Shown here: positions 1 through 64,000 of the stretch, piece after piece
Layout: the number at the start of each line of letters is the position of its first letter
How positions within the stretch are numbered: position 1 is the stretch's first letter
Origin: Candidatus Bathyarchaeota archaeon
Lineage (GTDB): Archaea; Thermoproteota; Bathyarchaeia; Bathyarchaeales; Bathycorpusculaceae
Direction of reading: 5' to 3'
DNA: 64,000 nucleotides
Assembly (NCBI GenBank): GCA_029881805.1
Contig: JAOULW010000004.1
Coordinates: 1-64,000, forward strand
The notes under the pieces: model-generated
Seen by the model: only the letters and a program-made list of their open reading frames with translations
Databases searched by the model: none
Told to the model about the DNA's origin: nothing
Position numbers and translations under genes: made by a program

Positions 1-1671
1 AATCACATTGCTTTCATATTTAGGGGAGAAAACCAAAAATCTGCAAGAATGACCTATGCTGAACTGTACAAGACGGTGGCGCGATTAGCCAAATCATTGC
101 GAGAGATAGGCGTCACTCCAGGCGACCGAGTAGTTGCATACATGCCCAATTTAATGGAAACAGCCATCGCTATGCTTGCCACCACCAGCGTCGGAGCCAC
201 ATGGGCTTCTTGTGGCGCTGACCTCGGTGCACCAGCCGCAGTTGACCGTCTTGGCCAAATCGAACCTAAAGTCTTGTTCACGGCTGATGGATACTGGTAC
301 AAAGGGAAAACCTTTAGCACTTTAGCCAACGCTGAAATCGTTGCCAAAAGGATACCTTCACTTAAAAAAGTTGTCGTAGCTTCGTACGTGCAAGAGAAAC
401 CTGACATTAATGGCATCCCACATTCTGTACATTTCAACGGGTTCCTATCGTCAGAAAAGCAACTTGAAATCCAGTTTGAACAGTTACCTTTCGATCATCC
501 AATATATATCATGTTCTCTTCAGGAACCACTGGCAGGCCAAAATGCATGGTGCAAGGGGTTGGTGTCCTGATCAACCACTTGAAAGAGCTAATGCTCCAT
601 ACGGATTTGAAACGAGAAGACGCTATAATGTACATAACAAGTTGCAGTTGGATGATGTGGAACTGGCTCTTGAGTTCTTTAGCTATCGGTGCTAAGGTCG
701 TGTTGTATGACGGCAATCCAAACTATCCTGACGAAGGTGCGATGTGGAAGATGATTCAAGATGAGAAAATAACTATTTTTGGCTGCAGTGCAAGCTACAT
801 CAATTATCTTCGAAGCCAAGGCGTCCAGCCTAAAAGGGACTACGATTTATCGTCGTTGAGGGAAATTTCCCAAACAGGGTCACCACTATCTGTTGAAGGA
901 TTTGAACATGTTTATGAGGCAATCAAGAAAGATTTGCATTTCAATTCTATTTCAGGCGGCACAGACATTAATGGCTGCTTTGCTGCTGGAAGCCCAACAC
1001 TTCCTGTGCATGCCGGCGAACTACAAGCTCCAGCCTTGGCCATGAAAGTGAAAGCATATGACGAAAAAGGTAATCCTGTATACGATAAACAAGGAGAACT
1101 AGTCTGCGAAGCACCTGCACCCTCAATGCCGCTTTATTTCTGGAACGACCCAGAAAATGAAAGATACCTAGACGCTTACTTCAGATTTTACTCAAACAAA
1201 AATGTTTGGCGCCATGGCGATTACATAGTAATCCATGGCGACACAGGCGGAGTAACATTTCTTGGTCGTTCCGACGCTGTTTTAAAACCATCTGGAGTGC
1301 GCATAGGTACATCAGAAATCTACAGCGCCGTGGAAAAATTACCAGAAATCACAGATAGCTTAGCAGTAGGACAAGATTGGAAGGGAGACCAGCGGATTAT
1401 TCTTTTCGTCAAACTTGCTCCGGACCAGAGTTTAACAGAGGAGCTGAGAGACAGAGTCAAAAAGACCCTGCGCTTGAATGCTTCTCCTAGGCATGTCCCA
1501 GCTTTAGTCATACAAGTGCCAGACATTCCGTACACCTTTAACATGAAGAAAGTTGAGGTCGCAGTGACCAACATAATGCATGGTAGACCAGTCTTGAACA
1601 GGGATGCCCTGATCAATCCAGAATCGCTTGACTACTTCGAGAAAATTCTTCCACAACTTCAAAGAGATTAG
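1..1671 (+). CDS. Acetoacetyl-CoA synthetase, 5'-truncated by window edge
   Basis: Adenylate-forming acyl-CoA ligase that would activate acetoacetate (or a related short acid) with ATP and CoA. The frame is open from base 1, and the residues before the first Met at 49 already match the family (IAFIFRGENQ, then MTYAELY), so the start lies outside the window. About 556 residues are visible; the family is usually about 650, so roughly 100 are missing. The AMP-binding P-loop SSGTTGRPK lies near base 510, followed by the GGTDINGCF region and a C-terminal domain ending in the KKVEVAV segment with the catalytic Lys. It converges on the next gene. Substrate is inferred from similarity to acetoacetate-CoA ligases; other short acids are possible. 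Confidence 0.85.
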   Translation, partial: NHIAFIFRGENQKSARMTYAELYKTVARLAKSLREIGVTPGDRVVAYMPNLMETAIAMLATTSVGATWASCGADLGAPAAVDRLGQIEPKVLFTADGYWYKGKTFSTLANAEIVAKRIPSLKKVVVASYVQEKPDINGIPHSVHFNGFLSSEKQLEIQFEQLPFDHPIYIMFSSGTTGRPKCMVQGVGVLINHLKELMLHTDLKREDAIMYITSCSWMMWNWLLSSLAIGAKVVLYDGNPNYPDEGAMWKMIQDEKITIFGCSASYINYLRSQGVQPKRDYDLSSLREISQTGSPLSVEGFEHVYEAIKKDLHFNSISGGTDINGCFAAGSPTLPVHAGELQAPALAMKVKAYDEKGNPVYDKQGELVCEAPAPSMPLYFWNDPENERYLDAYFRFYSNKNVWRHGDYIVIHGDTGGVTFLGRSDAVLKPSGVRIGTSEIYSAVEKLPEITDSLAVGQDWKGDQRIILFVKLAPDQSLTEELRDRVKKTLRLNASPRHVPALVIQVPDIPYTFNMKKVEVAVTNIMHGRPVLNRDALINPESLDYFEKILPQLQRD

Positions 1672-1683
1672 CTAGTTAGAAGT

Positions 1684-2982
1684 TTACGTAAACTTGGGCT
1701 TTTGCTTTGTGATTTGCTCAACGATTTTCCAGAATTCCTCTTCTGTGAAGCCTTTTCGCAATTCTTTCATCAGCTTCTTGATTTGGTAGAATGTCATTTG
1801 TGTTCCGCCCTTGTCTAGGTTTTCCTGCGTGGTTCTTATCTTTCTGATTATCTCGTTTATCTGCAATGGTTTGGCTTTAATTCCAGCTGATATTAAGCGA
1901 TTTTCAACTAACTGTCTTTCAGTTTGCCTTCCAAGAAAGAATTCTGCTTCCCTCTCAACGATTTCCGGTGGAAAAGGCTCGTATATTAGAGGGTGCGCCA
2001 ACATGCCATGAATGTGCTCATTTACCTCGTAAGAAAAAGCGTTTTCACCTATGATAGGCTTGTGGAATTGTATCGGTAGAGCGAAGCTTTTCTCAGTCAA
2101 TTGTGCAATTCTATAAAGCCTATTCATGTCTATTCCCGTGTCAACATTATAGAGCAGTTCCAAAGCGACAACAACTTCCTCTAAAGGTGCAACTCCAGCC
2201 CTTTCTCCAAATCCAGCAATGCAAGTATGCACATAAGCTATGCCTTCCTCGACAGCAGCTAAAGTATTTGCTGTTGCCAAACCGAAATCATTGTGACAAT
2301 GAACAGAAAGGGGGACATTACTAATAGATTGTGACAGACTGTCTCTAATGTGCGAAATTAGATAACGCATTGACAAAGGCCTCATAAATCCAACGGTGTC
2401 TGCAATTACTAGTCGATCAGCACCGGCCTTCAGTGCTGACTCAAAAATTTGCAAAATGTCTTGGAGCGGGGTTCTTGAGGCATCTTCTAGGACAAAATCA
2501 ACAGTCACGCCGTGCTTTTTTGCATATTCGATACATTCGACAGTTTTTTCTAAAGCTTGCTCTTTAGTCATCTTCAGCCGATATTTGAGATTGAGCCCAT
2601 TGAAAGGTGTGATTATTGGAATTTCTCTTATGCCACATCCTAAACAGGCGTCTATGTCGCTTTTAATTATGCGAGCTGAGGCAGCAATTTTTGCTTGTTG
2701 AAAACCTTCATTGACAATCCTCTTAACGTCATTTTTCTCTTCCTCTGAAAACGCTGGAAAACCAACGGTTATGATTGATACGCCTATTTCATCAATCATT
2801 TTAGCCAGTTTGACTTTCTCCACATAAGTCAAAAACACTGTCGGAGTCTGAACCCCTTCACGCAAGGTTTCGTCCCAAATGAAAACCCTTTCAGGAAGCT
2901 TTGGAGGCAAATTCTTTCTTAAGCGATTATAGTTTGCTATTAATCCTTGAGCTTCAAGTTTTTTGAATATCGTCTTTCTCAT
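1684..2982 (-). CDS. DRE-TIM metallolyase (HMG-CoA lyase / isopropylmalate synthase family)
   Basis: Aldolase-like enzyme that makes or cleaves a C-C bond next to an acyl-CoA or 2-oxoacid using a divalent metal in a TIM barrel. The barrel starts with the DETLREG motif (metal Asp and catalytic Arg) and carries the metal-binding HCHNDFG motif, followed by GFGERAG. A C-terminal region of about 130 residues follows the barrel. I chose the Met at 2982 (MRKTIFKKL) rather than the longer reading frame to 3018 because the extra 12 residues cross the promoter side and look non-conserved. The gene is divergent from the nitroreductase gene. HMG-CoA lyase, citramalate/isopropylmalate synthase and re-citrate synthase cannot be separated by eye. 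Confidence 0.75.
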   Translation of the reverse strand: MRKTIFKKLEAQGLIANYNRLRKNLPPKLPERVFIWDETLREGVQTPTVFLTYVEKVKLAKMIDEIGVSIITVGFPAFSEEEKNDVKRIVNEGFQQAKIAASARIIKSDIDACLGCGIREIPIITPFNGLNLKYRLKMTKEQALEKTVECIEYAKKHGVTVDFVLEDASRTPLQDILQIFESALKAGADRLVIADTVGFMRPLSMRYLISHIRDSLSQSISNVPLSVHCHNDFGLATANTLAAVEEGIAYVHTCIAGFGERAGVAPLEEVVVALELLYNVDTGIDMNRLYRIAQLTEKSFALPIQFHKPIIGENAFSYEVNEHIHGMLAHPLIYEPFPPEIVEREAEFFLGRQTERQLVENRLISAGIKAKPLQINEIIRKIRTTQENLDKGGTQMTFYQIKKLMKELRKGFTEEEFWKIVEQITKQKPKFT

Positions 2983-3036
2983 CAAACACACTTTCCAGTA
3001 AGCCAGAGCTGGACGCATTTTGTTATTTCGCGAGCA

Positions 3037-3047
3037 TTTATATAAAA
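3037..3047. promoter_or_regulatory. Near-palindromic archaeal TATA box between divergent genes
   Basis: TTTATATAAAA sits in the short AT-rich gap between the metallolyase gene (minus) and the nitroreductase gene (plus). Its symmetry allows it to serve either direction; on the plus side it lies about 32 bases before the ATG at 3079. Confidence 0.55.
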
Positions 3048-3078
3048 ATTATACTGTATCTTGATGATAGTGAGGTCT

Positions 3079-3615
3079 ATGGACCTATTTGAAGTTGTAG
3101 AAAAAAGGAGAAGCATACGAAAGTTTAAGCCTAATTCCGTAGCCGAAAAGGATTTGAAAAAGATTCTGGAAGCTGGACAATTAGCTCCTTCTGACGGCAA
3201 TCGGCAGCCATGGTATTTCGTAGTGGTGAAAAATGAAGAGACAAAGAACGCTTTATCCACAGCGGCAAATAATCAAAAATTCATTACAGACGCAGGCGTG
3301 GTCATTGCTGCGTTAGCCGACTCTAGTGGATATCCAAGATCAAGCTCAAGCCAGGCAGAATTCCTTACATGCAGGACCCAATGATTGCTGTAGAACACAT
3401 GGTCTTGGCTGCAGCTGCTCTTGGGTATGGTTCGTGCTGGGTTGGAGCTTTTAATGAGAATAGAGTTAAAAGAATTTTGAAGGTTCCTGAGAATTTGACA
3501 GTTGTTGCGTTGCTTCCTGTAGGAGTTCCTGACGAGAATCCTCCTGCAAAACCAGAAAAAATCTTTCAAGGAAGTGTTCTTCAAGGAATCTTATGGAATT
3601 CCGCTAGAGATGTAA
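3079..3615 (+). pseudogene. Nitroreductase-family flavoprotein, interrupted by two compensating frameshifts
   Basis: FMN-dependent nitroreductase family; the N-terminus MDLFEVVEKRRSIRKF is the typical FMN-phosphate-binding start. The protein runs in frame 1 to about base 3335, continues in frame 0 from about 3340 (MQDPMIAVEHM, then GYGSCWVGAF), and returns to frame 1 after the A6 run at 3556-3561 (SFKEVFFKESYGIPLEM, stop at 3613-3615). Joined, it gives about 178 residues, the normal family length, with no other damage. Two opposite one-base slips, one in a homopolymer, suggest sequencing error at least as strongly as true decay. The ATG at 3079 was chosen because the family begins there; the reading frame is open a few codons upstream. 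Confidence 0.75.
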
Positions 3616-3701
3616 TCGCAAACCTTTTCTTTGTTCAATTTTTTTCCGTGCCGTGAAAAATCTTTTATTTCGATTGAGGCAACAATAGAAGAGGTGTTGG
3701 C

Positions 3702-4070
3702 ATGGGCTATGACCGGGGCAGTTTGTGGCTTGGGGCTCTCATAGGCTTTCTCATAATCGTTGTTCTTGGATGGGCGCTACCAATAATCGCGCATTTGATT
3801 GGCGGATTCGTTGCCGGATTAATAGCTAGAGGCGGTCTAGGCAGGGGAGCATTGGCTGGCTTTCTCGCAGGAATTTTTGGTGGAATAATCGTTGCAATAC
3901 TTTCGATCATTGGCTTGGTAGCATTAGGCGGACTCATGGGTGGGGTTCTAGGTGGACTGATAGGTGGTGCAGTGGGGATTGTCATAGCAATAATAGCGTT
4001 CGTGCTCAGCCTTTTCGGAGCCATAGTAGCAGCTATTGGCGGGCTCATCGGCGGAGCAATTGCACACTGA
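3702..4070 (+). CDS. Glycine-rich multi-pass membrane protein (DUF5518-like)
   Basis: 122-residue, extremely hydrophobic protein with about four membrane segments made of Gly/Ala/Ile repeats (LIGGFVAGLIARGG, then GGLMGGVLGGLIGGA). Small archaeal membrane proteins of this composition are grouped as DUF5518; function unknown. The start ATG follows a good ribosome site (GAGGTG, seven bases upstream). It stands alone, with the repair pair converging on it. Confidence 0.6.
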   Translation: MGYDRGSLWLGALIGFLIIVVLGWALPIIAHLIGGFVAGLIARGGLGRGALAGFLAGIFGGIIVAILSIIGLVALGGLMGGVLGGLIGGAVGIVIAIIAFVLSLFGAIVAAIGGLIGGAIAH

Positions 4071-4076
4071 TTGTTC

Positions 4077-4532
4077 TTATGGCGGCTCCACTTTTTCTCC
4101 AACGCTGTAAAGAAAAACGCGTGCCGATGATGAGCCTAAGCGGCTGAACTTTTTGCCCAGTTCTTTGATAACCGTTGCATAGTTTTGGGATTTGTCAAGA
4201 CTGTTGAGGTAGGACTGGAAGGACCCGAACTCTTTCTTTATACTCAGAAACTGTTTTGCATTGTTGATTGTTGCTGTTATCTTTGCTCGGTTTCTCACAA
4301 TTCTCGTGTTGCTCATGAGCCGTTTTATGTCGTTTTCGGCGAATTTTGCGACTTCACTTATGGGGAAGTTTTTGAATGCGGCTTCAAAGTTTGGCCATTT
4401 TTCGTTAATCACCTTCCAGCTTAATCCAGCAAAGAAGATGACTCTAGTCATGTTTTCAAAGTAAGCGTTATCGTTTGGGGGACGCCTGTCGCGGTACATC
4501 CATTTTGGGGGGCTCCAACTTCCCTCGCTCAC
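4077..4532 (-). CDS. Tag-like DNA-3-methyladenine glycosylase family protein, divergent
   Basis: About 151 residues resembling the methyladenine glycosylase I (Tag) fold: FFAGLSW, then a middle helix with RNRAKITATINNA and a C-terminal segment resembling Tag's final helix. Start is GTG at 4532-4530, overlapping the stop of the nth gene as GTGA and preceded by GGAGGTGAAAAA, which overrides the longer open frame to 4694. Compared with E. coli Tag it lacks the Cys/His zinc ligands, and the catalytic Glu position before AGLSW appears to be non-acidic. It is translationally coupled to endonuclease III, so a base-excision role is likely but the damaged base is unknown. Confidence 0.6.
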   Translation of the reverse strand: MSEGSWSPPKWMYRDRRPPNDNAYFENMTRVIFFAGLSWKVINEKWPNFEAAFKNFPISEVAKFAENDIKRLMSNTRIVRNRAKITATINNAKQFLSIKKEFGSFQSYLNSLDKSQNYATVIKELGKKFSRLGSSSARVFLYSVGEKVEPP

Positions 4533-5242
4533 TTTTTCACCTCCGTCAACCTTGAATTTCCCGAGTTTGCCTTTTTCTTTCCGTAATCGCATAGTTCTAT
4601 GATTGGACATTCGTGGCATTTCGGGTTCTGAGCTCTGCACGTGTATTTTGTGAGAAGCCAGAACAAGCCGCCAGTTCTTTCTCCTTTTTCCCACGGTATA
4701 AAAACCTTAAGAGCCTTCTGGATTTCTTCGTATTTTGCGTCTTGCTTGACTAAGCCTAGTCTTTTTGCTATTCTTTCCATGTGAGTGTCTACAACCATGA
4801 CTTCAGCGTAGGAATGCTTATGTGCAAGCAAGACGTCGGCCGTTTTCTTGCCGATTCCAGGCAGTTCCATGAGCTTTTTTCTGGCCTCTTCCTTTGGCAA
4901 GGCTAGAACCGAGGATACGTTTCCTTCGAACTTTTCTAGGACTTTTTGAGAAACCTCTTTAATTCTTTTGGATTTGATGTTGTAAAGGCCGCCGCTTCTG
5001 ATGGCTTCTTTTATGTCTTCAGTTTTTGCTTTTGCCAAGATTTCAGGCTTTACTTCAAATTTTGCGGTTAATCCTTTGTAGGCCCGGATACAGTTTATTT
5101 CGCTCGTGTTTTGGGAAAGAATGGTAATTATCAAGTTTTTGAAGGGGTCTGTGGACGTTTCTTCTGGGTATTCGACGGGCCACCAGTAGCGGCCATATTT
5201 CTCCTCTAGCATTTGAATGTACTTCGGGTCGAGAGTTTTCAT
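4529..5242 (-). CDS. nth: Endonuclease III (DNA glycosylase/AP lyase)
   Basis: Removes oxidised pyrimidines and nicks the abasic site. 237 residues with the helix-hairpin-helix LPGIGKKTAD (about residues 127-136; catalytic Lys at about 133), catalytic Asp in VDTHMER (about 152), and a C-terminal [4Fe-4S] loop with spacing C-x6-C-x2-C-x5-C near residues 208-224. Length is normal for the family with a modest C-terminal tail. It is first in a two-gene unit with the Tag-like protein, whose GTG start overlaps this stop codon. Confidence 0.92.
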   Translation of the reverse strand: MKTLDPKYIQMLEEKYGRYWWPVEYPEETSTDPFKNLIITILSQNTSEINCIRAYKGLTAKFEVKPEILAKAKTEDIKEAIRSGGLYNIKSKRIKEVSQKVLEKFEGNVSSVLALPKEEARKKLMELPGIGKKTADVLLAHKHSYAEVMVVDTHMERIAKRLGLVKQDAKYEEIQKALKVFIPWEKGERTGGLFWLLTKYTCRAQNPKCHECPIIELCDYGKKKANSGNSRLTEVKK

Positions 5243-5316
5243 TAGCTTTCCTTCTACATATTAACAAAATAATGTAGCAGATTTTAAAATATAATATAAT
5301 GGTTAGCAAGGGACAA

Positions 5317-5326
5317 GGAGGAGGTG
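5317..5326 (+). promoter_or_regulatory. Strong ribosome binding site deciding a non-AUG start
   Basis: GGAGGAGGTG ends seven bases before a CTG codon at 5334. The only in-frame codons between the upstream stop (5325-5327) and the conserved protein are AGC, TTT, CTG, ATT, so no ATG/GTG/TTG is available at the right place. Confidence 0.6.
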
Positions 5327-5333
5327 AAGCTTT

Positions 5334-5663
5334 CTGATTAAGAGTGTTTATCATATTACTTTTTCAGTTTCGGATATTAAGAAGACTGTGGACTTTTACG
5401 AGAATGTTCTTGGTTTAAAGAAGACTGGTGAGTGGAGTAATTATGCTAGTTTCGATGTGGGTGGCGTGACACTTGCCTTCGAACTTAATGGAATGTTCCA
5501 GATGTACTTGCTCGTTGACAACGTTGATGAAGCCTATGAGAAGCTTGAGGAAAAAGGCGTGAAGTTTCTTACTGAACCTAAAGATCAGTTTTGGGGAGGA
5601 CGAACAGCCGAGTTCGTTGATCGTGATGGAAACAAGTTTATCTTGGAGTCTTTCAAGAAATAG
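5334..5663 (+). CDS. VOC/glyoxalase-fold protein with CTG start
   Basis: 109-residue single vicinal-oxygen-chelate module: N-terminal strand IKSVYHITFSVSDI with a candidate metal-binding His, FYENVLGL, a second half with VDNVDEAYEKL, and the C-terminal DRDGNKFIL strand with a Glu ligand after it. The first GTG (5388) would delete the first beta strand and the His, so translation should begin upstream at CTG 5334 (or ATT 5337), directly behind a near-perfect Shine-Dalgarno. Reaction unknown; the fold covers epimerases, dioxygenases and resistance proteins. Preceded by an AT-rich promoter (AAAATATAATATA around 5287). Confidence 0.75.
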   Translation: MIKSVYHITFSVSDIKKTVDFYENVLGLKKTGEWSNYASFDVGGVTLAFELNGMFQMYLLVDNVDEAYEKLEEKGVKFLTEPKDQFWGGRTAEFVDRDGNKFILESFKK

Positions 5664-5755
5664 GCTTATGCGTGTCTTCTGTTTTTTGTTCTTCGCGAGG
5701 CATGTTGGCTAGTTCAGTGAATTTTGCACAATTTTGGGATGTTTTGGCGAAAGAG

Positions 5756-5764
5756 TTTATATAG
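5756..5764 (+). promoter_or_regulatory. Archaeal TATA box upstream of acyl-CoA dehydrogenase
   Basis: TTTATATAG lies about 42 bases before the TTG start at 5806, giving a predicted short leader carrying the GGTGA ribosome site at about 5794. Confidence 0.5.
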
Positions 5765-5805
5765 AAACCTTGGAAAGTATTTGCAAATGAGTTGGTGAAT
5801 GAACT

Positions 5806-6972
5806 TTGGATTTTGAGTTGAGTGCTGAGCAGAAAATGGTTGTTGACACGGCTTGTGACATAGCGCGTGATTTTGGTCCAGAGTATTGGAGAGAGAAAGA
5901 TAAGAGGCATGAGTTTCCCGAAGATTTTTGGAAGAGTTTGGTCGAGGCTGGCTTTCCAGGCATAGTTATTCCAGAGAATTATGGTGGGGGCGGCATGGGA
6001 ATGTTTGAGATGGTTTTGGCCATGGAGACTTTGGTTTCTGAAGGTTGCGGATTGGCTGGAGAATGGTTTTTGTGTTTGTCTTCTGTTTTTGGCGGCTTGT
6101 CGATAGCGAAGCATGGCAATGAACGCCAGAAGGCGGAGTATTTACCGAAGATTGCTAAGGGTTTGGAGTTTTGTTTGGCTTTGACTGAACCCGATGCAGG
6201 GACAAATACGCTAAAAATAAGCACGATGGCTGTGAAGGAGGCGGATGGGTATAGGGTTAATGGGCAGAAGATGTTTATTTCTGGTGCTGACAGAGCTAAG
6301 GGAATGTTGCTTGTTGCACGGACGACACCTTTCGAGAAAGCTGCTAAGAGGACTTTGGGTTTGAGCTTGTTTGTTGTGGATTTGCCGAATCCGGCTGTCG
6401 AGATTATCCCTATCGAGAAACATGGGATTAATTATTCGAAGACTTTTGAGGTTTACATTAGCGACCTTAAGGTTCCAGAGGAGAATCTGTTGGGCGAAGC
6501 GGATAGGGGTTGGTATCTTATTTTGGACACGCTTAATCCAGAGCGCATGAGTTTTTCTGCGGCTGCGTGTGGCTTGGGACTTTTAGCCATTAAGAAGGCT
6601 GTTGACTATGCTAAGGAGCGTAAGGTTTTTGATGCGCCTATTGGCTCTCATCAGGCTATTCAGTTTCCGCTTGCTGAAGCGAAGGCTAAGATTGATGCTG
6701 CTAGGCTTTTGAATTACAAGGCGGCTTGGCTTTATGGTAAGGGACAAGAGTGCGGTGCGGAGGCTAACATGGCTAAGGTTGCTGCGGTCGAGGCGGGTAC
6801 TGAGGCTGTTTACCATGCGATGCAGACTTTCGGCGGGTATGGGTATGCAGTGGAATATGACGTGGAACGCTGGTGGAGAGAAGTAAACCTGATACGACTG
6901 GCGCCTGTCACTCATCAGATGGCTTTAGCGTTTATAGGACAACACGTCTTAGGACTGCCAAAATCCTACTAA
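5806..6972 (+). CDS. Acyl-CoA dehydrogenase
   Basis: FAD enzyme (388 residues) oxidising an acyl-CoA to the 2-enoyl-CoA. FAD/substrate motif LALTEPDAGTN near 125-134 and the C-terminal QTFGGYGY motif are present. The usual catalytic Glu of the YEGT loop is absent (the loop reads LAPVTHQM), but a Glu at about 246 in NPERMSFS matches the helix-G base used by isovaleryl- and long-chain-type enzymes. Start is TTG 5806: the overlapping ATG and GTG starts run into stops within a few codons, and GGTGA lies seven bases upstream. Substrate unknown; glutaryl-CoA or branched acyl-CoA are plausible given the downstream pathway. Confidence 0.85.
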   Translation: MDFELSAEQKMVVDTACDIARDFGPEYWREKDKRHEFPEDFWKSLVEAGFPGIVIPENYGGGGMGMFEMVLAMETLVSEGCGLAGEWFLCLSSVFGGLSIAKHGNERQKAEYLPKIAKGLEFCLALTEPDAGTNTLKISTMAVKEADGYRVNGQKMFISGADRAKGMLLVARTTPFEKAAKRTLGLSLFVVDLPNPAVEIIPIEKHGINYSKTFEVYISDLKVPEENLLGEADRGWYLILDTLNPERMSFSAAACGLGLLAIKKAVDYAKERKVFDAPIGSHQAIQFPLAEAKAKIDAARLLNYKAAWLYGKGQECGAEANMAKVAAVEAGTEAVYHAMQTFGGYGYAVEYDVERWWREVNLIRLAPVTHQMALAFIGQHVLGLPKSY

Positions 6973-7412
6973 CACACGTAATGCATTATGAGACGCTGGA
7001 AAAGTGCAAGAAATGCTAACACTGTCGATTCTGAATAAAAGTTTGCTAGATTCTGTTCAATTGAGAGTTCTTTGGAAAGCCAGATACCGAGTATGATTTT
7101 AATGCTATCTTTGAACCTAACTTCCGGAAGGCTTTTCAGTGGGTTTACAAAAGTTAGGTTTTATTTTCGGCTTTTCTCACATGGATTTTTGCTTTCTTTC
7201 TTGCTTTTTTGAAGGCTGAATATTTATTGAGTAGCATTTCGAGAAGTGAATAGGTTTCTTTCAGAGAAGTCTCGGCATCATATACGAAAACTTTTTTGCA
7301 TCTAAGAACATTAGTGGCTATCAGAATTATTATGCATTTCCTAAAAGTTTAGGGCGAAAGCTTAAAAAACAGTTGCGTCTTTTAGCCAATACTACCATTC
7401 GTGGTGTTCTGT
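6973..7412. other. Intergenic region, no convincing gene
   Basis: About 440 bases between the two acyl-CoA dehydrogenase genes. The only notable content is a roughly 60-codon open frame on the minus strand (7154-7339) with no start codon and a Lys/Arg-rich end, possibly a gene remnant. An AT-rich element at about 7357-7370 may be the promoter of the next gene. Confidence 0.4.
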
Positions 7413-8939
7413 ATGGAATATTTTCCATGGTGGAATGAAAAACAGAAACAACTCATGAAAGAAACAAAATCTTTCGCCGATGAGAAGCTGCCAAAAGGTG
7501 AAGAAATATCTTGGACAAAAGCGTTTCCAAAGAATCTTTTGGAAGAAACTGCCAAAAGAGGATGGTTTGGCGCTCTAATCCCAAAAGAGTTTGGCGGCAT
7601 CGGCACAGGAGTTACCGGCTGTTGCATCGTAGCTGAACAGCTTAGCCGCATATGCTCCGCCTTAACTGGAGCCTACTCAGTAACCATGTTCGGCGGAACT
7701 GAACAACTGCTAAAGTTTGGAACAGAAGAACAGAAAAAGAGATGGCTTCCAGGCATTGCGAAAGGAATGCTTGCAGCCATATGTATAACAGAGCCTGACG
7801 TGGGTTCAGATGCATCAAGCATCGAAACAACAGCGAGGCAAGAAGCTGACGAATACGTTATTAACGGAAAGAAACGTTTCATAACAAATGCTGGAGTAGC
7901 AGGAATCTACCTAGTATATGCGAAGATCAGTGACCGCTCAGAGGATAAGTCCAAATACAAACATTTGAACGCTCTAATTGTTGAGAAGAACACAGCAGGT
8001 CTTTCTGTTGAGAGGATAAATGAGCTTGGAGGATGGGTTGGGCTTCCAAATGGGTATTTAGATTTCAATGAAGTTCGGGTACCCGTTGAAAACAGAATTG
8101 GTCAAGACGGCGATGGCTGGAAAGTTCTTGTTGAAGGCTTGAACTTTGAGAGAACCCTTTTCGCTGCTGGAATGCTGGGTCCGATGAAGGAAGCCTTACG
8201 ATATGCAATCGGCCATAGCCAACGGCGAATCCAATTCGAAAGACCAACAATCGACTGGGAGGTCAACCAGTTTAAGATAGCAGACATTATTGCCAAGCTC
8301 ATGATTTCAAGGTTAACTGTCTATTATGCGGCTTACCTAATGGACTTGAACGCAGAAGCAGTTCTGGAGGCGACTCTGGCTAAACTCTACACTCCAGAAT
8401 CCTATGAGCGCGTTTTGACAGATGCCTCTCAAGTCATGGGTGGAGATGGTTGGACAAAATTCTACCCCATTGAAAACTTCCTGAGAGATGCAAGGGTCAA
8501 TCAAATAGGCGCTGGAACAAGCGAAGTGATGAGGATGGTAATATTCAGACAGGGACTGAAGACGCTAGAGGAAGACTTGAAAATGCCTGCTAGAACATTA
8601 GACAAAAAACTGAATGTCCCAATTTCAACACCAAAACCTGCTGTTTTAACAGAAACAAACGAGGAAAACGTGCTTTTGATCCTTGCCGAAGATTATCAGG
8701 TTAACCCCGGACTTTATATGAGCCGCGAGGACATCAAAAAGAGATTTGCAAACATAAACGACGAGCAGATAGACATGCTTTTGATATCGCTCGAGAGTAA
8801 AGGACTTGCCAAGCTCTACAAAGATAAAAAGGGAACAATCAAATTAGCGAAGGCAACCTATGCTGGGCTGAGAAAAGCAAGACCTCTAGAGTATTATCGT
8901 TGGTTCCCCGAATGGCTAGACAAGGAACTAATCTTCTAA
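7413..8939 (+). CDS. Acyl-CoA dehydrogenase with C-terminal helical extension
   Basis: 508 residues. The first about 385 form an acyl-CoA dehydrogenase: CITEPDVGSDAS for FAD/substrate, QVMGGDGW near the C-terminus and IGAGTSEVMR as in isovaleryl-CoA dehydrogenase. The catalytic base is probably the Glu at about 246 in NFERTLFA, again the isovaleryl type. An extra 115-120 residues follow, beginning near MPARTLDKK, with a pattern (SREDIKKRFANI, then SLESKGLAKLYKD) that reads like a winged-helix-like module. I take ATG 7413 as start (MEYFPWW) over GTG 7401 because GGTG lies eight bases upstream of it. It heads a run with the thiolase and DUF35 genes. Confidence 0.85.
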   Translation: MEYFPWWNEKQKQLMKETKSFADEKLPKGEEISWTKAFPKNLLEETAKRGWFGALIPKEFGGIGTGVTGCCIVAEQLSRICSALTGAYSVTMFGGTEQLLKFGTEEQKKRWLPGIAKGMLAAICITEPDVGSDASSIETTARQEADEYVINGKKRFITNAGVAGIYLVYAKISDRSEDKSKYKHLNALIVEKNTAGLSVERINELGGWVGLPNGYLDFNEVRVPVENRIGQDGDGWKVLVEGLNFERTLFAAGMLGPMKEALRYAIGHSQRRIQFERPTIDWEVNQFKIADIIAKLMISRLTVYYAAYLMDLNAEAVLEATLAKLYTPESYERVLTDASQVMGGDGWTKFYPIENFLRDARVNQIGAGTSEVMRMVIFRQGLKTLEEDLKMPARTLDKKLNVPISTPKPAVLTETNEENVLLILAEDYQVNPGLYMSREDIKKRFANINDEQIDMLLISLESKGLAKLYKDKKGTIKLAKATYAGLRKARPLEYYRWFPEWLDKELIF

Positions 8940-9018
8940 CAACCTTAACGGAGGTAATTGATACGCCTGAGTTTATTTCTGAAGGACCTAACGAATTATC
9001 TGCGAGGAGGAACATGAA

Positions 9019-10167
9019 ATGAGCGTCGCAATCGTAGGAGTCGGTCAAACTCCTTTTTCCAGAAATTGTGGGGTAAGTATCCGAGAGCTGTGCTTCGAGG
9101 CTTTTAGGGAGGCCTTAGAAGACCTGAATCTTACGTCGAAAGAGATAGATGCTTCCATAATTTGCTCTGCCCCAGAGTATGATAAACAGAGAAGCCCAGC
9201 TGGATTGATATCTGAATATCTGGGCTTAACCCCCAAGCCAACATTCTACGCCGAGTCTATTTGCTCTTCAAGCAGCACTGGAGTAAAAGTTGGCTATAGC
9301 TTCATAAAATCTGGGCTTCACGAAATAGTTGCTGTGATTGGTTTCCAAAAGATGTCTGAAATATCTTCTGCAGAAGTGCAAGAAAGAATGGGGAGAGGCG
9401 CCGACACACAGTGGGAATCACCTTTCGGTACCATGATGCCAGCAGGTTACGCAATGTATGCGCGTGCTCACATGCAAAAATATGGAACCACTGAAGAGCA
9501 ACTGGCGAAGATTAAGGTCAAAAGTGGGAAATACGCACTTTTGAATCCTCTGGCTATATTTCGAAGAGAGATAACGTTGGAAGAATGTTTAAAAGCCAGA
9601 GTCATAGCGAGCCCATTGAAAATGTATGATTGCTGTGCAAACGCCGACGGTGCCTCATGCGTGATTATGGCAAGTGAAGAAAAAGCTAGAAAGACAACAG
9701 ACACGCCGGTTTGGGTGGCAGGAATAGGCGCCGCAAGTGACACCCTATCAACCACTGGCAGAAGCAACTTGACTGGTCTCACGTGTGCGGTTGACGCTGC
9801 AAAACAGGCTTACCAGATGGCTCACTTAGAGCCGAAGGACGTGGATGTTGCAGAGGTGCATGATTGCTTTACGATAGCAGAGATAATGGCGTATGAAAAC
9901 TTGGGGTTCTGCAAACCTAGCGAAGGAGGCAAGTTAATAGAAGAATCACAAACGTACATAGGAGGCAAAATTCCGGTAAATGTCGACGGAGGATTGCTGT
10001 CCAAGGGACACCCAATAGGCGCGACAGGGGGCTCGCAAATCAGAACCATTGTACTCCAACTTCAAGGAAGAGCCGGTAAAACCCAAGTAAAAGGCGCTGA
10101 AGTCGGCTTAGTTCACAACATCGGAGGGATTGGAGTCTACGGAAATGTAACACTGCTCAGAAGGTGA
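9019..10167 (+). CDS. Thiolase, SCP-x/archaeal type
   Basis: 382-residue acyl-CoA acetyltransferase-like enzyme. Nucleophilic Cys at about 82 in ICSSSSTGVK and catalytic His in SKGHPIGATGG are present. The final Cys loop of classical thiolases is replaced by HNIGGIG, as in archaeal SCP-x-like thiolases that work with a DUF35 partner. GGAGG lies nine bases before ATG 9019. Its stop overlaps the following DUF35 gene by four bases (GTGA), so the two are probably one complex. It could cleave 3-oxoacyl-CoA or condense acetyl-CoA units. Confidence 0.85.
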   Translation: MSVAIVGVGQTPFSRNCGVSIRELCFEAFREALEDLNLTSKEIDASIICSAPEYDKQRSPAGLISEYLGLTPKPTFYAESICSSSSTGVKVGYSFIKSGLHEIVAVIGFQKMSEISSAEVQERMGRGADTQWESPFGTMMPAGYAMYARAHMQKYGTTEEQLAKIKVKSGKYALLNPLAIFRREITLEECLKARVIASPLKMYDCCANADGASCVIMASEEKARKTTDTPVWVAGIGAASDTLSTTGRSNLTGLTCAVDAAKQAYQMAHLEPKDVDVAEVHDCFTIAEIMAYENLGFCKPSEGGKLIEESQTYIGGKIPVNVDGGLLSKGHPIGATGGSQIRTIVLQLQGRAGKTQVKGAEVGLVHNIGGIGVYGNVTLLRR

Positions 10168-10586
10168 TTTATGTGAGCTTTGATAAATTTGGAAAAATAA
10201 GTTATCTTTCAGAGACTAAAGTAGCAGATTTTGCAAAGTATTTAGAGAAAGGAAAGATAATGGCGACGAGATGCAATACATGCGGAAAACTTTACTTCCC
10301 TCCTCAGGCTGATTGCCCGGACGATTTGTCAACCGACATGACATGGGAAAAACTAAGCGGAAAATGTAAGCTACTAACATACACCACTGCCCATTTCGCA
10401 CCAGCTGGCTTCCAAGACGATGTACCGTATACAATTGCGTTGGCACAATGTGAAGAAGGCGTGAAAGTGTATGCACTCTTAAGCAGGAACATAAATGAAA
10501 ATGAAATTTGCATAGGCATGGATCTCAAACTTACGCCATTACAGTTTCCTAACGGGAGAATTACCTATGAGCTGAAAAAGGCTTAA
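10164..10586 (+). CDS. DUF35 OB-fold / zinc-ribbon partner of thiolase
   Basis: About 140 residues: N-terminal zinc ribbon with C-x2-C-x10-C near residues 37-51, then an OB-fold. The fourth ribbon position reads CPDD rather than CPxC, so the zinc site may lack one Cys. In archaea DUF35 proteins bridge thiolase and partner enzymes and channel acyl-CoA. Start is GTG 10164 overlapping the thiolase stop; GTG 10173 three codons later is an alternative. Confidence 0.8.
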   Translation: MIYVSFDKFGKISYLSETKVADFAKYLEKGKIMATRCNTCGKLYFPPQADCPDDLSTDMTWEKLSGKCKLLTYTTAHFAPAGFQDDVPYTIALAQCEEGVKVYALLSRNINENEICIGMDLKLTPLQFPNGRITYELKKA

Positions 10587-10621
10587 GGTTTAATGGATTA
10601 AGGTAAGGATTAGGTGTTTGC

Positions 10622-11701
10622 ATGAGCGCACGCAGAACAATAAAATTTGGAATTGAAGGTCCTAGCTATCCATGGGAAGTCATACACGATGTCGTCTTGT
10701 TCGCAGAGAAAATCGGATTTGACTCCTATTGGATGCCTGACCATCTAGTGGCTACAGGCGTAAAGCGTTGGGACGCTCTGGATGCTTGGAGCACGCTTTG
10801 TGCCCTTGCAGTACAAACAAAAAGAATCAAGTTGGCAACTGGTGTAAGCGACACCTATCGGCATCACCCTGCTGCTTTAGCTCAAATGGCAGCAACCTGT
10901 GATACTCTTTCTCAAGGACGAGCAATACTCGGAATAGGCATAGGTGAGGCGATGAACCTTGTACCTTTCGGCATTCCTTACGACAGACCCGTTGAAAGGA
11001 CGGTTGAGGCTGTACAGATTATCCGAAGATTGTTTACTGAGGACTTTGTTGATTTCAAAGGAAAATATTATGAGTTAAAAAAAGCCTTCCTACAGCCTAA
11101 GCCGGCAGTGCCGATTTCGGAAACTGCATACAGGTCTACAGTCCCAATTTTCATTGCTGCAAGTTCACCGAGAACCATGGAAGTAACAGCTCAATACGGC
11201 GATGGATGGTTGCCTGCAAATCTGATTCCGGAAGAGTATAAGAGCAATCTCGAAAAAATACGGCAGACAGCGAAAAAGTATCAGAGAGACCCCTCAGAAA
11301 TAGAACCCGCTCATTTTATGTACACCGTGGTTGCTAAGGATTCAGAAACCGCTAAAAAATCGATTATGTTAACTGGTAAAATGATGCTACTATCAAGACC
11401 TCGAATACTTGAAAAAATTGGGTTCCAACCTCCCACACACGCCTTTGAAATGACGTTCAAAATGGTTTTTCCACGGGACGGAGAATCATGGCTGGCAAAA
11501 TCCACGGAATTGCCCGACGAAGTCGTTGAAAAAGCACCGTTCGTCTTTGGAACACCTGATGATGTAATAGAAAAAATTGATAAATTCGTTAAAGCCGGTT
11601 GTCGCCACTTTGTCATGAATTTTCAGGTGCCACCAAGGATCTTGAAGCCAACATGCCAGCTTTTCGCAGAAAAAGTCATGCCCTATTTCAAGAAGAAGTA
11701 A
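10622..11701 (+). CDS. LLM-class flavin/F420-dependent oxidoreductase
   Basis: 359 residues, bacterial-luciferase-like TIM barrel related to F420-dependent methylene-tetrahydromethanopterin reductase (Mer). Visible features are the N-terminal strand with YWMPDHL, TKRIKLATGV, the LGIGIGEAMN cofactor loop and the RGD-like phosphate region PIFIAASSPRTME. Mer itself is about 320-330 residues; the substrate of this paralogue is unknown. It sits alone after the thiolase pair with a separate ribosome site (TTAGGTG before ATG). Confidence 0.75.
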   Translation: MSARRTIKFGIEGPSYPWEVIHDVVLFAEKIGFDSYWMPDHLVATGVKRWDALDAWSTLCALAVQTKRIKLATGVSDTYRHHPAALAQMAATCDTLSQGRAILGIGIGEAMNLVPFGIPYDRPVERTVEAVQIIRRLFTEDFVDFKGKYYELKKAFLQPKPAVPISETAYRSTVPIFIAASSPRTMEVTAQYGDGWLPANLIPEEYKSNLEKIRQTAKKYQRDPSEIEPAHFMYTVVAKDSETAKKSIMLTGKMMLLSRPRILEKIGFQPPTHAFEMTFKMVFPRDGESWLAKSTELPDEVVEKAPFVFGTPDDVIEKIDKFVKAGCRHFVMNFQVPPRILKPTCQLFAEKVMPYFKKK

Positions 11702-11771
11702 AGCCTTCTCTCCTTCACCAAAATGATCAATAATTTCAAAGAAATCTCGCTGATGTAACACGTCAAAGAAG

Positions 11772-11780
11772 TTTATATAA
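11772..11780 (+). promoter_or_regulatory. TATA box of HdrD-like gene
   Basis: TTTATATAA lies about 22-30 bases before ATG 11802, so the transcript is expected to be leaderless or nearly so. Confidence 0.55.
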
Positions 11781-11801
11781 GGCGTAGCTTGAAGTGAAGA
11801 C

Positions 11802-13313
11802 ATGAGCATGCGGCAAGTGATTCAGCGCTTAAATCTAATAGTGAGACCAGAGCAGATTTTAACAGATCCAGAAGACCTTTATGTATATTCGTTTGAAAAA
11901 ATTTTTGAGAAACAAAACCCAGTGCCAGATGTTGTTGTGAAGACTTTATCGTCTAAAGAGACTCAGAAAATTCTTGAACTATCTAAGAAAGAAGGTTTTA
12001 CGGTTGTTAAAAGGGGTGAGATGATTAAGCGCCAAAACTTGAATAGGCCGCTGGTTTTGTTAGATGATGCCCCAGCTCCAAAGCTAAAAAGAAACCCAAT
12101 AAAAAGCGATGAGATAACGGAAATTCTAAAAGAAATTCGTGCGAAAGGTCAAGGAAGTCCTAGAAACTTGGCTCTTGCTATTAAAACCTTGTTTTTAGAG
12201 AAAAAATTCGACAAATGTAAAGAATGCAAAATCTGCAGCGGCTATTGCACAGTTTCACTATCCTTGAAAGAAGTCGAAACATGGTCTTCAAAAGGAAGAG
12301 CCCTCATAATTAGAGCCCTTCAAAACGGAGAACTTCTCACATCCAAAAAAGTCATTGACATACTCTACACATGTACAGAGTGCGGCTCGTGTTTTGCCCA
12401 GTGTTTTGAAGACCTTGAACTTAATGAGGCAATACTGGCAACTCGGCATCAACTTGCCGAAAAAGGACTGGTTCCAGAAGTTTTCCGCGAAACATCCAGA
12501 AACATCTTGGAAATAGGAGACCCAGGAGCGTTTTCTGTTGAACGCCGTCTTTCATGGATAAAAGGCACTTCCTTTCAACCTTTGCCTAAAAAAGCCGAAG
12601 TCCTCTATTGGGTTGGATGCATGGTGGCAGACAGAACCCCCAAAACAGCTATGGCATTTCTGAAAATTCTGCAACATGCAAACGTTGATTTTACAACACT
12701 TATGGAAAGGGAGGGTTGCTGTGGATATGTCTTGCTGGCAGCAGGACTTTGGAAAGAAGCGAAAAAAGTTGCAAACGAAGCCGCGTCAAAAATTGAGGAA
12801 AGCGGAATCCAGACTCTCGTCACACCATGTGCTGGCTGTTACTACACTTTCACAAGACTTTATGAAGAGGTTTTAGACGTTTCACTTCCATGCGAAATTC
12901 TCCACTCATCACACTTCATTGAAAACTTGATAAAAAATGGAAATCTTCACCTAAAAAGCCTAAATTTCAAGGTTAGCTACCACGACCCTTGCTCTCTAGG
13001 AAAACACAGCGGAGTTTTTGATATTCCACGTAACGTGCTGAAGGCAATACCGGACCTAACACTTATCGAAATGCCATTAAATAGTCAACTTGCAAGGTGC
13101 TGCGGCGGTGGAGGAGGACTTTGGTCTTTCAACCATCAAGTAAGCATAACCTCAGCGTACTTAAGACTAAAGGATTTGCAACCACTAAAGGTTGATGCAT
13201 TGGCGACGGCATGCCCTCTTTGCCAGATGAATTTTCGTTACGCTTCAGTAAAGAAGTCTGTTCCCTTGAAGTTTTTCGATATAGTAGAAATTGTAGAATT
13301 GGCACTTCGTTGA
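11802..13313 (+). CDS. HdrD/GlpC-like Fe-S oxidoreductase with GlcD-like N-terminal stub
   Basis: 503 residues. Residues 1-75 match the very start of glycolate-oxidase GlcD flavoproteins (LTDPEDLYVYSFE, then VVVKTLSSKETQKIL), but the FAD-binding domain is not there. Residues 139-149 and 191-201 are two ferredoxin-type clusters (C-x2-C-x2-C-x3-C each). The C-terminal half carries two CCG modules (EGCCG with TPCAGC; HDPCSLG with CCGGGGG), the hallmark of HdrB/HdrD/GlpC electron-transfer proteins. It probably moves electrons between an acyl-CoA or hydroxyacid oxidation and a soluble or membrane carrier. No GlcD gene is adjacent. Its 3' end nearly meets the convergent ferredoxin gene. Confidence 0.8.
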   Translation: MSMRQVIQRLNLIVRPEQILTDPEDLYVYSFEKIFEKQNPVPDVVVKTLSSKETQKILELSKKEGFTVVKRGEMIKRQNLNRPLVLLDDAPAPKLKRNPIKSDEITEILKEIRAKGQGSPRNLALAIKTLFLEKKFDKCKECKICSGYCTVSLSLKEVETWSSKGRALIIRALQNGELLTSKKVIDILYTCTECGSCFAQCFEDLELNEAILATRHQLAEKGLVPEVFRETSRNILEIGDPGAFSVERRLSWIKGTSFQPLPKKAEVLYWVGCMVADRTPKTAMAFLKILQHANVDFTTLMEREGCCGYVLLAAGLWKEAKKVANEAASKIEESGIQTLVTPCAGCYYTFTRLYEEVLDVSLPCEILHSSHFIENLIKNGNLHLKSLNFKVSYHDPCSLGKHSGVFDIPRNVLKAIPDLTLIEMPLNSQLARCCGGGGGLWSFNHQVSITSAYLRLKDLQPLKVDALATACPLCQMNFRYASVKKSVPLKFFDIVEIVELALR

Positions 13314-13317
13314 TGTT

Positions 13318-13806
13318 TTAGACGGTTGCAAGCATTTTCTTCATTAGCTCAGAATACTTTTCTGCAGCTTTTCTTCTCTTCTTAAGGTTTATTGTTGTGG
13401 CATTTAGATATTGCAAAGCTTGGGGTTCGCAATATTGGACGCAGCGGGGCTCTCCATTGCAAAGATCGCACTTCAAGACTTTACCTGATTTTGCGTCTAG
13501 GTTTATTCCACCAAGTGGGCAGAACATCATGCAGAGTCTGCACCCAACGCATAAATCATAATCTATCAGCATTGCGCCAGTTTTTTCGTCCTTTTTTATG
13601 GCGCGCATTGGACAAACAACCTCGCAAATGGGATTTTCGCATTGTTGACAAACCATTGGAACATAAAGTCCAGAGGTCTCCCATTTTACTACGTGGATTC
13701 TGGCTCGGGTTGGGTTACAGACTTTCTCGTGATGCAGGGAGCAAACAGATTCGCAGAGTCGGCACCCGGAACATTTTTCTGGGTCTATGAAAAGGATTTT
13801 TTGCAT
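13318..13806 (-). CDS. Four-cluster ferredoxin-like electron-transfer subunit
   Basis: 162 residues of the DmsB/HycB type with four [4Fe-4S] cysteine sets: CSGCRLCESVC (about 12-22), CQQCENPICEVVC (about 53-65), CVGCRLCMMFC (about 86-96) and CDLCNGEPRCVQYC (about 113-126); adjacent sets exchange their last Cys as usual. It lies 12 bases downstream of the tungsten-enzyme gene and is its likely redox partner. Confidence 0.85.
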   Translation of the reverse strand: MQKILFIDPEKCSGCRLCESVCSLHHEKVCNPTRARIHVVKWETSGLYVPMVCQQCENPICEVVCPMRAIKKDEKTGAMLIDYDLCVGCRLCMMFCPLGGINLDAKSGKVLKCDLCNGEPRCVQYCEPQALQYLNATTINLKKRRKAAEKYSELMKKMLATV

Positions 13807-13818
13807 AATTTCTCACTC

Positions 13819-15708
13819 CTAAACGATGTGCGAAGGCTCCTTGTCAAGTCCCAGTCTTTCAAGTGTTTCTTTTTTGGGAGAGCCATTATGATCCCAACCA
13901 TGCAATACGTAATACTCATCTAACATCTTCTCGAATCCATTCCTGTCAATCTTCTTTCCCTTTGCTATTGGAAGCCCAGTGGGTGTTGACTCTTTGAAAT
14001 AGCGTTCTGGCAATGCGTCGTCTTTTCTTGAAAAGCCCTCTCTGAGATTAAACATTCTTTCAATTGTGTAGATTCTTTCACCTACATCCATTAGTTCGGA
14101 CTCTGTGAATTTCATGTCTGTGGCAAGTTGAATTAGATTTTTGAATTCTGTCCATTTTGGGGCGTGCACAGCGCAGAAAACTGTTTGGAACTTGCACGTA
14201 CCTATAGCGTCTGTAACAGCGTAAAGAAGTTCTTGCCACCATACCATGCGGCTTTTTCCTTCGTACGCTGTATAGTCGGACGATACAGGGGCGCCATAAA
14301 TTTCCTGGAGCATTTCTTGAGGCAAGCCGTACAGGTCTATTGCTGGTCTACCTCTTAGATGGTCTGCTCCGCGGGTCGATGTGCAGATTCCTAAGGCCAA
14401 GCTTGGGGTCGGTCGTTCGTCTGAGTGGAGGCTGCTCATCCCTTTAATCTGTATGGCGTAATACTCTGAGCCCTTGCCAATCTTAGATATGGCTGTGTTG
14501 AAGCCGTCAGCCAGTATGTTTCCGAATCCCTCTCTATGAGCTATCTGTGTTATCAGCTGGAAAAGAATCTCTTCGTTTCCCCACTCAAGTTTCAGCCCAG
14601 CTGTGTCTTTCTCATCAATTATTCCTTTTTCATACAGCTCCATGGCCCAAGCGATAAGTCCCCCTGTTTCCAGTGTGTCCAGTCCATACTTGTTTACTAG
14701 GTGGTTAGCGACGAGAACAGTTTCCATCTTGTTACAGTCAACCATTGTCCCGAAAGCACCTAGCGAAGTGTACTCTGGTCCTTCTGCAAAGATTGGTGCG
14801 TATGATCCTTCTTTCAGAACGTATCGGTGTCTACAATGCACAGAACATCCATAGCACCCTGACATTCCGATGGTGTACCGATCCATGTTTTCAGGCTCTA
14901 AGTCTTCACCTTTCTCAAGTCTGTTTAACTGAAAATTTCGAGTTCGAATAAGCCCTGTCGTGTTTGTGTTGCTGTAAATAATCAAAGTTCCCCACTTTGA
15001 CTGAGCCCTCGCCCATCGGGTTTCCGTAATCATGTCATTCATTTGTTTGCAATAATCAAGTAATTCGTCAGGATGGCTGAATTCGATGTCCATTGTTCCC
15101 CGGGCGGCAATGGCTTTAAGATTCTTTGAACCCATGACGCAACCCATGCCAGTTCGTCCTGCGGAATTTTTCATTCCAGTTCTTACATTTGCAAAACGAA
15201 CCATGTTTTCTCCAGCAACGCCAATAACCAAGCTCTTGACTTCTTCATCTTTGACGTCATCTCTAATCATGTCTTGAGTTTCGAAAGTGTCCTTTCCCCA
15301 AAGGTGATTTGCATCGTGGATTTCGATGTTTCCATCATTTGCTAATAAATAAACTGGTTTTTCAGCCTTGCCGGAAATCATTAAATGGTCGAAGCCAGCC
15401 AATCTGAGTTCAGGTGCAAAGAACCCTCCAATATTAGAATCACCAATAGCTCCGGTTACAGGAGATTTGGCTGCGATGTCGCATCTTCCAGAACCGAGAG
15501 CTGGAATTCCACAAAGAAGACCTGTTCCGACAAGTAATATGTTTTCCGAGCTTAGTGGGTCTACCTCGGGCGTAAGATGGTTATAGAGAAGGTACATGTT
15601 TATGCCCCTTCCGCCTAGGTATAACTGTCTAAGCTGTTTGGGAATAGGTTTTGAAATGATCTTTCCTGTTGTTAAGTTTATGTACGCTATTCTTCTTTTC
15701 CAGACCAT
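13819..15708 (-). CDS. Aldehyde:ferredoxin oxidoreductase family, W/Mo-pterin enzyme
   Basis: 629 residues of the AOR family, binding a bis-pterin tungsten or molybdenum cofactor and one [4Fe-4S] cluster. Cluster ligands are visible as CYGCSVHC (about residues 287-294) and a later GTCKFQ Cys (about 490). The pterin segment GGFFAPELRLAGFD and the C-terminal GWDHNGSPKKETL end are typical. The APEL wording also occurs in BamB, the class II benzoyl-CoA reductase subunit, but I cannot assign that role by eye. The operon is MoaD, zinc ribbon, AOR, four-cluster ferredoxin. Possible roles are aldehyde oxidation, acid reduction or benzoyl-CoA-linked chemistry. Confidence 0.85.
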   Translation of the reverse strand: MVWKRRIAYINLTTGKIISKPIPKQLRQLYLGGRGINMYLLYNHLTPEVDPLSSENILLVGTGLLCGIPALGSGRCDIAAKSPVTGAIGDSNIGGFFAPELRLAGFDHLMISGKAEKPVYLLANDGNIEIHDANHLWGKDTFETQDMIRDDVKDEEVKSLVIGVAGENMVRFANVRTGMKNSAGRTGMGCVMGSKNLKAIAARGTMDIEFSHPDELLDYCKQMNDMITETRWARAQSKWGTLIIYSNTNTTGLIRTRNFQLNRLEKGEDLEPENMDRYTIGMSGCYGCSVHCRHRYVLKEGSYAPIFAEGPEYTSLGAFGTMVDCNKMETVLVANHLVNKYGLDTLETGGLIAWAMELYEKGIIDEKDTAGLKLEWGNEEILFQLITQIAHREGFGNILADGFNTAISKIGKGSEYYAIQIKGMSSLHSDERPTPSLALGICTSTRGADHLRGRPAIDLYGLPQEMLQEIYGAPVSSDYTAYEGKSRMVWWQELLYAVTDAIGTCKFQTVFCAVHAPKWTEFKNLIQLATDMKFTESELMDVGERIYTIERMFNLREGFSRKDDALPERYFKESTPTGLPIAKGKKIDRNGFEKMLDEYYVLHGWDHNGSPKKETLERLGLDKEPSHIV

Positions 15709-15711
15709 ATC

Positions 15712-15867
15712 TCATCTACTCTTCTCTACTAAGCCACGGATTTTGGGTTGGTCTTGGCGAGGCCAAGAAATGCGATATCTGGTTTTGCAGTAGGGACACG
15801 CGGCTTCGTCCGCGCCAGCATTTACAGAGAATCTTTTAAGGCAGTTTAAGCATCTTACCTCACTCAT
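15712..15867 (-). CDS. Small zinc-ribbon protein in AOR operon
   Basis: 51 residues: MSEVRCLNCLKRF, then CPYCKTRYRI. Two CxxC knuckles separated by about 15 residues make a single zinc ribbon. The gene fits exactly between MoaD (17-base gap) and AOR (3-base gap) on the same strand, which argues that it is real. It may assist metal or cofactor handling or bind a partner subunit; function unknown. Confidence 0.75.
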   Translation of the reverse strand: MSEVRCLNCLKRFSVNAGADEAACPYCKTRYRISWPRQDQPKIRGLVEKSR

Positions 15868-15884
15868 TCTCTAACCCTCTTGAT

Positions 15885-16166
15885 TTATCCTCCACCAGCT
15901 TGAATTGTAAGCATTAGAATATCATCATTATTTAACCTGACTTTTGTGTCCCTTACGACTCTTCCATTTATTGAAACAATAAATTCTGAAGGAACAGTCC
16001 TAGTTTTTGGGTCAACTAGTTGTTTGAAATCCCTCCCGTACTTCTTGCCCAACTGATCTAAAACATGCCCTAACGTCAAGTTTGAGTTTACTTCTTCAAC
16101 AATCTCTCTTTTCCCAACTATTTCTCTAAAATTAGAAAGCAGCAAAACCCTTACTCGGATACTCAT
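15885..16166 (-). CDS. MoaD/ThiS-type sulfur carrier
   Basis: 93-residue ubiquitin-fold protein ending in Ala-Gly-Gly-Gly, the C-terminal tail that carries thiocarboxylate sulfur for molybdopterin synthesis. The strand SEFIVSINGRVV and DDILMLTIQ fit MoaD. Start ATG 16166 has GGTGA eight bases upstream and is preferred over the longer frame to 16205. Being first in the AOR operon, it most likely supplies dithiolene sulfur to the pterin cofactor of that enzyme. Confidence 0.85.
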   Translation of the reverse strand: MSIRVRVLLLSNFREIVGKREIVEEVNSNLTLGHVLDQLGKKYGRDFKQLVDPKTRTVPSEFIVSINGRVVRDTKVRLNNDDILMLTIQAGGG

Positions 16167-16265
16167 AAGTTTTTCACCGTGTGACATCTGAATAGCTCTT
16201 GACATTCGTCAAATATAAGCAATATTATTAAACTTCAAATTCTATAAATTATATACTGATGTGAT

Positions 16266-17285
16266 ATGGAAATCAGAAGATTACAGCAGATAAAGGGCGG
16301 AAGCTTCACATTATCGTTGCCAAAAGAATGGGTTGAAAAGCGAAGACTAAAGCGAGGCGAGGAAATAGTTGTTTCTAAAGAAGAAGACGGCTCATTAAGG
16401 CTTTATCCTGTAAAAATGGAACTAGAAGAACGCAAAGAAGTTGTTTTGGCTTTAGAAGATTTTCCAGAAGTCAGAGCTCTAGAATATTGCATTGGAACAT
16501 ACTATATACAAGGATGCAACAAGGTCAGCGTAGTATCAGAGAAGATGATTCCGGCAGACGTGAAAAAAAGATTGAAGCAGCTACGTGTGGAATTACCTGG
16601 AGTAGAAGTTGCCGAAGAAAGAGCAGACGCAATAAATTTCCAAGTAATAATGGATCCTGCAGCCTTTTCACTGGAATCGCTCATAGAGAAAACATCTTCC
16701 TTCTCTCTTCATTTGCAAGAAGACGCTATCAAATCCATTCTCAATAGTGACTTTCAACTTGCAAGTGAGGTGATTGAGAGAAGCAAAGAAGCATTAAGAC
16801 ATTATAGAATGACTATAAGACATGTTGCCTTAGCAAGTTTCAGTAAAGCAATTGCAAAAAAAGTTGGTGTTAAAGACTGCCGTGAATGCGTCACCTTCGC
16901 CTTGATTACCCGTGACTTGAACAGGCTTGTTTATCATTCCTCCTCAATTGCTGGACAATTTCTCTCTCTGAAGAGAAAGGCAAAAACAAGCCGTGAAATA
17001 TTACATATGATAGAGGATATATCAAACATCATTCTTGGGATGCAGAGGGACGCAGTTCAATCCTTTCTGAAGAAGGACATTACACTTGCAATAACTACAA
17101 TGGGAAAAATGAAAAGCGTTAGACAGAATGAAAAAACGCTTCTGACAGCCATTTTAAAGGAAGTAAAAGATGCAGATCTTGCAGTCGCTTTAAGCCATAT
17201 CGCCCGAGACTTAAGGAGAATCGCTGGTTATTCAGTAGCCATAGCAGATGGTGCTATGAATCGGATTTTGGCTCCAGCACACTAA
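16266..17285 (+). CDS. AbrB-PhoU regulator
   Basis: 339 residues: N-terminal SpoVT/AbrB-like DNA-binding module (residues 1-50, GGSFTLSLPKEWVEKR) followed by two PhoU-type helical repeats (about 120-330). Archaeal proteins with this architecture are annotated as phosphate-uptake regulators, but no phosphate transporter is nearby. It is divergent from the MoaD-AOR operon across about 100 bases with a TATA-like stretch at 16242-16256, so it could control that operon. Confidence 0.75.
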   Translation: MEIRRLQQIKGGSFTLSLPKEWVEKRRLKRGEEIVVSKEEDGSLRLYPVKMELEERKEVVLALEDFPEVRALEYCIGTYYIQGCNKVSVVSEKMIPADVKKRLKQLRVELPGVEVAEERADAINFQVIMDPAAFSLESLIEKTSSFSLHLQEDAIKSILNSDFQLASEVIERSKEALRHYRMTIRHVALASFSKAIAKKVGVKDCRECVTFALITRDLNRLVYHSSSIAGQFLSLKRKAKTSREILHMIEDISNIILGMQRDAVQSFLKKDITLAITTMGKMKSVRQNEKTLLTAILKEVKDADLAVALSHIARDLRRIAGYSVAIADGAMNRILAPAH

Positions 17286-17308
17286 ATTTCATTCTTAGAG
17301 CGAATAGC

Positions 17309-18430
17309 TTAGAAGTCTGGGGTTAAGACAACTCTTTTATCTAGCTTTCCGCTGTGGGCTTCTTCAAAAATGTTTTTTATTTCGCTCATAGGTCTAAGTT
17401 CTGTGAACGGTCGTATCTCGATTGTTTCTTTGAGAACTAATTCTAGCACTTTTGGATAGTATTTAGGTAGACATCCCCATGTGCCGATGATCTCAGCGTC
17501 GAACGCCATAAGTCGTGAGATGCTGTATTCATTTTTGAACATGCCGAAGCCTATTACAATTAGTTTTCCGATAAAGGACAAAAGGCTAAGTGCAATTGCT
17601 TGTCCTGCTGCGGTTCCGGTGACTTCAAATATTATCCAGCCGTAATTGCTGGGGAGCCCATGAGCCTTGCACAATTCTCGAAACTCGTTACGAACTGCTG
17701 CATCATCTTTCCCAGTTGAATTTATGACATGGTCAGCACCATACTTAAGTGCTCTTTCAAGCTTGGCTGGATCCCGAGCAATTCCGACAACTGTTTTGGC
17801 GCCAAAAGCTTTAGCCATTTGAGCCACGTAACTGCCTACGCCCCCAGTCACACCGACGACGACAACATTGTCTCCTTGTTCGAGCCCGGCTCTTACACAT
17901 GCTTGATATGGGGTTGTCACTGCGTCGGCTATAACGGCAAGTTCGGCGAGGTGAAAGTCACCGTGATCCTCTACAACGCACAAGTCTTCAGCTGGAACAG
18001 GAATGTGGCTGGAAAAGCCTCCATAGATTCCTAGGCTGTTACCAGGCATTTTTTGCGCTAGGCATCGATTTCCTCTTCCTGCAGCACAGATTGGACATTT
18101 ATTGCATGGCATAACAGCTGGGATAATAACTTCCTTGCCAATGTGTTTCTCTTCTCCAGCTACAACGACACCGCTTATTTCATGGCCTAGAGTGAGAGGA
18201 GGCTTGGTCACGGTGGGAACACCATCATAATAGTAGCCTAGGTCGGTGTGGCATACTCCGCAACCAGCTATCTTAACTAGGGCTTCTCCTGGTTGCAGGA
18301 CTGGAACAGCAATCTCGGTTTTTTCTAGTTTGCCTTCAACTAGCTTACCAGTTTGTGGATCCTTTGCCCAAGGTTGAACCATTTGCCATGTTTGTATTTT
18401 TTCCGGAACATTCACAATTTCCACATCCAC
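17309..18430 (-). CDS. had: 6-hydroxycyclohex-1-ene-1-carbonyl-CoA dehydrogenase
   Basis: 373-residue zinc-dependent medium-chain dehydrogenase that oxidises 6-hydroxycyclohex-1-ene-1-carbonyl-CoA to the 6-oxo compound with NAD+. The N-terminal TWQMVQPWAKDP, the catalytic-zinc segment GCGVCHTDLGYYYDG, LTLGHEISGVV, the structural-zinc Cys set CNKCPICAAGRGNRC, MPGNSLGIYGGFSSHIPVP and the end KRVVLTPDF follow the Thauera/Azoarcus enzyme as I recall it almost word for word. The nucleotide fold is GVTGGVGSYVAQ. It is divergent from the ring hydrolase gene and 2 kb from the benzoyl-CoA reductase genes, which supports the specific assignment over a generic alcohol dehydrogenase. Confidence 0.88.
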   Translation of the reverse strand: MDVEIVNVPEKIQTWQMVQPWAKDPQTGKLVEGKLEKTEIAVPVLQPGEALVKIAGCGVCHTDLGYYYDGVPTVTKPPLTLGHEISGVVVAGEEKHIGKEVIIPAVMPCNKCPICAAGRGNRCLAQKMPGNSLGIYGGFSSHIPVPAEDLCVVEDHGDFHLAELAVIADAVTTPYQACVRAGLEQGDNVVVVGVTGGVGSYVAQMAKAFGAKTVVGIARDPAKLERALKYGADHVINSTGKDDAAVRNEFRELCKAHGLPSNYGWIIFEVTGTAAGQAIALSLLSFIGKLIVIGFGMFKNEYSISRLMAFDAEIIGTWGCLPKYYPKVLELVLKETIEIRPFTELRPMSEIKNIFEEAHSGKLDKRVVLTPDF

Positions 18431-18549
18431 CCGGTTTTGAATTAGTACGTTGCACTTGTTCGCTTATAAAATTCACGTGCGACAGTTCCGAAAAATCATG
18501 TGAAAAAAGGGACAGGGATGATACAGAACCTTGACCGTGTCTAGCAAGT

Positions 18550-18560
18550 CTTAAATATAT
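18550..18560 (+). promoter_or_regulatory. TATA box of ring-hydrolase gene
   Basis: CTTAAATATAT lies about 33-43 bases before ATG 18593 in the divergent gap between had and oah, leaving a leader with a GATGTGAT ribosome site. Confidence 0.5.
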
Positions 18561-18592
18561 TCGAAAAAACAATTGCCGTTGATGTGATAAAA

Positions 18593-19564
18593 ATGGCGGA
18601 AAGGAAATATGATTGGTATCCTGCAGAGGATCCAAAAGACTGGCGAATTGTCAAATATGATCCTAAATGGTACGATTATACTGCGTGCATTGCCATCAAC
18701 AATGCCGAGGAAATGAATTCGTATGTCTTGGGCACTCTGAAAGAAATATGTGCTGCTTACGAGCGTGCGATGGGAGATGATGCTGTTCAGTTCATAGTAA
18801 TGACCGGTGCAGGCGACAAGGCCTTCTGCACTGGGGGAAACGTGAACGAATATGCCGAGATATACAACAAGAGGCCTTGGAAGTTCTGGGAGTGGGGAGA
18901 GTATTATGGCAGAATCTTTGACCTAATAATGCACTGTGGAAAACCAGTTATTGCTCGAGTAAATGGTGCGGTAGCGGGAGGTGGCTGGGAGTTCGTTGCC
19001 TGTTGTGATCTTGCAATTGCAGCGGACCACTCAAGATTCATTTCCCCCGGTCCTAGAGTTGGCATGACCTCCATCGGAGGGCTTTCGCAATGGCTTCCTC
19101 TACATATGGGTTTGAAGAAATCTGCCGAAATGGTTCTTCTAAGTTCACAGATAAACGCGGAAGAGGCACTCAAGTACGGAGTAGTAAACACTGTAGTGCC
19201 TAAGGAAAAGTTAGACGAAAAGGTGAAAGAATACATTGATAGGATGAAAACTCTGTCCCCGTCGAGCCTATGGTATTATAAGGTTCAACATAACTGGTGG
19301 AAAGAACTGGTCTGGCGTCTTACATGGGAACATGGAAAAGCTTGGTTTTCTCTCAATATTGGGTCAATAGAGCCTAGTGAAGGTTTATGGGCTTTCAAGG
19401 AGAAGAGGAAGAGCGAAATGGAGAAAATTCGATCTTTCATCGCTCAAGGGGGAGATCCGAGGGTTCCTTACGGGCCATTTATGCGCAAGTGTAGCAAATG
19501 CGGTGCAGAATATCTTCCAGAAAAATCTAAGTATTGCCTAACATGCGGAGCGCAACTCGAGTAA
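18593..19564 (+). CDS. oah: 6-oxocyclohex-1-ene-1-carbonyl-CoA hydrolase with C-terminal zinc ribbon
   Basis: Crotonase-fold enzyme that hydrates and hydrolytically opens the oxo-cyclohexene ring to 3-hydroxypimelyl-CoA. 323 residues. DKAFCTGGNVNEYAEIYNKR is the distinctive family block, followed by RVNGAVAGGG and GPRVGMTSIGG. The known bacterial enzymes are about 375 residues; this one has a shorter middle region and an added C-terminal ribbon (CSKCGAEYLPEKSKYCLTCG, four Cys), which I do not recall in bacterial Oah/BamA. ATG 18593 was chosen over GTG 18584 because of a better ribosome site. It converges on dch. Confidence 0.8.
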   Translation: MAERKYDWYPAEDPKDWRIVKYDPKWYDYTACIAINNAEEMNSYVLGTLKEICAAYERAMGDDAVQFIVMTGAGDKAFCTGGNVNEYAEIYNKRPWKFWEWGEYYGRIFDLIMHCGKPVIARVNGAVAGGGWEFVACCDLAIAADHSRFISPGPRVGMTSIGGLSQWLPLHMGLKKSAEMVLLSSQINAEEALKYGVVNTVVPKEKLDEKVKEYIDRMKTLSPSSLWYYKVQHNWWKELVWRLTWEHGKAWFSLNIGSIEPSEGLWAFKEKRKSEMEKIRSFIAQGGDPRVPYGPFMRKCSKCGAEYLPEKSKYCLTCGAQLE

Positions 19565-19677
19565 TTGCAGCCGAAGGCTGTCCCCTTTTTGTTATTGAAG
19601 TGCCAAGCTCTTTGCAAGAAGTCAACGCAACCAAAAATGCAAAGAAACAAGTTAGCCCTAGCCTTTTCACATGTTTT

Positions 19678-20451
19678 CTATTTTCCCTTCCATACAGGCT
19701 TCCTTTTCTCCAAAAAGGCCTTCAAACCCTCAACAGCATCTTCAGTCTTCATTAATCTATGCAGGTAGATGTCAGTTACACCATCTAATGCTTCTTTAAA
19801 GTTCTTGTCTAACCCTTGATAGATGGCCATCCTAGTTAATTTGAGAACAACAGGGCTTTTCTCTTTGAATCCCTCAAACATTTTTTTAGCAGCTTCCTCA
19901 AGTTCTGCCGCTGGGAAAACTTCATTTACCAGGCCAATTTGCTTTGCTTCTGTTGCTGTTATGGTGTCTCCTGTGAAGATTATTTCGAAGGCCTTCTTCT
20001 TGCCGATTATTCTTGGCAAAAGAGCAGTTGCGACAGTCGGTATCGCCCCCAGCTTGACTTCTTGTTGCCCGAATTGGGCATCCTGAGAAGCCAAAACTAT
20101 GTCACAAGCGGATGCGAGTTCACATCCCCCTCCAAATGCGAATCCTCGCACTACTGCTACTGTCGGCTTGTTAATTTCTGCAAGTAGATGAAAAACTCTG
20201 TGGAAAGATTCTAGAGTCTCTTTGATTTTGTCTGGAAGATGGTCTTTTACGTCTACCCCAGCTGAAAACGCCTTTTCTCCTGCGCCAGTTATCACTAAGA
20301 CTTTGACGGTGTCGTCTCTTCCAACATCTTCAAGAGTTCTAGCTATTTCCCGTAAGGTTTCAACATTCAAAATATTAAACGGCGCACGATTTATGGTTAA
20401 TTTCGCAACTCCGGCATCTTTTTCATAGATTATGTTCTTGAGTTCTGCCAT
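19678..20451 (-). CDS. dch: Cyclohexa-1,5-diene-1-carbonyl-CoA hydratase (probable)
   Basis: 257-residue crotonase-family hydratase adding water to the dienoyl-CoA made by benzoyl-CoA reductase, giving 6-hydroxycyclohex-1-enoyl-CoA. Features resembling Dch rather than ordinary crotonase are the N-terminal APFNILNVETL block and FSAGVDVKDH; the oxyanion motif GFAFGGGCELA and the FGQQEVKLGAIP acidic segment are present. ATG 20451 has GGTG eight bases upstream. Its location between oah and the reductase genes supports the role; a generic enoyl-CoA hydratase remains possible. Confidence 0.75.
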   Translation of the reverse strand: MAELKNIIYEKDAGVAKLTINRAPFNILNVETLREIARTLEDVGRDDTVKVLVITGAGEKAFSAGVDVKDHLPDKIKETLESFHRVFHLLAEINKPTVAVVRGFAFGGGCELASACDIVLASQDAQFGQQEVKLGAIPTVATALLPRIIGKKKAFEIIFTGDTITATEAKQIGLVNEVFPAAELEEAAKKMFEGFKEKSPVVLKLTRMAIYQGLDKNFKEALDGVTDIYLHRLMKTEDAVEGLKAFLEKRKPVWKGK

Positions 20452-20586
20452 CACTCATACACCTTCGATTTGCAATCTTCTATTCTTTCAATATATAAGT
20501 TTGCAGTCATTAGTTTTAAATATAAATATCAAATTATTTATATTAGAGACAAGTAAATTATATAGAAAATAGAGAGAGGAAAACGC
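20452..20586. promoter_or_regulatory. Divergent promoter region between dch and the benzoyl-CoA reductase operon
   Basis: 135 AT-rich bases. For dch, CTTATATATTG (minus strand, about 20490-20500) is a TATA candidate. For the reductase operon, TTTATATTA (20537-20545) or AATTATATAG (20557-20566) fits, with GAGAGGA before the TTG start. No obvious inverted-repeat operator was found by eye. Confidence 0.5.
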
Positions 20587-21726
20587 TTGCTCGAAGAAGT
20601 ATTTGAAACCTTTAGGAAATGGATAGACAATAGACACGAATATGCTCGAGCTTGGAAAGAAAGAACCCAGAACAAAGTTGTAGGTTATTTTTGTACATAT
20701 GTGCCGGAAGAAATATTATATGCAGCAAATATTTTGCCGGTTAGAATTCTGGGCAGCCATGAACCCCCTACAGTTACTGAACCATACATCTTTGCCATGT
20801 ATTGTCACCTTTGCAGAGATTGCTTAGCTCAAGGACTCAAAGGAAAATTCAATTATGTCAACGGAATCGTAGAGGGACAATCATGTCTCCATTTGAGGCA
20901 AGCCTTCAACGCTTGGAGACTCCACATTCCCACAGACTTCGCACATTACATTTACATCCCTCATGGAGTTCAGAATCCCCATGCAATTCAATATCTTACT
21001 CAAGAATTTGCCAAGTTTAAAAAGGCCCTTGAAGACTGGACTGGAAAGAAAATCACCAATGAAGATCTGGACAGAGGAATAAGAATTATGAATAAAAACA
21101 GAGAGTTAATGCGAAGAGTCTACGAGTATAGAAAGTTGGATAATCCAAAAATCACTGGTTTAGAAGCTATGGAAATGGTTCTTTCAAGCCAAATGACGGA
21201 TAAAGAAGAGCACAGTAAGCTCTTAGAGAGGCTCTTGGAGGAGTTGCCAAATCGCAAGCTTAATCGTAATCCCGGGGTCAGACTCATGATTATTGGAAGC
21301 GAAGACGACGACCGAGTTTTTATGAAAAACGTAGAAGCCTTAGGTGCAACCTTCGTAATTGATGAACATTGCACTGGTTCAAGATACCTCTGGGATGATG
21401 TGGTTCCAGATGAAGATAGGCTGTTTGCTATTGCTTCTCGCTATGTCAAAAGGATTGCATGCCCCAGCAAGGACTGGGCAGAGTTTACAAGAGTCAATCA
21501 TGCTGTCAGGCTTGCGAAGGAATTTAAGGTTCAAGGGACTTTGGTAATTCAGAACAAATTCTGCGACCCACATGGAATAGAGATTCCGCCATTGAGGGAT
21601 GCTTTAGGCTCAATTGGAGTTCCAACATACCCGCTAGAGTTCGATGTTACGGTCCCATGGGGACAGTTCCGAACCAGAGTGGAGGCCTTTCTTGAAACGT
21701 TAACTGGACTGGAGGAACTCTTCTAA
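20587..21726 (+). CDS. bzdN: Benzoyl-CoA reductase, BcrC/BzdN-type subunit
   Basis: 379 residues, the length of Azoarcus BzdN. One of the two subunits that bind benzoyl-CoA and the catalytic [4Fe-4S] cluster for two-electron ring reduction to the 1,5-diene. The family block ILPVRILGSHEPP is followed by Cys 73/76/79 in YCHLCRDC, Cys 100, Cys 262 in HCTGSRY and Cys 326 in KFCDPHG; three of these should be cluster ligands. Start is TTG with GAGAGGA about eight bases upstream. First gene of a six-gene unit in the order N-O-P-Q-ferredoxin-oxidoreductase. The related 2-hydroxyacyl-CoA dehydratases share the fold, but the neighbours point to benzoyl-CoA. Confidence 0.87.
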   Translation: MLEEVFETFRKWIDNRHEYARAWKERTQNKVVGYFCTYVPEEILYAANILPVRILGSHEPPTVTEPYIFAMYCHLCRDCLAQGLKGKFNYVNGIVEGQSCLHLRQAFNAWRLHIPTDFAHYIYIPHGVQNPHAIQYLTQEFAKFKKALEDWTGKKITNEDLDRGIRIMNKNRELMRRVYEYRKLDNPKITGLEAMEMVLSSQMTDKEEHSKLLERLLEELPNRKLNRNPGVRLMIIGSEDDDRVFMKNVEALGATFVIDEHCTGSRYLWDDVVPDEDRLFAIASRYVKRIACPSKDWAEFTRVNHAVRLAKEFKVQGTLVIQNKFCDPHGIEIPPLRDALGSIGVPTYPLEFDVTVPWGQFRTRVEAFLETLTGLEELF

Positions 21727-21742
21727 GGAGGTGTAAGGAAAA

Positions 21743-23092
21743 ATGGCTCAAACTAAAGAATATCCAACCGAACCATTGAAAATTTGGAATGAAGCTAAAC
21801 AACTCAGAGGCAAATACTACGAGAATTACTTAAATGCCCATGAGCGAGGAGGACTGCGTTGGGCTGGAGGAGCTTGGGCCTTCAGCGCGATACCAGCCGG
21901 CTTAGGTGAAGATGTCCATTGTGTAACAGGAGAACCCTACGGAGCCACAATAGCATTCTTTAAGGACTTCACGGCCAAGTGCCACGACGCAGTTGAGGCA
22001 GCTGGTTTCCCCCGCACACTATGCGCTTATATGAGGAACTATTGGGGGTCCATCCTACTTGACAAATACATCCTTGCTGATGGAAGAGTAGTAGACGGCT
22101 ATCCAACTCCAGACTTCATATGGCAAGATCACATCTGTTGTAGTCACGGAAAATGGTATCAGATCGTGAAATGGCTTGAGGAGAAGCAGGGCAAAAAAGT
22201 GCCACTGTATTGTATCGATGTCTCAGTTGGTTATCCCGTGGACAGACCCCTTGAAGATTACAAGATAAACTACATTCTTCAGCAACTAAATGATGGAATT
22301 GAATGGCTAGAGAAAACTACTGGGAGAAAATATGATGATAAGCTGCTTTGCGAGGCTGTCTGGAACGAAGTGAGAGCAACAAGGCTCTGGGCTCAAATTT
22401 GCACCTTAAATCAAGCCGTTCCAGCGCCATTAGATGAAAAGACCATGTATTCACTGTATGTTATGGGAACGCTCATGAAGCATCGACCTGAATGTGTTGC
22501 GTTTTATGAGAAGCTGAAAGCTGAAGTGGAGGACAGGGTCAAGAGGGGTATAGCGGCGGTAGCCAATGAAAGATTCAGGGTGATTACCGACACTCAGCCT
22601 CCTTGGGGTTTTCTGAAGATTTTTAGGGAAATGGAAAAATATGGCGTCGTCTCACTTGGTTCCCTCTACACTTATGGACTGATTGGAATGTGGGAGTACC
22701 GTCCAGATGGAACGTGGGTTCCAAGAGAGCTCCCGTCAAAGAGACCCCAGACAAGAGAAGAAGCCCTTAAAACGATTGTTGAATGGACTGTTAACAGGCC
22801 TGAGTGGGCGCATTTCTATTTGCCTGAAGCGAAGACAAAGATGATGCTGGACATTGTGAAGCAGTGGAAGGTTGACGCAGTTTTGCTTCACTACAATAGG
22901 GGCTGCGAAGGCTTAAGCGTTCACATAGCTGAAAACCGTCTAGGCTTACTGGAGGCTGGCGTGCCAGTTTTCCCCTTTGAAGGGAACATGGGCGACGAGA
23001 GGGAGTTTGATCTTCCTGGAACGTTAGCACGTTTAACCACCTTCTTCGCAAGCATGGGATTGAAAAAAAATGCGAGACTAGGAGGAAATTAA
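21743..23092 (+). CDS. bzdO: Benzoyl-CoA reductase, BcrB/BzdO-type subunit
   Basis: 449 residues, matching BzdO in length. Second active-site subunit, forming the heterodimer with BzdN. Conserved Cys positions include 60 and 80, Cys 94 in TLCAYMRNYWG, 132-133 in DHICCSHGKWYQ and 388 in NRGCEG; the ending PFEGNMGDEREFD is typical of BcrB. Starts 16 bases after bzdN with a strong GGAGGTG site. Length and motifs favour benzoyl-CoA reductase over hydroxyacyl-CoA dehydratase subunits. Confidence 0.88.
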   Translation: MAQTKEYPTEPLKIWNEAKQLRGKYYENYLNAHERGGLRWAGGAWAFSAIPAGLGEDVHCVTGEPYGATIAFFKDFTAKCHDAVEAAGFPRTLCAYMRNYWGSILLDKYILADGRVVDGYPTPDFIWQDHICCSHGKWYQIVKWLEEKQGKKVPLYCIDVSVGYPVDRPLEDYKINYILQQLNDGIEWLEKTTGRKYDDKLLCEAVWNEVRATRLWAQICTLNQAVPAPLDEKTMYSLYVMGTLMKHRPECVAFYEKLKAEVEDRVKRGIAAVANERFRVITDTQPPWGFLKIFREMEKYGVVSLGSLYTYGLIGMWEYRPDGTWVPRELPSKRPQTREEALKTIVEWTVNRPEWAHFYLPEAKTKMMLDIVKQWKVDAVLLHYNRGCEGLSVHIAENRLGLLEAGVPVFPFEGNMGDEREFDLPGTLARLTTFFASMGLKKNARLGGN

Positions 23093-23096
23093 GAAA

Positions 23097-23894
23097 ATGA
23101 TAACAGCCGGAGTAGACGTCGGAGCCAAATACGTGAAAATAGTGATACTTGAAGATGGAAAAAACGTCCTTGCAAGAGCCAATGGTATTGTTGAATTTGA
23201 TGTCTGGAAATCGGCAAACGACGTGTTCGAAAAAGCCTTGCTTAACGTTGGATTGAAACGCGAGCAAGTTGGTCAAGTTGTAGCTACAGGGATGGGCAGA
23301 AAAATTGTCCATATGAAACCTCCAATAGACGCTAAGGAAATTGTTCCAGAAGTCATCGCCGATGCTAAAGGAACCTACTATCTGATTCCAACCGTGAAGA
23401 CAGTCATTGATGTCGGAGCTGAAGAAGGTAGAGGAATAAAGGTGAGTGAAAACGGGGGAGTCAGAGACTTTGTTATCAATGAAAGATGTGCCGCTGGAGC
23501 TGGAACTTTCATAGAGACTATGGCCAGGGCGTTGGAAGTGGGTGTGGAAAACATGGGTCCCCTTGCGCTAAAATCTATGAATGCCATACCAATGAACGCC
23601 CAATGCTGCGTTTTCGCCGAATCAGAAGTCGTAAGCCTCATCCACTCAAAGGTTTCCAAAGAGGACATAGCAAAGGCAATACATGACGCCATCGCAGGCA
23701 GAATAGCCTCAATGGTTCTGAGAATAGGCGTAGAAAAAGACGTAGCCCTAATTGGAGGAGTAGCCCGAAACCCAGGATTCTTGCCACCTCTAAAGAAAGA
23801 ATTGAACACTGAAATACTGATTCCCGAATACCCAGAATGTGTTGGCGCCCTTGGAGCAGCTTTGTTTGCGTCTGAAATGGAGGGACAAAAATGA
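23097..23894 (+). CDS. bzdP: Benzoyl-CoA reductase ATPase subunit, BcrD/BzdP-type
   Basis: 265-residue ASKHA ATPase that couples ATP hydrolysis to injection of low-potential electrons into the catalytic subunits. Phosphate-1 motif GVDVGAKYVK at the N-terminus, phosphate-2 VIDVGAE, adenosine motif LIGGVARNPG; Cys 131 (INERCAAGAGTF) and Cys 170/171 can hold the [4Fe-4S] cluster shared at the ATPase interface. The stop overlaps the next start as ATGA, so the two ATPase subunits are coupled. P versus Q naming follows operon order and sizes, not a tree. Confidence 0.87.
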   Translation: MITAGVDVGAKYVKIVILEDGKNVLARANGIVEFDVWKSANDVFEKALLNVGLKREQVGQVVATGMGRKIVHMKPPIDAKEIVPEVIADAKGTYYLIPTVKTVIDVGAEEGRGIKVSENGGVRDFVINERCAAGAGTFIETMARALEVGVENMGPLALKSMNAIPMNAQCCVFAESEVVSLIHSKVSKEDIAKAIHDAIAGRIASMVLRIGVEKDVALIGGVARNPGFLPPLKKELNTEILIPEYPECVGALGAALFASEMEGQK

Positions 23895-24772
23895 GCGAGA
23901 GATCTAGTGAATTTTGGAGATGGCGAGAATATAGGCATACACAACCTAACATGGATTGGAATCAAGCCAAAATAGTCACAGCTGGCATTGATATAGGATC
24001 TGTAGGCAGCAAGGCCGCTATCATACTTGATGGACAACTCTACGCTTACTCGGTCATGAGAACTGGCGGCGTAAGCGAAGAAACAGCATTTAAAGTAATG
24101 AATTGGGCTCTCGAAGGAACAGGACTAAAGACTGAAAACCTTCATCAAGTTGTTGGCACAGGCTATGGCAGAGTGAACATTCCCTTTGCTAACAAAACAA
24201 TAACGGAAATCGCGTGTCATGCAAGAGGCGCCCACTATATTTACGGGCCATCTGTTCGGACCGTGCTCGACATTGGGGGACAAGACTGTAAGGCTATAAG
24301 ATGCGACAATAAGGGAAAAGTCATGTCCTTCCTTATGAACGATAAGTGCGCTGCAGGAACTGGAAGAGGACTAGAAGTTTTCTCTGACCTAATCAGGATT
24401 CCAATCGAAGAGGTTGGAAAAGTTTCGTTGAACGTCACAGAAGAACCGCCACCAGTAAGCAACACTTGCGTCATTTTTGCAAAGGCTGAGTCTGTAGCTT
24501 TACTCCGACAAGGGTGGCCGAAAGAAAAGGTCGCCGCAGCATATCACCTCGCAATGGTTGACCGAATAATTGACCTGCTTACAAAAGTGGGAATCGAAAA
24601 AGACTTCGTAATCACAGGAGGAGTCGCAAAAAACATCGGCATAGCCACTAGACTCGAAACAAACTTGGGAATCAAACCTCTTGAGCCAGAACTTGACCCA
24701 ATTCTAGCAGGAGCAATAGGAGCTGCGTTGTTCGCAAATGCGCTCTACGAGAAGCAGCTAGGACTGCGTTAA
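23891..24772 (+). CDS. bzdQ: Benzoyl-CoA reductase ATPase subunit, BcrA/BzdQ-type
   Basis: 293-residue partner ASKHA ATPase. GIDIGSVGSKAAII (about residues 32-45), VLDIGGQDCKAI (about 125-136) and ITGGVAKN form the nucleotide site; Cys 153 (NDKCAAGTGRG) and Cys 193 (NTCVIFA) are the bridging-cluster ligands. Bacterial BcrA of Thauera is about 437 residues, so the short form here matches the Azoarcus type. About 20 N-terminal residues precede the fold. Confidence 0.87.
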   Translation: MSERSSEFWRWREYRHTQPNMDWNQAKIVTAGIDIGSVGSKAAIILDGQLYAYSVMRTGGVSEETAFKVMNWALEGTGLKTENLHQVVGTGYGRVNIPFANKTITEIACHARGAHYIYGPSVRTVLDIGGQDCKAIRCDNKGKVMSFLMNDKCAAGTGRGLEVFSDLIRIPIEEVGKVSLNVTEEPPPVSNTCVIFAKAESVALLRQGWPKEKVAAAYHLAMVDRIIDLLTKVGIEKDFVITGGVAKNIGIATRLETNLGIKPLEPELDPILAGAIGAALFANALYEKQLGLR

Positions 24773-24790
24773 AAAAAAGGAGACGGCGAA

Positions 24791-25075
24791 ATGCAGGCTC
24801 ACTATGGGTATAAAGATGGTTCAGGTGACTACTTCATCATTATTGACACTGACAATTGTGACGGTTGCGGAAAATGCGTCAAGGCATGTCCCTACGAAGT
24901 TCTCGAACTTGTCGACAACGAATTTGACATTGAAGGAGGGTCAATGGCGACGGTGACAGAACAACACCGTAAAAAAATTAAGTACAGCTGTGCACCCTGC
25001 AAACCAGTTAGCGGTGAAAGAAAGCTTCCATGCGTTCTAGCATGTGAGACAAAGGCAATAACTCATTCTTGGTAG
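24791..25075 (+). CDS. bzdM: Ferredoxin of the benzoyl-CoA reductase system (BzdM-like)
   Basis: 94 residues with two [4Fe-4S] sets: CDGCGKCVKACP and C-x2-C-x11-C-x3-C ending CVLAC. Ferredoxins of this size and unusual second spacing donate electrons to class I benzoyl-CoA reductase in bacteria. AAAGGAGA lies nine bases before the ATG. It sits between the reductase and the oxidoreductase thought to reduce it. Confidence 0.82.
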   Translation: MQAHYGYKDGSGDYFIIIDTDNCDGCGKCVKACPYEVLELVDNEFDIEGGSMATVTEQHRKKIKYSCAPCKPVSGERKLPCVLACETKAITHSW

Positions 25076-25085
25076 GGAAAAGACT

Positions 25086-27611
25086 ATACCGAAAATTGTC
25101 AAACTCTTCATCAACGACGTTGAAGTTGACGTTGAGGAAGGCGCAAGCATCCTTGAAGCAGCCAGAAAAATAGAGGTTTATATCCCAACCATTTGTTATC
25201 ATCCTGACTTAATTCATCCCAACAAAGCTAAGTCTATCAAAGCCATTTATCGTGGTAATGAAAAAATCGCAGATGACTCTCCAGAGAGAGAATTCGAAGG
25301 ATGCAAACTGTGTCTGGTCCAAGTTGATGGACAAGAAACGCTTGTCCTTTCATGTTGCACATCGGTTTCCGATGGAATGAAAGTCTATACTGAAAACGAG
25401 CAGGTTCGAGGGGCGCGGAAAGTTGAACTGATGCGAATTCTAGCCAAGCACTCGCATGCATGCCTAATCTGCGCTCAGAAAGAAGGGTGCACAAGAGAGC
25501 CCTGTTCAACAAATGTTCCTGTAAATGAGCGGTGTTGCCCAAAATTTGGTGACTGTGAACTGGAAAGAGTTGCAGAATACATTGGAATAAGAGAAGATAC
25601 GCCACGCTACACTCCAAGAAACCTTCTTGTAATAGACAATGAACCTCTTTTCTTGCGTGACAATAACCTATGCATTGGATGCACCCGATGTGTCAGAGCA
25701 TGTCAAGAGCTTCGCGGCATCGGAGCCTTAGGCTTTGTTTATAAGAATGGAGAGGTTCTTGTCGGAACGGTTGCGCCGAACCTCATGGATTCCGATTGCA
25801 GATTCTGTGGAGCTTGTGTGGAAGTCTGCCCGACTGGAGCTTTACAAGATAAAGAATTAAAGGCTACAAAACGCGAAGTTGATCTGATTCCCTGCAAATA
25901 CGCCTGCCCAGCGGAGACTGATGTTCCAAGATACGTTCGACTGACCTGTGAAGGAAGGTTTGCTGAGGCTGCAGCAGTCATAAGAGAAAAGTTGCCATTA
26001 CCAAATGTTCTAGCCCACGCTTGTTCTCGTCCATGCGAGAGCACTTGCAGACGATCAAAGATCAATGAGGCTGTTTCAATTTGCGGCCTAAAACGTTTTG
26101 CAATGGACAATGATTCAGAAATATGGAAACAAAAACTAACGATTGCAAGACCGTCAGGAAAGAAGGTTGCCATAATAGGGTCTGGTCCCGCAGGACTGAG
26201 TGCAGCATTCTCTCTGGTCAGACTAGGACATTCAGTCACAATTTTCGAGGGCATGGATGAACCGGGCGGAATGATGCGGTATGGAGTTCAAGAGTATCGC
26301 CTGCCAAAAGAGGTCGTTGAAAAGGACATCCGTGAAATTGTCAATTTGGGTGTAGGAATCAAGACAGGCGTGGTTTTTGGGAAAGATTTGACAATTGAAT
26401 CTCTTAAGAAGGAAGGTTTCGACGCTGTTCTTGTGGCTGTTGGCTTGCAGACTAGTAGGAGGCTCAGAGTCGAAGGCGCCAACTTGTCAGGCGCGACCAG
26501 TGGGCTGGACTTTCTGAGGGATGCGCGACTTGGAAAAGCATCAAACATACAAGGGAAAGTCTTGGTCATTGGTGGCGGCAATGTTGCAATGGATGTTGCC
26601 CTAGCAGCCTTAAGACTTGACGCCAGCGATGTTCAAGTTGTCTGCTTGGAAAAACGCGAGGAAATGCCTGCCTTTCCATGGGAAATTGAGCAGGCACTTG
26701 AGGAAAGGGTGAGGATTCACAATTCTTATGGAGTAAAGAAGATTCTAGGCCGGGACGGAAAGGTGACTGCGGTTGAGCTCATGCGTTGTCTCTCGGTCTT
26801 CGATAAAGATGGAAAATTTAGCCCAACCTTTGATGAAAAACAAACAATGACCATTGAAACCGATATGCTTGCTATCGCAATAGGGCAAGCCCCAGACCTT
26901 TCATGGCAAACAGCAAACCAGTTAAGTATATCTGAATCTGGAGTGGTCAAGGTGAATCCATCTACGATGGAAACTAACATTTCAGGAGTCTTTGCATGTG
27001 GAGACATTGCAAAGGGTCCAACCTCAATCGTTGAAGCTTTAGTTTCAGGTAGACAAGCTGCCCTCACCATCGATAAGTATCTTGGGGGGCGAGGAACCAT
27101 TGAGGATCGGGTTGTGGAAGTTGAGAAACCGAATCCGTGGTTTGGGAAAGTGGAGAAGTTCGCCCACAAACAACGGGTTCAAATGCCTTCCCTTTCAGTT
27201 GAGAAGCGAAGAGGCAACTTCCTTGAAGTTGAACTTGGTTACGACGAGAAAATGGCTCTAGAAGAGGCGAATCGGTGTCTAAGATGCGACTTAAGACTGT
27301 GCATTCAAAAGGCGCCTCAACCTCCAGAAAAATGGCTGCCTCTCAAAGAGGAGAACTTGGAGACTGTTCCGGAAACTGAGGGCGTTTTCCAGCTCTTAAA
27401 TGGAAACAAGGAAATTATCTACATAAAAGGAACAATTAACCTCAGAAAGGAACTTGAGCAACTGCTAGCAACGAACATGAAGGCAAAATACTTCATCTGT
27501 GAGGAAGCCAAAATGTACACAATGAGAGAGAGTGAGCTACTTCAACAATACATAAAAAAGCATGGAAAGATGCCTGAGCAAAACGTAGAAATCGAAGAAG
27601 ACCTATATTAG
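25086..27611 (+). CDS. bzdV: NuoG/GltD-type NAD(P)H:ferredoxin oxidoreductase (BzdV-like), non-canonical ATA start
   Basis: 841 residues. Order of domains: [2Fe-2S] ferredoxin (Cys 37, 73, 76, 90, with a long insert in the first gap), NuoG-like H-x3-C-x2-C-x5-C cluster, two 4Fe ferredoxin sets (CIGCTRCVRACQ; CRFCGACVEVCP), then a GltD-like half with its own Cys cluster, FAD motif GSGPAGLSAAFSL and NAD(P) motif GGGNVAMDVA. The first ATG (25377) would remove the whole [2Fe-2S] domain. Between the upstream stop (25059) and that ATG there is no ATG, GTG or TTG in frame. The best start is ATA 25086 (reading M-PKIVKLF) behind TAGGGA. It probably regenerates reduced ferredoxin for the reductase, perhaps by bifurcation. 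Confidence 0.82.
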   Translation: MPKIVKLFINDVEVDVEEGASILEAARKIEVYIPTICYHPDLIHPNKAKSIKAIYRGNEKIADDSPEREFEGCKLCLVQVDGQETLVLSCCTSVSDGMKVYTENEQVRGARKVELMRILAKHSHACLICAQKEGCTREPCSTNVPVNERCCPKFGDCELERVAEYIGIREDTPRYTPRNLLVIDNEPLFLRDNNLCIGCTRCVRACQELRGIGALGFVYKNGEVLVGTVAPNLMDSDCRFCGACVEVCPTGALQDKELKATKREVDLIPCKYACPAETDVPRYVRLTCEGRFAEAAAVIREKLPLPNVLAHACSRPCESTCRRSKINEAVSICGLKRFAMDNDSEIWKQKLTIARPSGKKVAIIGSGPAGLSAAFSLVRLGHSVTIFEGMDEPGGMMRYGVQEYRLPKEVVEKDIREIVNLGVGIKTGVVFGKDLTIESLKKEGFDAVLVAVGLQTSRRLRVEGANLSGATSGLDFLRDARLGKASNIQGKVLVIGGGNVAMDVALAALRLDASDVQVVCLEKREEMPAFPWEIEQALEERVRIHNSYGVKKILGRDGKVTAVELMRCLSVFDKDGKFSPTFDEKQTMTIETDMLAIAIGQAPDLSWQTANQLSISESGVVKVNPSTMETNISGVFACGDIAKGPTSIVEALVSGRQAALTIDKYLGGRGTIEDRVVEVEKPNPWFGKVEKFAHKQRVQMPSLSVEKRRGNFLEVELGYDEKMALEEANRCLRCDLRLCIQKAPQPPEKWLPLKEENLETVPETEGVFQLLNGNKEIIYIKGTINLRKELEQLLATNMKAKYFICEEAKMYTMRESELLQQYIKKHGKMPEQNVEIEEDLY

Positions 27612-27651
27612 TCTCGCTTTCACGATATCAGTTTGTAACTATGGTCGATGC

Positions 27652-27948
27652 ATGTCTTGGTTAGAAATGAACAAGAAATGTCGAAAGAGTAAAAGCGAAA
27701 ATACGAATCTTGAAAAGCAGGGTTGGAAAAAACGGTTTGCAGCCGACGAACCCGACCTACGTGAGGCAGTAGAACTCTATAAGTCACTTGGATATGAAGT
27801 CAAATTCGAGCCAGTTGTTTTCGATGAGAAAAGCGGAGAATGCAAAAAATGCTTATTGCATCAAAATTTTGATAGATACAAAACTATTTACATACGACCC
27901 AAAAAGAAAAGAGGGCGCCATTATTCTTTGACTTTACAGAATCTGTAG
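27652..27948 (+). CDS. Small CxxC protein of unknown function downstream of the reductase operon
   Basis: 98 residues, not recognised. Basic N-terminus, then GWKKRFAADEPDLREAVEL, SLGYEVKFEPV and a CKKC pair followed by YKTIYIRP. The C-terminal 9 codons overlap the convergent DUF35 gene. It may be the last gene of the reductase transcript (40-base gap). One CxxC pair is not enough for a full zinc site unless it dimerises. Confidence 0.5.
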   Translation: MSWLEMNKKCRKSKSENTNLEKQGWKKRFAADEPDLREAVELYKSLGYEVKFEPVVFDEKSGECKKCLLHQNFDRYKTIYIRPKKKRGRHYSLTLQNL

Positions 27949-28385
27949 AAGATCCTATCGTCCTCTAGCTCAATTATTTTTAGCGTGACTTTGTCTCCAA
28001 TTTTGAGGTCTTCGTATTTTGCGCCGTCGATTCTTGCCGAAATCAGTAAGCCTCCGATTTTTACTAGGCCTATGCAGAACGGTACATCTTCCACGAAGCC
28101 CAAAGGTGCGCCGAGCTTCATCTCAGTAAAAGCATACAATTCGCCGTCTACACCCAAATTTATCCATTCGAGGTTTTCAGAGAAACATTCAGGGCACATG
28201 ATTCTTGGAGGCCACAAAACTTTCCCGCAAGCCTTGCACTTGGTTGTTGTCAACTTCCTCTCTTTGAGGTTCTGAAAGAACCTGTCAATTCTTGTGAATT
28301 TGGCGTCTTGCAAAGGATAGAAATCCAGCATGTAGGGAAGCTTAATCATGTTTTGGCGTTTTATTTTTTCAAATTCCACTGTCAT
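27921..28385 (-). CDS. DUF35 OB-fold / zinc-ribbon partner of thiolase
   Basis: 154 residues: zinc ribbon C-x2-C-x11-C-x2-C (about residues 50-67) followed by an OB-fold ending near the C-terminus. Its start overlaps the thiolase stop by four bases (ATGA), so it is coupled to that enzyme. Compared with the DUF35 protein at 10164, this copy keeps all four Cys. Confidence 0.83.
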   Translation of the reverse strand: MTVEFEKIKRQNMIKLPYMLDFYPLQDAKFTRIDRFFQNLKERKLTTTKCKACGKVLWPPRIMCPECFSENLEWINLGVDGELYAFTEMKLGAPLGFVEDVPFCIGLVKIGGLLISARIDGAKYEDLKIGDKVTLKIIELEDDRIFYRFCKVKE

Positions 28386-29554
28386 TTTAAATCCCTCGAA
28401 TAGGCGATAATGCTATGAACATTTGCAGCTCCGCTAAGGTTGTGTGCCACTGCGACTTCAGCGCCCTTAACGTGTCTTCCCTGCGGCACCTCTCCTCTGA
28501 ACTGTTGGAAGATATCCAGTGCTTGCAGTATTCCTGTAGCACCTAGAGGATGCCCACAGCCGAGCAGTCCGCCTCTTGGGTTTACGGCAACCTTTCCCCC
28601 AATGTGTGGCTCACCGTTCTCAATGAATTTTCCACCGCTTCCTTTTTCGCACCATCCGAATGCTTCGTATTCCATGATTTCAGAAATCGTGAAGCAATCA
28701 TGCAGCTCTGCTATGTCAATCTCGTCTCTTGTTATGTTTGCCGTTCTTAGGGTTTCTTGAACAGCCATCTTTAGCGGAACCCACTCGGTTATGTTGGCTA
28801 GGTTATTGATGACATTTCCAACACTTGCTTGTCCAGTTCCTACAATATACATTGGAGTGTCCGTGTATTTTTTGGCATCCTCAGCTGGAACTAGAATCAC
28901 TCCAGCAGCCCCGTCTGTTATCGAGCTACAATCAAAAAGGTTCAGGGGAGGAGATATTACAATGGATTTGAGAACGTCCTCTACCGTGACTTCTTTTTGG
29001 AAATGCGCCGCAGGATTCATGGTGGAGTAATGATGATTTTTGGCAGAAACCAAGGCCATTTGCTCTTTCGTCGTGCCAAATTCCAGCATGTGTCTTTGAG
29101 CAGTCATAGCGAAAAAAGGTGGAGCTGAAAGTCCATTTACCCCATCCCATTCTCTGTCAAGGACACAAGTCATGTTTGTCTGAGCTTCGGTCATGTCCGG
29201 CATGTACATTTTCTCGACGCCGAAGACAACAGCAATGTCAGCCATTCCAGATCCGACACAAGCCCAAGCATACCGGATAGCAGCTTGTCCAGAAGCGCAC
29301 ATCAACTCTGTTCTTGCCGCGACCTTTCTGGGGGTTATCCCCAAGCACTCTGCTACCATAGGGGTGACATGAGCTTGAAAAACGAATCGTTCAGGTTGGG
29401 CAGCTCCAACTATCAAAGAGTCGACATCCTTTGGAGAGATATTGCCCACGTTCTCAAACATGGCTTTCCCAGCTTCTTGTACTAGGTCCCTCCAGCTTGC
29501 CTCTCGTCTGCCACATTTTGAGGCTCCGCCTCCGACGATTGCAACCTTTTTCAT
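28382..29554 (-). CDS. Thiolase, SCP-x/archaeal type
   Basis: 390 residues. Nucleophilic Cys 86 in LMCASGQAAIRYA, His in GCGHPLGATG, C-terminal AHNLSGAANVH. Last enzyme of the minus-strand beta-oxidation operon (dehydrogenase, hydratase, thiolase, DUF35). Likely cleaves 3-oxopimelyl-CoA or acetoacetyl-CoA in the benzoate pathway; chain-length preference cannot be read from sequence. Confidence 0.85.
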   Translation of the reverse strand: MKKVAIVGGGASKCGRREASWRDLVQEAGKAMFENVGNISPKDVDSLIVGAAQPERFVFQAHVTPMVAECLGITPRKVAARTELMCASGQAAIRYAWACVGSGMADIAVVFGVEKMYMPDMTEAQTNMTCVLDREWDGVNGLSAPPFFAMTAQRHMLEFGTTKEQMALVSAKNHHYSTMNPAAHFQKEVTVEDVLKSIVISPPLNLFDCSSITDGAAGVILVPAEDAKKYTDTPMYIVGTGQASVGNVINNLANITEWVPLKMAVQETLRTANITRDEIDIAELHDCFTISEIMEYEAFGWCEKGSGGKFIENGEPHIGGKVAVNPRGGLLGCGHPLGATGILQALDIFQQFRGEVPQGRHVKGAEVAVAHNLSGAANVHSIIAYSRDLK

Positions 29555-29583
29555 CAGAGATCACCAGTGAAAGACGACGGTTT

Positions 29584-30366
29584 CTATCTTCCTTTGTATT
29601 CGGGCTTTCTTTTTTCTAGGAACGCTGATACTCCTTCTTTAAAATCTTCTGTTGAAGCAAGTATTCCAAAAGCCTCACATTCGTGCATTAGCCCTATCCT
29701 CTGGTCTATTTCTGTGCTATTGTTAATGAGTTCTTTGACTAGTCTTAGGGCAATTGGAGGCTTGCTCATAATTTCTTTGGAAAGTTCCTCAATGGTTGAT
29801 TGAAGTTTTTCGGGTGGCACTACAATGTTGATCAATCCAATTTTCTCAGCAGTCTTGGCGTCAATCATCTTCCCTGTAAATATTAATTCCTTGGCTATTC
29901 CCTTTCCAACTAAACGTGGTAATCGTTGTGTTCCTCCCGAACCTGGAATCAGTCCAACGTTCACCTCTGGCTGGCCCACTCGTGCGTTTTCAGAAGCTAT
30001 TCTGATGTCGCATGCCATTGCGAGTTCCAAGCCTCCGCCAAGGGCGTAGCCATTGATGGCTGCAATCACGGGTTTTCCAAGTTCCTCAATTGTCAGAGTC
30101 AGCTTTTGCAAGCGTTTTGTAGTCTCCCAAGCTTTTATGGCGCTAATGTCCTTAACGGTTTTAAGGTCTAGACCGGCGCAAAAGGCTTTTTCGCCAGCTC
30201 CTGTAATTACTACGACTCTTATGTTGTCGTCCTTCTCTGCGTCTTGAAGTCTTGAGAGAAGTCCTAGAACAGTTTCTTCATCTAGCGCGTTTAGAGCTGC
30301 AGGGCGATTTATGGTTATGAGTGCTATTCCGTCTTTTTTCTCGTAAAGGGTGTTTTTTAATTCCAT
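29584..30366 (-). CDS. Enoyl-CoA hydratase (crotonase)
   Basis: 260 residues. Both catalytic Glu positions are present: GYALGGGLELAMACD and GQPEVNVGLIPGSGG. FCAGLDLKTV is the substrate loop. Converts crotonyl-CoA or a dicarboxylic enoyl-CoA to the 3-hydroxy compound. It follows the dehydrogenase by 21 bases and precedes the thiolase by 29 bases in one operon. Confidence 0.88.
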   Translation of the reverse strand: MELKNTLYEKKDGIALITINRPAALNALDEETVLGLLSRLQDAEKDDNIRVVVITGAGEKAFCAGLDLKTVKDISAIKAWETTKRLQKLTLTIEELGKPVIAAINGYALGGGLELAMACDIRIASENARVGQPEVNVGLIPGSGGTQRLPRLVGKGIAKELIFTGKMIDAKTAEKIGLINIVVPPEKLQSTIEELSKEIMSKPPIALRLVKELINNSTEIDQRIGLMHECEAFGILASTEDFKEGVSAFLEKRKPEYKGR

Positions 30367-30387
30367 ACAGTTTCACCAGAACCTTTG

Positions 30388-31251
30388 CTATTTTTTGGTC
30401 CAGTCATAGAAGCCTTTACCAGTCTTTCTTCCCCAGAGACCAGCTCGAACCATTTGTCTTAGCAACGGACATGGCCTATATTTTGGATCAAGGTCGTTTT
30501 GCAAAACTTCAGCTATAGAAAGAGTCGTGTCCAATCCAAGGTAGTCAAGAAGAGTTATCGGTCCCATGGGCCAATTCAGTCCAAGCTTTATAGCCTTGTC
30601 AATGTCCTCTGGCTCAGCTATTCCCTCCCAAACAAGGGAAACAGCCTCGTTTAGAGCCGGGACCAAAATTCTATTCACGATAAAGCCCGCGCAATCCTTT
30701 TTGACTATTACTGATTCTTTTTGCATCTTATTCGCGACTTCAACTATCGTGCTTATGGTTTCATCCGAGGTTTTCGCTCCACGGATAATCTCTATCAGTT
30801 TCATTAGTTGTGGTGGGTTAAAGAAATGTACTCCACAGAATTTCTCGGGTCGGGTTGTAGCTGAGGCAAGCTCTGTTATGCTTATGGAAGAGGTGTTTGA
30901 AGCCAAAACGGCATCTGGCTTTGCTAGCTTATCAACTTCCGAAAGTATCTCTTTTTTTAACTTCAGATTCTCTGGGACGGCCTCAATTATCAAGTCTGCG
31001 TCGGCAACGGTCTCTCTTAGGTCCAGGGTTGGATGAATCCTCGCTAAGGTTTCCTTGACTTCATTCTCTGTGATTGTTCCTTTTTTCAGGAATATTTGCA
31101 AACTGTTGTTTATCATAGACATTCCTTTGTCAAGAAATTCTTGTTTGATGTCTCTGAGGTAAACGTCGTATTTCGCTACTTGAGCCGCGACTTGGGCTAT
31201 ACCATGACCCATTAATCCGGCTCCAAGGACAGCGACTTTTCGAATTTCCAT
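30388..31251 (-). CDS. 3-hydroxyacyl-CoA dehydrogenase (3-hydroxybutyryl-CoA type)
   Basis: 287 residues: NAD motif [14 protein letters not shown], catalytic block [13 protein letters not shown] with GVHFFNPP (His of the His-Glu dyad) and a C-terminal helical domain with [11 protein letters not shown]. Could oxidise 3-hydroxypimelyl-CoA and 3-hydroxybutyryl-CoA. First gene of the operon running down to 27921; an AT-rich promoter lies between it and the divergent acyl-CoA ligase. Confidence 0.9.
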
Positions 31252-31365
31252 TTATAATCCTCCTTTAGAGATAGAGAAGAGATACCAATAGAAGTATATA
31301 TTTTCTTGGATTAGTAATACCAAGTTCCAATGAAACACTGATTGATGTAAAAGGGTGAGAGAGTC

Positions 31366-32931
31366 ATGGCTTGGTTGAATTTAGGAGAAATTTTGAGCAC
31401 ACACGCTAGAAAATATCCAACAAAACTGGCTGTTAAAGATTGGCGTGGCAGATCGCATACGTATTCGGAACTAGACATTAGGACTAACAAACTAGCTAAC
31501 GGCCTGTTGAATATGGGCTTGCGTAAGGGCGACCGCGTTGCTGTCCTCCTTTACAACTCGGTGGAATTCATCGAAGTCTATTGCGCCTCAGCAAAGGCAG
31601 GACTGGTTGTTGCACCTGTCAGTTGGCGTTATATCGAAAAGGAGATTGAATACGTTGTAAATAATTCAGATGCCAAAGCCATGATTGTTCATGAGGAATT
31701 CGCAGACACAATAAACACTATCCGACCAAAACTAGAAAAAATCCTTAAGGATAGATTCATTGTTGTCGGTAATTCATCACCTAAAGGCTACATTAAATAT
31801 GAGGATTTGATCAAGAAATCTCCAGATAATAAGCCAAATGTCAAGGTAGGCGACAAAGACACGTGGGTCCAGATATACACTTCAGGTATAACTGGCCTTC
31901 CAAAAGGTGTTGTTCGCTCTCACGAGTCTTACGTCGCTTTCTTCTTAATTAACTCTGTAGAATTCGGCTTCTCAGAGAAGGATTACGGAATGATTGTCAT
32001 GCCCCTCTTCCATGTAAACTCAACTTTTTACGGGCTTCTATTCCTTTATACAGGTGCCTCTCTGTTTGTTGGCAGAGACAAGCGTTTTGATCCCGTCGAT
32101 TTGTTGGACATCTTCGACAGGGAGAAAATAACCTTCACTTCACTTATTCCAACTCACTACAGCCTCATTCTTGAAATACCAGAAAAGACCCGCCGGAAGT
32201 TTGATACAACTTCACTGCGCAAGCTATTGTGCTCATCGGCGCCCGTTAGAAGCAGAATAAAGCGTGGAATCTTGAAATGTTTTCCCGGGGTCGAACTGTA
32301 TGAGGCATACGGCTCCACAGAAGCTGGGCTAGTCACCATACTCAAGCCTGAAGACCAGCTTAGAAAAATCGGTTCAATGGGTAGAGAATGCATGGGAGCA
32401 GACATGATTAAGCTTCTTGATAATAACGGTCATGAAGTTGGAATCGGAAAAATCGGTGAACTCTATTCCAAGGGTCCAATGATGTTTGACGAATATTACA
32501 AGATGCCTGAAAAGACTGAAGCCTCATTTAGAGGCGAGTTTTTCAGCGCCGGAGACCTCGTTAAGCGTGATGAAGAGGGCTATTATTACATTGTAGACCG
32601 CAAGGACAACATGATCATCACTGGAGGTGAGCACGTCTATCCTTCAGAGCTTGAAGAAATACTCTCCCGGCATTCAAAAGTGCGGGATGTTGCAGTTATA
32701 GGGCTTCCAGATGATAAATGGGGTGAAATTGTCACCGCCGTGATCGCCCTAAAGGATCGTGAAACAATATCTGAAAAAGAAATCATTGAATGGTGTAGGG
32801 ATAAGATGACGGGGTATAAGAAACCCAAAAGAGTGATGTTCATTAACTATTCTGATATTCCTAGGACCGCAACAGGTAAAATTCTGCACAGGGAGCTTAG
32901 AGAGCGCTTCGCCGAGTTTCTCCAATCTTGA
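31366..32931 (+). CDS. Acyl-CoA / possible benzoate-CoA ligase
   Basis: 521-residue adenylate-forming ligase: P-loop YTSGITGLPKG (about 177-187), EAYGSTEAG, GDLVKRDEEGYYYIVDRKD and the C-terminal PRTATGKILHREL with the catalytic Lys. The length suits benzoate-CoA ligase, and the location between the beta-oxidation operon and the second BcrC/B pair makes an aromatic or alicyclic acid plausible, but substrate pocket residues cannot be interpreted by eye. GGGTGAG precedes the ATG. Its last 35 bases overlap the convergent BcrB-like gene. Confidence 0.82.
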   Translation: MAWLNLGEILSTHARKYPTKLAVKDWRGRSHTYSELDIRTNKLANGLLNMGLRKGDRVAVLLYNSVEFIEVYCASAKAGLVVAPVSWRYIEKEIEYVVNNSDAKAMIVHEEFADTINTIRPKLEKILKDRFIVVGNSSPKGYIKYEDLIKKSPDNKPNVKVGDKDTWVQIYTSGITGLPKGVVRSHESYVAFFLINSVEFGFSEKDYGMIVMPLFHVNSTFYGLLFLYTGASLFVGRDKRFDPVDLLDIFDREKITFTSLIPTHYSLILEIPEKTRRKFDTTSLRKLLCSSAPVRSRIKRGILKCFPGVELYEAYGSTEAGLVTILKPEDQLRKIGSMGRECMGADMIKLLDNNGHEVGIGKIGELYSKGPMMFDEYYKMPEKTEASFRGEFFSAGDLVKRDEEGYYYIVDRKDNMIITGGEHVYPSELEEILSRHSKVRDVAVIGLPDDKWGEIVTAVIALKDRETISEKEIIEWCRDKMTGYKKPKRVMFINYSDIPRTATGKILHRELRERFAEFLQS

Positions 32932-34147
32932 ACAGGCTATTCAAGGTTCTCAAGTAAGTCTCAAGTTTTGTTTTCACTTTGAATTCATCGTAGTTTCTCC
33001 AGTCCGTTGAGTCTACGTCTAATATTAGGCTCGAAACATCCGTCATCTCTTGAATTTTTTCCTTCACCATCGTTTCGCCTATTGTCATCATCCTGCAACC
33101 CCAGTTTGTTGGCAGTATAACACCATTTGCCCGAAAATCCTTCACCAAAGCTGCGATCAATTCTATCCTCCTTTCTATCGTGCAATTCGCCATATTTGAC
33201 AAGTGTTTTCGAGCTAGGCTTTCATAAGGTTTCGAAGGGTTTAAGCCTCCAGCCCAAACATGTGAAAAAGTTTCTGCAACAACAACTGCTTTCAAGGTTT
33301 CTAAATACTGAAAGAATTGAAGGTCAAACCATAACGGAAGGTTGTCCCAAACTAGGCGATACTTCTCGTCTTCAATGATTCCGACACCCTGTTTGACCCT
33401 CTGTTCAAGCTCCGCACACAATTCCTCATAAAAACCTACCGCTTGCTCTGTTCCTGGAACGCACAGCATGAAATAGACTGCGGAAAAGGCTTCTCTCGCT
33501 CCCATAGGAGTCGGAACACTTTTCCTATATTCCTGAACCTTAAGCCAAAGCTCGCTCGTCTTGTTTGAAAGCGTCAAAGTCTTCCTGAGTTTGCTATCAA
33601 CAAGTTTCATTTTAGAATACTTTTCTAGACGAGAAACCAGATCCTCAAGCTGACAAACATAATGTTGAACGTAACGATCTTCCAATTGCTCGGGACTTGC
33701 GCTGTCGACATTATAAGGGACGTCCAAAAGAAAGAGTGGTTTTTTAAAGATTCGACTGGCGACTTGAAACCATTTCATGTGCGTGTCACATGCACATGTC
33801 GAAGCGACCAAGATGTCCGGTTTTGGAATTCCTCCTTCAGGCAAATTTTCTCCATCAAAAAGGGAGCCGAGCACACACCTCGCATAGGAGCATAAATCCT
33901 TTGAAAAGCCCTTTCTTTCAGCCGATTCACATAAAGGCACTGAAACCTTTCTGGTGGCACATAGTGAAGCGTAGTTCTCAGGCCATACTGGAATTATATC
34001 CATTGCGTGAAGAATTTCCACTGGAAAGGTGGAAGCGACCCATGCTACAAGTTTGCCTTCCTCTCTTGCCTTATGAGCCATTTCATAGGAAGGCTTAACA
34101 TAGTTCTGATAGAACCCTTTGAGCGTTGCAAGCCGTCTCTCACTCAT
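32897..34147 (-). CDS. BcrB/HgdB-like 2-hydroxyacyl-CoA dehydratase family subunit
   Basis: 416 residues of the benzoyl-CoA reductase / 2-hydroxyacyl-CoA dehydratase D-component fold. FPVEILHAMDIIPVWPENYA is the family opening; Cys 86 and 91, a CAC pair near 118-120 and a C-terminal NWGCRM Cys are candidate cluster ligands. Start overlaps the stop of the BcrC-like gene as TAATG. No ASKHA activator gene is adjacent, so it must borrow BzdP/Q or another activator, or be a different enzyme. Confidence 0.75.
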   Translation of the reverse strand: MSERRLATLKGFYQNYVKPSYEMAHKAREEGKLVAWVASTFPVEILHAMDIIPVWPENYASLCATRKVSVPLCESAERKGFSKDLCSYARCVLGSLFDGENLPEGGIPKPDILVASTCACDTHMKWFQVASRIFKKPLFLLDVPYNVDSASPEQLEDRYVQHYVCQLEDLVSRLEKYSKMKLVDSKLRKTLTLSNKTSELWLKVQEYRKSVPTPMGAREAFSAVYFMLCVPGTEQAVGFYEELCAELEQRVKQGVGIIEDEKYRLVWDNLPLWFDLQFFQYLETLKAVVVAETFSHVWAGGLNPSKPYESLARKHLSNMANCTIERRIELIAALVKDFRANGVILPTNWGCRMMTIGETMVKEKIQEMTDVSSLILDVDSTDWRNYDEFKVKTKLETYLRTLNSLFKIGETRRSAL

Positions 34148-35268
34148 TATATTTGTTCCTCCAACATCTCAATAAAAGCTTCAATCCTTGTTCTGAGCTG
34201 TGCAGTTCCGCTTAAGGAGTGGTCCCACTCAAGGCACAAGACTGGTAAACCATCCTCCTCTCTGAGTTCCTCAGCCAATAAAGGAGCATCAAAAGAATGG
34301 ACATCGCAAAACTTCAGAGAAAAGATGAGGACGCCTTCCACATCAAAAAGCTTAGCCATCTCCCTTGTATGTCTAAACCTTTCCTCGGAAGAATACATGA
34401 AAGAGCTTGGAATCTTGTGCAAATATCGTTCTGTAATGGCCGTCATAGGTTCCTCCTCCTCATTGACCAAGTCCCAAAAGTACCGCGAACCTGTGCAAAG
34501 GTCATCCGCAACAACGGAGCCACCAACGCTCTCGATGAGCCTCAAAAGTTCCGAGTTATCCATGATACTGCCTGAAACAAGCAGTCTAACACCTTCTTTG
34601 GGTACGTCTTCCCGTGTGTCAATTTCCTCCAGCAATACTTGCAGGAGCTTGTTATGTTCTTCCTTCGGAGTCATCATACTTGACAAGACAATTTCAAGGG
34701 CTTCGCTCCCGAGCACTAGTGGAGGATTGCCTTTTCTCAGGTCATAAACCTGTCTTAGTAGCCTTCTGTTTTCGTTAAATGTTCTGATGGTACTCCTCAG
34801 ATTTTCCTCGGAAATTTCAACTTTGAAGCTCTTCATTAGCCATTCTCTAAACTTCTCGAGTTCATCACGAAAGAATCTTCGCGAGTTTTCATTAGTGCTG
34901 TGGGGTGTGTTTATGAAATATGCTTTGGGAATTGTTGTGTAACGTCTCCAAAGGTCGTAAATCTTTTTTTGATTGTCGCAAGAGTGTGAAAAAACATATC
35001 CGTCTAAACTGCTATATTCTCCTTTGAGCGCGTTGTTGAAGCAGCTTTTAGCGAAAGAGCAAACATTTGTGGATACGTGAACGTCAGCTAATTTTGGAGG
35101 TTCAAGGCTTCCAAGAATTCGAATTGGAAGTATTTCGCCGGCAGAAATGATCTCTTCAGGCGTGTAGGAGCAAGTGTATCCTAGAACTGGCCTTTTTAGG
35201 CGTTTCCATTCGCTGATGAATTTGTTGTTAGCGGAGATTAAAGTTCTAATCAGTTTCAATGACTCCAT
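34147..35268 (-). CDS. BcrC-like subunit, second paralogue
   Basis: 373 residues, close in length and layout to the bzdN product: opening PEEIISAGEILPIRILGS, Cys 70 and 76, SCDNQ at 97, LCTGSRY and KFCDVHS. The conserved Cys positions are retained, so it should be functional. It is the upstream gene of a two-gene unit with the BcrB-like gene, in the same order as bzdN-bzdO. Substrate may be another aromatic or a 2-hydroxyacyl-CoA. Confidence 0.77.
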   Translation of the reverse strand: MESLKLIRTLISANNKFISEWKRLKRPVLGYTCSYTPEEIISAGEILPIRILGSLEPPKLADVHVSTNVCSFAKSCFNNALKGEYSSLDGYVFSHSCDNQKKIYDLWRRYTTIPKAYFINTPHSTNENSRRFFRDELEKFREWLMKSFKVEISEENLRSTIRTFNENRRLLRQVYDLRKGNPPLVLGSEALEIVLSSMMTPKEEHNKLLQVLLEEIDTREDVPKEGVRLLVSGSIMDNSELLRLIESVGGSVVADDLCTGSRYFWDLVNEEEEPMTAITERYLHKIPSSFMYSSEERFRHTREMAKLFDVEGVLIFSLKFCDVHSFDAPLLAEELREEDGLPVLCLEWDHSLSGTAQLRTRIEAFIEMLEEQI

Positions 35269-35408
35269 TAAACTTCCATCTTTCAGATTTATTGCTAATG
35301 CCCGAGAATCGTATTAATACTTTTCACAATGTAGAAGTAGAAATCATCGCGTGAGATGTCACTTAAGCCTCAAAGAACTAGAGGTTCCAAACACATGAAG
35401 CTCTAACT

Positions 35409-36356
35409 CTACCTTTTCAGATAGCTACTCTCCAAACCCTTCAAGAGATTAGTCAGAGCATAATTAACAGGTGTCTTGATTCCGTATCGTTTTCCATAAG
35501 CCACTATGGCGCCGCTTAAGAAATCTACTTCAGTCATCGCCTTGTTCTCAACGTCAACCAACATAGAAGGCTTATGGGCCCCACCCTTCGCTAGATAGTT
35601 GACAAATGTATTGAGTGCATTTTCGCCGAAGTCATGACCATCCGCTTTGGCTACTGCGAGTCCCTCCTCTAACACTCTTGTTGCCAAGCCGCCCGTAAAC
35701 TCAAAATCCATCGCTTCTTTCATTGTTTGTCGTGTCAAAGCGCAGATGGAACATAGAGCAGAGTTCAAGATTGCCTTCTCCCATATGTGCTTCTTAATAT
35801 TGGGAGCCTCATCTGTTTTCAATCCGCAAGTTGTGAGTATGTCCGAAATCCGCTTAGTCGTCTCATCGGTTGTGTACAGACCATTCTTGAAAGCGCCAAT
35901 GTAATTGGGAGGTTGAAACCAATTCATCCTTACGTCTCCGGGGTTTGCCAGGTTTCCAGCGTAGTTGACGATCACTCGATAGGCAGTGTCAATTTTCAAA
36001 GTCTCAGCAATCAGGCGCTCGTTATCTATTCCGTTTTGAAAGCTGACAATCTTCATCTTCGGTGTATACATGGGTTTAATCTCAGCCAAGACATTCTTCA
36101 GAAAACAAGCCTTTGTAGTGATAAAAATAATGTCTGGCTCAAACTTGGTCAGTTCAGTCAACGAACCTACAACTTTGTCAAATTTGAATGACAGTTCCCT
36201 GATCCCAGAAACCTTCATACCCTCTTTACTGATTTGTATGAGCAGTTCTTTGGCTATGTCCTCCAAAATCACGTCCATGCCGCTTTTACCTAAATGAGTG
36301 GCTAAAATCGATCCAACAGGACCCAAGCCGATGACTCCGATTGTCGGTTTATCCAT
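35409..36356 (-). CDS. Ketopantoate reductase family protein (PanE/ApbA-like)
   Basis: 315 residues with the NAD(P) motif GVIGLGPVGSILA at the N-terminus, FQNGIDNE and a C-terminal helical domain with the conserved catalytic Lys region (KKHIWEKAILNS). Reduces 2-oxo acids, classically ketopantoate in CoA biosynthesis. ATG 36356 is chosen (GAGGTG five bases upstream) over an upstream GTG. The context of acyl-CoA genes allows either CoA synthesis or 2-oxoacid reduction feeding the adjacent dehydratase-like pair. Confidence 0.8.
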   Translation of the reverse strand: MDKPTIGVIGLGPVGSILATHLGKSGMDVILEDIAKELLIQISKEGMKVSGIRELSFKFDKVVGSLTELTKFEPDIIFITTKACFLKNVLAEIKPMYTPKMKIVSFQNGIDNERLIAETLKIDTAYRVIVNYAGNLANPGDVRMNWFQPPNYIGAFKNGLYTTDETTKRISDILTTCGLKTDEAPNIKKHIWEKAILNSALCSICALTRQTMKEAMDFEFTGGLATRVLEEGLAVAKADGHDFGENALNTFVNYLAKGGAHKPSMLVDVENKAMTEVDFLSGAIVAYGKRYGIKTPVNYALTNLLKGLESSYLKR

Positions 36357-36535
36357 GGTCACACCTCAATTTTACAGGTTGTATCTGTATTGTGCTGAAT
36401 ACCATTTAAAAAGATATTTGAGTCAAACCGTCTGTTTGCGTCGTAAAACAGAGTGAGTCGCGCTAGGAACTGTGATTTGAAAGAGTCACTTCCGCACTGT
36501 TAACAGCAGAGATCATCAAATTACATAGTATCAGA

Positions 36536-36886
36536 CTATTGTTCGAAGGAGCTTTCTTTTTCGTTGTCTAAGATTGCCTTCAATATTTTCTGATATATCT
36601 TCATGTCGGAAACATTTACTAGTGGAATTTGGAGGCTTTTGTCGATTTCATAGAGCTTCTCGAATTTTGGGAATTTTGCGTAGCAGATTTGGCTTATTGG
36701 GAATTCCTTGTTTTTTATTTCTTGTTCGAAGGATTTTTCGTATACTTCTAGGCACAGTAGGTAGCCGTTTATCCAGTAGAGCCTGTTGACTCCGTAAGTT
36801 GTGGCGCACCATACGATGTCGCCGACGGAGCGTTTGTCTAAGCCAAAAACGGTGATTTTCCGTGTTGGAGCGATTTCCACATCCAT
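36536..36886 (-). CDS. Conserved small protein co-transcribed with XPF, unknown function
   Basis: 116 residues, not recognised. Alternating hydrophobic strands (KITVFGLDKRS, RLYWINGYLLCLEVY) suggest a small alpha/beta protein without catalytic motifs. It starts six bases after the XPF stop, so it is co-transcribed and may be a partner of the nuclease. Confidence 0.6.
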   Translation of the reverse strand: MDVEIAPTRKITVFGLDKRSVGDIVWCATTYGVNRLYWINGYLLCLEVYEKSFEQEIKNKEFPISQICYAKFPKFEKLYEIDKSLQIPLVNVSDMKIYQKILKAILDNEKESSFEQ

Positions 36887-36892
36887 GTTCTT

Positions 36893-37600
36893 TCACTCTT
36901 CGAACGGTGTGCTCAGCACCTCTTTAACTTTGCTGCTTATTTTTGGGCCTAGGCCGTATACTGCTTTTGGCCATTCGTCCACGTTTGTTAGAGCTTTCAT
37001 TGGGGTTTTGTAGGATTTGAGGATGGCTGTGGCTTTTTCTTTTCCTATGTTGGGGAGGCTGGCAATGAAGTATATTTGGGCGTCTGGTGTGGTTTCTACT
37101 TTCTTGATTGGATGGACTGTTGGGATTCGCTTTTCTACGATTTGTTCTTGGCGGGCAGCAACGTAGAGGAAGTCGATGGTTTCTTTGTATGAGGTTGTAT
37201 TGATTATTGCTATGCCGTTTTTTGCGAGGTTGAACATTGCTCCCCAGACGGATACGGCCTGGATTCTGCTGAACTTGTAGATTATTGGTAGATAGCCTTC
37301 TAGCAAGAGTAGGGATTTAGGATAGACTTCTTTTAGAGTGAACAGTTGGTCGAAGAGGTAGCGGCGAGTGAGTGTGTAGGCGAAGTCTTGAACTGTTTTG
37401 CGTTCCACTGCACACTCGTCGGATAAAATGTAGTCGCCTTTATCTAATGGTTGAATTTTGATTTTGACGTTACGTTCCCTGAGTCCTTTCACTATTTTTG
37501 AGGCTGTGTTGGCTTCGCGGCTGTCGATGATTACTGTTGGTTCTTGCTGGTCGTTTTTCTTTTCTTTTAGGTATGGAACTAGGGTTTCGGTTTCAGACAT
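36893..37600 (-). CDS. xpf: XPF/Mus81-family structure-specific nuclease, short archaeal form
   Basis: 235 residues: nuclease domain with IIDSREA (about 24-30), the VERKTVQD signature (65-72) and a C-terminal double helix-hairpin-helix (SLPNIGKEKA and VYGLGPKIS). It cuts 3'-flaps and branched DNA as a dimer, in crenarchaea with PCNA. It lacks the helicase half found in euryarchaeal Hef, which supports a TACK origin. Confidence 0.88.
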   Translation of the reverse strand: MSETETLVPYLKEKKNDQQEPTVIIDSREANTASKIVKGLRERNVKIKIQPLDKGDYILSDECAVERKTVQDFAYTLTRRYLFDQLFTLKEVYPKSLLLLEGYLPIIYKFSRIQAVSVWGAMFNLAKNGIAIINTTSYKETIDFLYVAARQEQIVEKRIPTVHPIKKVETTPDAQIYFIASLPNIGKEKATAILKSYKTPMKALTNVDEWPKAVYGLGPKISSKVKEVLSTPFEE

Positions 37601-37952
37601 GAACTCAACTCGGTGTCAAGCTATTACGACATGAGAACTATTGGCTTCTTACTCATAAAACTTGAGCATTTATTGCATGAGGGTTTTGTCGTGTTCCCTA
37701 GAGCCGTAACTTCTCAAACGTTACGGTCGGCGCCAAAGTTTTTGTTTATTTTGGCTCCGCAGTCAGCCATGTGCTTTTGTCGTCCTTTGCCGGAAGGTCA
37801 AACGTGACGCTGTAGCTTCCGTCTTAACCGGACAGGTCTGGCAAACATGAGTGTTTAGAATCAGTTAACATTCAGCATCGCCGCACTAATTCTTAAAGTT
37901 TTTTCGAGCGAAGTACAAGTTGGCGCAGGGGTTTTCTATAGACTGAGCATTA
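37601..37952. other. Intergenic region with a possible gene fragment
   Basis: 352 bases without an intact gene. On the minus strand 37746-37823 encodes a 25-residue end (DGSYSVTFDLPAKDD, then TWLTAEPK and a stop) that reads like the end of a secreted Ig-like domain but is cut by a stop directly upstream. The remainder shows nothing recognisable. Confidence 0.4.
37746..37823 (-). pseudogene. Possible C-terminal fragment of a surface protein
   Basis: 26 codons ending in TAA, with a pattern of alternating hydrophobic and polar residues typical of a beta-sandwich strand; an in-frame TAA stands just before it. It lies next to the Ig-like module cluster, so it may be debris of another copy. Very short, so chance is possible. 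Confidence 0.25.
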
Positions 37953-38192
37953 CTAGTCTTGCTTAGAAGCATTCTTCTTCCTCTGCGCAGTTTCTCTGCG
38001 CTTGTTAAGCTGGTAAATACCGCAGGCTATCATGAGGATGCCAATTGCGACTGCTAATATCCCCCAAGGCAGTTCAAGCAAACCGATGCACACAAGGACG
38101 GCTCCCACGAGAATAGGTACACCGACTGTGAGGCCTCCCCTTCTCAGCAGAAGACCCATGAGGTCATAGATTTCGGACTCCTCTTCAGTCAG
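37953..38192 (-). CDS. Small two-helix membrane protein, probable CTG start
   Basis: 79 residues from CTG 38192 or 68 from ATG 38159. Two adjacent membrane segments (VGVPILVGAVLVCIGLLEL and GILAVAIGILMIACGIYQ) then a Lys/Arg-rich tail. The CTG has GGTG exactly seven bases upstream and adds TEEESEIYDLMG, which resembles the N-termini of the four-helix proteins in this cluster (SEEMHLYNLS). The ATG has no ribosome site. Function unknown. Confidence 0.55.
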   Translation of the reverse strand: MTEEESEIYDLMGLLLRRGGLTVGVPILVGAVLVCIGLLELPWGILAVAIGILMIACGIYQLNKRRETAQRKKNASKQD

Positions 38193-38219
38193 CCTTTAAC
38201 ACCTCTTCATTTTCTTTCA

Positions 38220-38573
38220 TTAGAACCCCATTAAAATCCATATCGAAAGTATGCTTAGAAGTATAGGAATGCTTAGTATGCCTCTTATTGGAGGGGGCCA
38301 CACAAGGGCCATTGCAATGGAGAAACAAACCGTTGAGGAAGTTATAACAGCAGATACAAGCGGTAATTCGCTGAATGTTGCCCAAAGATCAATAGCTGAT
38401 TTAAGCCAGAGAATAGGATTCACATAGGCAAAGGTCATGTAAAGAGCTAGAGAAAGAATGGGCAACATTCCCCTTATGTAGCTGTGGAAGACTTCACCTG
38501 TATAGATGTAGGCTGCCCCGATGGCGAGCATTGTCCCAATGAAGTCTCCCGTTGGCGGTATTTCTCCCGTCAT
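38220..38573 (-). CDS. Membrane protein of unknown function
   Basis: 117 residues with about four membrane segments (MLPILSLALYMTFAYV, VSAVITSSTVCFSIAMALV, ILSIPILLSILSIWILMGF). No family recognised; faintly holin-like in size and hydrophobicity but without supporting context. Part of a seven-gene minus-strand run. Confidence 0.55.
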   Translation of the reverse strand: MTGEIPPTGDFIGTMLAIGAAYIYTGEVFHSYIRGMLPILSLALYMTFAYVNPILWLKSAIDLWATFSELPLVSAVITSSTVCFSIAMALVWPPPIRGILSIPILLSILSIWILMGF

Positions 38574-38608
38574 GGTCTATAAGTACCCCAAATATCTCGC
38601 GAAAGACA

Positions 38609-39067
38609 TTACCATTTGCCGGAGGAGAGTTTATTAAATGCTTCTTTAAAGTGAAACATTAAGAAAATCCATATCGCGAACCAAAGAACCCCAGTTAGCA
38701 ACAAAAGGTTGTTTTCATCAAACCATGGAGCTAATGCAAAATAAGTGATGCTGAGAATTGCTCCTAGGAGAGAAATAGCCAATAACGTGAGTGATATTCG
38801 GCCTAATAATCTTCTAGCTCCGCGGTTTATAGGTTGTCTCGCCTTGCGGCTATACAAAACTTCGAAAGACAAGAAAATCGTCGTAGGCATAGCAATTGCA
38901 AAAGGTATCCCAAAATATATCAGGATGTGCAATGGCGATAAAGACGACTGATTTCTTCCGAAGTAAACAAACGCAGCCAGCAAAATGTATGTTACTATGA
39001 GTGCTGGGATTACGGAAAGATTAAGAAGATGCCGTTCTTCGTCAGGTGAAAGCTCTGTCGTTTTCAT
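38609..39067 (-). CDS. Four-helix membrane protein, paralogue A
   Basis: 152 residues, four membrane segments. The N-terminus (DEERHLLNLSVIP) and the end (LTGVLWFAIWIFLMFHFKEA then KLSSGKW) match the protein at 40275 (EEMHLYNLSLVP; LSGITWFAVWIILF; KLSQGTW). The gene begins one base after the Ig-like gene ends, so each large gene is followed by one of these. Function unknown. Confidence 0.65.
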   Translation of the reverse strand: MKTTELSPDEERHLLNLSVIPALIVTYILLAAFVYFGRNQSSLSPLHILIYFGIPFAIAMPTTIFLSFEVLYSRKARQPINRGARRLLGRISLTLLAISLLGAILSITYFALAPWFDENNLLLLTGVLWFAIWIFLMFHFKEAFNKLSSGKW

Positions 39068-40273
39068 CTAAATCCACCCAAGATACCTAAGCAACGCAAG
39101 TATTGCAATGGAAAAGTCTACTCCACATTCCACATAGTCTATGAGGGTTCTGATGGGTCTGAGAATGGCTGCATAATTAATCATTTTTGTAGTTGTCAGC
39201 ATTATGGTGGATATTGCTGGACTGAATATTAAGGTCTTCAATGCTTTGACAAAGGCTTCTCCGATATTAGTTGCAATTGCGATTAGTCCCATTAATATTT
39301 CAGCGATTCCAGCTGCAAGCATTTTGAGTGAGCCTTCGGTTGCTCTAAAGAATTCTGCCAAGAATAGTGCATAGTGAAACGCACCTTTTATTATTTCCGC
39401 TAATAGTCCTCCTGCCCAATTCCAGATTGACAGCCCTTTTGCTATAGTGTATGAGATGAAAACTCCCATAAAATCTAAAATTACTTCATCCCATATTTCA
39501 GCTACTACATTTGCAAATAATTCTAGTCCTTCCCAGTTCCATGTCTCTCCGAAAGGCAGTAGTGGGTTGAAGCCTACGTCTATGGTTGGATTCACGTTTA
39601 TTTTTACACGCAAACGATACCATGGGTACCACCAGCTGAACTCGTGCCATATGCTGAGCCATCCGCCTTCTTCGGCTTCAGCCTGCATTTCCTCAGGAGT
39701 CTTTGTTGGTGTTAAGGTGTCTGTTGATGGAGGTGAAACCGTGAGGCGAGTGACGTTGCATGACGGCTTATACTTAGAGTAGATTGTTGTGCAGACTGGA
39801 TAGGTGCCGTTAGACGTTTGATGATAACTTGTGACGCTGCCTGCCATCCAACCTCCAAAAGCAATTTGAATGTCATACGTGGTTGCGGTGTCATTTTCAG
39901 GCAGCAAACTCATCTCTAGATAGAAAAGACCCATTTCGTCTGTACTAATCCAGGTATAAACGCTTCCGTTAACCGAAATCGTGAGTTGCAATCCCCCCTC
40001 TTCATGGACATTTTCGAGCTTTCCATAGAATACGTGCACATTGCTTGTGTCTTGTTTCTGCACAATGCAATTAAGTCTGGTTTCCAATGATACAGTTAAG
40101 CTAACATAGCTTATCGCCACAATGTCCGCATTATCGACCGTTACGGTAAAAGCGTAATATCCATTATTTACGTTGTAATAATGATTTGACAAGACCGCAT
40201 AACCACGCGAGTTAGCCCTAATGATTGTTTGATTATCACCAAACAATCTTAGAAATGATCCAAAATAGAAAGC
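39068..40273 (-). CDS. Ig-like/membrane protein, 5'-truncated paralogue
   Basis: About 400 residues paralogous to the protein at 40727: strand-rich extracellular-type region, then TPEEMQAEAEEGGWLSIWHEF, WWYPWYRLRVKI and about three C-terminal membrane segments ending ALLRYLGWI. The frame is open to 40474, but the first 66 codons overlap the 3' end of the upstream membrane gene and show no similarity to the paralogue. The paralogue has about 86 extra N-terminal residues with an Ig-like strand set. This copy has no start codon at the junction (GTA, CGT, GGT), so its 5' end looks deleted; it may be a pseudogene. Confidence 0.55.
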   Translation of the reverse strand, partial: AFYFGSFLRLFGDNQTIIRANSRGYAVLSNHYYNVNNGYYAFTVTVDNADIVAISYVSLTVSLETRLNCIVQKQDTSNVHVFYGKLENVHEEGGLQLTISVNGSVYTWISTDEMGLFYLEMSLLPENDTATTYDIQIAFGGWMAGSVTSYHQTSNGTYPVCTTIYSKYKPSCNVTRLTVSPPSTDTLTPTKTPEEMQAEAEEGGWLSIWHEFSWWYPWYRLRVKINVNPTIDVGFNPLLPFGETWNWEGLELFANVVAEIWDEVILDFMGVFISYTIAKGLSIWNWAGGLLAEIIKGAFHYALFLAEFFRATEGSLKMLAAGIAEILMGLIAIATNIGEAFVKALKTLIFSPAISTIMLTTTKMINYAAILRPIRTLIDYVECGVDFSIAILALLRYLGWI

Positions 40274-40274
40274 A

Positions 40275-40715
40275 TTACCACGTACCTTGAGAGAGTTTGT
40301 CAAACCTTTGCTTGAGACTAATGAATAAAATAATCCATACAGCAAACCAAGTGATGCCTGAGAGAAGTAATGTGGTTGATTCACTAATCCACAGGAACTG
40401 TAAGCTTTTGAATAAAGTTGCAAGTGCGATAAATAGTGCAAAACCTGTTGTCGTGAGGATTGTTCGTCCAACAAAACGTTTCAAGTTAAATGGCTTGTTC
40501 GTTTTTTTCTTATAGAGCATTTCAAATGAAAAAAAGATAGTATCTATTATAAGTATCCAAAAGGGTATTGCGAACCATAAGAAATCCCAGATTGTTCCCA
40601 GAAGATTGTTATGTAATGAATAAACGAATACAAATAGGAAAACTACGAAAATCATGCCTGCAGGAACTAACGACAGATTGTATAGATGCATTTCCTCACT
40701 TGATCTCATTTTCAT
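40275..40715 (-). CDS. Four-helix membrane protein, paralogue B
   Basis: 146 residues with four membrane segments (MIFVVFLFVFVYSL, FLWFAIPFWILIIDTIFFSFEMLY, ILTTTGFALFIALATLF, GITWFAVWIILFISL). Clear paralogue of the protein at 38609. It lies 11 bases after the Ig-like gene at 40727 and runs straight into the truncated copy. Confidence 0.65.
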   Translation of the reverse strand: MKMRSSEEMHLYNLSLVPAGMIFVVFLFVFVYSLHNNLLGTIWDFLWFAIPFWILIIDTIFFSFEMLYKKKTNKPFNLKRFVGRTILTTTGFALFIALATLFKSLQFLWISESTTLLLSGITWFAVWIILFISLKQRFDKLSQGTW

Positions 40716-40726
40716 CCCACATTCCT

Positions 40727-42181
40727 TTATATTCTCCCAAGATATCTTAACAATGCCAGTATCGCTATGGGAAAATCGACAAAGACCGATTCAACGTAGT
40801 CCACTGGAGTTCTTATGATTTGAAGGGGCGCAGCTAGAGGTATCATTCCATTAGTTGTTAACATTATAGCTGCCCATGCAGGACCACATATAATACTAAA
40901 TAAAGCTTTGACAAATGCTTCACCTACATGCGTGGCTAAGGCTATGAAACCCATCAAGAAATTGGCGATTGATGTTGCTAGCATCTTCGCAGGATCATTC
41001 CAACCTATCCACAGAAACCCATATTGAACCAATGCCTTAACTCCTTCTGCAATTAGTCCAGCCGCCAAGTTCCAGATTGATAACCCCTTTGCTATAGCGT
41101 ACGAGATAAAGACTCCCATGAAGTCTAATATTATGTCTTCCCATATTTCCTCTAGGACACCAGCAAATGTGTCCAGTCCTTGCCAGAAGTATGTTTCCCC
41201 CCCTGGAAGTATTGGATTGAAACCTATGTCTATGACCGGGTTTATGCTAATTTTTACATGTAGGCGGTACCATGGGTACCACCAGCCAAACTCGTGCCAA
41301 ATGCTTAGCCACTCGCCTTGTTCGGCTTCAGCTTGCATTTCCTCCGGAGTCTTTGTTGGTGCTAGGGTGTCTGTTGATTGCGGCGAAACCGTCAGGGACG
41401 TGGTGTTGCTGCTTGGCTTATACTCATAGTAGAAGGTTGTGCAGACGGCAAGAGTGCTGTTAGACGTGTGATGATAACTGGTCACGCTCTGCGGTTCTTC
41501 ACCCTCAAAAACGGCTTCTAGAGAGTACGTGGCTGCTGAAGCGTTTTCAGGCTGCAAATCCAGCTTCAGGCTGAAGAAGCCAGTCCCATTGGTTAAGGCA
41601 GTTTCTCGCACTGTACCGTTAACAGAAATTTCTATAGGCTTATTGGCGACTCCTTGGCTGTTGCTCAAAAGCCATCCAGAAAGAACATGCAAAGTGTTCG
41701 TGTCTTCTTTCTCCACGCTAAACAGCAATTCTGTTTTGTTCGAAACGGTTAAATCGAAATAGTTTATAGCCAAAATTTCTCCGTCATCAACAGTCACCAA
41801 GAAAGCGTATGGCCCCTCACTTGGAGTAAAACTATAACAATGATTTGGCAAGACTGCCCAGCCAGATCCGTTTGTTGTCAATGGGTCACCAATAAGAGAA
41901 GTAGAGTTGTTGGCAAAAGACTTGTAAAACCTTACCGTAGCACTTGCCCAGGGGCTAGAAGAACTCATATTAGTGACGTGGGCCAGCAAAGTCACGTAAT
42001 CGCCGGGTTTGAATTCTCTAGGTTCGACATTCAGAAACACGGAAACACGCAGATTCTGGACGACTGCCACGAATCGGGTCTCATTTGAACAGTCATAGCG
42101 TGCGTCGCCCTCAAAAACAGCAACAAAATCTGGAGCTATATCTTCAATTAGTGAAGTATCAAGAACTCTCGCACTCCACAT
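40727..42181 (-). CDS. Ig-like surface protein with C-terminal membrane domain
   Basis: 484 residues. Residues 1-260 are beta-rich with many Asn-x-Ser/Thr sites and repeated phrases on rights such as GDYVTLLAHVTN and GPYAFLVTVDDGEILAIN, typical of Ig-like domains of archaeal surface proteins. Then a conserved linker with TPEEMQAEAEQGEWLSIWHEF and WWYPWYRLHVKI and a C-terminal region with several membrane segments ending ALLRYLGRI. No N-terminal signal peptide is visible; translation starts at an ATG overlapping the upstream stop (TAATG). The export route may depend on the upstream membrane protein. Function unknown. Confidence 0.65.
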   Translation of the reverse strand: MWSARVLDTSLIEDIAPDFVAVFEGDARYDCSNETRFVAVVQNLRVSVFLNVEPREFKPGDYVTLLAHVTNMSSSSPWASATVRFYKSFANNSTSLIGDPLTTNGSGWAVLPNHCYSFTPSEGPYAFLVTVDDGEILAINYFDLTVSNKTELLFSVEKEDTNTLHVLSGWLLSNSQGVANKPIEISVNGTVRETALTNGTGFFSLKLDLQPENASAATYSLEAVFEGEEPQSVTSYHHTSNSTLAVCTTFYYEYKPSSNTTSLTVSPQSTDTLAPTKTPEEMQAEAEQGEWLSIWHEFGWWYPWYRLHVKISINPVIDIGFNPILPGGETYFWQGLDTFAGVLEEIWEDIILDFMGVFISYAIAKGLSIWNLAAGLIAEGVKALVQYGFLWIGWNDPAKMLATSIANFLMGFIALATHVGEAFVKALFSIICGPAWAAIMLTTNGMIPLAAPLQIIRTPVDYVESVFVDFPIAILALLRYLGRI

Positions 42182-42651
42182 TATTCAAATGCCTTCTTAA
42201 GATAAGTGCTAACCTTTCTTGTTCTTGACGTAAATGCAACTAAGACTGAGGGAATGCTTAAGCAGATGCTTAACAAAGGAAGCTGTATCAAATATGATAA
42301 ATGAGAAAAAAGCACGTCAAATAATGCACATAGAGCGTACGTTACTAAAACTGCTTCACCGAAAAGGAGCATGCCTATGAAAACATTTAGTGGTCTAAAA
42401 GACCGTTTCTTGACTCGCTTATAAGCAAACTCAATCAATATGGTTGCTGGAAAGAAATCAACAATATACACAAAAAGAAGTACCATTTTCACAGCGGCGA
42501 AAAGCGATATGCCTGATTTCCTCGCTTCAGAGGTGATATATTCCATGCCAAAGAAGGAGGTGGCAGCAGTATAAATGAACCAGGACATAAAGAGGATTAG
42601 GCCTTCGCGAACCCAGAACTTTTCTTCTTCCGTCCACTCTCTTCTTGACAT
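42181..42651 (-). CDS. Four-helix membrane protein heading the surface-protein cluster
   Basis: 156 residues with about four membrane segments and a highly charged N-terminus (RREWTEEEKFWVREG). Its size and topology resemble the other small membrane proteins here, but sequence similarity to them is weak. TAATG overlap with the next gene couples their translation. Function unknown. Confidence 0.6.
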   Translation of the reverse strand: MSRREWTEEEKFWVREGLILFMSWFIYTAATSFFGMEYITSEARKSGISLFAAVKMVLLFVYIVDFFPATILIEFAYKRVKKRSFRPLNVFIGMLLFGEAVLVTYALCALFDVLFSHLSYLIQLPLLSICLSIPSVLVAFTSRTRKVSTYLKKAFE

Positions 42652-42829
42652 GTCCGTGCTCCCCTATTCTCTGATAGTTTTGAGATATATAGCTTGCACG
42701 GCAATACTCCTGTTCACATTAAAAATGCCACATGAAACGATTCAATAACAAGGCATCTGCAAAATGACTATTCAGAAAAGTATTAGATTTCTCAAAAAAA
42801 GTCCAATAAAAATATGGGGGCAGGAAGGT

Positions 42830-44134
42830 TTATGGTCCTTTCTGTGTGATTTCTTTGACGACACCGGCAGCTACTGTTGTGCCCATGTCTCTGATTGCGA
42901 ATCTTCCGAGTTCTGGAAAGTCTGTGTAGTTTTCAACGGCTATTGGATGAAGAGGTTCCATCTTCACTAATGCTGCGTCTCCAGTCTTCAGGAAGCTTGG
43001 TTTTTCTTCTACAACCTGTCCTGAACGTGGGTCAATCTTCCTCACTAGCTCGGTGAACCTGCATGCGATTTGCCCAGTGTGATAGTGAAGAACTGGTGTG
43101 TATCCTGCTGCTATTGCTGTTGGATGATAAATCACGATTATTTGCCCGATAAATTCCTTGGCCACTGTCGGCGGATTGTTGACAGGTCCTGCAACGTCTC
43201 CGCGGCGTATGTCCGTCTTTGCCACGCCCCTCACGTTAAATCCTACGTTGTCGCCCGGTTCAGCTCTGGGAATTCTTGTATGGTGCATCTCCAAAGACTT
43301 GACTTCAGCTTGTTTGTTAGATGGCATGAATATGATCACGTCGTTTTCTTTGAGCACTCCGGTTTCAACTCTACCGACTGGAACGGTGCCTACACCTGTG
43401 ATGCTATAAACGTCTTGAACTGGAAGCCGCAATGGCTTGTCAAGCGGTTTAGGGGGCAGTTCAAAAGTGTCCAAAGCATCAAACAATGTCGGTCCCTTAT
43501 ACCATGACATTTTTTCGCTTTGCTTAACAAGGTTGTCGCCTGTCCATCCTGAAGTGGGCACAAACGGAATCTTCTCAACCCTGTAACCCACCATTTTGAG
43601 CATCCTTGAAACCTCATTCTTGATTTCATTGTATCGCTCCTCACCCCAGTTCACCGAGGCATCATCCATCTTGTTCACAGCCACAGCCAACTGGCGAACA
43701 CCCAAAGTGAAAGCCAAAAACGCGTGCTCTCTCGTCTGTCCACCCGGACCGATGCCTGCTTCGAACTCTCCTCTCTTCGCCGAGACGAAGAGTATGGCAC
43801 CGTCGGCTTGGCTTGCGCCTGTAATCATGTTCTTAACGAAGTCTCTGTGACCTGGCGCATCTATGACTGTGAAGTAGTATTTCTTGGTTTCAAATTTCAA
43901 GAATCGAAGGTCTATTGTTAAGCCTCTTTCTCGTTCTTCTTTCAGGTTGTCGAGAACCCACGCGAACTTGAAAGTTTCCTTGCCCATCTTTTTGGCTTCG
44001 TCTTCAAAAGCCTTTACTGTTCGTTCGTCAACTGCTCCCGCCAAGTACAGCAAGTGCCCTGTTGTCGTCGATTTTCCATGGTCTACGTGTCCCATTATTA
44101 CTAGATTTAAGTGGGGTTTTCCGGTTTTACTCAA
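42830..44134 (-). CDS. tuf: Translation elongation factor 1-alpha
   Basis: 434-residue GTPase delivering aminoacyl-tRNA to the ribosome. G1 [10 protein letters not shown]3 DAPGHRDF, G4 NKMD, G5 region PTSG. The segment [18 protein letters not shown] carries the longer insertion of the eocyte/TACK lineage rather than the short euryarchaeal form. Start is TTG 44134 with GGAGG seven bases upstream. It is separated from S12-S7 by an oppositely oriented GTPase gene, unlike the usual archaeal str operon. Confidence 0.95.
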
Positions 44135-44286
44135 TCTTTTTCCTCCTTATTTTTTCGAATTTTCCTCAAATTTTAGTGAATTCGTTTACACAACTGTTCA
44201 TTCAATTATTTATCCTTTATGATAACACCAGAGAACAAATATTAAAACCAGTTTCTAAGATTAATTGGACTAGGCGAGTCAGCTTT

Positions 44287-45462
44287 ATGCCAACAAACCT
44301 TCCTCCAGACGCCAAGAAAAAATGGGTCGAAGTTGAAGCCACAAAAAACCCTAGAGAAAAGCTTCAACGAATGGAAGAATTTCTGAGCTTAGTTCCAAAA
44401 CACAAAGGAACATTGAAGCTTCGCGGTCAAGTAAAAAAGCAAATGGCAACAATGCGCAAAGAAATGGACGAAAAGAAACGGAAAAAAGCTGGAAAGGGCG
44501 GACCAAAATACTTCCTAGAAAAGGAAGGCGCGGCCCAAATAGCACTTATTGGCTTGACAAACGTCGGAAAAAGTAGCTTGCTTGCAGCAGTGACAAACTC
44601 TAAGGTTGAGGTTTCCGCAAGTCCCTACACCACGAGGGAGCCTGTGCCGGGAATAATGAATTATGAGGACATCCAGTTTCAGCTTTTGGAAGCTCCCGCT
44701 GTGATGGAGGGTTCTGCAGAGGGAAAAGCATGGGGACTCCAAACCTTAGGTCTAGCACGGAATGCTGATGGACTGGCTTTGATAGTGGACTTGTCAAAGG
44801 ACCCTATCGGACAGTTGTCCCTCATCTTGGATGAGATGGAGAAATCCCGGATATTAGTCAGCAAGCCCAGAGCTAGGGTCGAGATTGAAAGGAAGTTTAT
44901 GGGCGCTGGCTTGCGGATAATCGTGCTTGGGAGGTTTGTCGACTGCAGTTTCAGGGAAGTGGAAGAGCTTCTGAAAAGCTACCGTATTACAGACGCTGTT
45001 GTCAAAATTTCTGGAGAAGCCACCTTAGACGAGGTTGAGGACGCAATTTTTGAAAGCACCGTCTACAAGCCTGCTGTTGTTGTTGCAAACAAAATTGATT
45101 TAAAGGACGCAGAAGCAAATTTGAGATTGTTAAAGGCTTTTGTTGATGACAAGTTGCCTGTAATAGAGGTTTCATGCGAGAAAAGACGTGGGTTAGAAAG
45201 GCTAGGAGAAATTCTTTTTGAAGCGTTAGGCATCATGCGCATCTATACTAAGGAGCCTAGCCAGAGAAAGTTCTCCGAAAAGCCATTCATTCTAAAGAAA
45301 GGCGCCACAATTTATGACTTGGCTAGGAATATTCACAGTGATTTTAGCAAACGATTCTCTTTTGCAAAGATCTGGTCGAAACGTCTTGTTTTTAGTCCGC
45401 AAAAGGTTGGTTCCAATTTTGTCCTAGAAGACGGAGACGCTATCGAGATTCATGCAAAATAA
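44287..45462 (+). CDS. DRG-family GTP-binding protein with TGS domain
   Basis: 391 residues. N-terminal basic helical part, then G1 GLTNVGKSSLLAA, G2/G3 region (PYTTREPVPGIM; here G3 reads LEAPAVMEG rather than DLPG), G4 NKID, and a C-terminal TGS domain (KKGATIYDLARNIHSDF). DRG proteins bind ribosomes. Start ATG 44287 is preferred because the upstream open frame to 44062 lies inside the tuf gene and promoter. It converges on S7. Confidence 0.85.
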   Translation: MPTNLPPDAKKKWVEVEATKNPREKLQRMEEFLSLVPKHKGTLKLRGQVKKQMATMRKEMDEKKRKKAGKGGPKYFLEKEGAAQIALIGLTNVGKSSLLAAVTNSKVEVSASPYTTREPVPGIMNYEDIQFQLLEAPAVMEGSAEGKAWGLQTLGLARNADGLALIVDLSKDPIGQLSLILDEMEKSRILVSKPRARVEIERKFMGAGLRIIVLGRFVDCSFREVEELLKSYRITDAVVKISGEATLDEVEDAIFESTVYKPAVVVANKIDLKDAEANLRLLKAFVDDKLPVIEVSCEKRRGLERLGEILFEALGIMRIYTKEPSQRKFSEKPFILKKGATIYDLARNIHSDFSKRFSFAKIWSKRLVFSPQKVGSNFVLEDGDAIEIHAK

Positions 45463-45468
45463 GCGCTA

Positions 45469-46053
45469 CTATCTTGAGGATTGGGCTACCCTTTCTCTTT
45501 CGTTGCGTTTTGAGACCGCATAGCTTTTTATGTCGTGGTTAGCTGCTAATACAAGTTCTTCTGCTAGGCATTCTTCGGTCGAACGGGGATTGTTTATTGA
45601 AGCGTGTCTTGCTCCTTCGCATATGTTCCTTAGAGCTAGGTCTACTCTTCTTTGGGGAGCAACATCTATTGAGAGGTGGTAGACTACGCCGCCGTAGCTG
45701 ACTCTAGTGGTGTCTTCGCATGGAGCCGAATTTTCTACGGCTTTGACAAGTATCGCTATTGGGTTCTTGCCCGTGCGTATGTTTATTATTTCGAAAGCGC
45801 TTCTGACTATGTTTATGGCTCTGGCTTTTTTGCCTGCGTTTTTTCCCGGTCGCATAAGGTTGTTTGTCAGTCTTTCTGCGATGTTGACGTTTGCTTTGCG
45901 GAACCGTTTATGCTCGTGTCTTCCCATGCTGTGCGGTGATACGACTGGTTTGAGACTTATGTATCGTTGCAAGCCAAAATCTTTCACTTCTACTCCTTCG
46001 AAGCTCCATTTTTCGAAAAGTTTGATTTCTTGTTTCTCACCCAAAGTTTTCAC
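45469..46053 (-). CDS. rps7: Ribosomal protein S7
   Basis: 194 residues, small-subunit head protein. [18 protein letters not shown] is the archaeal N-terminal block, with [18 protein letters not shown] and the [17 protein letters not shown] region after it. Start GTG 46053 overlaps the S12 stop (GTGA), the pattern repeated elsewhere in this genome; an open frame to 46125 exists but overlaps S12 by 75 bases. Confidence 0.93.
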
Positions 46054-46490
46054 CGCGCTGGCTTCTGTTTCCTTCCGTACACGAGTTCGTTTAGAGACAC
46101 TCCGTTTACCACTATAACTTTCCATCGTACTCCTGGGATGTCGCCCATGCTTCTTCCTCGGGAGCCACCTATTCCTTCAAGCAACACTTCGTCGTGTTCA
46201 TCGATTATGTTGAGTGCGCCGTCTCCGGGCAGGAAAGCTGTTATTACTCTTCCGTTTTTTATGAGCTGGGTTCTGACGCATTTTCTTATGGCACTGTTCG
46301 GTTGCTTGCTTTCGATACCGACCTTTTCGAGCACTATGCCACGTGCCATTGGTGCGCCTTTAAGCGGGTCTGCCTTAACGTCTAGCATGAGCATGCGTCG
46401 TTTATAGTACATATTGCTCCATCGGAATGTTTTTCGTTTTTCTACGAGTTTTCTTGCGGCGAACTCGCCTCGGGGAGATTTTGAGCCCAT
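46050..46490 (-). CDS. rps12: Ribosomal protein S12
   Basis: 146 residues, decoding-centre protein. The start [15 protein letters not shown] at 46490 is the standard archaeal N-terminus; 11 extra in-frame codons upstream are ignored. [14 protein letters not shown] and the [10 protein letters not shown] end are conserved. Two-gene operon with S7. Confidence 0.95.
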
Positions 46491-46577
46491 CGTGCTGTTT
46501 TTCCTTTCGCTACGTCTAATCACAACACTAATATTTAAACTGTAATATGCAGATTCGTTGATGGATCTATAAAACCT

Positions 46578-47188
46578 CTATTGAAAATCTTCTGCAATTA
46601 CAGCTTTTTGTCTTTGAACAAATCTTAATTTTTGAATTATTGCAGCTACGACGGCAGGTATCAAGATAAGTTCAGAGTAAGAAGCGTACCAAATGAAAAG
46701 GAATGCGAAAGGTAAAAAAAAGGGATAAGGATAAAGCCGAAGATGCATATGAATAATAGGGTAAGAAAAAGATATTTTGAAAAGTAATGCAAGACGTCCC
46801 CTTCCAAAAATCCCTCCGGAATTGCTTTGTGAATCGAGTAGCCAAGGATTGCGCCAGAAAAGTTGATTAACAGAAAGAAGGGGAACACGAGTGACAAAGT
46901 TTCGGGGTAAGAGATGGGAAATATCTCCATTTGAAAGAACGTGACTTTCAACGGGGAAAGGATGAAAAAACTGCTAGAACTGCTAGGAAGAATGAAAAAG
47001 GGGAAGGATAAGATTAGGAAGGGGGCAGTGACTAGAAAGGTTAGTCCATCGTAGAGGACAATCAGTCCGCTAGAAAGTAAAGACATTAGGGTCGTTAAGG
47101 CAGCCATTATTGGAATGTATGTCAATTTGCCTTTTCCAGCTAGGTGATAGGCTATGTATAAAGAAAGAAACATTTCTTTTTCTAACAT
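46578..47188 (-). CDS. Multi-pass membrane protein, frameshift at an A8 run
   Basis: About 200 residues with four or five membrane segments (PIMAALTTLMSLLSSGLIVL, VFPFFLLINFSGAILGYSI, LFLTLLFICIFGFILI). The uninterrupted frame stops at 46661 with an implausible tail. Shifting one base at the A8 run (46711-46718 plus strand) continues as LPFAFLFIWYASYSEL, then VVAAIIQKLRFVQRQ, to a stop at 46578. The original gene therefore extends to 46578. Function not recognised. Confidence 0.6.
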
Positions 47189-47302
47189 TAATTAAGCGAG
47201 GAAGGATTATTAAGTCTATTGTCTTCTCGCTTAGTCTACTTGTAACATTGAAATTTAAATTGAACGTGTTACAGCTAGAAAATGAGTCCGAAATGAAGAT
47301 TT

Positions 47303-47401
47303 CTATAATTCTTCCATAAACGTTTTGAAATCATCAAAACTTTCTATTGGTTCTCTTCCTGCCGACTGCACTTTTGTGGATTTCACAGCGTTTTCAACCA
47401 T
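47303..47401 (-). CDS. Very small ORF, possible gene fragment
   Basis: 32 codons reading MVENAVKSTKVQSAG, then ESFDDFKTFMEEL and a stop. It has a coding-like acidic tail, but no ribosome site; the neighbouring frame upstream reads LDEVVVVLKDG before a stop, which hints at a shifted longer gene. It lies in the 315-base gap between the membrane gene and the lipoate ligase, which otherwise shows nothing. Confidence 0.3.
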   Translation of the reverse strand: MVENAVKSTKVQSAGREPIESFDDFKTFMEEL

Positions 47402-47503
47402 CTTTGAGAACTACCACTACTTCATCAAGAAACACTCATTAACAGGTCAAGCTACACCACATATTCAGACATAGCAAAAAGCCTGTTTGTAGCGGCGATA
47501 GAA

Positions 47504-48301
47504 ATGAATACTTGGCGCCTATTGACAACAAAAACTCACAACGCTTTCATGAATATGGCTGTTGACGAAGCCATATTGAGAGGTAGAATAGAAAACCTCG
47601 CTCCCAACACTGTGAGATTCTATTGCTGGAATCCATCAGCCGTCTCCATCGGAAAATTCCAAAATATCCAAAACGAAGTACATTTAGACAACTGCAGAAA
47701 ACACGGCGTAGATGTTGTTAGACGCATAACAGGCGGAGGGACGGTTTATCATGACGCCAAAGATGAAATCACCTACAGCGTCGTTGCCGCTAAAGAAGAT
47801 TTGAAGGCTAAAGACATAGCTGCTGTTTACGCAAAAATCTATGCAGGGTTGGCGAAAGCCCTAAAAATCATGGGCTTATCGGCGGACTTTAACGAAGGCA
47901 ACAAAAAAACATGCCCAAACCTAACAGTTAGTGGAAAGAAAATTTCTGGAAGCGCCCAATCTCACAAAAGCGGAGTCGTTTTACAGCATGGCACCCTTTT
48001 GTTGGACGTTGACCTAGAGGAGATGTTCACTTTTCTGCGTGTTCCATGGGCTAACACGTGTATGCAGGTCGTAAACGTAGCAAAAAACAGAATTACATCA
48101 ATAAAACAGGAGCTTAAGAAAGATGTTCTAATAACAGAGGCACAACAAGCTCTAATTGATGGATTCCAAAAAGCCCTAGGCATCCAACTTGTGAATGACG
48201 AATTGACATCCTACGAGCGTGAACTTGCAGAAGAACTCAATAAAGAAAAATATTCCACAAGAGAATGGAATTTCCATGGCAGAAGCATCCACGAAAAGTA
48301 G
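47504..48301 (+). CDS. lplA: Lipoate-protein ligase A family protein
   Basis: 265 residues of the BPL/LplA/LipB fold. RRITGGGTVYHD is the substrate-binding loop and SGKKISGSAQ contains the catalytic Lys region; a C-terminal segment ending YSTREWNFHG is typical of archaeal and bacterial LplA. It would attach lipoate (or octanoate, as LipM) to a carrier such as GcvH or an oxoacid dehydrogenase E2. No lipoyl carrier is in the window. Confidence 0.85.
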   Translation: MNTWRLLTTKTHNAFMNMAVDEAILRGRIENLAPNTVRFYCWNPSAVSIGKFQNIQNEVHLDNCRKHGVDVVRRITGGGTVYHDAKDEITYSVVAAKEDLKAKDIAAVYAKIYAGLAKALKIMGLSADFNEGNKKTCPNLTVSGKKISGSAQSHKSGVVLQHGTLLLDVDLEEMFTFLRVPWANTCMQVVNVAKNRITSIKQELKKDVLITEAQQALIDGFQKALGIQLVNDELTSYERELAEELNKEKYSTREWNFHGRSIHEK

Positions 48302-48365
48302 AGAAATGATGCAGAAGCAATGATTTGACTCGACTATTTCAGCTCATTCGTCCGCGTGGAATGGT

Positions 48366-49805
48366 TCATCTTTTTTCTATTCTCCATTTTACACCTTGCG
48401 GCGTGTCCTCAATTAATACGCCCGAAGCTTTGAGCTGCTCTCTGATTCTGTCTGCAGTTTTCCAATCTTTGATTTTCCTGGCTTCTTCCCTTTTTCGGAT
48501 AAGTTCTTCAGCCTCTTTGGGTAACTCTTTCTTGATAGATTTGGCTAAGTCTAACGCGAAAATCTTGTCAAACTCCAAAAGCAGTTCGTACTTATCTCTG
48601 TCACTAACTTCCTTTTCCTCTCTCAAAAGCTTCCAGACAAAAGTAAGCGCCTTCGGCATATTCAAATCGTCATTTATCGCCTCTAGGAACTCCTTTCTAT
48701 ATTCTTCCGTCTTTCTTGACGGTCCCTTCTCTTCTTCAGGGTTTTCCCTTAGTCTTTGCATGTGTTCCCGCAACGTAAAAAGGGCATTTTGAGCTGCTTG
48801 CAGACTTTCCTTTGTGAAGACTAATTCTGACCGATAATGAGCGGTTAAGCATAAATATCGAAAAGCAAGTGGGTCAAATCCTTCATCAATCAAATTCTGG
48901 ACAGTAATTATGTTTCCTTCTGATTTTCCCATTCTGACTCCCTTGCCGAAGACTAAGAAGGCGGCATGTAACCAATAGTTGGCTAGTTTTTTTCCTGTAG
49001 CAGCTTCTGACTGAGCCATCTCGTTCGGATGATGAATCGGTATGTGGTCTATTCCGCCGCAATGAATGTCAAAAGTTAAGCCAAGATACTTCATACCCAT
49101 GGCGCTGCACTCGACGTGCCAACCCGGAAAACCCACGCCCCAAGGCGAATCCCACTCCATATGCCTCTTTCTATCCTTAGGGGAGAAATGCCAAACGCCA
49201 AAATCTGTTATGTTCCTCTTCTGAGTGTCAAATTCTACCCTTGCGCCAGCCTTAAGACTTTCATTCAAACTCTCAAAATCCATCCCAGTTAGCTTACCAT
49301 AATCTTTCATCTTTGAAGTGTCGAAGTAAACGCCCCTATCAATTATGTAGATGTAACCATTTCCCTCCATTTTTCGAATAAGCTCAATCATATCCGCAAT
49401 GTGATCAGTTGCCCTACAGGCAACTTTTGGCTTGAGTAGGTTGAGTCTTTTTGCGTCTTCAAAGAATGCTCGAGTGTAAAACTCCGCAATCTCCCAAGCA
49501 GATTTTCCTTCCCTTCTGACCCCAATCTCCATTCTGTCTTCACCAGTGTCAGCATCAGAAGTAAGATGCCCAACATCCGTGATGTTCATCACATGCCTCA
49601 CTTCGAAACCATTAAACTCCAAAACTCTTCTGAGCATGTCCTCAAAGAGAAACGTCCGAAAGTTACCCACATGAGCATACCAATAAACAGTTGGGCCACA
49701 GCAATACATACTAACTATGCCCTTCTCCAAAGGAACAAACTTTTCCTTTTCACGTGTCAAAGTATTAAAAAGAGACAAATCTTGATTCAAGGTTCCCACG
49801 TTCAC
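48366..49805 (-). CDS. cysS: Cysteinyl-tRNA synthetase
   Basis: 479-residue class I synthetase. Zinc/ATP site with [16 protein letters not shown] (HIGH motif as HVGN), zinc ligands WHVECSAM and [12 protein letters not shown], and the KMSKS loop as RMGKSEGN. The C-terminal anticodon-binding end is normal. Sits alone, with small genes upstream on the same strand. Confidence 0.95.
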
Positions 49806-49860
49806 TCGCCCTAAGAAATAACGGCGAAAAATATTTAAGGATTTTACCTCTACTGCCAGA

Positions 49861-50016
49861 TTAATCGTACTTCTTAACCTTTATCATTTCCCTAAAGTTT
49901 TTCAGATCACTGGCAATTTGCTTGAGAAAGTACAGCTCCTCCATCGTTCTCTCAAACTTCGCAAACTCCTCTCGAACCTTCTCAGCGAACCGCTCCGTCT
50001 CATTCACAGTTCCCAT
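49861..50016 (-). CDS. Small helical protein, unknown function
   Basis: 51 residues, highly charged, predicted as one long helix or coiled coil ([17 protein letters not shown]; then [14 protein letters not shown]). GGTGAG lies seven bases before the ATG at 50016, and codon usage looks coding. It follows the gene at 50049 by 32 bases and precedes cysS by 55. Confidence 0.6.
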
Positions 50017-50048
50017 TTTCTCTTCTCACCGACTGAAGCGGAGGGTCT

Positions 50049-50195
50049 TCATCGCTTATCGGCTAGCCGCCGAGCCATTCCGTCATCGAGGAGAAAGGAG
50101 AAGGCTTCGAAAACGGAAAAAACCAATTCAAGGCTGCAAGCGGCATAGCCTTCAACCTTAGCCCTCCATACTTCATCGTAAGACTTAAGATACAT
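50049..50195 (-). CDS. Small protein, unknown function
   Basis: 48 residues: MYLKSYDEVWRAKVEGYA, then LELVFSVFEAFSFLLDDGM and a basic end. An amphipathic to hydrophobic middle suggests a helix that could touch a membrane or partner. TTTTTATAG stands just upstream of the ATG. With the 51-residue gene it forms a small two-gene unit before cysS. No family recognised. Confidence 0.55.
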   Translation of the reverse strand: MYLKSYDEVWRAKVEGYAACSLELVFSVFEAFSFLLDDGMARRLADKR

Positions 50196-50250
50196 GCCGT
50201 CTATAAAAAGGTTGCTGATTAACACTTGTATACAAACATGATTTTGTGGT

Positions 50251-50805
50251 TCAGCCTATGGCCAGAATACCTTCCAAGATGTTCTTTTCTGGGATGTTTA
50301 GTTGTCTGGAGAGCCAGGCTTTCAGCAGTGCGGTGGGTTTTGGGAGTTCGCCGCTGTATGTTATGATCTGGTTGTTTTTAAGGGCGTCTACCTGGAATGT
50401 TTTTTCTGCTTCTCTGTGGAGGAAGGATAATGTTTGGGCTTGATGGGCTAGTGTTTGGAAGTCTTCCCATTGTTTGCATCGCAGGATTACTGGTGGGCCT
50501 CGCATTTCTCTAGCTTGTGCTTCTTCTGTCTTTGGTGCTGTTGTTGCGTGTACTTGTATTGCTGGGGTCTCGTGTGAGGCTGATAAATACGTGATCAGAT
50601 TGGCTATTTCGTTTTGTAGCGTCGTTATTCTTTCTTCAACCTTCTCTATTTTTCCACTCAATTCACCTGTGTCGCCTAATCTTCCAGCTATGCTTCCCAA
50701 CTCGCTTATTAACCGGTCTAAGTCCTTTTCATGCTCCTTCAAGACGTTGACTATAAAATCTAGAGCTTCTAGCGCCTCGTCTTTTGATGGAGCTTTTCTG
50801 GACAT
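50251..50805 (-). CDS. Coiled-coil protein of unknown function
   Basis: 184 residues. Residues 8-75 are heptad-rich (coiled coil), followed by a Pro/Thr-rich linker (TPAIQVHATTAPKTEE) and a compact C-terminal domain with RCKQWEDFQTLAHQAQTLSF and IITYSGELPKP. GGGAG precedes the ATG. I do not recognise the family; scaffold or DNA-associated roles are possible. Confidence 0.6.
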   Translation of the reverse strand: MSRKAPSKDEALEALDFIVNVLKEHEKDLDRLISELGSIAGRLGDTGELSGKIEKVEERITTLQNEIANLITYLSASHETPAIQVHATTAPKTEEAQAREMRGPPVILRCKQWEDFQTLAHQAQTLSFLHREAEKTFQVDALKNNQIITYSGELPKPTALLKAWLSRQLNIPEKNILEGILAIG

Positions 50806-51059
50806 TGATTTTCTCCCTTTTTCTTCAACTTATTAATTGGCTTCTTTATAAATAAACGTAGCGAATCCTCAAAACTTATCCTTGTGAAGACACATCTATA
50901 CGTATTGAGAATTAAAATCATACTTGGAGAAATCTCCCGCACAAGCTCCCTTTTTTCAGAAATAAGATCTTGCAGACGGTCTCTAGTGATTGATTTACTG
51001 CAGTATGGATGTCTCCGACAACGGAACTCTGAGTTCTGATTTATAACTTACTTTTCACC

Positions 51060-51341
51060 AAACTAAGAATCAACAAAACACAATGCTTTGAAGAACTTGA
51101 AAAGGACGTGTGGGAATACCAAATAGGTGGCTATCAAGTATTATCCAAATGGCTAAAATACAGAAAGAAGAGGAAATTGTCACTTGCGGATATAAAGCAT
51201 TATTGTAAGGTCATAACTGCACTCAAAAAAACAATTGAAATTCAAGATGAAATAAATAAGTTATATCCCGATGTAGAAAAGAACATTGTAGAGTTCAAAG
51301 AAAGCACCACTCAGGGCAGTTTAGACGAATATAATCACTAA
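51060..51341 (+). pseudogene. Remnant of restriction-modification enzyme (type ISP/IIG C-terminus)
   Basis: About 94 codons, open after a TGA at 51030. LRINKTQCFEELEKDVWEYQ, IGGYQVLSKWLKYRKKRKL and DIKHYCKVITALKKTI match the conserved extreme C-terminus of fused endonuclease-methyltransferase-specificity enzymes. The motor, nuclease and methylase parts are absent upstream, so this is the tail of a deleted gene of usually about 1000 residues. Confidence 0.7.
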
Positions 51342-51429
51342 TTCATTACATGACGAAAAGCGATTCTAATTCATAGAACTCAAGAAAGCTAGTAGAAGAA
51401 GCCACCGAAAAATTCGGAGAGAGGAAGCC

Positions 51430-51633
51430 ATGAGTGAAGTTAAGAAGTGTCCTAAATGCGGCGGAGAAATGAAGAAATCGAGATATTTGGTTGGACGGAT
51501 TGATCCCATATGCGATATAGGGCTTCGTGTCGAAGATGGCCAATGGGGATTAGGAATTATGGTTCTGCCCGTCTATTGCTTAAATTGTGGTTTCATAGAG
51601 ATATACAAGAGAATGAAGAAAAAGAAGGAATAG
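51430..51633 (+). CDS. Small zinc-ribbon protein
   Basis: 67 residues: CPKCGGEMKKS near the N-terminus and YCLNCGFIEIYK near the C-terminus, a classic split zinc ribbon with a beta hairpin between. GAGAGGA lies a few bases before the ATG. Its stop is two bases before the next gene. Function unknown; such proteins are common in archaeal accessory regions. Confidence 0.65.
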   Translation: MSEVKKCPKCGGEMKKSRYLVGRIDPICDIGLRVEDGQWGLGIMVLPVYCLNCGFIEIYKRMKKKKE

Positions 51634-51635
51634 CC

Positions 51636-52196
51636 ATGTGGTTTCAAATAGAAATCCCTGCAAATTATGTAGCCCAAAAGCAGATAATAAGACACTTGAG
51701 AGTTTGGATTCAAGCGTTGGAAGAACATAAAAGGATACAAGGATTCGCTTTCAATCATTATTCTATTGAAGGTACAGTTGCTCTAATAATCCGCTTTGAC
51801 TGCAGAGAAGAAGCTTTGGTTAATATCAAGAGAGAATTGTCTGAAAACCTTGAAAAAATGGATATTAAGTGTGAGTTAAACGAAAAACCTTGGGAATCTC
51901 CAGAGCACATCAGAAAGGCTTACGAATTTGGCAGTAGATGTGCCTTCCTTATGTTTAAGCTTATAGAAAATGGGCGATTCTCTGAAGACTACATATCTGA
52001 TTTTCTCCAGTCTCAGGATCCACAATCTGACAACGCCTTGTATTTCCAAATCAACTCCAATCATGGTGTAATGAACTCCTTAGGTATCCCAAAACGACCA
52101 AACGAGTGGATAGTTCATTATTGGCTCATTGGAGAGTCTTTTGGACAAATGCTTCAATTGGATTTAGTTCCTAATCTTAGGAGAGTAACACCATGA
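51636..52196 (+). CDS. Unknown protein, island gene
   Basis: 186 residues starting MWFQIEIPANYVAQKQ at 51636; an open frame from 51510 overlaps the zinc ribbon and is not used. There is a mix of alpha and beta predicted elements, no membrane segments and no motif I recognise. Co-transcribed with the zinc ribbon in the eroded accessory island. Confidence 0.5.
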   Translation: MWFQIEIPANYVAQKQIIRHLRVWIQALEEHKRIQGFAFNHYSIEGTVALIIRFDCREEALVNIKRELSENLEKMDIKCELNEKPWESPEHIRKAYEFGSRCAFLMFKLIENGRFSEDYISDFLQSQDPQSDNALYFQINSNHGVMNSLGIPKRPNEWIVHYWLIGESFGQMLQLDLVPNLRRVTP

Positions 52197-52385
52197 GAGA
52201 ACTTCGCAAAAGAGGAATAGGCTTTATATGATCATACAACTTCGGACTTTTGAGTTTCTAATCAAAAAAGCGTTAGCTTTGCTTTATCATATTTCCTTTA
52301 AATTTGTGCACATTTCTTTCTTCAGATTAAAGCTGCTTGAAGTACTCACACGTAATCTAGACAACGAGTAGTTTGGGGGAAATCC

Positions 52386-52718
52386 TTGGAGCCTGAGTTC
52401 AAAGCTTCAGTTGTCCAGCTGATTTTAGATGGACACGTAGAGGAAGCTTTAGAGTTACTTGCGAAACATTACAGCGTTAATTTGCCAAAGATAAAAGTTG
52501 GCTTGCCGAAACATCGCAAGAAGAATGCTATTGGTTGTTACACTGCAAAAAACGAAACAATCTATGTGCTCAACAGTGATTTGCTTAAGGAACCATCAAT
52601 AATTCTACATGAGTTTTACCATCACCTACGCACATCCATAGATAAGACGAATAGAGGAACAGAAAAGTACGCAGCCAAATTCGTCAAGGAATACATCCAA
52701 GCATATAAATCATGCTAG
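52386..52718 (+). CDS. Small HExxH metalloprotease-like protein
   Basis: 110 residues. ILHEFYHHLR (residues about 73-82) is a HExxHH-type zinc motif in a SprT/ImmA-like setting. The first 45 residues form a helical part (VQLILDGHVEEALELLAKHY). Start TTG 52386 has GGGGGA upstream. ImmA-type proteins cut regulators in mobile elements, which would suit the location, but a partner repressor is not visible. Confidence 0.55.
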   Translation: MEPEFKASVVQLILDGHVEEALELLAKHYSVNLPKIKVGLPKHRKKNAIGCYTAKNETIYVLNSDLLKEPSIILHEFYHHLRTSIDKTNRGTEKYAAKFVKEYIQAYKSC

Positions 52719-52861
52719 AAAGGTATTGACCACGCATATAAAAAAGCCCTTTCAATATTCCTTTATCTTTTTCTGTTTTCTCGATAAAGGCTTAGCGTTT
52801 TCCGCACCGGAAGGATAGGCTAATAGTTAAAAAAATAGCAACTCATGTAACATAACAAAGG

Positions 52862-53134
52862 CTACTCTCCCTTACGTTTAGACCTGATTTTGAGAGACTT
52901 CTTTAATTCCTTTACCAATGAAGGTCTTCTTTGTTTGAGTATTGTTTCGTAATCTTTTGAAAGTCTCTTTTCCATATCATTCAAAATTTGCACTATGTTT
53001 TCTCCCCTTTGAGCAATTTCTTTTAATTTAATTTTGAAGTGTTGAAGACAATCATGATAAACTGAGATGACATAGTATTCAAGGCTTTGATCGTAGGCTT
53101 CCTCGTTTTCTCCAAATTCAAAGACATAGTCCAT
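52862..53134 (-). CDS. Unknown small protein overlapping the integrase remnant
   Basis: 90 residues from the ATG at 53134: acidic N-terminus (VFEFGENEEAYDQSLEYY), long helix and a very basic C-terminus (KELKKSLKIRSKRKGE). An open frame to 53224 exists but runs through the integrase remnant on the other strand. The basic tail suggests nucleic-acid binding. Not recognised. Confidence 0.4.
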   Translation of the reverse strand: MDYVFEFGENEEAYDQSLEYYVISVYHDCLQHFKIKLKEIAQRGENIVQILNDMEKRLSKDYETILKQRRPSLVKELKKSLKIRSKRKGE

Positions 53135-53338
53135 GTTCAGCAGGTACTTGGCCACAGGGACATAAAAAGCACAATGATATACATAACCGTTGAACAAGCA
53201 ATATACCAGGAACTTGAGGAGCATTTCATTTCTAAAATAGCAAAAACTGCGGAAGAGGCAAGAGAATTGGTGGACTTGGGTTTTGAATACGTCTGCACGA
53301 CCCCGGAGAGCATCATGCTGTTTAGGAAGCGAAAATAG
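53117..53338 (+). pseudogene. Tyrosine recombinase (integrase) C-terminal remnant
   Basis: FKDIVHVQQVLGHRDIKSTM followed by IYITVEQ is the end of the catalytic domain of archaeal XerA/phage-type integrases: box with QQVLGHR and the nucleophilic Tyr in MIYIT. The following EEARELVDLGFEYVCTTPES is the conserved tail. The preceding catalytic Arg, Lys and His-x-x-Arg blocks are missing, so only about 74 codons survive. Confidence 0.72.
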
Positions 53339-53446
53339 TGAAAACAGTATTTAATTCCGAAAAACAATACCTTATGAGAATTAGAACTCATATGGGAGAG
53401 TTAAAATATCTGGTTTCTAAATGAGTAGGATACCTACACAAAAGGG

Positions 53447-54880
53447 ATGCCCTTTCCCATGCAAGGAATTAAGTTCTCTGACAAGGAAGAAATTGTCAGC
53501 TTTGTTTCAGAAAATGGCATAAGAATCCTTAATTTATGTCATATTCCAGAAGATGGGCGACTAAGAACTTTGAGCTTTTCAGCGTCGGATAAAAATAGAG
53601 TCTATGAAATTCTGGACTTGGGTGAAAGGGTTGATGGTTCCAACCTATTCTCCTTCATTACGCCAGGGAAAAGTGACATTTACATAATGCCCAAATGTGA
53701 CAAAGGCCTCGTCAATCCTTTTTCAACTGTTCCCGCACTAAACCTGTTGTGTAGATATTTGGACGAAAATGGCAAACCGTTAGATGTTGCTCCAGAAAAC
53801 GTCTTGACAAAAGCAGAAGAGAAGTTGCGCTCTTCCAAGGACGTTATTCTTAAAGCTTTGGCTGAACTTGAGTTTTACATAATCTCTAAGCAACAGAGTG
53901 AAATGCTTTTTCCAGGCGCCCCAGAAAAAAACTATCACGATTCTTCTCCTTTCACAAAGTTCGAATGGTTACGAAATGAGATTCTTGTTGCGCTGACCAG
54001 CAGTGGTATTGGCACGAAGTATGGGCACAGTGAGGTCGGCAGGTTATTGTGTAACGGGAACACGCTTATGGAGCAGCATGAGGTGGAGTTTGCTCCGCAG
54101 AATTTGGCGGAGATGGCTGAAACCATAACAATAGCAAAGTGGATCATTAGAAACGTCTGCGCAAGACATGGCATATCAGTCTCATTTTGTCCTAAAATAG
54201 CGTTAGAGCATGCTGGAACAGGAATGCACATTCACCTTTGTGGACTAAAGAATGGAGAAAACGTAGTTGCAAATCATGATGGAACCTTGACCGTTGAAGC
54301 CAGAGAAATGATTGGTGGAATGTTGCGGTTTGCGCCTAGTCTTGCGGCTTTTGGAAATCCAACACCACCGTCATATTTGCGTTTTATCGCGCGTAAGGAA
54401 TCCCCAATGCACATTTGCTGGAGCGCCAGAAACCGCCTAGCCTTGATTCGCATTCCGTTATGGTGGAGTTTCAAGAGAAAAGGCACGGAGGAAAGGGATG
54501 TGTGCAGAGAAACTTTTGAGTATAGGGCTCCGGACGCATTCGCAAGCGCATACTTGCTTTTTGCTGGAATAGCAGTAGCAATAAATTACGGGTTGAAAAA
54601 TTCTAAGGAGTCATTGGAGATTGCTGAAAAACTGCACGTAGAAGAAACTGCTGGTAGAAGGAAGAGGTTTAAACTACTGCCGCGTTCCTGCAGTGAGTCA
54701 GCCAGAAATCTGCGAAAAGACAGGAAGTTTTACGAGGCAGACGATGTTTTCCCAAAGAAGGTGATTGACAAAACCATAGAAAAACTGAGCGCATACAAGG
54801 ACGAAGACTTGTGGAAAAACTTGGCTGAAAAACCTGAAAAAGTTGAGAGTATGTTGCGCCGGTACCTGCATTACGGCTAG
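53447..54880 (+). CDS. Glutamine synthetase family protein
   Basis: 477 residues (or 473 from Met 53459). Glutamine-synthetase hallmarks: VDGSNLF in the N-terminal beta-grasp, LEFYI, QHEVEFAPQNL, GTGMHIHLCGLKNG (metal His), NRLALIRIP and EYRAPDAF. Glutamine synthetase makes glutamine from glutamate, ammonia and ATP; divergent members use other amines. The C-terminal 90 residues are unlike GlnA, and the residues at several loops are diverged, so amide donor and acceptor are uncertain. It ends near tRNA-Ala. Confidence 0.78.
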   Translation: MPFPMQGIKFSDKEEIVSFVSENGIRILNLCHIPEDGRLRTLSFSASDKNRVYEILDLGERVDGSNLFSFITPGKSDIYIMPKCDKGLVNPFSTVPALNLLCRYLDENGKPLDVAPENVLTKAEEKLRSSKDVILKALAELEFYIISKQQSEMLFPGAPEKNYHDSSPFTKFEWLRNEILVALTSSGIGTKYGHSEVGRLLCNGNTLMEQHEVEFAPQNLAEMAETITIAKWIIRNVCARHGISVSFCPKIALEHAGTGMHIHLCGLKNGENVVANHDGTLTVEAREMIGGMLRFAPSLAAFGNPTPPSYLRFIARKESPMHICWSARNRLALIRIPLWWSFKRKGTEERDVCRETFEYRAPDAFASAYLLFAGIAVAINYGLKNSKESLEIAEKLHVEETAGRRKRFKLLPRSCSESARNLRKDRKFYEADDVFPKKVIDKTIEKLSAYKDEDLWKNLAEKPEKVESMLRRYLHYG

Positions 54881-54955
54881 CCAACTTCTATCTTTGCATG
54901 AGAAATGCTTATAGCTTGTCTTTAACGGTTAAAGCTTCAGAAAATGTGCATTAAT

Positions 54956-55030
54956 GGGCGGGTAGATCAGCTTGGAATGATCGCCACGTTGGCATCGTGG
55001 AGGCCGCGGGTTCAAATCCCGCCCCGTCCA
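54956..55030 (+). tRNA. tRNA-Ala (GGC anticodon)
   Basis: 75 bases fold as a full cloverleaf: acceptor GGGCGGG with CCCGTCC (one G-U pair) plus discriminator A, D stem GATC/GATC with the GG pair in the loop, anticodon stem CCACG/CGTGG around loop TTGGCAT (anticodon GGC), T arm GCGGG/CCCGC with TTCAAAT loop. No CCA is encoded and no intron is present. Confidence 0.93.
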
Positions 55031-55206
55031 CTCAACTTTCTTTGGAAAAGAACCTTGGCTAAGAAACTGTAAGCTTGTTTCCAACAACTCTATCGCTAAC
55101 TCAATCGCCTGTCTCAATTTTCTTTAACCTAAATCCCCACACACCATATCCTACTAACGCTTTACCCATGGCCATTTCTCTGCTGCATTTGGGGCACTTC
55201 TTAACT

Positions 55207-55566
55207 TCACCCATGGCTTATTTCTTCTTTCTGCCGTGCTTCACAGTATGGGCACTCTTCAGATGCAATAGGAATCTCGTTTCCACATTTGACACACGTC
55301 TTTAGGAAACTCTTGGGTGTGTACCCAGGGGCTCTGTAATCTATGACTGCTATTCCACAGTTTTCGCATTTTAGCGCTGGCACGTTGTCCTGCGACCACA
55401 ATGCACTGGGCATAACATAATCAGCAAGAATCATTCCTAGTACATGCTTTCTATTGCTCCAGTAAACGCCTCTGGGAGCATTAAAAAACCCTTTTTCAAG
55501 TTCTCCACCACAGATAGGGCATGTTATTATAGAAGCTAGCTTGGAGAACACTTCATTTTCGCTCAT
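55207..55566 (-). CDS. Zinc-ribbon protein, DUF6487-like with second ribbon
   Basis: 119 residues. First module CPICGGELEKGF, then a stretch with GVYWSN, then LKCENCGIAVIDY, as in the DUF6487-type ribbon; a second ribbon follows (CVKCGNEIPIASEECPYC). No catalytic residues are seen. Lies opposite the tRNA, with no operon partner. Confidence 0.65.
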   Translation of the reverse strand: MSENEVFSKLASIITCPICGGELEKGFFNAPRGVYWSNRKHVLGMILADYVMPSALWSQDNVPALKCENCGIAVIDYRAPGYTPKSFLKTCVKCGNEIPIASEECPYCEARQKEEISHG

Positions 55567-56085
55567 AAGTCATTTACTCCTTTCTTTCAACCGACTTAGG
55601 TCTTTGTTTGAATCTTTTAAAATCTGCATCGTTAACAAAAAGACACTCTCCTCCAAGTTTATCCTTTATACATATGAAACACATGGTTCTTAAAGTTTTA
55701 GACAGAGACTTTGCATGGAGCGATAATTTTCAATAACCAATTTTGGACCAATCAGCTCCTAAACTAAGTGAATTAAGAGGTCACTTGATACGGTGAGAAA
55801 GAGAAGAATCTGCAATTGTGTAGCTTTATATCTGATGCGCCTCTTGGATGCAGCAATGCAACATGCACTTCCGCAGATTATTTGTTGAAGCTGTATGGAG
55901 ATTAGGCAATGTGCTATCATATGAGGCGATCTGAAAAATAGCGGAAGAGAGAAAACGACTCCAGAACGAGCAGGAACTTAGCGTTGCTGTCGAAGTCAAC
56001 CAAAAATTGCGCATATTCTAGGAAACTATGACACGAGTTAAAGCTAAATAGTGCAATAGAATCAAAGTTAAATGGGTGTATCCAA
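55567..56085. other. Intergenic region with possible remnant
   Basis: About 520 bases without an intact gene. A TATA-like CTTTATATC stands at about 55825-55833. On the plus strand a short open stretch near 55940-56020 encodes a charged helix (AEERKRLQNEQELSV) that begins after a stop, perhaps the end of a decayed regulator. Otherwise nothing seen. Confidence 0.35.
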
Positions 56086-56244
56086 TTGCCTAAGTGTCCA
56101 AACTGCGGTAAAGTTGGCGATTTTTTCTATTGCGCAAACTGCGGAACTCTCATTAGAGAAGCATGCCCGAGTTGTGGCACGTGGGTAGATGTAAGCATGA
56201 AAGAATGCCCTAAGTGTGGAAAACCTAATCGACTTCATCAATAG
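56086..56244 (+). CDS. Small double zinc-ribbon protein
   Basis: 52 residues, TTG start with GGGTG seven bases upstream. Four CxxC pairs: CPNC, CANC, CPSC and CPKC, making a DZR-type double ribbon. Such proteins often serve as protein-binding adaptors; nothing in the context gives a role. Confidence 0.72.
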   Translation: MPKCPNCGKVGDFFYCANCGTLIREACPSCGTWVDVSMKECPKCGKPNRLHQ

Positions 56245-56381
56245 CTTGGCTCTATTTGATCAAAGGCTTTATGACGCACACAAGCTTTAGCTGCGCTGCA
56301 TTCAGCGATTGTCTCAACACTTCTATAGTGAAAAGTGAATGCCGATATGAAAGCAATGTCTTCCAATGTGGTGAGATGCAT

Positions 56382-57269
56382 TCATATAGAAAAAGTGTGG
56401 CGTCTATATTTCCAAGCATCTGGAAATGAATAAGGAATTATCCACATGAAAGCGTAAAGAAAAGATTTTAGTAAATCAAAGCCAGGGCTGACCCTGTTAA
56501 TAGTTCTAGTAAATACGCCTGCCTGTTTCTCATAGGAAACCTTTCCATATTCTCCTAAAATCCTTGAAAACTTGTGGTCTTCTGCCACAGCTAATTCTGG
56601 ATCGTACAGATGTCCCTTTTCTGCACAAATTCTAAGAGCTACTTCACGTAGAACAGCGATGCTGAATCCTGGAACACTTGGACCCGAGATTGGGGTGCCC
56701 CTTATTTTTATGGTCGGGATTTTTGTCGAAAACCAAACGGTGTAGTTCTCTCCCATGGTTCCAAATCTGCGACTGATTTTTCGAGTGTCATTTGGTCTTG
56801 CAGAAGGAGCTGCTCCTACAATGTTCTTGCTTCTTAAAGCCTTATACATCACCTCAAAATAGTTGTCATATTTGTCAAGCTTTGCAGTCACGTATTTGAG
56901 GTCCAACTCCGTTCCGCTAGAAAATCGGGTATCTATATCCTGAAACACCACAATGGTTCCTCTTGCAAAAGAAAAACCCAAATTTCTACCGATTGTAGGG
57001 GAATCCCATGACTTGTACTTGATCTTTCCAGATTTGTAGAGTCCCGACCTATATTTCTGGTAGATTTCGTACGCTACTAAATTGGAATCCCTCAATTCTG
57101 GAAATTCTGCGTTTCCTCCTGCGTCAACGATGACGAATTCTACTTTCTTGCCCATCTTCTTCTCGAAGAACTGCTTAGTCGTTTCCCAGTTTTTGAAAGT
57201 CTCTTCGAAGAGTCTTTTGTCTTTCTCGTTTTTTGCAGTAGTTATGACCGAGAAAGTTGGTTTTGCCAT
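56382..57269 (-). CDS. Family 2 glycosyltransferase
   Basis: 295 residues from MAKPTFSVITTAKNE. The inverting GT-A fold is shown by the first strand TFSVITTAKNE, FVIVDAGGNAEF, TIGRNLGFSFARG and the metal DxD as FQDIDTR. AEDHKFSRIL follows the ED motif. One C-terminal membrane-like segment (YAFMWIIPYSF). Transfers a sugar to an unknown acceptor (N-glycan or surface polymer). ATG 57269 was preferred because six preceding codons look non-conserved. Confidence 0.8.
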   Translation of the reverse strand: MAKPTFSVITTAKNEKDKRLFEETFKNWETTKQFFEKKMGKKVEFVIVDAGGNAEFPELRDSNLVAYEIYQKYRSGLYKSGKIKYKSWDSPTIGRNLGFSFARGTIVVFQDIDTRFSSGTELDLKYVTAKLDKYDNYFEVMYKALRSKNIVGAAPSARPNDTRKISRRFGTMGENYTVWFSTKIPTIKIRGTPISGPSVPGFSIAVLREVALRICAEKGHLYDPELAVAEDHKFSRILGEYGKVSYEKQAGVFTRTINRVSPGFDLLKSFLYAFMWIIPYSFPDAWKYRRHTFSI

Positions 57270-57370
57270 GATAAGACAAGAATGCACTAGATTCTTAAGC
57301 TTTTTTCAATGCCTGCCTGTGCCGATTGCTTTGCTAAGGTAACTTCAAGAAGCTCTCTGCTCTTTCTAGC

Positions 57371-58510
57371 TCAACTAGCGCCTGCACTCGTTTTCAGAAC
57401 ATACAGAGAGAGTATCGAGAAAGCCGCGAACAAAATCCCTGAAGTAACGAATACAGGCAAATATCCTACGGACTGCACGACAAATCCTGCAACCAACACC
57501 GAAGAAAACTCGGCAAACCTCATAGGAATGTTGAGCAATCCTATATCGACAGAGACCGTTGCTCTATTCTCTGTAACTCTTGCGATTATAGACTCGAAGA
57601 CACCCAGCCCAAGGCCATTTGCGACGGCCAGTATTAACAAGAGCGCAGGGAAGTAACTGCCCGAGTTTGCCAACAAAAACGTTGCAAACAAGGCGACAAG
57701 ACTCTGAACGACAAATCGCCCGTTTTTTAAGCCAATTTTTAAGGTGCAGATTGCCACCAAAAAAGAAATCACGTTGTAAAGCATAAAGACAATGCCAATC
57801 TCAATATAGCCATATCCTAGTTGTTGAGCCATAAAAACTGGCAGGAGCAACGCTCCTAGAGGGTATAGCGCAAGACTATAGAACAACATGGCAAATGAGA
57901 CAAGCCAGAATCTTTTGCTTCTACCTCTTGGGTCAAGCAAGGTGAGTGCTCTTTGATTCTTTTGTTTTAAGTCCATCTTGTCGGCGCGCAGAAGCAACAC
58001 AGCAGGAACCCCCAGCACAGAGGCCGCTACGATCAAAATGCCTAACGTAAATGAAAACCCCATGTAACTAATCCCGATGCCAGATACTGCACTGCCAATA
58101 GCATAGGATAATGATATGACAGCAGATATTCTAGTAGCTTCCTTTCCTCTTTGTTTGGGTGATAATGAAAAGATAGCAGTTCTATTCACTGCCCAATACG
58201 AAGATTCTTTCATCGCTTCAACGATTTTTCCTAGAAGAAAAGCAAAAGTAGAGTTTGCAAGAAAATATATTGTAGTTGCAAAAAAGGTTCCTGGCCAGTT
58301 CACTAGCATGAAGAAAGGGGCCCATCCTAGCTGATCTGCGAGTGCGGCAAATATTAGCCGAACAAAAAGAAATACCAGAGGTAGAATGGATATTACGAGA
58401 CCAATCTCTGCTAGGTTGACGTTTCTCTCCAGAAGCAACAAAGGAATTGCTAATGCAAGTCCTCCCGTTACAAAGTAGTTGAGGAACGTTACTGTAAACA
58501 CTCTCTTCAT
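57371..58510 (-). CDS. MFS transporter
   Basis: 379 residues with about twelve membrane segments and the loop motif ADQLGWAPFF between helices 2 and 3. No substrate is indicated; drug, sugar and ion exporters share this form. Next to the glycosyltransferase on the same strand but not overlapping it. Confidence 0.8.
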   Translation of the reverse strand: MKRVFTVTFLNYFVTGGLALAIPLLLLERNVNLAEIGLVISILPLVFLFVRLIFAALADQLGWAPFFMLVNWPGTFFATTIYFLANSTFAFLLGKIVEAMKESSYWAVNRTAIFSLSPKQRGKEATRISAVISLSYAIGSAVSGIGISYMGFSFTLGILIVAASVLGVPAVLLLRADKMDLKQKNQRALTLLDPRGRSKRFWLVSFAMLFYSLALYPLGALLLPVFMAQQLGYGYIEIGIVFMLYNVISFLVAICTLKIGLKNGRFVVQSLVALFATFLLANSGSYFPALLLILAVANGLGLGVFESIIARVTENRATVSVDIGLLNIPMRFAEFSSVLVAGFVVQSVGYLPVFVTSGILFAAFSILSLYVLKTSAGAS

Positions 58511-58784
58511 CTATATTTCCGCCAACATCACCGATTGAAACTGCACAGGCTTATTTCTGTTTTCCTCAATCAACAAAGTAACGCATTCTGCCTTTCTTCT
58601 TTTTTCTGTGAATTAAAAACGGGTACGTTCGCTGAAATCTCATGGGGTTGCATAAAATTGAAAAGCGGGTAATTATTTGCCGTTAAGAAAAAGAATGGGG
58701 CTCAAGTTTTCAACGAGTATTATTGACAACGGCGAAACGTAAACTGTAAATACGAAAGTGTCGTTATGCAATTGTGTGATTGGT

Positions 58785-59162
58785 GTGAAGTCAAAGTTCA
58801 CGTATGTTGGGATAAGAGTAACGAATTTGCAGAAATCCATTGATTTCTACACAAAAATACTTGGCATGAAAATAGCAGGCAGGGGCAAAGTCGAGCAGAC
58901 TAAAGGAGAAACTGTCGCCCTTCAAAGCGAAAATGACAGCTTCATTCTAGAATTAAACTATTACGAAAAAGATAGCCCTTACAACACTCCATACACCGTG
59001 GGAGAAGGACTAGACCATCTTGCTTTCAAAGTTGACGACCTCGACAAGGCTCTAGAAGAAGCTCGGTCAGCAGGACATCGCACTCTATTACAACTGAAGG
59101 CAGATGGCGGCCGATGGGCCTACATAGAAGATCCAGACGGGATCTGGATTGAGCTTTTCTAA
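58785..59162 (+). CDS. VOC/glyoxalase-fold protein (lactoylglutathione-lyase-like)
   Basis: 125 residues from GTG 58785; GTG starts at 58758 and 58776 are also possible. VGIRVTNLQKSIDFYTKILG gives the first strand, ELNYY and DHLAFKVDDLDKALEEA the second module, and YIEDPDGIWIEL the metal Glu. The layout matches glyoxalase I or methylmalonyl-CoA epimerase relatives; substrate unknown. Confidence 0.78.
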   Translation: MKSKFTYVGIRVTNLQKSIDFYTKILGMKIAGRGKVEQTKGETVALQSENDSFILELNYYEKDSPYNTPYTVGEGLDHLAFKVDDLDKALEEARSAGHRTLLQLKADGGRWAYIEDPDGIWIELF

Positions 59163-59323
59163 GCAGAAAACTAACTATATATCTAAGTCGTTTCTCTCCT
59201 TTCGTGGTTCCAGTAGAGACTATAATCCATCATTATATCGGACCTTTCCAGTCGAGTCATTGTTCCACACTCTTTCTCTGCTCTTGCTGTGCGTTTGAGA
59301 AAAAACATGCTTCTAATGTAATC

Positions 59324-59333
59324 TTTTTATATT
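59324..59333 (+). promoter_or_regulatory. TATA box of transglutaminase-like gene
   Basis: TTTTTATATT lies 28 bases before ATG 59362, so transcription should start only a few bases upstream of the coding region. Confidence 0.5.
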
Positions 59334-59361
59334 CTAGAGTCGTTGATAGCTGAAGAAGACC

Positions 59362-60732
59362 ATGAATCAGAGACATAATCACGCCGTCGCTTTCTCTTGT
59401 CTAGTCTGTACACTCCTTCTTTACTCTTTTGCTTCCTTCCGATTCTTAACGGCAACAAACATCGAAAACTCTGACTTTCTTAAGTATGAAGTAAATGATG
59501 TATTCGTCGGAAATCTTACACATATTATTCGAATCAATAATCTCGCAAACAGCAGAGTTGCTGGCGGGAAACTTCTTGTCCCTCTAGTCCAGAATGAAAC
59601 CACACGTCATTATGCTTTCCTTCGTAACATTTCTTCACCGATCGGTTCACCAAATATTTCGAATGATGATTCTGGAAACCTGTATGCTTACTGGAGCAAC
59701 ATAGTAATCGATGGAAAGCAGACTTTGACCGTGGAAATGAGCTATTATGTGTTTTCTTTCAGCACACGCTTCCTTGTTAACTCCAGCTTGATAACAGAAT
59801 ACAACGAGAGCTCTAGCGTATATAAGAAGTATACGCAACCAGAAGAGCTGATGCAGTCAGACAATATACGGATAATCAGTAAAGCCTTAGAGATCACCAG
59901 CAGCGCAAGGAACCTACATGAAAAAGTCTCTGAAATATACAATTTTGTGGTTGCGAACCTGCGATACTCAGTTCAAAACGAAGAAAAAGGCGCAGTATGG
60001 GCTCTAGAAAATGGTGTTGGCGACTGCTCGGAGTACTCCTATCTCTTTGTTGCCTTGTGTCGCGCCGTTGGAATTCCGGCCAGGGTTCAGGCCGGCTTCG
60101 CATTCCACTCCATAACAGAAACTCTAGAGGACGGACACATGTGGGCTCAATATTACTTAGAAAATTATGGGTGGATACCAGTGGACGCCACATGGCGACT
60201 GTTCGATGCTATGGATCATAGACATTTCAGTTCAATTCAAAGCATACCAGGGGTTATATCATATTCCAATTACGTCTTCAACTACACCACGGGACCAGAA
60301 CCAGCAGACGAACAAACTGTCCTACTCAAATCACTCTCACCAAGCGTCTTAGACGAAGGTTCTTTTGGAGAAGATGTAATGAGGACTGTTCAGAAAATTA
60401 CACAAGCAAAACTTCCACTTTTTATAGGAAGTATCTTGGGAGCATCCATGATTTTTCCCTCAGAAATAGAACAAACTAGAAAGGCTTTCCTAGAAAGCCA
60501 AATTCACCTACAAAGCGCCATTGAAAACTGGAACACACATCAACAGGTTGCCCAGTCACACATTGCCGACGCCCTCGAAACCGCCGAAAAGGCTTCAAGC
60601 GGAGCGTGGATGCTAATTGTCAAGATTTTTTCCATGGTCGTCGGCATAGTCATAACCATCATGCTTGTCGCTTTGGCTTTTCTAAAACGGCGCCAAACAA
60701 AACAAGAAAAGGCTGTTAGCCAAACAGCGTAA
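59362..60732 (+). CDS. Membrane-anchored transglutaminase-like protein
   Basis: 456 residues. N-terminal signal/anchor (CLVCTLLLYSFASF), an extracellular beta region rich in Asn glycosylation sites, then a transglutaminase-like core with GVGDCSEYSYLFVALCRAVG (catalytic Cys), GHMWAQYYL (His) and WIPVDATW (Asp), about residues 215-275. A C-terminal membrane helix (ILVKIFSMVVGIVITIML-like) and a short Lys-rich tail place the core outside. May act as a peptidase or crosslinker on surface proteins. Confidence 0.82.
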   Translation: MNQRHNHAVAFSCLVCTLLLYSFASFRFLTATNIENSDFLKYEVNDVFVGNLTHIIRINNLANSRVAGGKLLVPLVQNETTRHYAFLRNISSPIGSPNISNDDSGNLYAYWSNIVIDGKQTLTVEMSYYVFSFSTRFLVNSSLITEYNESSSVYKKYTQPEELMQSDNIRIISKALEITSSARNLHEKVSEIYNFVVANLRYSVQNEEKGAVWALENGVGDCSEYSYLFVALCRAVGIPARVQAGFAFHSITETLEDGHMWAQYYLENYGWIPVDATWRLFDAMDHRHFSSIQSIPGVISYSNYVFNYTTGPEPADEQTVLLKSLSPSVLDEGSFGEDVMRTVQKITQAKLPLFIGSILGASMIFPSEIEQTRKAFLESQIHLQSAIENWNTHQQVAQSHIADALETAEKASSGAWMLIVKIFSMVVGIVITIMLVALAFLKRRQTKQEKAVSQTA

Positions 60733-60817
60733 ACCATATAGAGTTACCAAGTGTAAAATATTAAATGAGAGAGGCAACTGTCAGGGAAGCTTCACTAAAA
60801 CTCTGAAGAGGGGTCAG

Positions 60818-62041
60818 ATGCAAAAGTCTTACTCAAAACTGCTGGGAATAGTCGGAAAACCTAACACAGGCAAATCAACATTTTTTACTGCGGCAACTTT
60901 AGCACATGCTGAAATTGCAAGCTATCCATTCACGACAATAAAGCCGAACAGAGGCGTCGGATACGTGCGAACCCCATGTGTGCACGAAGAATTTAACATT
61001 AAAGACACTCCCGTTAACTCTCTATGCCTAGACGGCATAAGACTAATCCCCGTAGACTTCATCGACTGCGCAGGACTTGTGCCAGGCGCATGGGAAGGAA
61101 GAGGCTTGGGGAACCAATTTTTGGACGAAATCAGAAAAGCAGACGCATTGATTCACATAATTGACGCCTCAGGAGGTACAGACTGCGAAGGACGAATATG
61201 CAAGCCAGGTGAACACGACCCCTTAGAAGACGTGAAGTTTCTAGAACATGAAATAACAATGTGGATGGCAAACATACTTAAAAGAGACTGGGCCAAAATC
61301 GCCAGAACCGCAGAAGCTGAAACAAGCGACCTTTTGTCAATGCTGGAGGAAAGATTGAGTGGCTTGGCCATAAAAAGAAGCCATATATTCGAAGCCGTAA
61401 AGAAAGCAGGTTTGAACGCTGATAAGCCCGCATCTTGGAGCGAGGAAGACTTCCTAAGATTTGTGGATGCGCTGAGACAAATTGCCAAACCAATGCTAAT
61501 AGTTGCGAATAAAATTGACATGCCAACGGCTGAAGAAAACTTTGAAAGACTAAAGAAACTGAATTACTTGGTGGTTCCTTCCTGCGCAGAAGCAGAGCTT
61601 GCCTTGAGAAGAGCGACAGAAAAGAAGCTTATAGATTACAGACCTGGAGACTGCAACTTTAGGATGAGCAACCCGGAAAAATTAACTGAAAACCAAATAA
61701 GAGCGCTGGAGACCATAAGAGAGAAAATCCTGCTAAAATTGGGTTCTTCAGGTGTCCAGGACGCAGTAAACATGGCTTTCTTCAAACTCTTGAGCATGAT
61801 TACAGTCTATCCCGTTGAAGATTTAGAGCATCTGTCAGACCACAACGGAAGGGTTCTGCCAGACGCCTATCTTGTCCCTTATGGAACAACAGCTCGCCAG
61901 CTCGCCTACATAGTTCACACAGAATTAGGAGAAAGCTTCATCTACGCAGTAGAAGCACGAGAGAGGAAAAGAGTTGGAGAAGACTACATCGTCAAAGATA
62001 GAGACGTCCTTTCAATAGTAAGTGCAAAGAAAAGAGCCTAA
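60818..62041 (+). CDS. ychF: YchF-type GTPase/ATPase, archaeal form
   Basis: 407 residues. G1 GKPNTGKSTFFTAA, G3 DCAGLVPGAWEG, G4 variant ANKIDMP, and a C-terminal TGS domain (AYLVPYGTTARQLAYIVHTELG). Members of this family often prefer ATP and bind ribosomes. GAGGGG precedes the ATG. Converges on uppS with a five-base gap. Confidence 0.88.
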   Translation: MQKSYSKLLGIVGKPNTGKSTFFTAATLAHAEIASYPFTTIKPNRGVGYVRTPCVHEEFNIKDTPVNSLCLDGIRLIPVDFIDCAGLVPGAWEGRGLGNQFLDEIRKADALIHIIDASGGTDCEGRICKPGEHDPLEDVKFLEHEITMWMANILKRDWAKIARTAEAETSDLLSMLEERLSGLAIKRSHIFEAVKKAGLNADKPASWSEEDFLRFVDALRQIAKPMLIVANKIDMPTAEENFERLKKLNYLVVPSCAEAELALRRATEKKLIDYRPGDCNFRMSNPEKLTENQIRALETIREKILLKLGSSGVQDAVNMAFFKLLSMITVYPVEDLEHLSDHNGRVLPDAYLVPYGTTARQLAYIVHTELGESFIYAVEARERKRVGEDYIVKDRDVLSIVSAKKRA

Positions 62042-62046
62042 TCCTA

Positions 62047-62832
62047 TTACGTCCCAAAACGCCTTTTGCGTCTTTGAAACGTTCGGACAGCCCGTAAGAG
62101 GTCAATCAGACGAAAATCAGGCCAATAAACATCCAGGAAGCATAGTTCACTGTAGGCTGACTGCCACAGGAGGAAGCCGCTCAGCCTTTCCTCTCCGGAA
62201 GTTCTGATAATTAAGTCCGGGTCTTGTTTGGTCATGTGCGACGTGTACAGATATTGTTCAAACATTTCCTCGTCAACGTTTTCAGGGTCTAGCTCGCCTT
62301 CCCGCACTTTCTCCGCAATTTTCCTCGTTGCATCAACAATTTCTGCTCTTCCACCATACGCGAAGGCGATATTTAATAAGTGCTCATCGTAGTCTCGTGT
62401 TGCATTTTCCACGTCCTTTATGAGTTGTTGCAGACTTTCTGGTAACAGGTTTACTCTACCGATGACTTTGACCCGCACTTTGTTCTTGTAGATTCGCTCG
62501 TCGGTTAGGATTTCTCGAAACTTTTCCTCGGCGATCCGCATTATTTCCTCAATTTCGTTTTTTGGACGCTGAAAGTTTTCAGTGGAAAAAGCATAAAGGG
62601 TTATAGACTTAACATTGAATTTCAGACACCAATCGAGCAGATTTTCAACTTTCTCAGCGCCCACTTCATGACCGAACCATGGGTTAAAAGTCTTTTCAGA
62701 AGCCCATCTTCTGTTTCCGTCCAGGATTATTGCAATATGCTCAGGTCTTACGTCATTCTTAACCTGATACCAGAGCCACTTCTCATAAAGTTTGTACGCC
62801 CCTAAAACGGAAAGAACCGTTTTAAACATCAT
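62047..62832 (-). CDS. uppS: Cis-prenyltransferase (undecaprenyl/polyprenyl diphosphate synthase)
   Basis: 261 residues. IAIILDGNRRWA is the diphosphate-binding motif, ITLYAFSTENFQRP the helix-3 region and DLIIRTSGEERLSGFLLWQ the IPP site. Makes long cis-polyprenyl diphosphate used as a glycan carrier, which would suit the glycosyltransferase nearby. Start overlaps the MTA phosphorylase stop. Confidence 0.92.
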   Translation of the reverse strand: MMFKTVLSVLGAYKLYEKWLWYQVKNDVRPEHIAIILDGNRRWASEKTFNPWFGHEVGAEKVENLLDWCLKFNVKSITLYAFSTENFQRPKNEIEEIMRIAEEKFREILTDERIYKNKVRVKVIGRVNLLPESLQQLIKDVENATRDYDEHLLNIAFAYGGRAEIVDATRKIAEKVREGELDPENVDEEMFEQYLYTSHMTKQDPDLIIRTSGEERLSGFLLWQSAYSELCFLDVYWPDFRLIDLLRAVRTFQRRKRRFGT

Positions 62833-63617
62833 TGGAACCTCGAGTTTCTAAGTGCATGTGCACATGGACAATTGCCCTTGCGTTTCACCGGTAAAGCCTT
62901 AATGGTCTCAATTAAAAGTTGCTGCATTCTCGGCGTTATTCGATTGGATATTTCTGAAACTTCTAGAGGCGTCAGTTTTTCCTGTATACCTGCAGCCATA
63001 TTCGAAACAAAGCAAACATTTGCGTAACACATTTCAAGTTCCCTTGCAAGCACGGCTTCAGTAGTGCCAGTCATTCCAACGATGTCAAAGTCTAACCGCC
63101 TAAACATTTCGATTTCAGCAGGCGTCTCAAAACGCGGTCCTTCAGTGCAAACAAGCACAGCCTTGTCCCTTACAGGTAATCCCGTTTTCTTTCCATCATC
63201 AATTAGTTGTCTGCGGATTTCAGGGCAATACGGCTTAGAAACATCAATGTGCGTCACAGGAGCTTCATCATAGAAAGTTGTGGAACGCAGCTTAGTGAAG
63301 TCGACAAAATCGTGTGGAACAACGATGTCGCCTGGCTTGAAATCGCGGTTTATGGCGCCAACAGCATTTACAGCAAAGATTCTTTCAACGCCAGCCTTAC
63401 GTAACGCGTAAATGTTTGCCTTATAATTTATTCTATGCGGCGGAACCGAGTGATCTGGACCGTGCCTAGGCAAAAACATTACTTCTTTATCGCCTATCTT
63501 GCCCATTGATACTGTTGGGGCAATTCCATATGGCGTTCCTAGGCGTAGTTGTTCGGCATTCTTGAAAAAGCGTTCGAAGCCTGTTCCACCGATAACTGCA
63601 ATTCTAGTCTTCTCCAA
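62829..63617 (-). CDS. mtaP: S-methyl-5'-thioadenosine phosphorylase family
   Basis: 262 residues from TTG 63617, following EKTRIAVIGGTG; the open frame to 63677 has 20 unlikely extra residues. FLPRHGPDHSVPPHRINY, VGAINRDFKPGDIV and GMTGTTEAVLARELEMCY fit the PNP/MTAP fold. Recycles methylthioadenosine from polyamine synthesis to adenine and ribose-1-phosphate sugar. Some archaeal members prefer inosine. Middle gene of a three-gene unit, overlapping both neighbours. Confidence 0.88.
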   Translation of the reverse strand: MEKTRIAVIGGTGFERFFKNAEQLRLGTPYGIAPTVSMGKIGDKEVMFLPRHGPDHSVPPHRINYKANIYALRKAGVERIFAVNAVGAINRDFKPGDIVVPHDFVDFTKLRSTTFYDEAPVTHIDVSKPYCPEIRRQLIDDGKKTGLPVRDKAVLVCTEGPRFETPAEIEMFRRLDFDIVGMTGTTEAVLARELEMCYANVCFVSNMAAGIQEKLTPLEVSEISNRITPRMQQLLIETIKALPVKRKGNCPCAHALRNSRFQ

Positions 63618-63984
63618 ATTCTTCAACCTGCTCTTTTGTCTCTTCAAAGAATCCTCTGGCCGACCTATGAAGGACAAGTATTACCAAGATTGAAGCTATG
63701 CCTATCAAGATACCAACGACTATGGAGAAAATGAGTTTCTCGTAGCCCAATTCAGGTCTGATCAGCACGTCGGAGGTTGCATCGATAATTTGTCTAGACC
63801 ATGCGGTTGAAACTATCAAGGCAGCGTTACGCAACACTCTGACATCGCGTTCAAGATACCAGCGTATTGCCCTGCCTAGAAGCATTACACATATGCCTAA
63901 GACTATAAGGGTATTTGAGTCTTTGATGAAAAAGCCGATAGCTTGCGGCAAAATACCAAGGAAGCCAGCCAAATCTTGTGGCAT
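63604..63984 (-). CDS. Membrane protein of unknown function (DUF373-like C-terminal size)
   Basis: 126 residues with three membrane segments (NTLIVLGICVMLLGRAI; RVLRNAALIVSTAW; LIFSIVVGILIGIASILVILVL) and an acidic tail (EETKEQVEEFGED). Some resemblance in character to the membrane end of DUF373 proteins, but this is weak. First gene of the unit with mtaP and uppS; its stop lies inside the mtaP coding region. Confidence 0.5.
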   Translation of the reverse strand: MPQDLAGFLGILPQAIGFFIKDSNTLIVLGICVMLLGRAIRWYLERDVRVLRNAALIVSTAWSRQIIDATSDVLIRPELGYEKLIFSIVVGILIGIASILVILVLHRSARGFFEETKEQVEEFGED

Positions 63985-64000
63985 CGTAATATTCAGTGCA

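Follow-up and report, generated by a model that had tools for sequence, protein, structure and literature searches.

Several known systems resemble the proteins described here. HadBC, the (R)-2-hydroxyisocaproyl-CoA dehydratase (PDB 3O3M), is a heterodimer with its own homodimeric activator, HadI. A phenyllactyl-CoA dehydratase, FldBC, was reportedly described from Clostridium sporogenes by Dickert et al. in 2002 (cited in PMC13416013). The FldABC system relies on a CoA transferase and has an activator of its own, and both a 2-hydroxyacid dehydrogenase and CoA activation are found nearby. In the class I benzoyl-CoA reductase BzdNO (PDB 8S02), Gln274 and Tyr298 of BzdO bind the benzoyl thioester oxygen, and another relative, DCCP (PDB 6ENO), is a homodimer; BzdNO has been produced by anaerobic expression in E. 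coli (PMC11971306). For the benzene degrader BzS1, a hypothetical route from phenylpyruvate through cinnamoyl-CoA to benzoyl-CoA was put forward on proteogenomic grounds, with the dehydratase left unassigned (PMC13416013).

The stretch of DNA analyzed here (the window) comprises 64,000 nucleotides from a Candidatus Bathyarchaeota archaeon whose genome is listed as 100% complete. On its minus strand lie N2 (34147–35268; 373 aa), a BzdN/DCCP/HadC-like subunit of the electron-relay type, and O2 (32897–34147; 416 aa), a HadB-like subunit of the catalytic type; the stop codon of N2 shares one base with the start codon of O2 (TAATG). Both are full-length, intact members of the HGD-D superfamily, scoring 332 and 249 bits, respectively, against PF06050 (gathering cut-off 28.4 bits). 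Genome-wide, PF06050 detected only four proteins, that is, two pairs. The other pair is the genuine benzoyl-CoA reductase, consisting of bzdN (20587–21726, plus strand; TIGR03190 438 bits, just below the cut-off of 453.8) and the catalytic subunit gene bzdO (21743–23092, plus strand; TIGR03191 564 bits, above the cut-off of 448.6). The first-pass annotation had described two overlapping genes arranged as in bzdN-bzdO, beside an acyl-CoA ligase and a ketopantoate-reductase-like gene, and this description was borne out in full. The N gene precedes the O gene; an AMP-forming acyl-CoA ligase (PF00501; 31366–32931, plus strand) converges on O2 with a 35 bp overlap of their 3′ ends; and a PanE/ApbA-family reductase (35409–36362, minus strand; TIGR00745 176 bits) lies upstream of N2 in the same orientation. 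Profile matches further identified, as conserved neighbors on the minus strand, a 3-hydroxyacyl-CoA dehydrogenase (30388–31251), an enoyl-CoA hydratase (29584–30366) and a thiolase (28382–29554), each possibly acting in a downstream step, together with a ChsH2/DUF35-type OB-fold partner of the thiolase (27921–28385).

HadBC provided the best match of O2 among NCBIfam models, PDB sequences and folds alike. The HadB model scored 217 bits, compared with 157 for BcrB and 130 for BzdO. In the phylogenetic tree, whose reference set was without named FldBC, LcdAB, HgdAB or Bcr sequences and which therefore does not fix the dehydratase subtype, O2 falls on the HadB side, separated from BzdO by a long branch with support of 100/100. 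The closest PDB chain is 3O3M A, and a Foldseek search with the AF2 model of O2 (pLDDT 90.5) ranked HadB first (3O3M chains A and C, target-normalized TM 0.92–0.93, E 1e-27), with BzdO at 0.84 (E 1e-24).

A comparison of active-site residues, which the first-pass annotation had suggested, points in the same direction. Cys 86, Cys 120 and Cys 351 of O2 correspond to the three active-site [4Fe-4S] ligands and are invariant throughout the clade; the equivalents of HadB Ser37 (the Ser of AWVAS) and Glu55 (Glu 57) are also present, residues of the Ser44 region having been taken from a pairwise alignment as MAFFT misaligned there. BzdO Gln274 and Tyr298 are replaced by Leu and Phe, and the BzdO insertion around residues 302–355 is missing, while Tyr97, grouped with these two as a thioester-oxygen residue, is retained. 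On the other hand, N2O2 shares with BzdNO the fold, the gene order and the proximal-cluster Cys residues, and Glu 57 and His 123 of O2 occupy the positions of BzdO Glu65 and His131, which lie beside the cluster-bound water. The latter position is Val in HadB and Ile in actinobacterial O subunits; the His of O2 thus leaves room for a reductase-like step. Neither N2 nor O2 reached any curated equivalog cut-off, be it for Bzd (TIGR03191, 130 versus 448.6 bits; TIGR03190, 222 versus 453.8) or for HadBC (NF052455, 217 versus 750; NF052456, 177 versus 700). Since the latter two models are specific to isocaproyl enzymes, their failed cut-offs rule out that equivalog only.

N2 presents a different picture. 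The best PDB match of its AF2 model (pLDDT 92.7) is BzdN (8S02 chain B). N2 retains the proximal-cluster residues Cys 70, Cys 97 and Cys 321, all invariant throughout the clade, as well as Cys 33 and Cys 258. It thereby has five of the six [8Fe-9S] cysteines of BzdN, with Ser 288 in place of Cys293; the bzdN of the same genome encodes all six, whereas HadC lacks the two distal double-cubane cysteines present in N2. N2 also differs from DCCP, as it scored 238 bits against NF040772 (cut-off 350) and is encoded as a heteromeric pair with O2. The initial label "BcrC-BcrB-like" therefore suits N2, which is on the BzdN/DCCP side, but not the HadB-like O2, and the proposed identity of conserved Cys with bzdN-bzdO holds for three residues in O2 and five in N2 but breaks down at Ser 288. 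Across the clade, the distal double-cubane ligands are graded, with six, five or four of the six cysteines present and the substitute always being Ser; N2 of the G169/G170 type has all six.

We then asked which activator could serve the pair. A PF01869 search of the whole genome returned just two proteins, the ASKHA ATPase activator subunits BzdP (23097–23894, plus strand; 163 bits) and BzdQ (23891–24772, plus strand; 176 bits), which group with the BzdP and BzdQ clades in the ASKHA tree and are encoded about 8 kb from N2O2. The absence of an adjacent ASKHA activator, already pointed out in the first-pass annotation, thus extends to the entire genome apart from bzdP and bzdQ: the same search found no dedicated homodimeric activator of the HgdC/HadI type, and the suggested use of a distant, dedicated PF01869 activator is ruled out for this genome. 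The pattern recurs in relatives. None of 19 clade loci and none of three actinobacterial loci has an activator ORF at most 2.5 kb from the O gene, compared with 13 of 21 other HadB-like loci. In 16 of the 21 clade-bearing Bathyarchaeia genomes, activators are located solely beside BzdO or represent a verified bzdQ. Elsewhere, an additional activator adjoins a different HGD-D pair (G170 and G190), a second activator tandem is present (G110), or there is one activator outside the typed set (G119 and G197 each). In the basal archaeal member (locus L063, genome G256), a lone HgdC-type activator adjoins the bzd genes. An apparent lone activator in G052 turned out to be part of a bzdQ gene (75% identity) truncated where the contig ends, and so this genome is no exception.

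The first-pass annotation had also proposed examining the co-occurrence of the pair with bzdPQ across related genomes. We used BzdO for this comparison, and the two do occur together: among 252 Bathyarchaeia genomes, 17 have both, four only the N2O2 clade, three only BzdO and 228 neither (Fisher p 6e-20, uncorrected for kinship). In Bathyarchaeia, N2O2 often resides inside the bzd island. In G052, we saw no BzdNO and only a truncated bzdQ. The plasmid collection yielded distant dehydratases only. As for genomic neighbors, acyl-CoA dehydrogenase genes recur near the module, and in G192 the pair adjoins a 2-oxoacid dehydrogenase complex, which is compatible with any 2-oxo acid. An SMC/ScpB block (two loci) and genes for a tRNA synthetase, FBPase and DHDPS were uninformative as to the substrate.

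An actinobacterial lineage carries the same set of genes. In its MAGs, bzdP-bzdQ are followed by enoyl-CoA hydratase-panE-ligase-N2-O2, yet the O subunits form a separate branch, and a single clade with archaeal O was rejected (AU p 0.009). G253 has further activators. In G254 and G255, both MAGs without stated completeness, the PF06050 search recognized no BzdNO; each encodes another, divergent pair of HGD-D proteins, as well as a large PF01869 protein with two domains. The first-pass idea that N2O2 might share BzdPQ thus draws support from the co-occurrence, the scarcity of other activators in relatives and this separate lineage. As N2O2 has no activator gene of its own, it most likely borrows BzdPQ, the sole ATPase activator of the organism, and such sharing best explains the activator pattern, although the cases of G110, G119, G197, G256 and G253–G255 described above count against it.

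The neighboring enzymes suggest what the pair might do. The nearest PDB chain to the window PanE is 3WFI, entitled 2-dehydropantoate 2-reductase in the PDB file, which we take to be D-mandelate dehydrogenase. A second PanE, encoded on contig C10 between PanB and PPS genes, is nearest to other KPR structures; it is this one that belongs to the CoA biosynthesis locus, with the window PanE lying outside. Judging from these matches, the window PanE is probably a D-2-hydroxyacid dehydrogenase rather than a ketopantoate reductase. PDB matches of the ligase are generic, but of the 17 clade loci inspected, 11 have its ortholog adjoining N2O2; because these include G052, and because a ligase also accompanies N2O2 in the actinobacterial set without BzdNO, a role merely as benzoate-CoA ligase is less likely. 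Accepting these assignments, the PanE-like enzyme would reduce a 2-oxo acid to the (R)-2-hydroxy acid, the ligase would convert it to its CoA ester, and N2O2 would eliminate water to give a 2-enoyl-CoA, with the low-potential electron for the radical reaction coming from an ATP-dependent activator, most likely BzdPQ. The product could then be processed by the neighboring enoyl-CoA hydratase, 3-hydroxyacyl-CoA dehydrogenase and thiolase, although this set could instead serve the lower benzoyl-CoA pathway. Both dehydration, as opposed to a second ring reduction, and this order of steps are probable. If the 2-oxo acid were phenylpyruvate, dehydration would yield cinnamoyl-CoA, whose side chain would be trimmed to leave benzoyl-CoA for the neighboring Bzd pathway. 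A reasonable guess at the substrate of N2O2 is phenyllactyl-CoA. The proposed reaction type is that of FldBC, and in both cases a 2-hydroxyacid dehydrogenase and CoA activation are nearby; in place of the Fld gene set, the N2O2 locus has a ligase and a PanE-type reductase and no activator of its own. The chemical logic is that of the BzS1 route, which concerns another organism and, in the parts of the report considered, does not involve BzdPQ sharing (PMC13416013).

We therefore weighed several readings. We consider it fairly probable that N2O2 is a heterodimeric enzyme of the 2-hydroxyacyl-CoA dehydratase type run by BzdPQ, whatever its substrate. Of the two options raised originally, reduction of a different aromatic or dehydration of a 2-hydroxyacyl-CoA, HMM ranking, tree, residues and fold favor the latter. 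A second benzoyl-CoA reductase was discarded as first choice on tree, HMM ranking and residues. The broader possibility of a BzdPQ-powered aryl-CoA reductase for a substituted or hydroxylated aromatic CoA ester would fit the activator family and island held in common with BzdNO, the BzdN-like N2 and the Glu65/His131 equivalents. However, it is unlikely given the separation of O2 from BzdO, the loss of Gln274 and Tyr298, the Ile at position 131 in the actinobacterial O with the same gene set, and a PanE-type 2-oxoacid reductase that would have no role in ring reduction. Even less probable is that N2O2 works without an ATP-dependent activator, uses one outside the PF01869 family or is an inactive residual paralog. 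Besides the lack of an adjacent activator gene, this would agree with the lower conservation of N2 relative to BzdN in the same genomes and the loss of cluster ligands in most members, but the six active-site and proximal-cluster cysteines are invariant, most genomes have intact ORFs and three families preserve the module.

The substrate is a more delicate matter. Only tentatively do we suggest that N2O2 dehydrates phenyllactyl-CoA and so supplies the benzoyl-CoA pathway, with one ATPase electron pump common to this peripheral entry and the ring reductase, and that its N subunit is caught midway in evolution, the double cubane of BCR/DCCP ancestors being dismantled towards the single cluster of HadC. 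Equally tentative is an aliphatic 2-hydroxyacyl-CoA dehydratase (e.g. for 2-hydroxyisocaproyl-CoA) in a branch of amino-acid fermentation, with the enoyl-CoA as electron sink. This would agree with the general reading of a BzdPQ-run dehydratase and differs in substrate, the bzd link then reflecting a common activator and not an aromatic compound. HadB is the nearest characterized relative among the references used, a 2-oxoacid dehydrogenase complex adjoins the pair in G192, the recurrent acyl-CoA dehydrogenases would suit a reductive amino-acid branch, and G254 and G255 combine the module and bzdPQ with no recognizable BzdNO. Activator supply alone would, however, have to explain both the co-occurrence with BzdO and the placement in bzd islands in Bathyarchaeia.

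If N2O2 is indeed a dehydratase run by BzdPQ, a single ATP-driven electron activator would power two distinct radical enzymes within the same cell, and electron supply would couple ring reduction to an entry route for aromatic compounds (or amino acids). N2O2 would also be a genomic candidate for the kind of dehydratase missing from the phenylpyruvate-to-benzoyl-CoA proposal (PMC13416013). In a published scheme, the double cubane is abolished in HadB-type dehydratases (PMC11971306). The clade offers a natural series of double-cubane ligand loss in such dehydratases, and its graded cysteines therefore make the transition from [8Fe-9S] to [4Fe-5S] clusters testable with existing sequences.

The second pair of HGD-D (PF06050) genes lies on the minus strand, O2 at 32897-34147 and N2 at 34147-35268, both intact, full length and overlapping by one base. 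A PanE/ApbA-family gene (35409-36362, minus strand) lies upstream of N2, and an AMP-forming acyl-CoA ligase gene (31366-32931) converges with O2. Past the ligase are genes for a 3-hydroxyacyl-CoA dehydrogenase, an enoyl-CoA hydratase, a thiolase and its ChsH2-type partner. A complete bzdNOPQ set, encoding benzoyl-CoA reductase (BzdNO) and its ASKHA (PF01869) ATPase activator (BzdPQ), is located about 8 kb from O2; BzdO scores above its equivalog cut-off and BzdN slightly below. The entire genome (2.2 Mb, listed as 100% complete with 2.63% contamination) encodes only four HGD-D proteins, BzdN, BzdO, N2 and O2; BzdP and BzdQ are its sole PF01869 activators.

Both profile scores and phmmer favor HadB, a subunit of (R)-2-hydroxyisocaproyl-CoA dehydratase (3O3M), over BcrB and BzdO as the closest match of O2. 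In a maximum-likelihood tree, O2 falls within a clade of 20 archaeal proteins (support 100/99) on the HadB side and BzdO is split off by a long branch (100/100), these comparisons leaving out named FldBC, LcdAB, HgdAB and Bcr references. The AF2 model of O2 (pLDDT 90.5; cofactor-free, as are all the models) has HadB as its best fold match and BzdO as the second. N2, on the other hand, is nearer BzdN and DCCP than HadC by profile, sequence and fold. Thus, N2O2 is a HadB-like catalytic subunit joined to a BzdN-like partner. A literature search with partial coverage found no paper naming both hydroxyacyl-CoA dehydratase and Bathyarchaeia.

In BzdO, Cys 95, Cys 128 and Cys 380 bind the cluster, Glu 65 and His 131 neighbor the cluster-bound water, and Gln 274, Tyr 298 and Tyr 97 hold the thioester oxygen (PMC11971306). 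O2 retains equivalents of the three cysteines, Glu 65, His 131 and Tyr 97, as well as Ser 44 in the pairwise alignment, but has Leu at Gln 274 and Phe at Tyr 298 and lacks the BzdO insertion around 302-355. For HadB, Ala is reported at the His 131 position (PMC11971306), whereas its PDB sequence aligns Val there.

The [8Fe-9S] cluster of BzdN is bound by six cysteines, 36, 73, 100, 263, 293 and 327. Cysteines 73, 100 and 327 are present in all 19 N2 sequences of the clade; six cysteines are found in 4 of them, five in 10 and four in 5, with every replacement at 36, 263 or 293 being Ser. Since HadC lacks Cys at 36 and 263, we infer that the losses affect distal sub-cluster ligands. BzdN from three genomes of the N2 set retains all six. 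The window N2 has Ser at 293; its nearest relatives (L049, L050) still have Cys, so this loss is recent. Serine can also ligate iron, and therefore an altered double cubane in Ser-bearing N2 is possible. A second type of Bathyarchaeia HGD-D pair (L065, L067, L088, L110) has all six cysteines in its complete N sequences, its own HgdC-type activator downstream (L067, L088, L110) and an enoyl-CoA hydratase upstream (L065, L067, L088); it may represent a HadB-like enzyme retaining the double cubane.

In the window genome, G041 and G049, a single island with rearranged gene orientations comprises bzdNOPQ, flavin-FeS oxidoreductase, chsH2, thiolase, ECH, HBD, ligase, O2, N2 and panE; G042 and G055 have the same island in contig pieces. 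The gene sets of L054, L061 and L062, which are named records, agree; such named relatives belong to Candidatus Bathyarchaeota. Where N2O2 is distant from bzd (G192, G191, G105), panE still adjoins it, as does the ligase in G192 and G191. Among 252 genomes of the class, several of them incomplete MAGs, 17 encode both a clade member and BzdO, 4 the clade only, 3 BzdO only and 228 neither (Fisher p 6e-20, uncorrected for kinship). Of the four clade genomes without a BzdO match, three (G170, G119, G197) are each 64-77% complete, and in the fourth, G052, bzdQ is cut at a contig edge.

A large FeS/flavin pyridine-nucleotide oxidoreductase (25377-27611), a candidate electron source for BzdPQ, adjoins bzdQ, is kept in the relatives' island and adjoins bzdQ in G256, too. 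An AOR-family enzyme with a polyferredoxin (13318-15708), also in the island, is nearer aldehyde:ferredoxin oxidoreductases (1AOR, 8C0Z) than the class II benzoyl-CoA reductase BamB (4Z3W). An Oah-like hydrolase (18584-19564) matches TIGR03200 far under the cut-off; in G049 and G042 the position is taken by another Oah-like protein, which is longer and 36% identical, suggesting gene replacement. Separately, the plasmid-collection records NZ_OL790811, NZ_OL790812 and NZ_CP084075 (Proteus, Fusobacterium) are probably mislabelled, since at 2.1-4.1 Mb they are chromosome-sized.

No activator was found within 2.5 kb of the O gene in any of 19 clade loci (some short) or three actinobacterial loci; 13 of 21 other HadB-like loci have one. 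In 16 of 21 clade genomes, each PF01869 protein above the cut-off adjoins BzdO or, in G052, is the verified BzdQ; G119 and G197, outside this count, have a single activator each. G170 and G190 encode one further activator, directly adjoining a different HGD-D pair, and G110 a second activator tandem elsewhere. The exception is the basal member L063, whose genome has a lone HgdC-type activator adjoining bzdNOP. BzdPQ-type activators have several partners, as in many Bathyarchaeia they also adjoin single-subunit, double-cubane-like HGD-D proteins. Such proteins (~445 aa) occur without BzdO at L008-L023 and in G001, G003, G011, G012, G015, G017, G026, G028, G032, G036, G048, G054 and G057, accompanied by a BzdP-like and BzdQ-like tandem (BzdQ 60-67% identical). 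Such a trio, and not a partial benzoyl-CoA reductase, may account for the 'BcrACD without BcrB' described in Bathyarchaeum tardum (PMC10477458).

Downstream of bzdQ, three actinobacterial MAGs (L072-L074) have first a two-component regulator pair (in L074) or other genes, next enoyl-CoA hydratase and panE, and then ligase, N2 and O2; panE and ligase overlap by 4 bases. G253 has bzdN and bzdO upstream of bzdP; neither BzdN nor BzdO was found in G254 and G255, which besides N2O2 encode a single divergent HGD-D pair, located on a different contig. This pair (L130, L131) adjoins a second PanE-like gene (26% identical), so PanE and HGD-D pairs may repeatedly occur side by side. The actinobacterial P and Q proteins fall within the BzdP and BzdQ clades. 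Their O subunits lie outside the archaeal clade, and a forced single clade was rejected (AU p 0.009), though long branches call for caution here; the set of bzdPQ, panE, ligase and N2O2 therefore seems to have been assembled at least twice.

The nearest PDB match of the window PanE is 3WFI (83 bits), which we take to be Enterococcus D-mandelate dehydrogenase; E. coli KPR (1KS9) is distant (30 bits). The D-mandelate dehydrogenase family was described by Wada et al. 2008 (cited in PMC12350541). The genome's other PanE (nearest PDB 5HWS, 5AYV) is flanked by ketopantoate hydroxymethyltransferase and phosphopantothenate synthetase genes, leaving the window PanE free to act on another 2-oxo acid. 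In the proposed pathway, PanE would reduce a 2-oxo acid to the (R)-2-hydroxy acid and the ligase would form its CoA ester. N2O2, which we infer to share BzdPQ as its reductive activator, would then yield the 2-enoyl-CoA, to be hydrated, oxidized and thiolyzed. One published proposal, on a benzene degrader, runs chemically from phenylpyruvate to benzoyl-CoA and leaves the dehydratase unassigned (PMC13416013). If, as a guess, phenylpyruvate were the starting acid here, the end product would be benzoyl-CoA.
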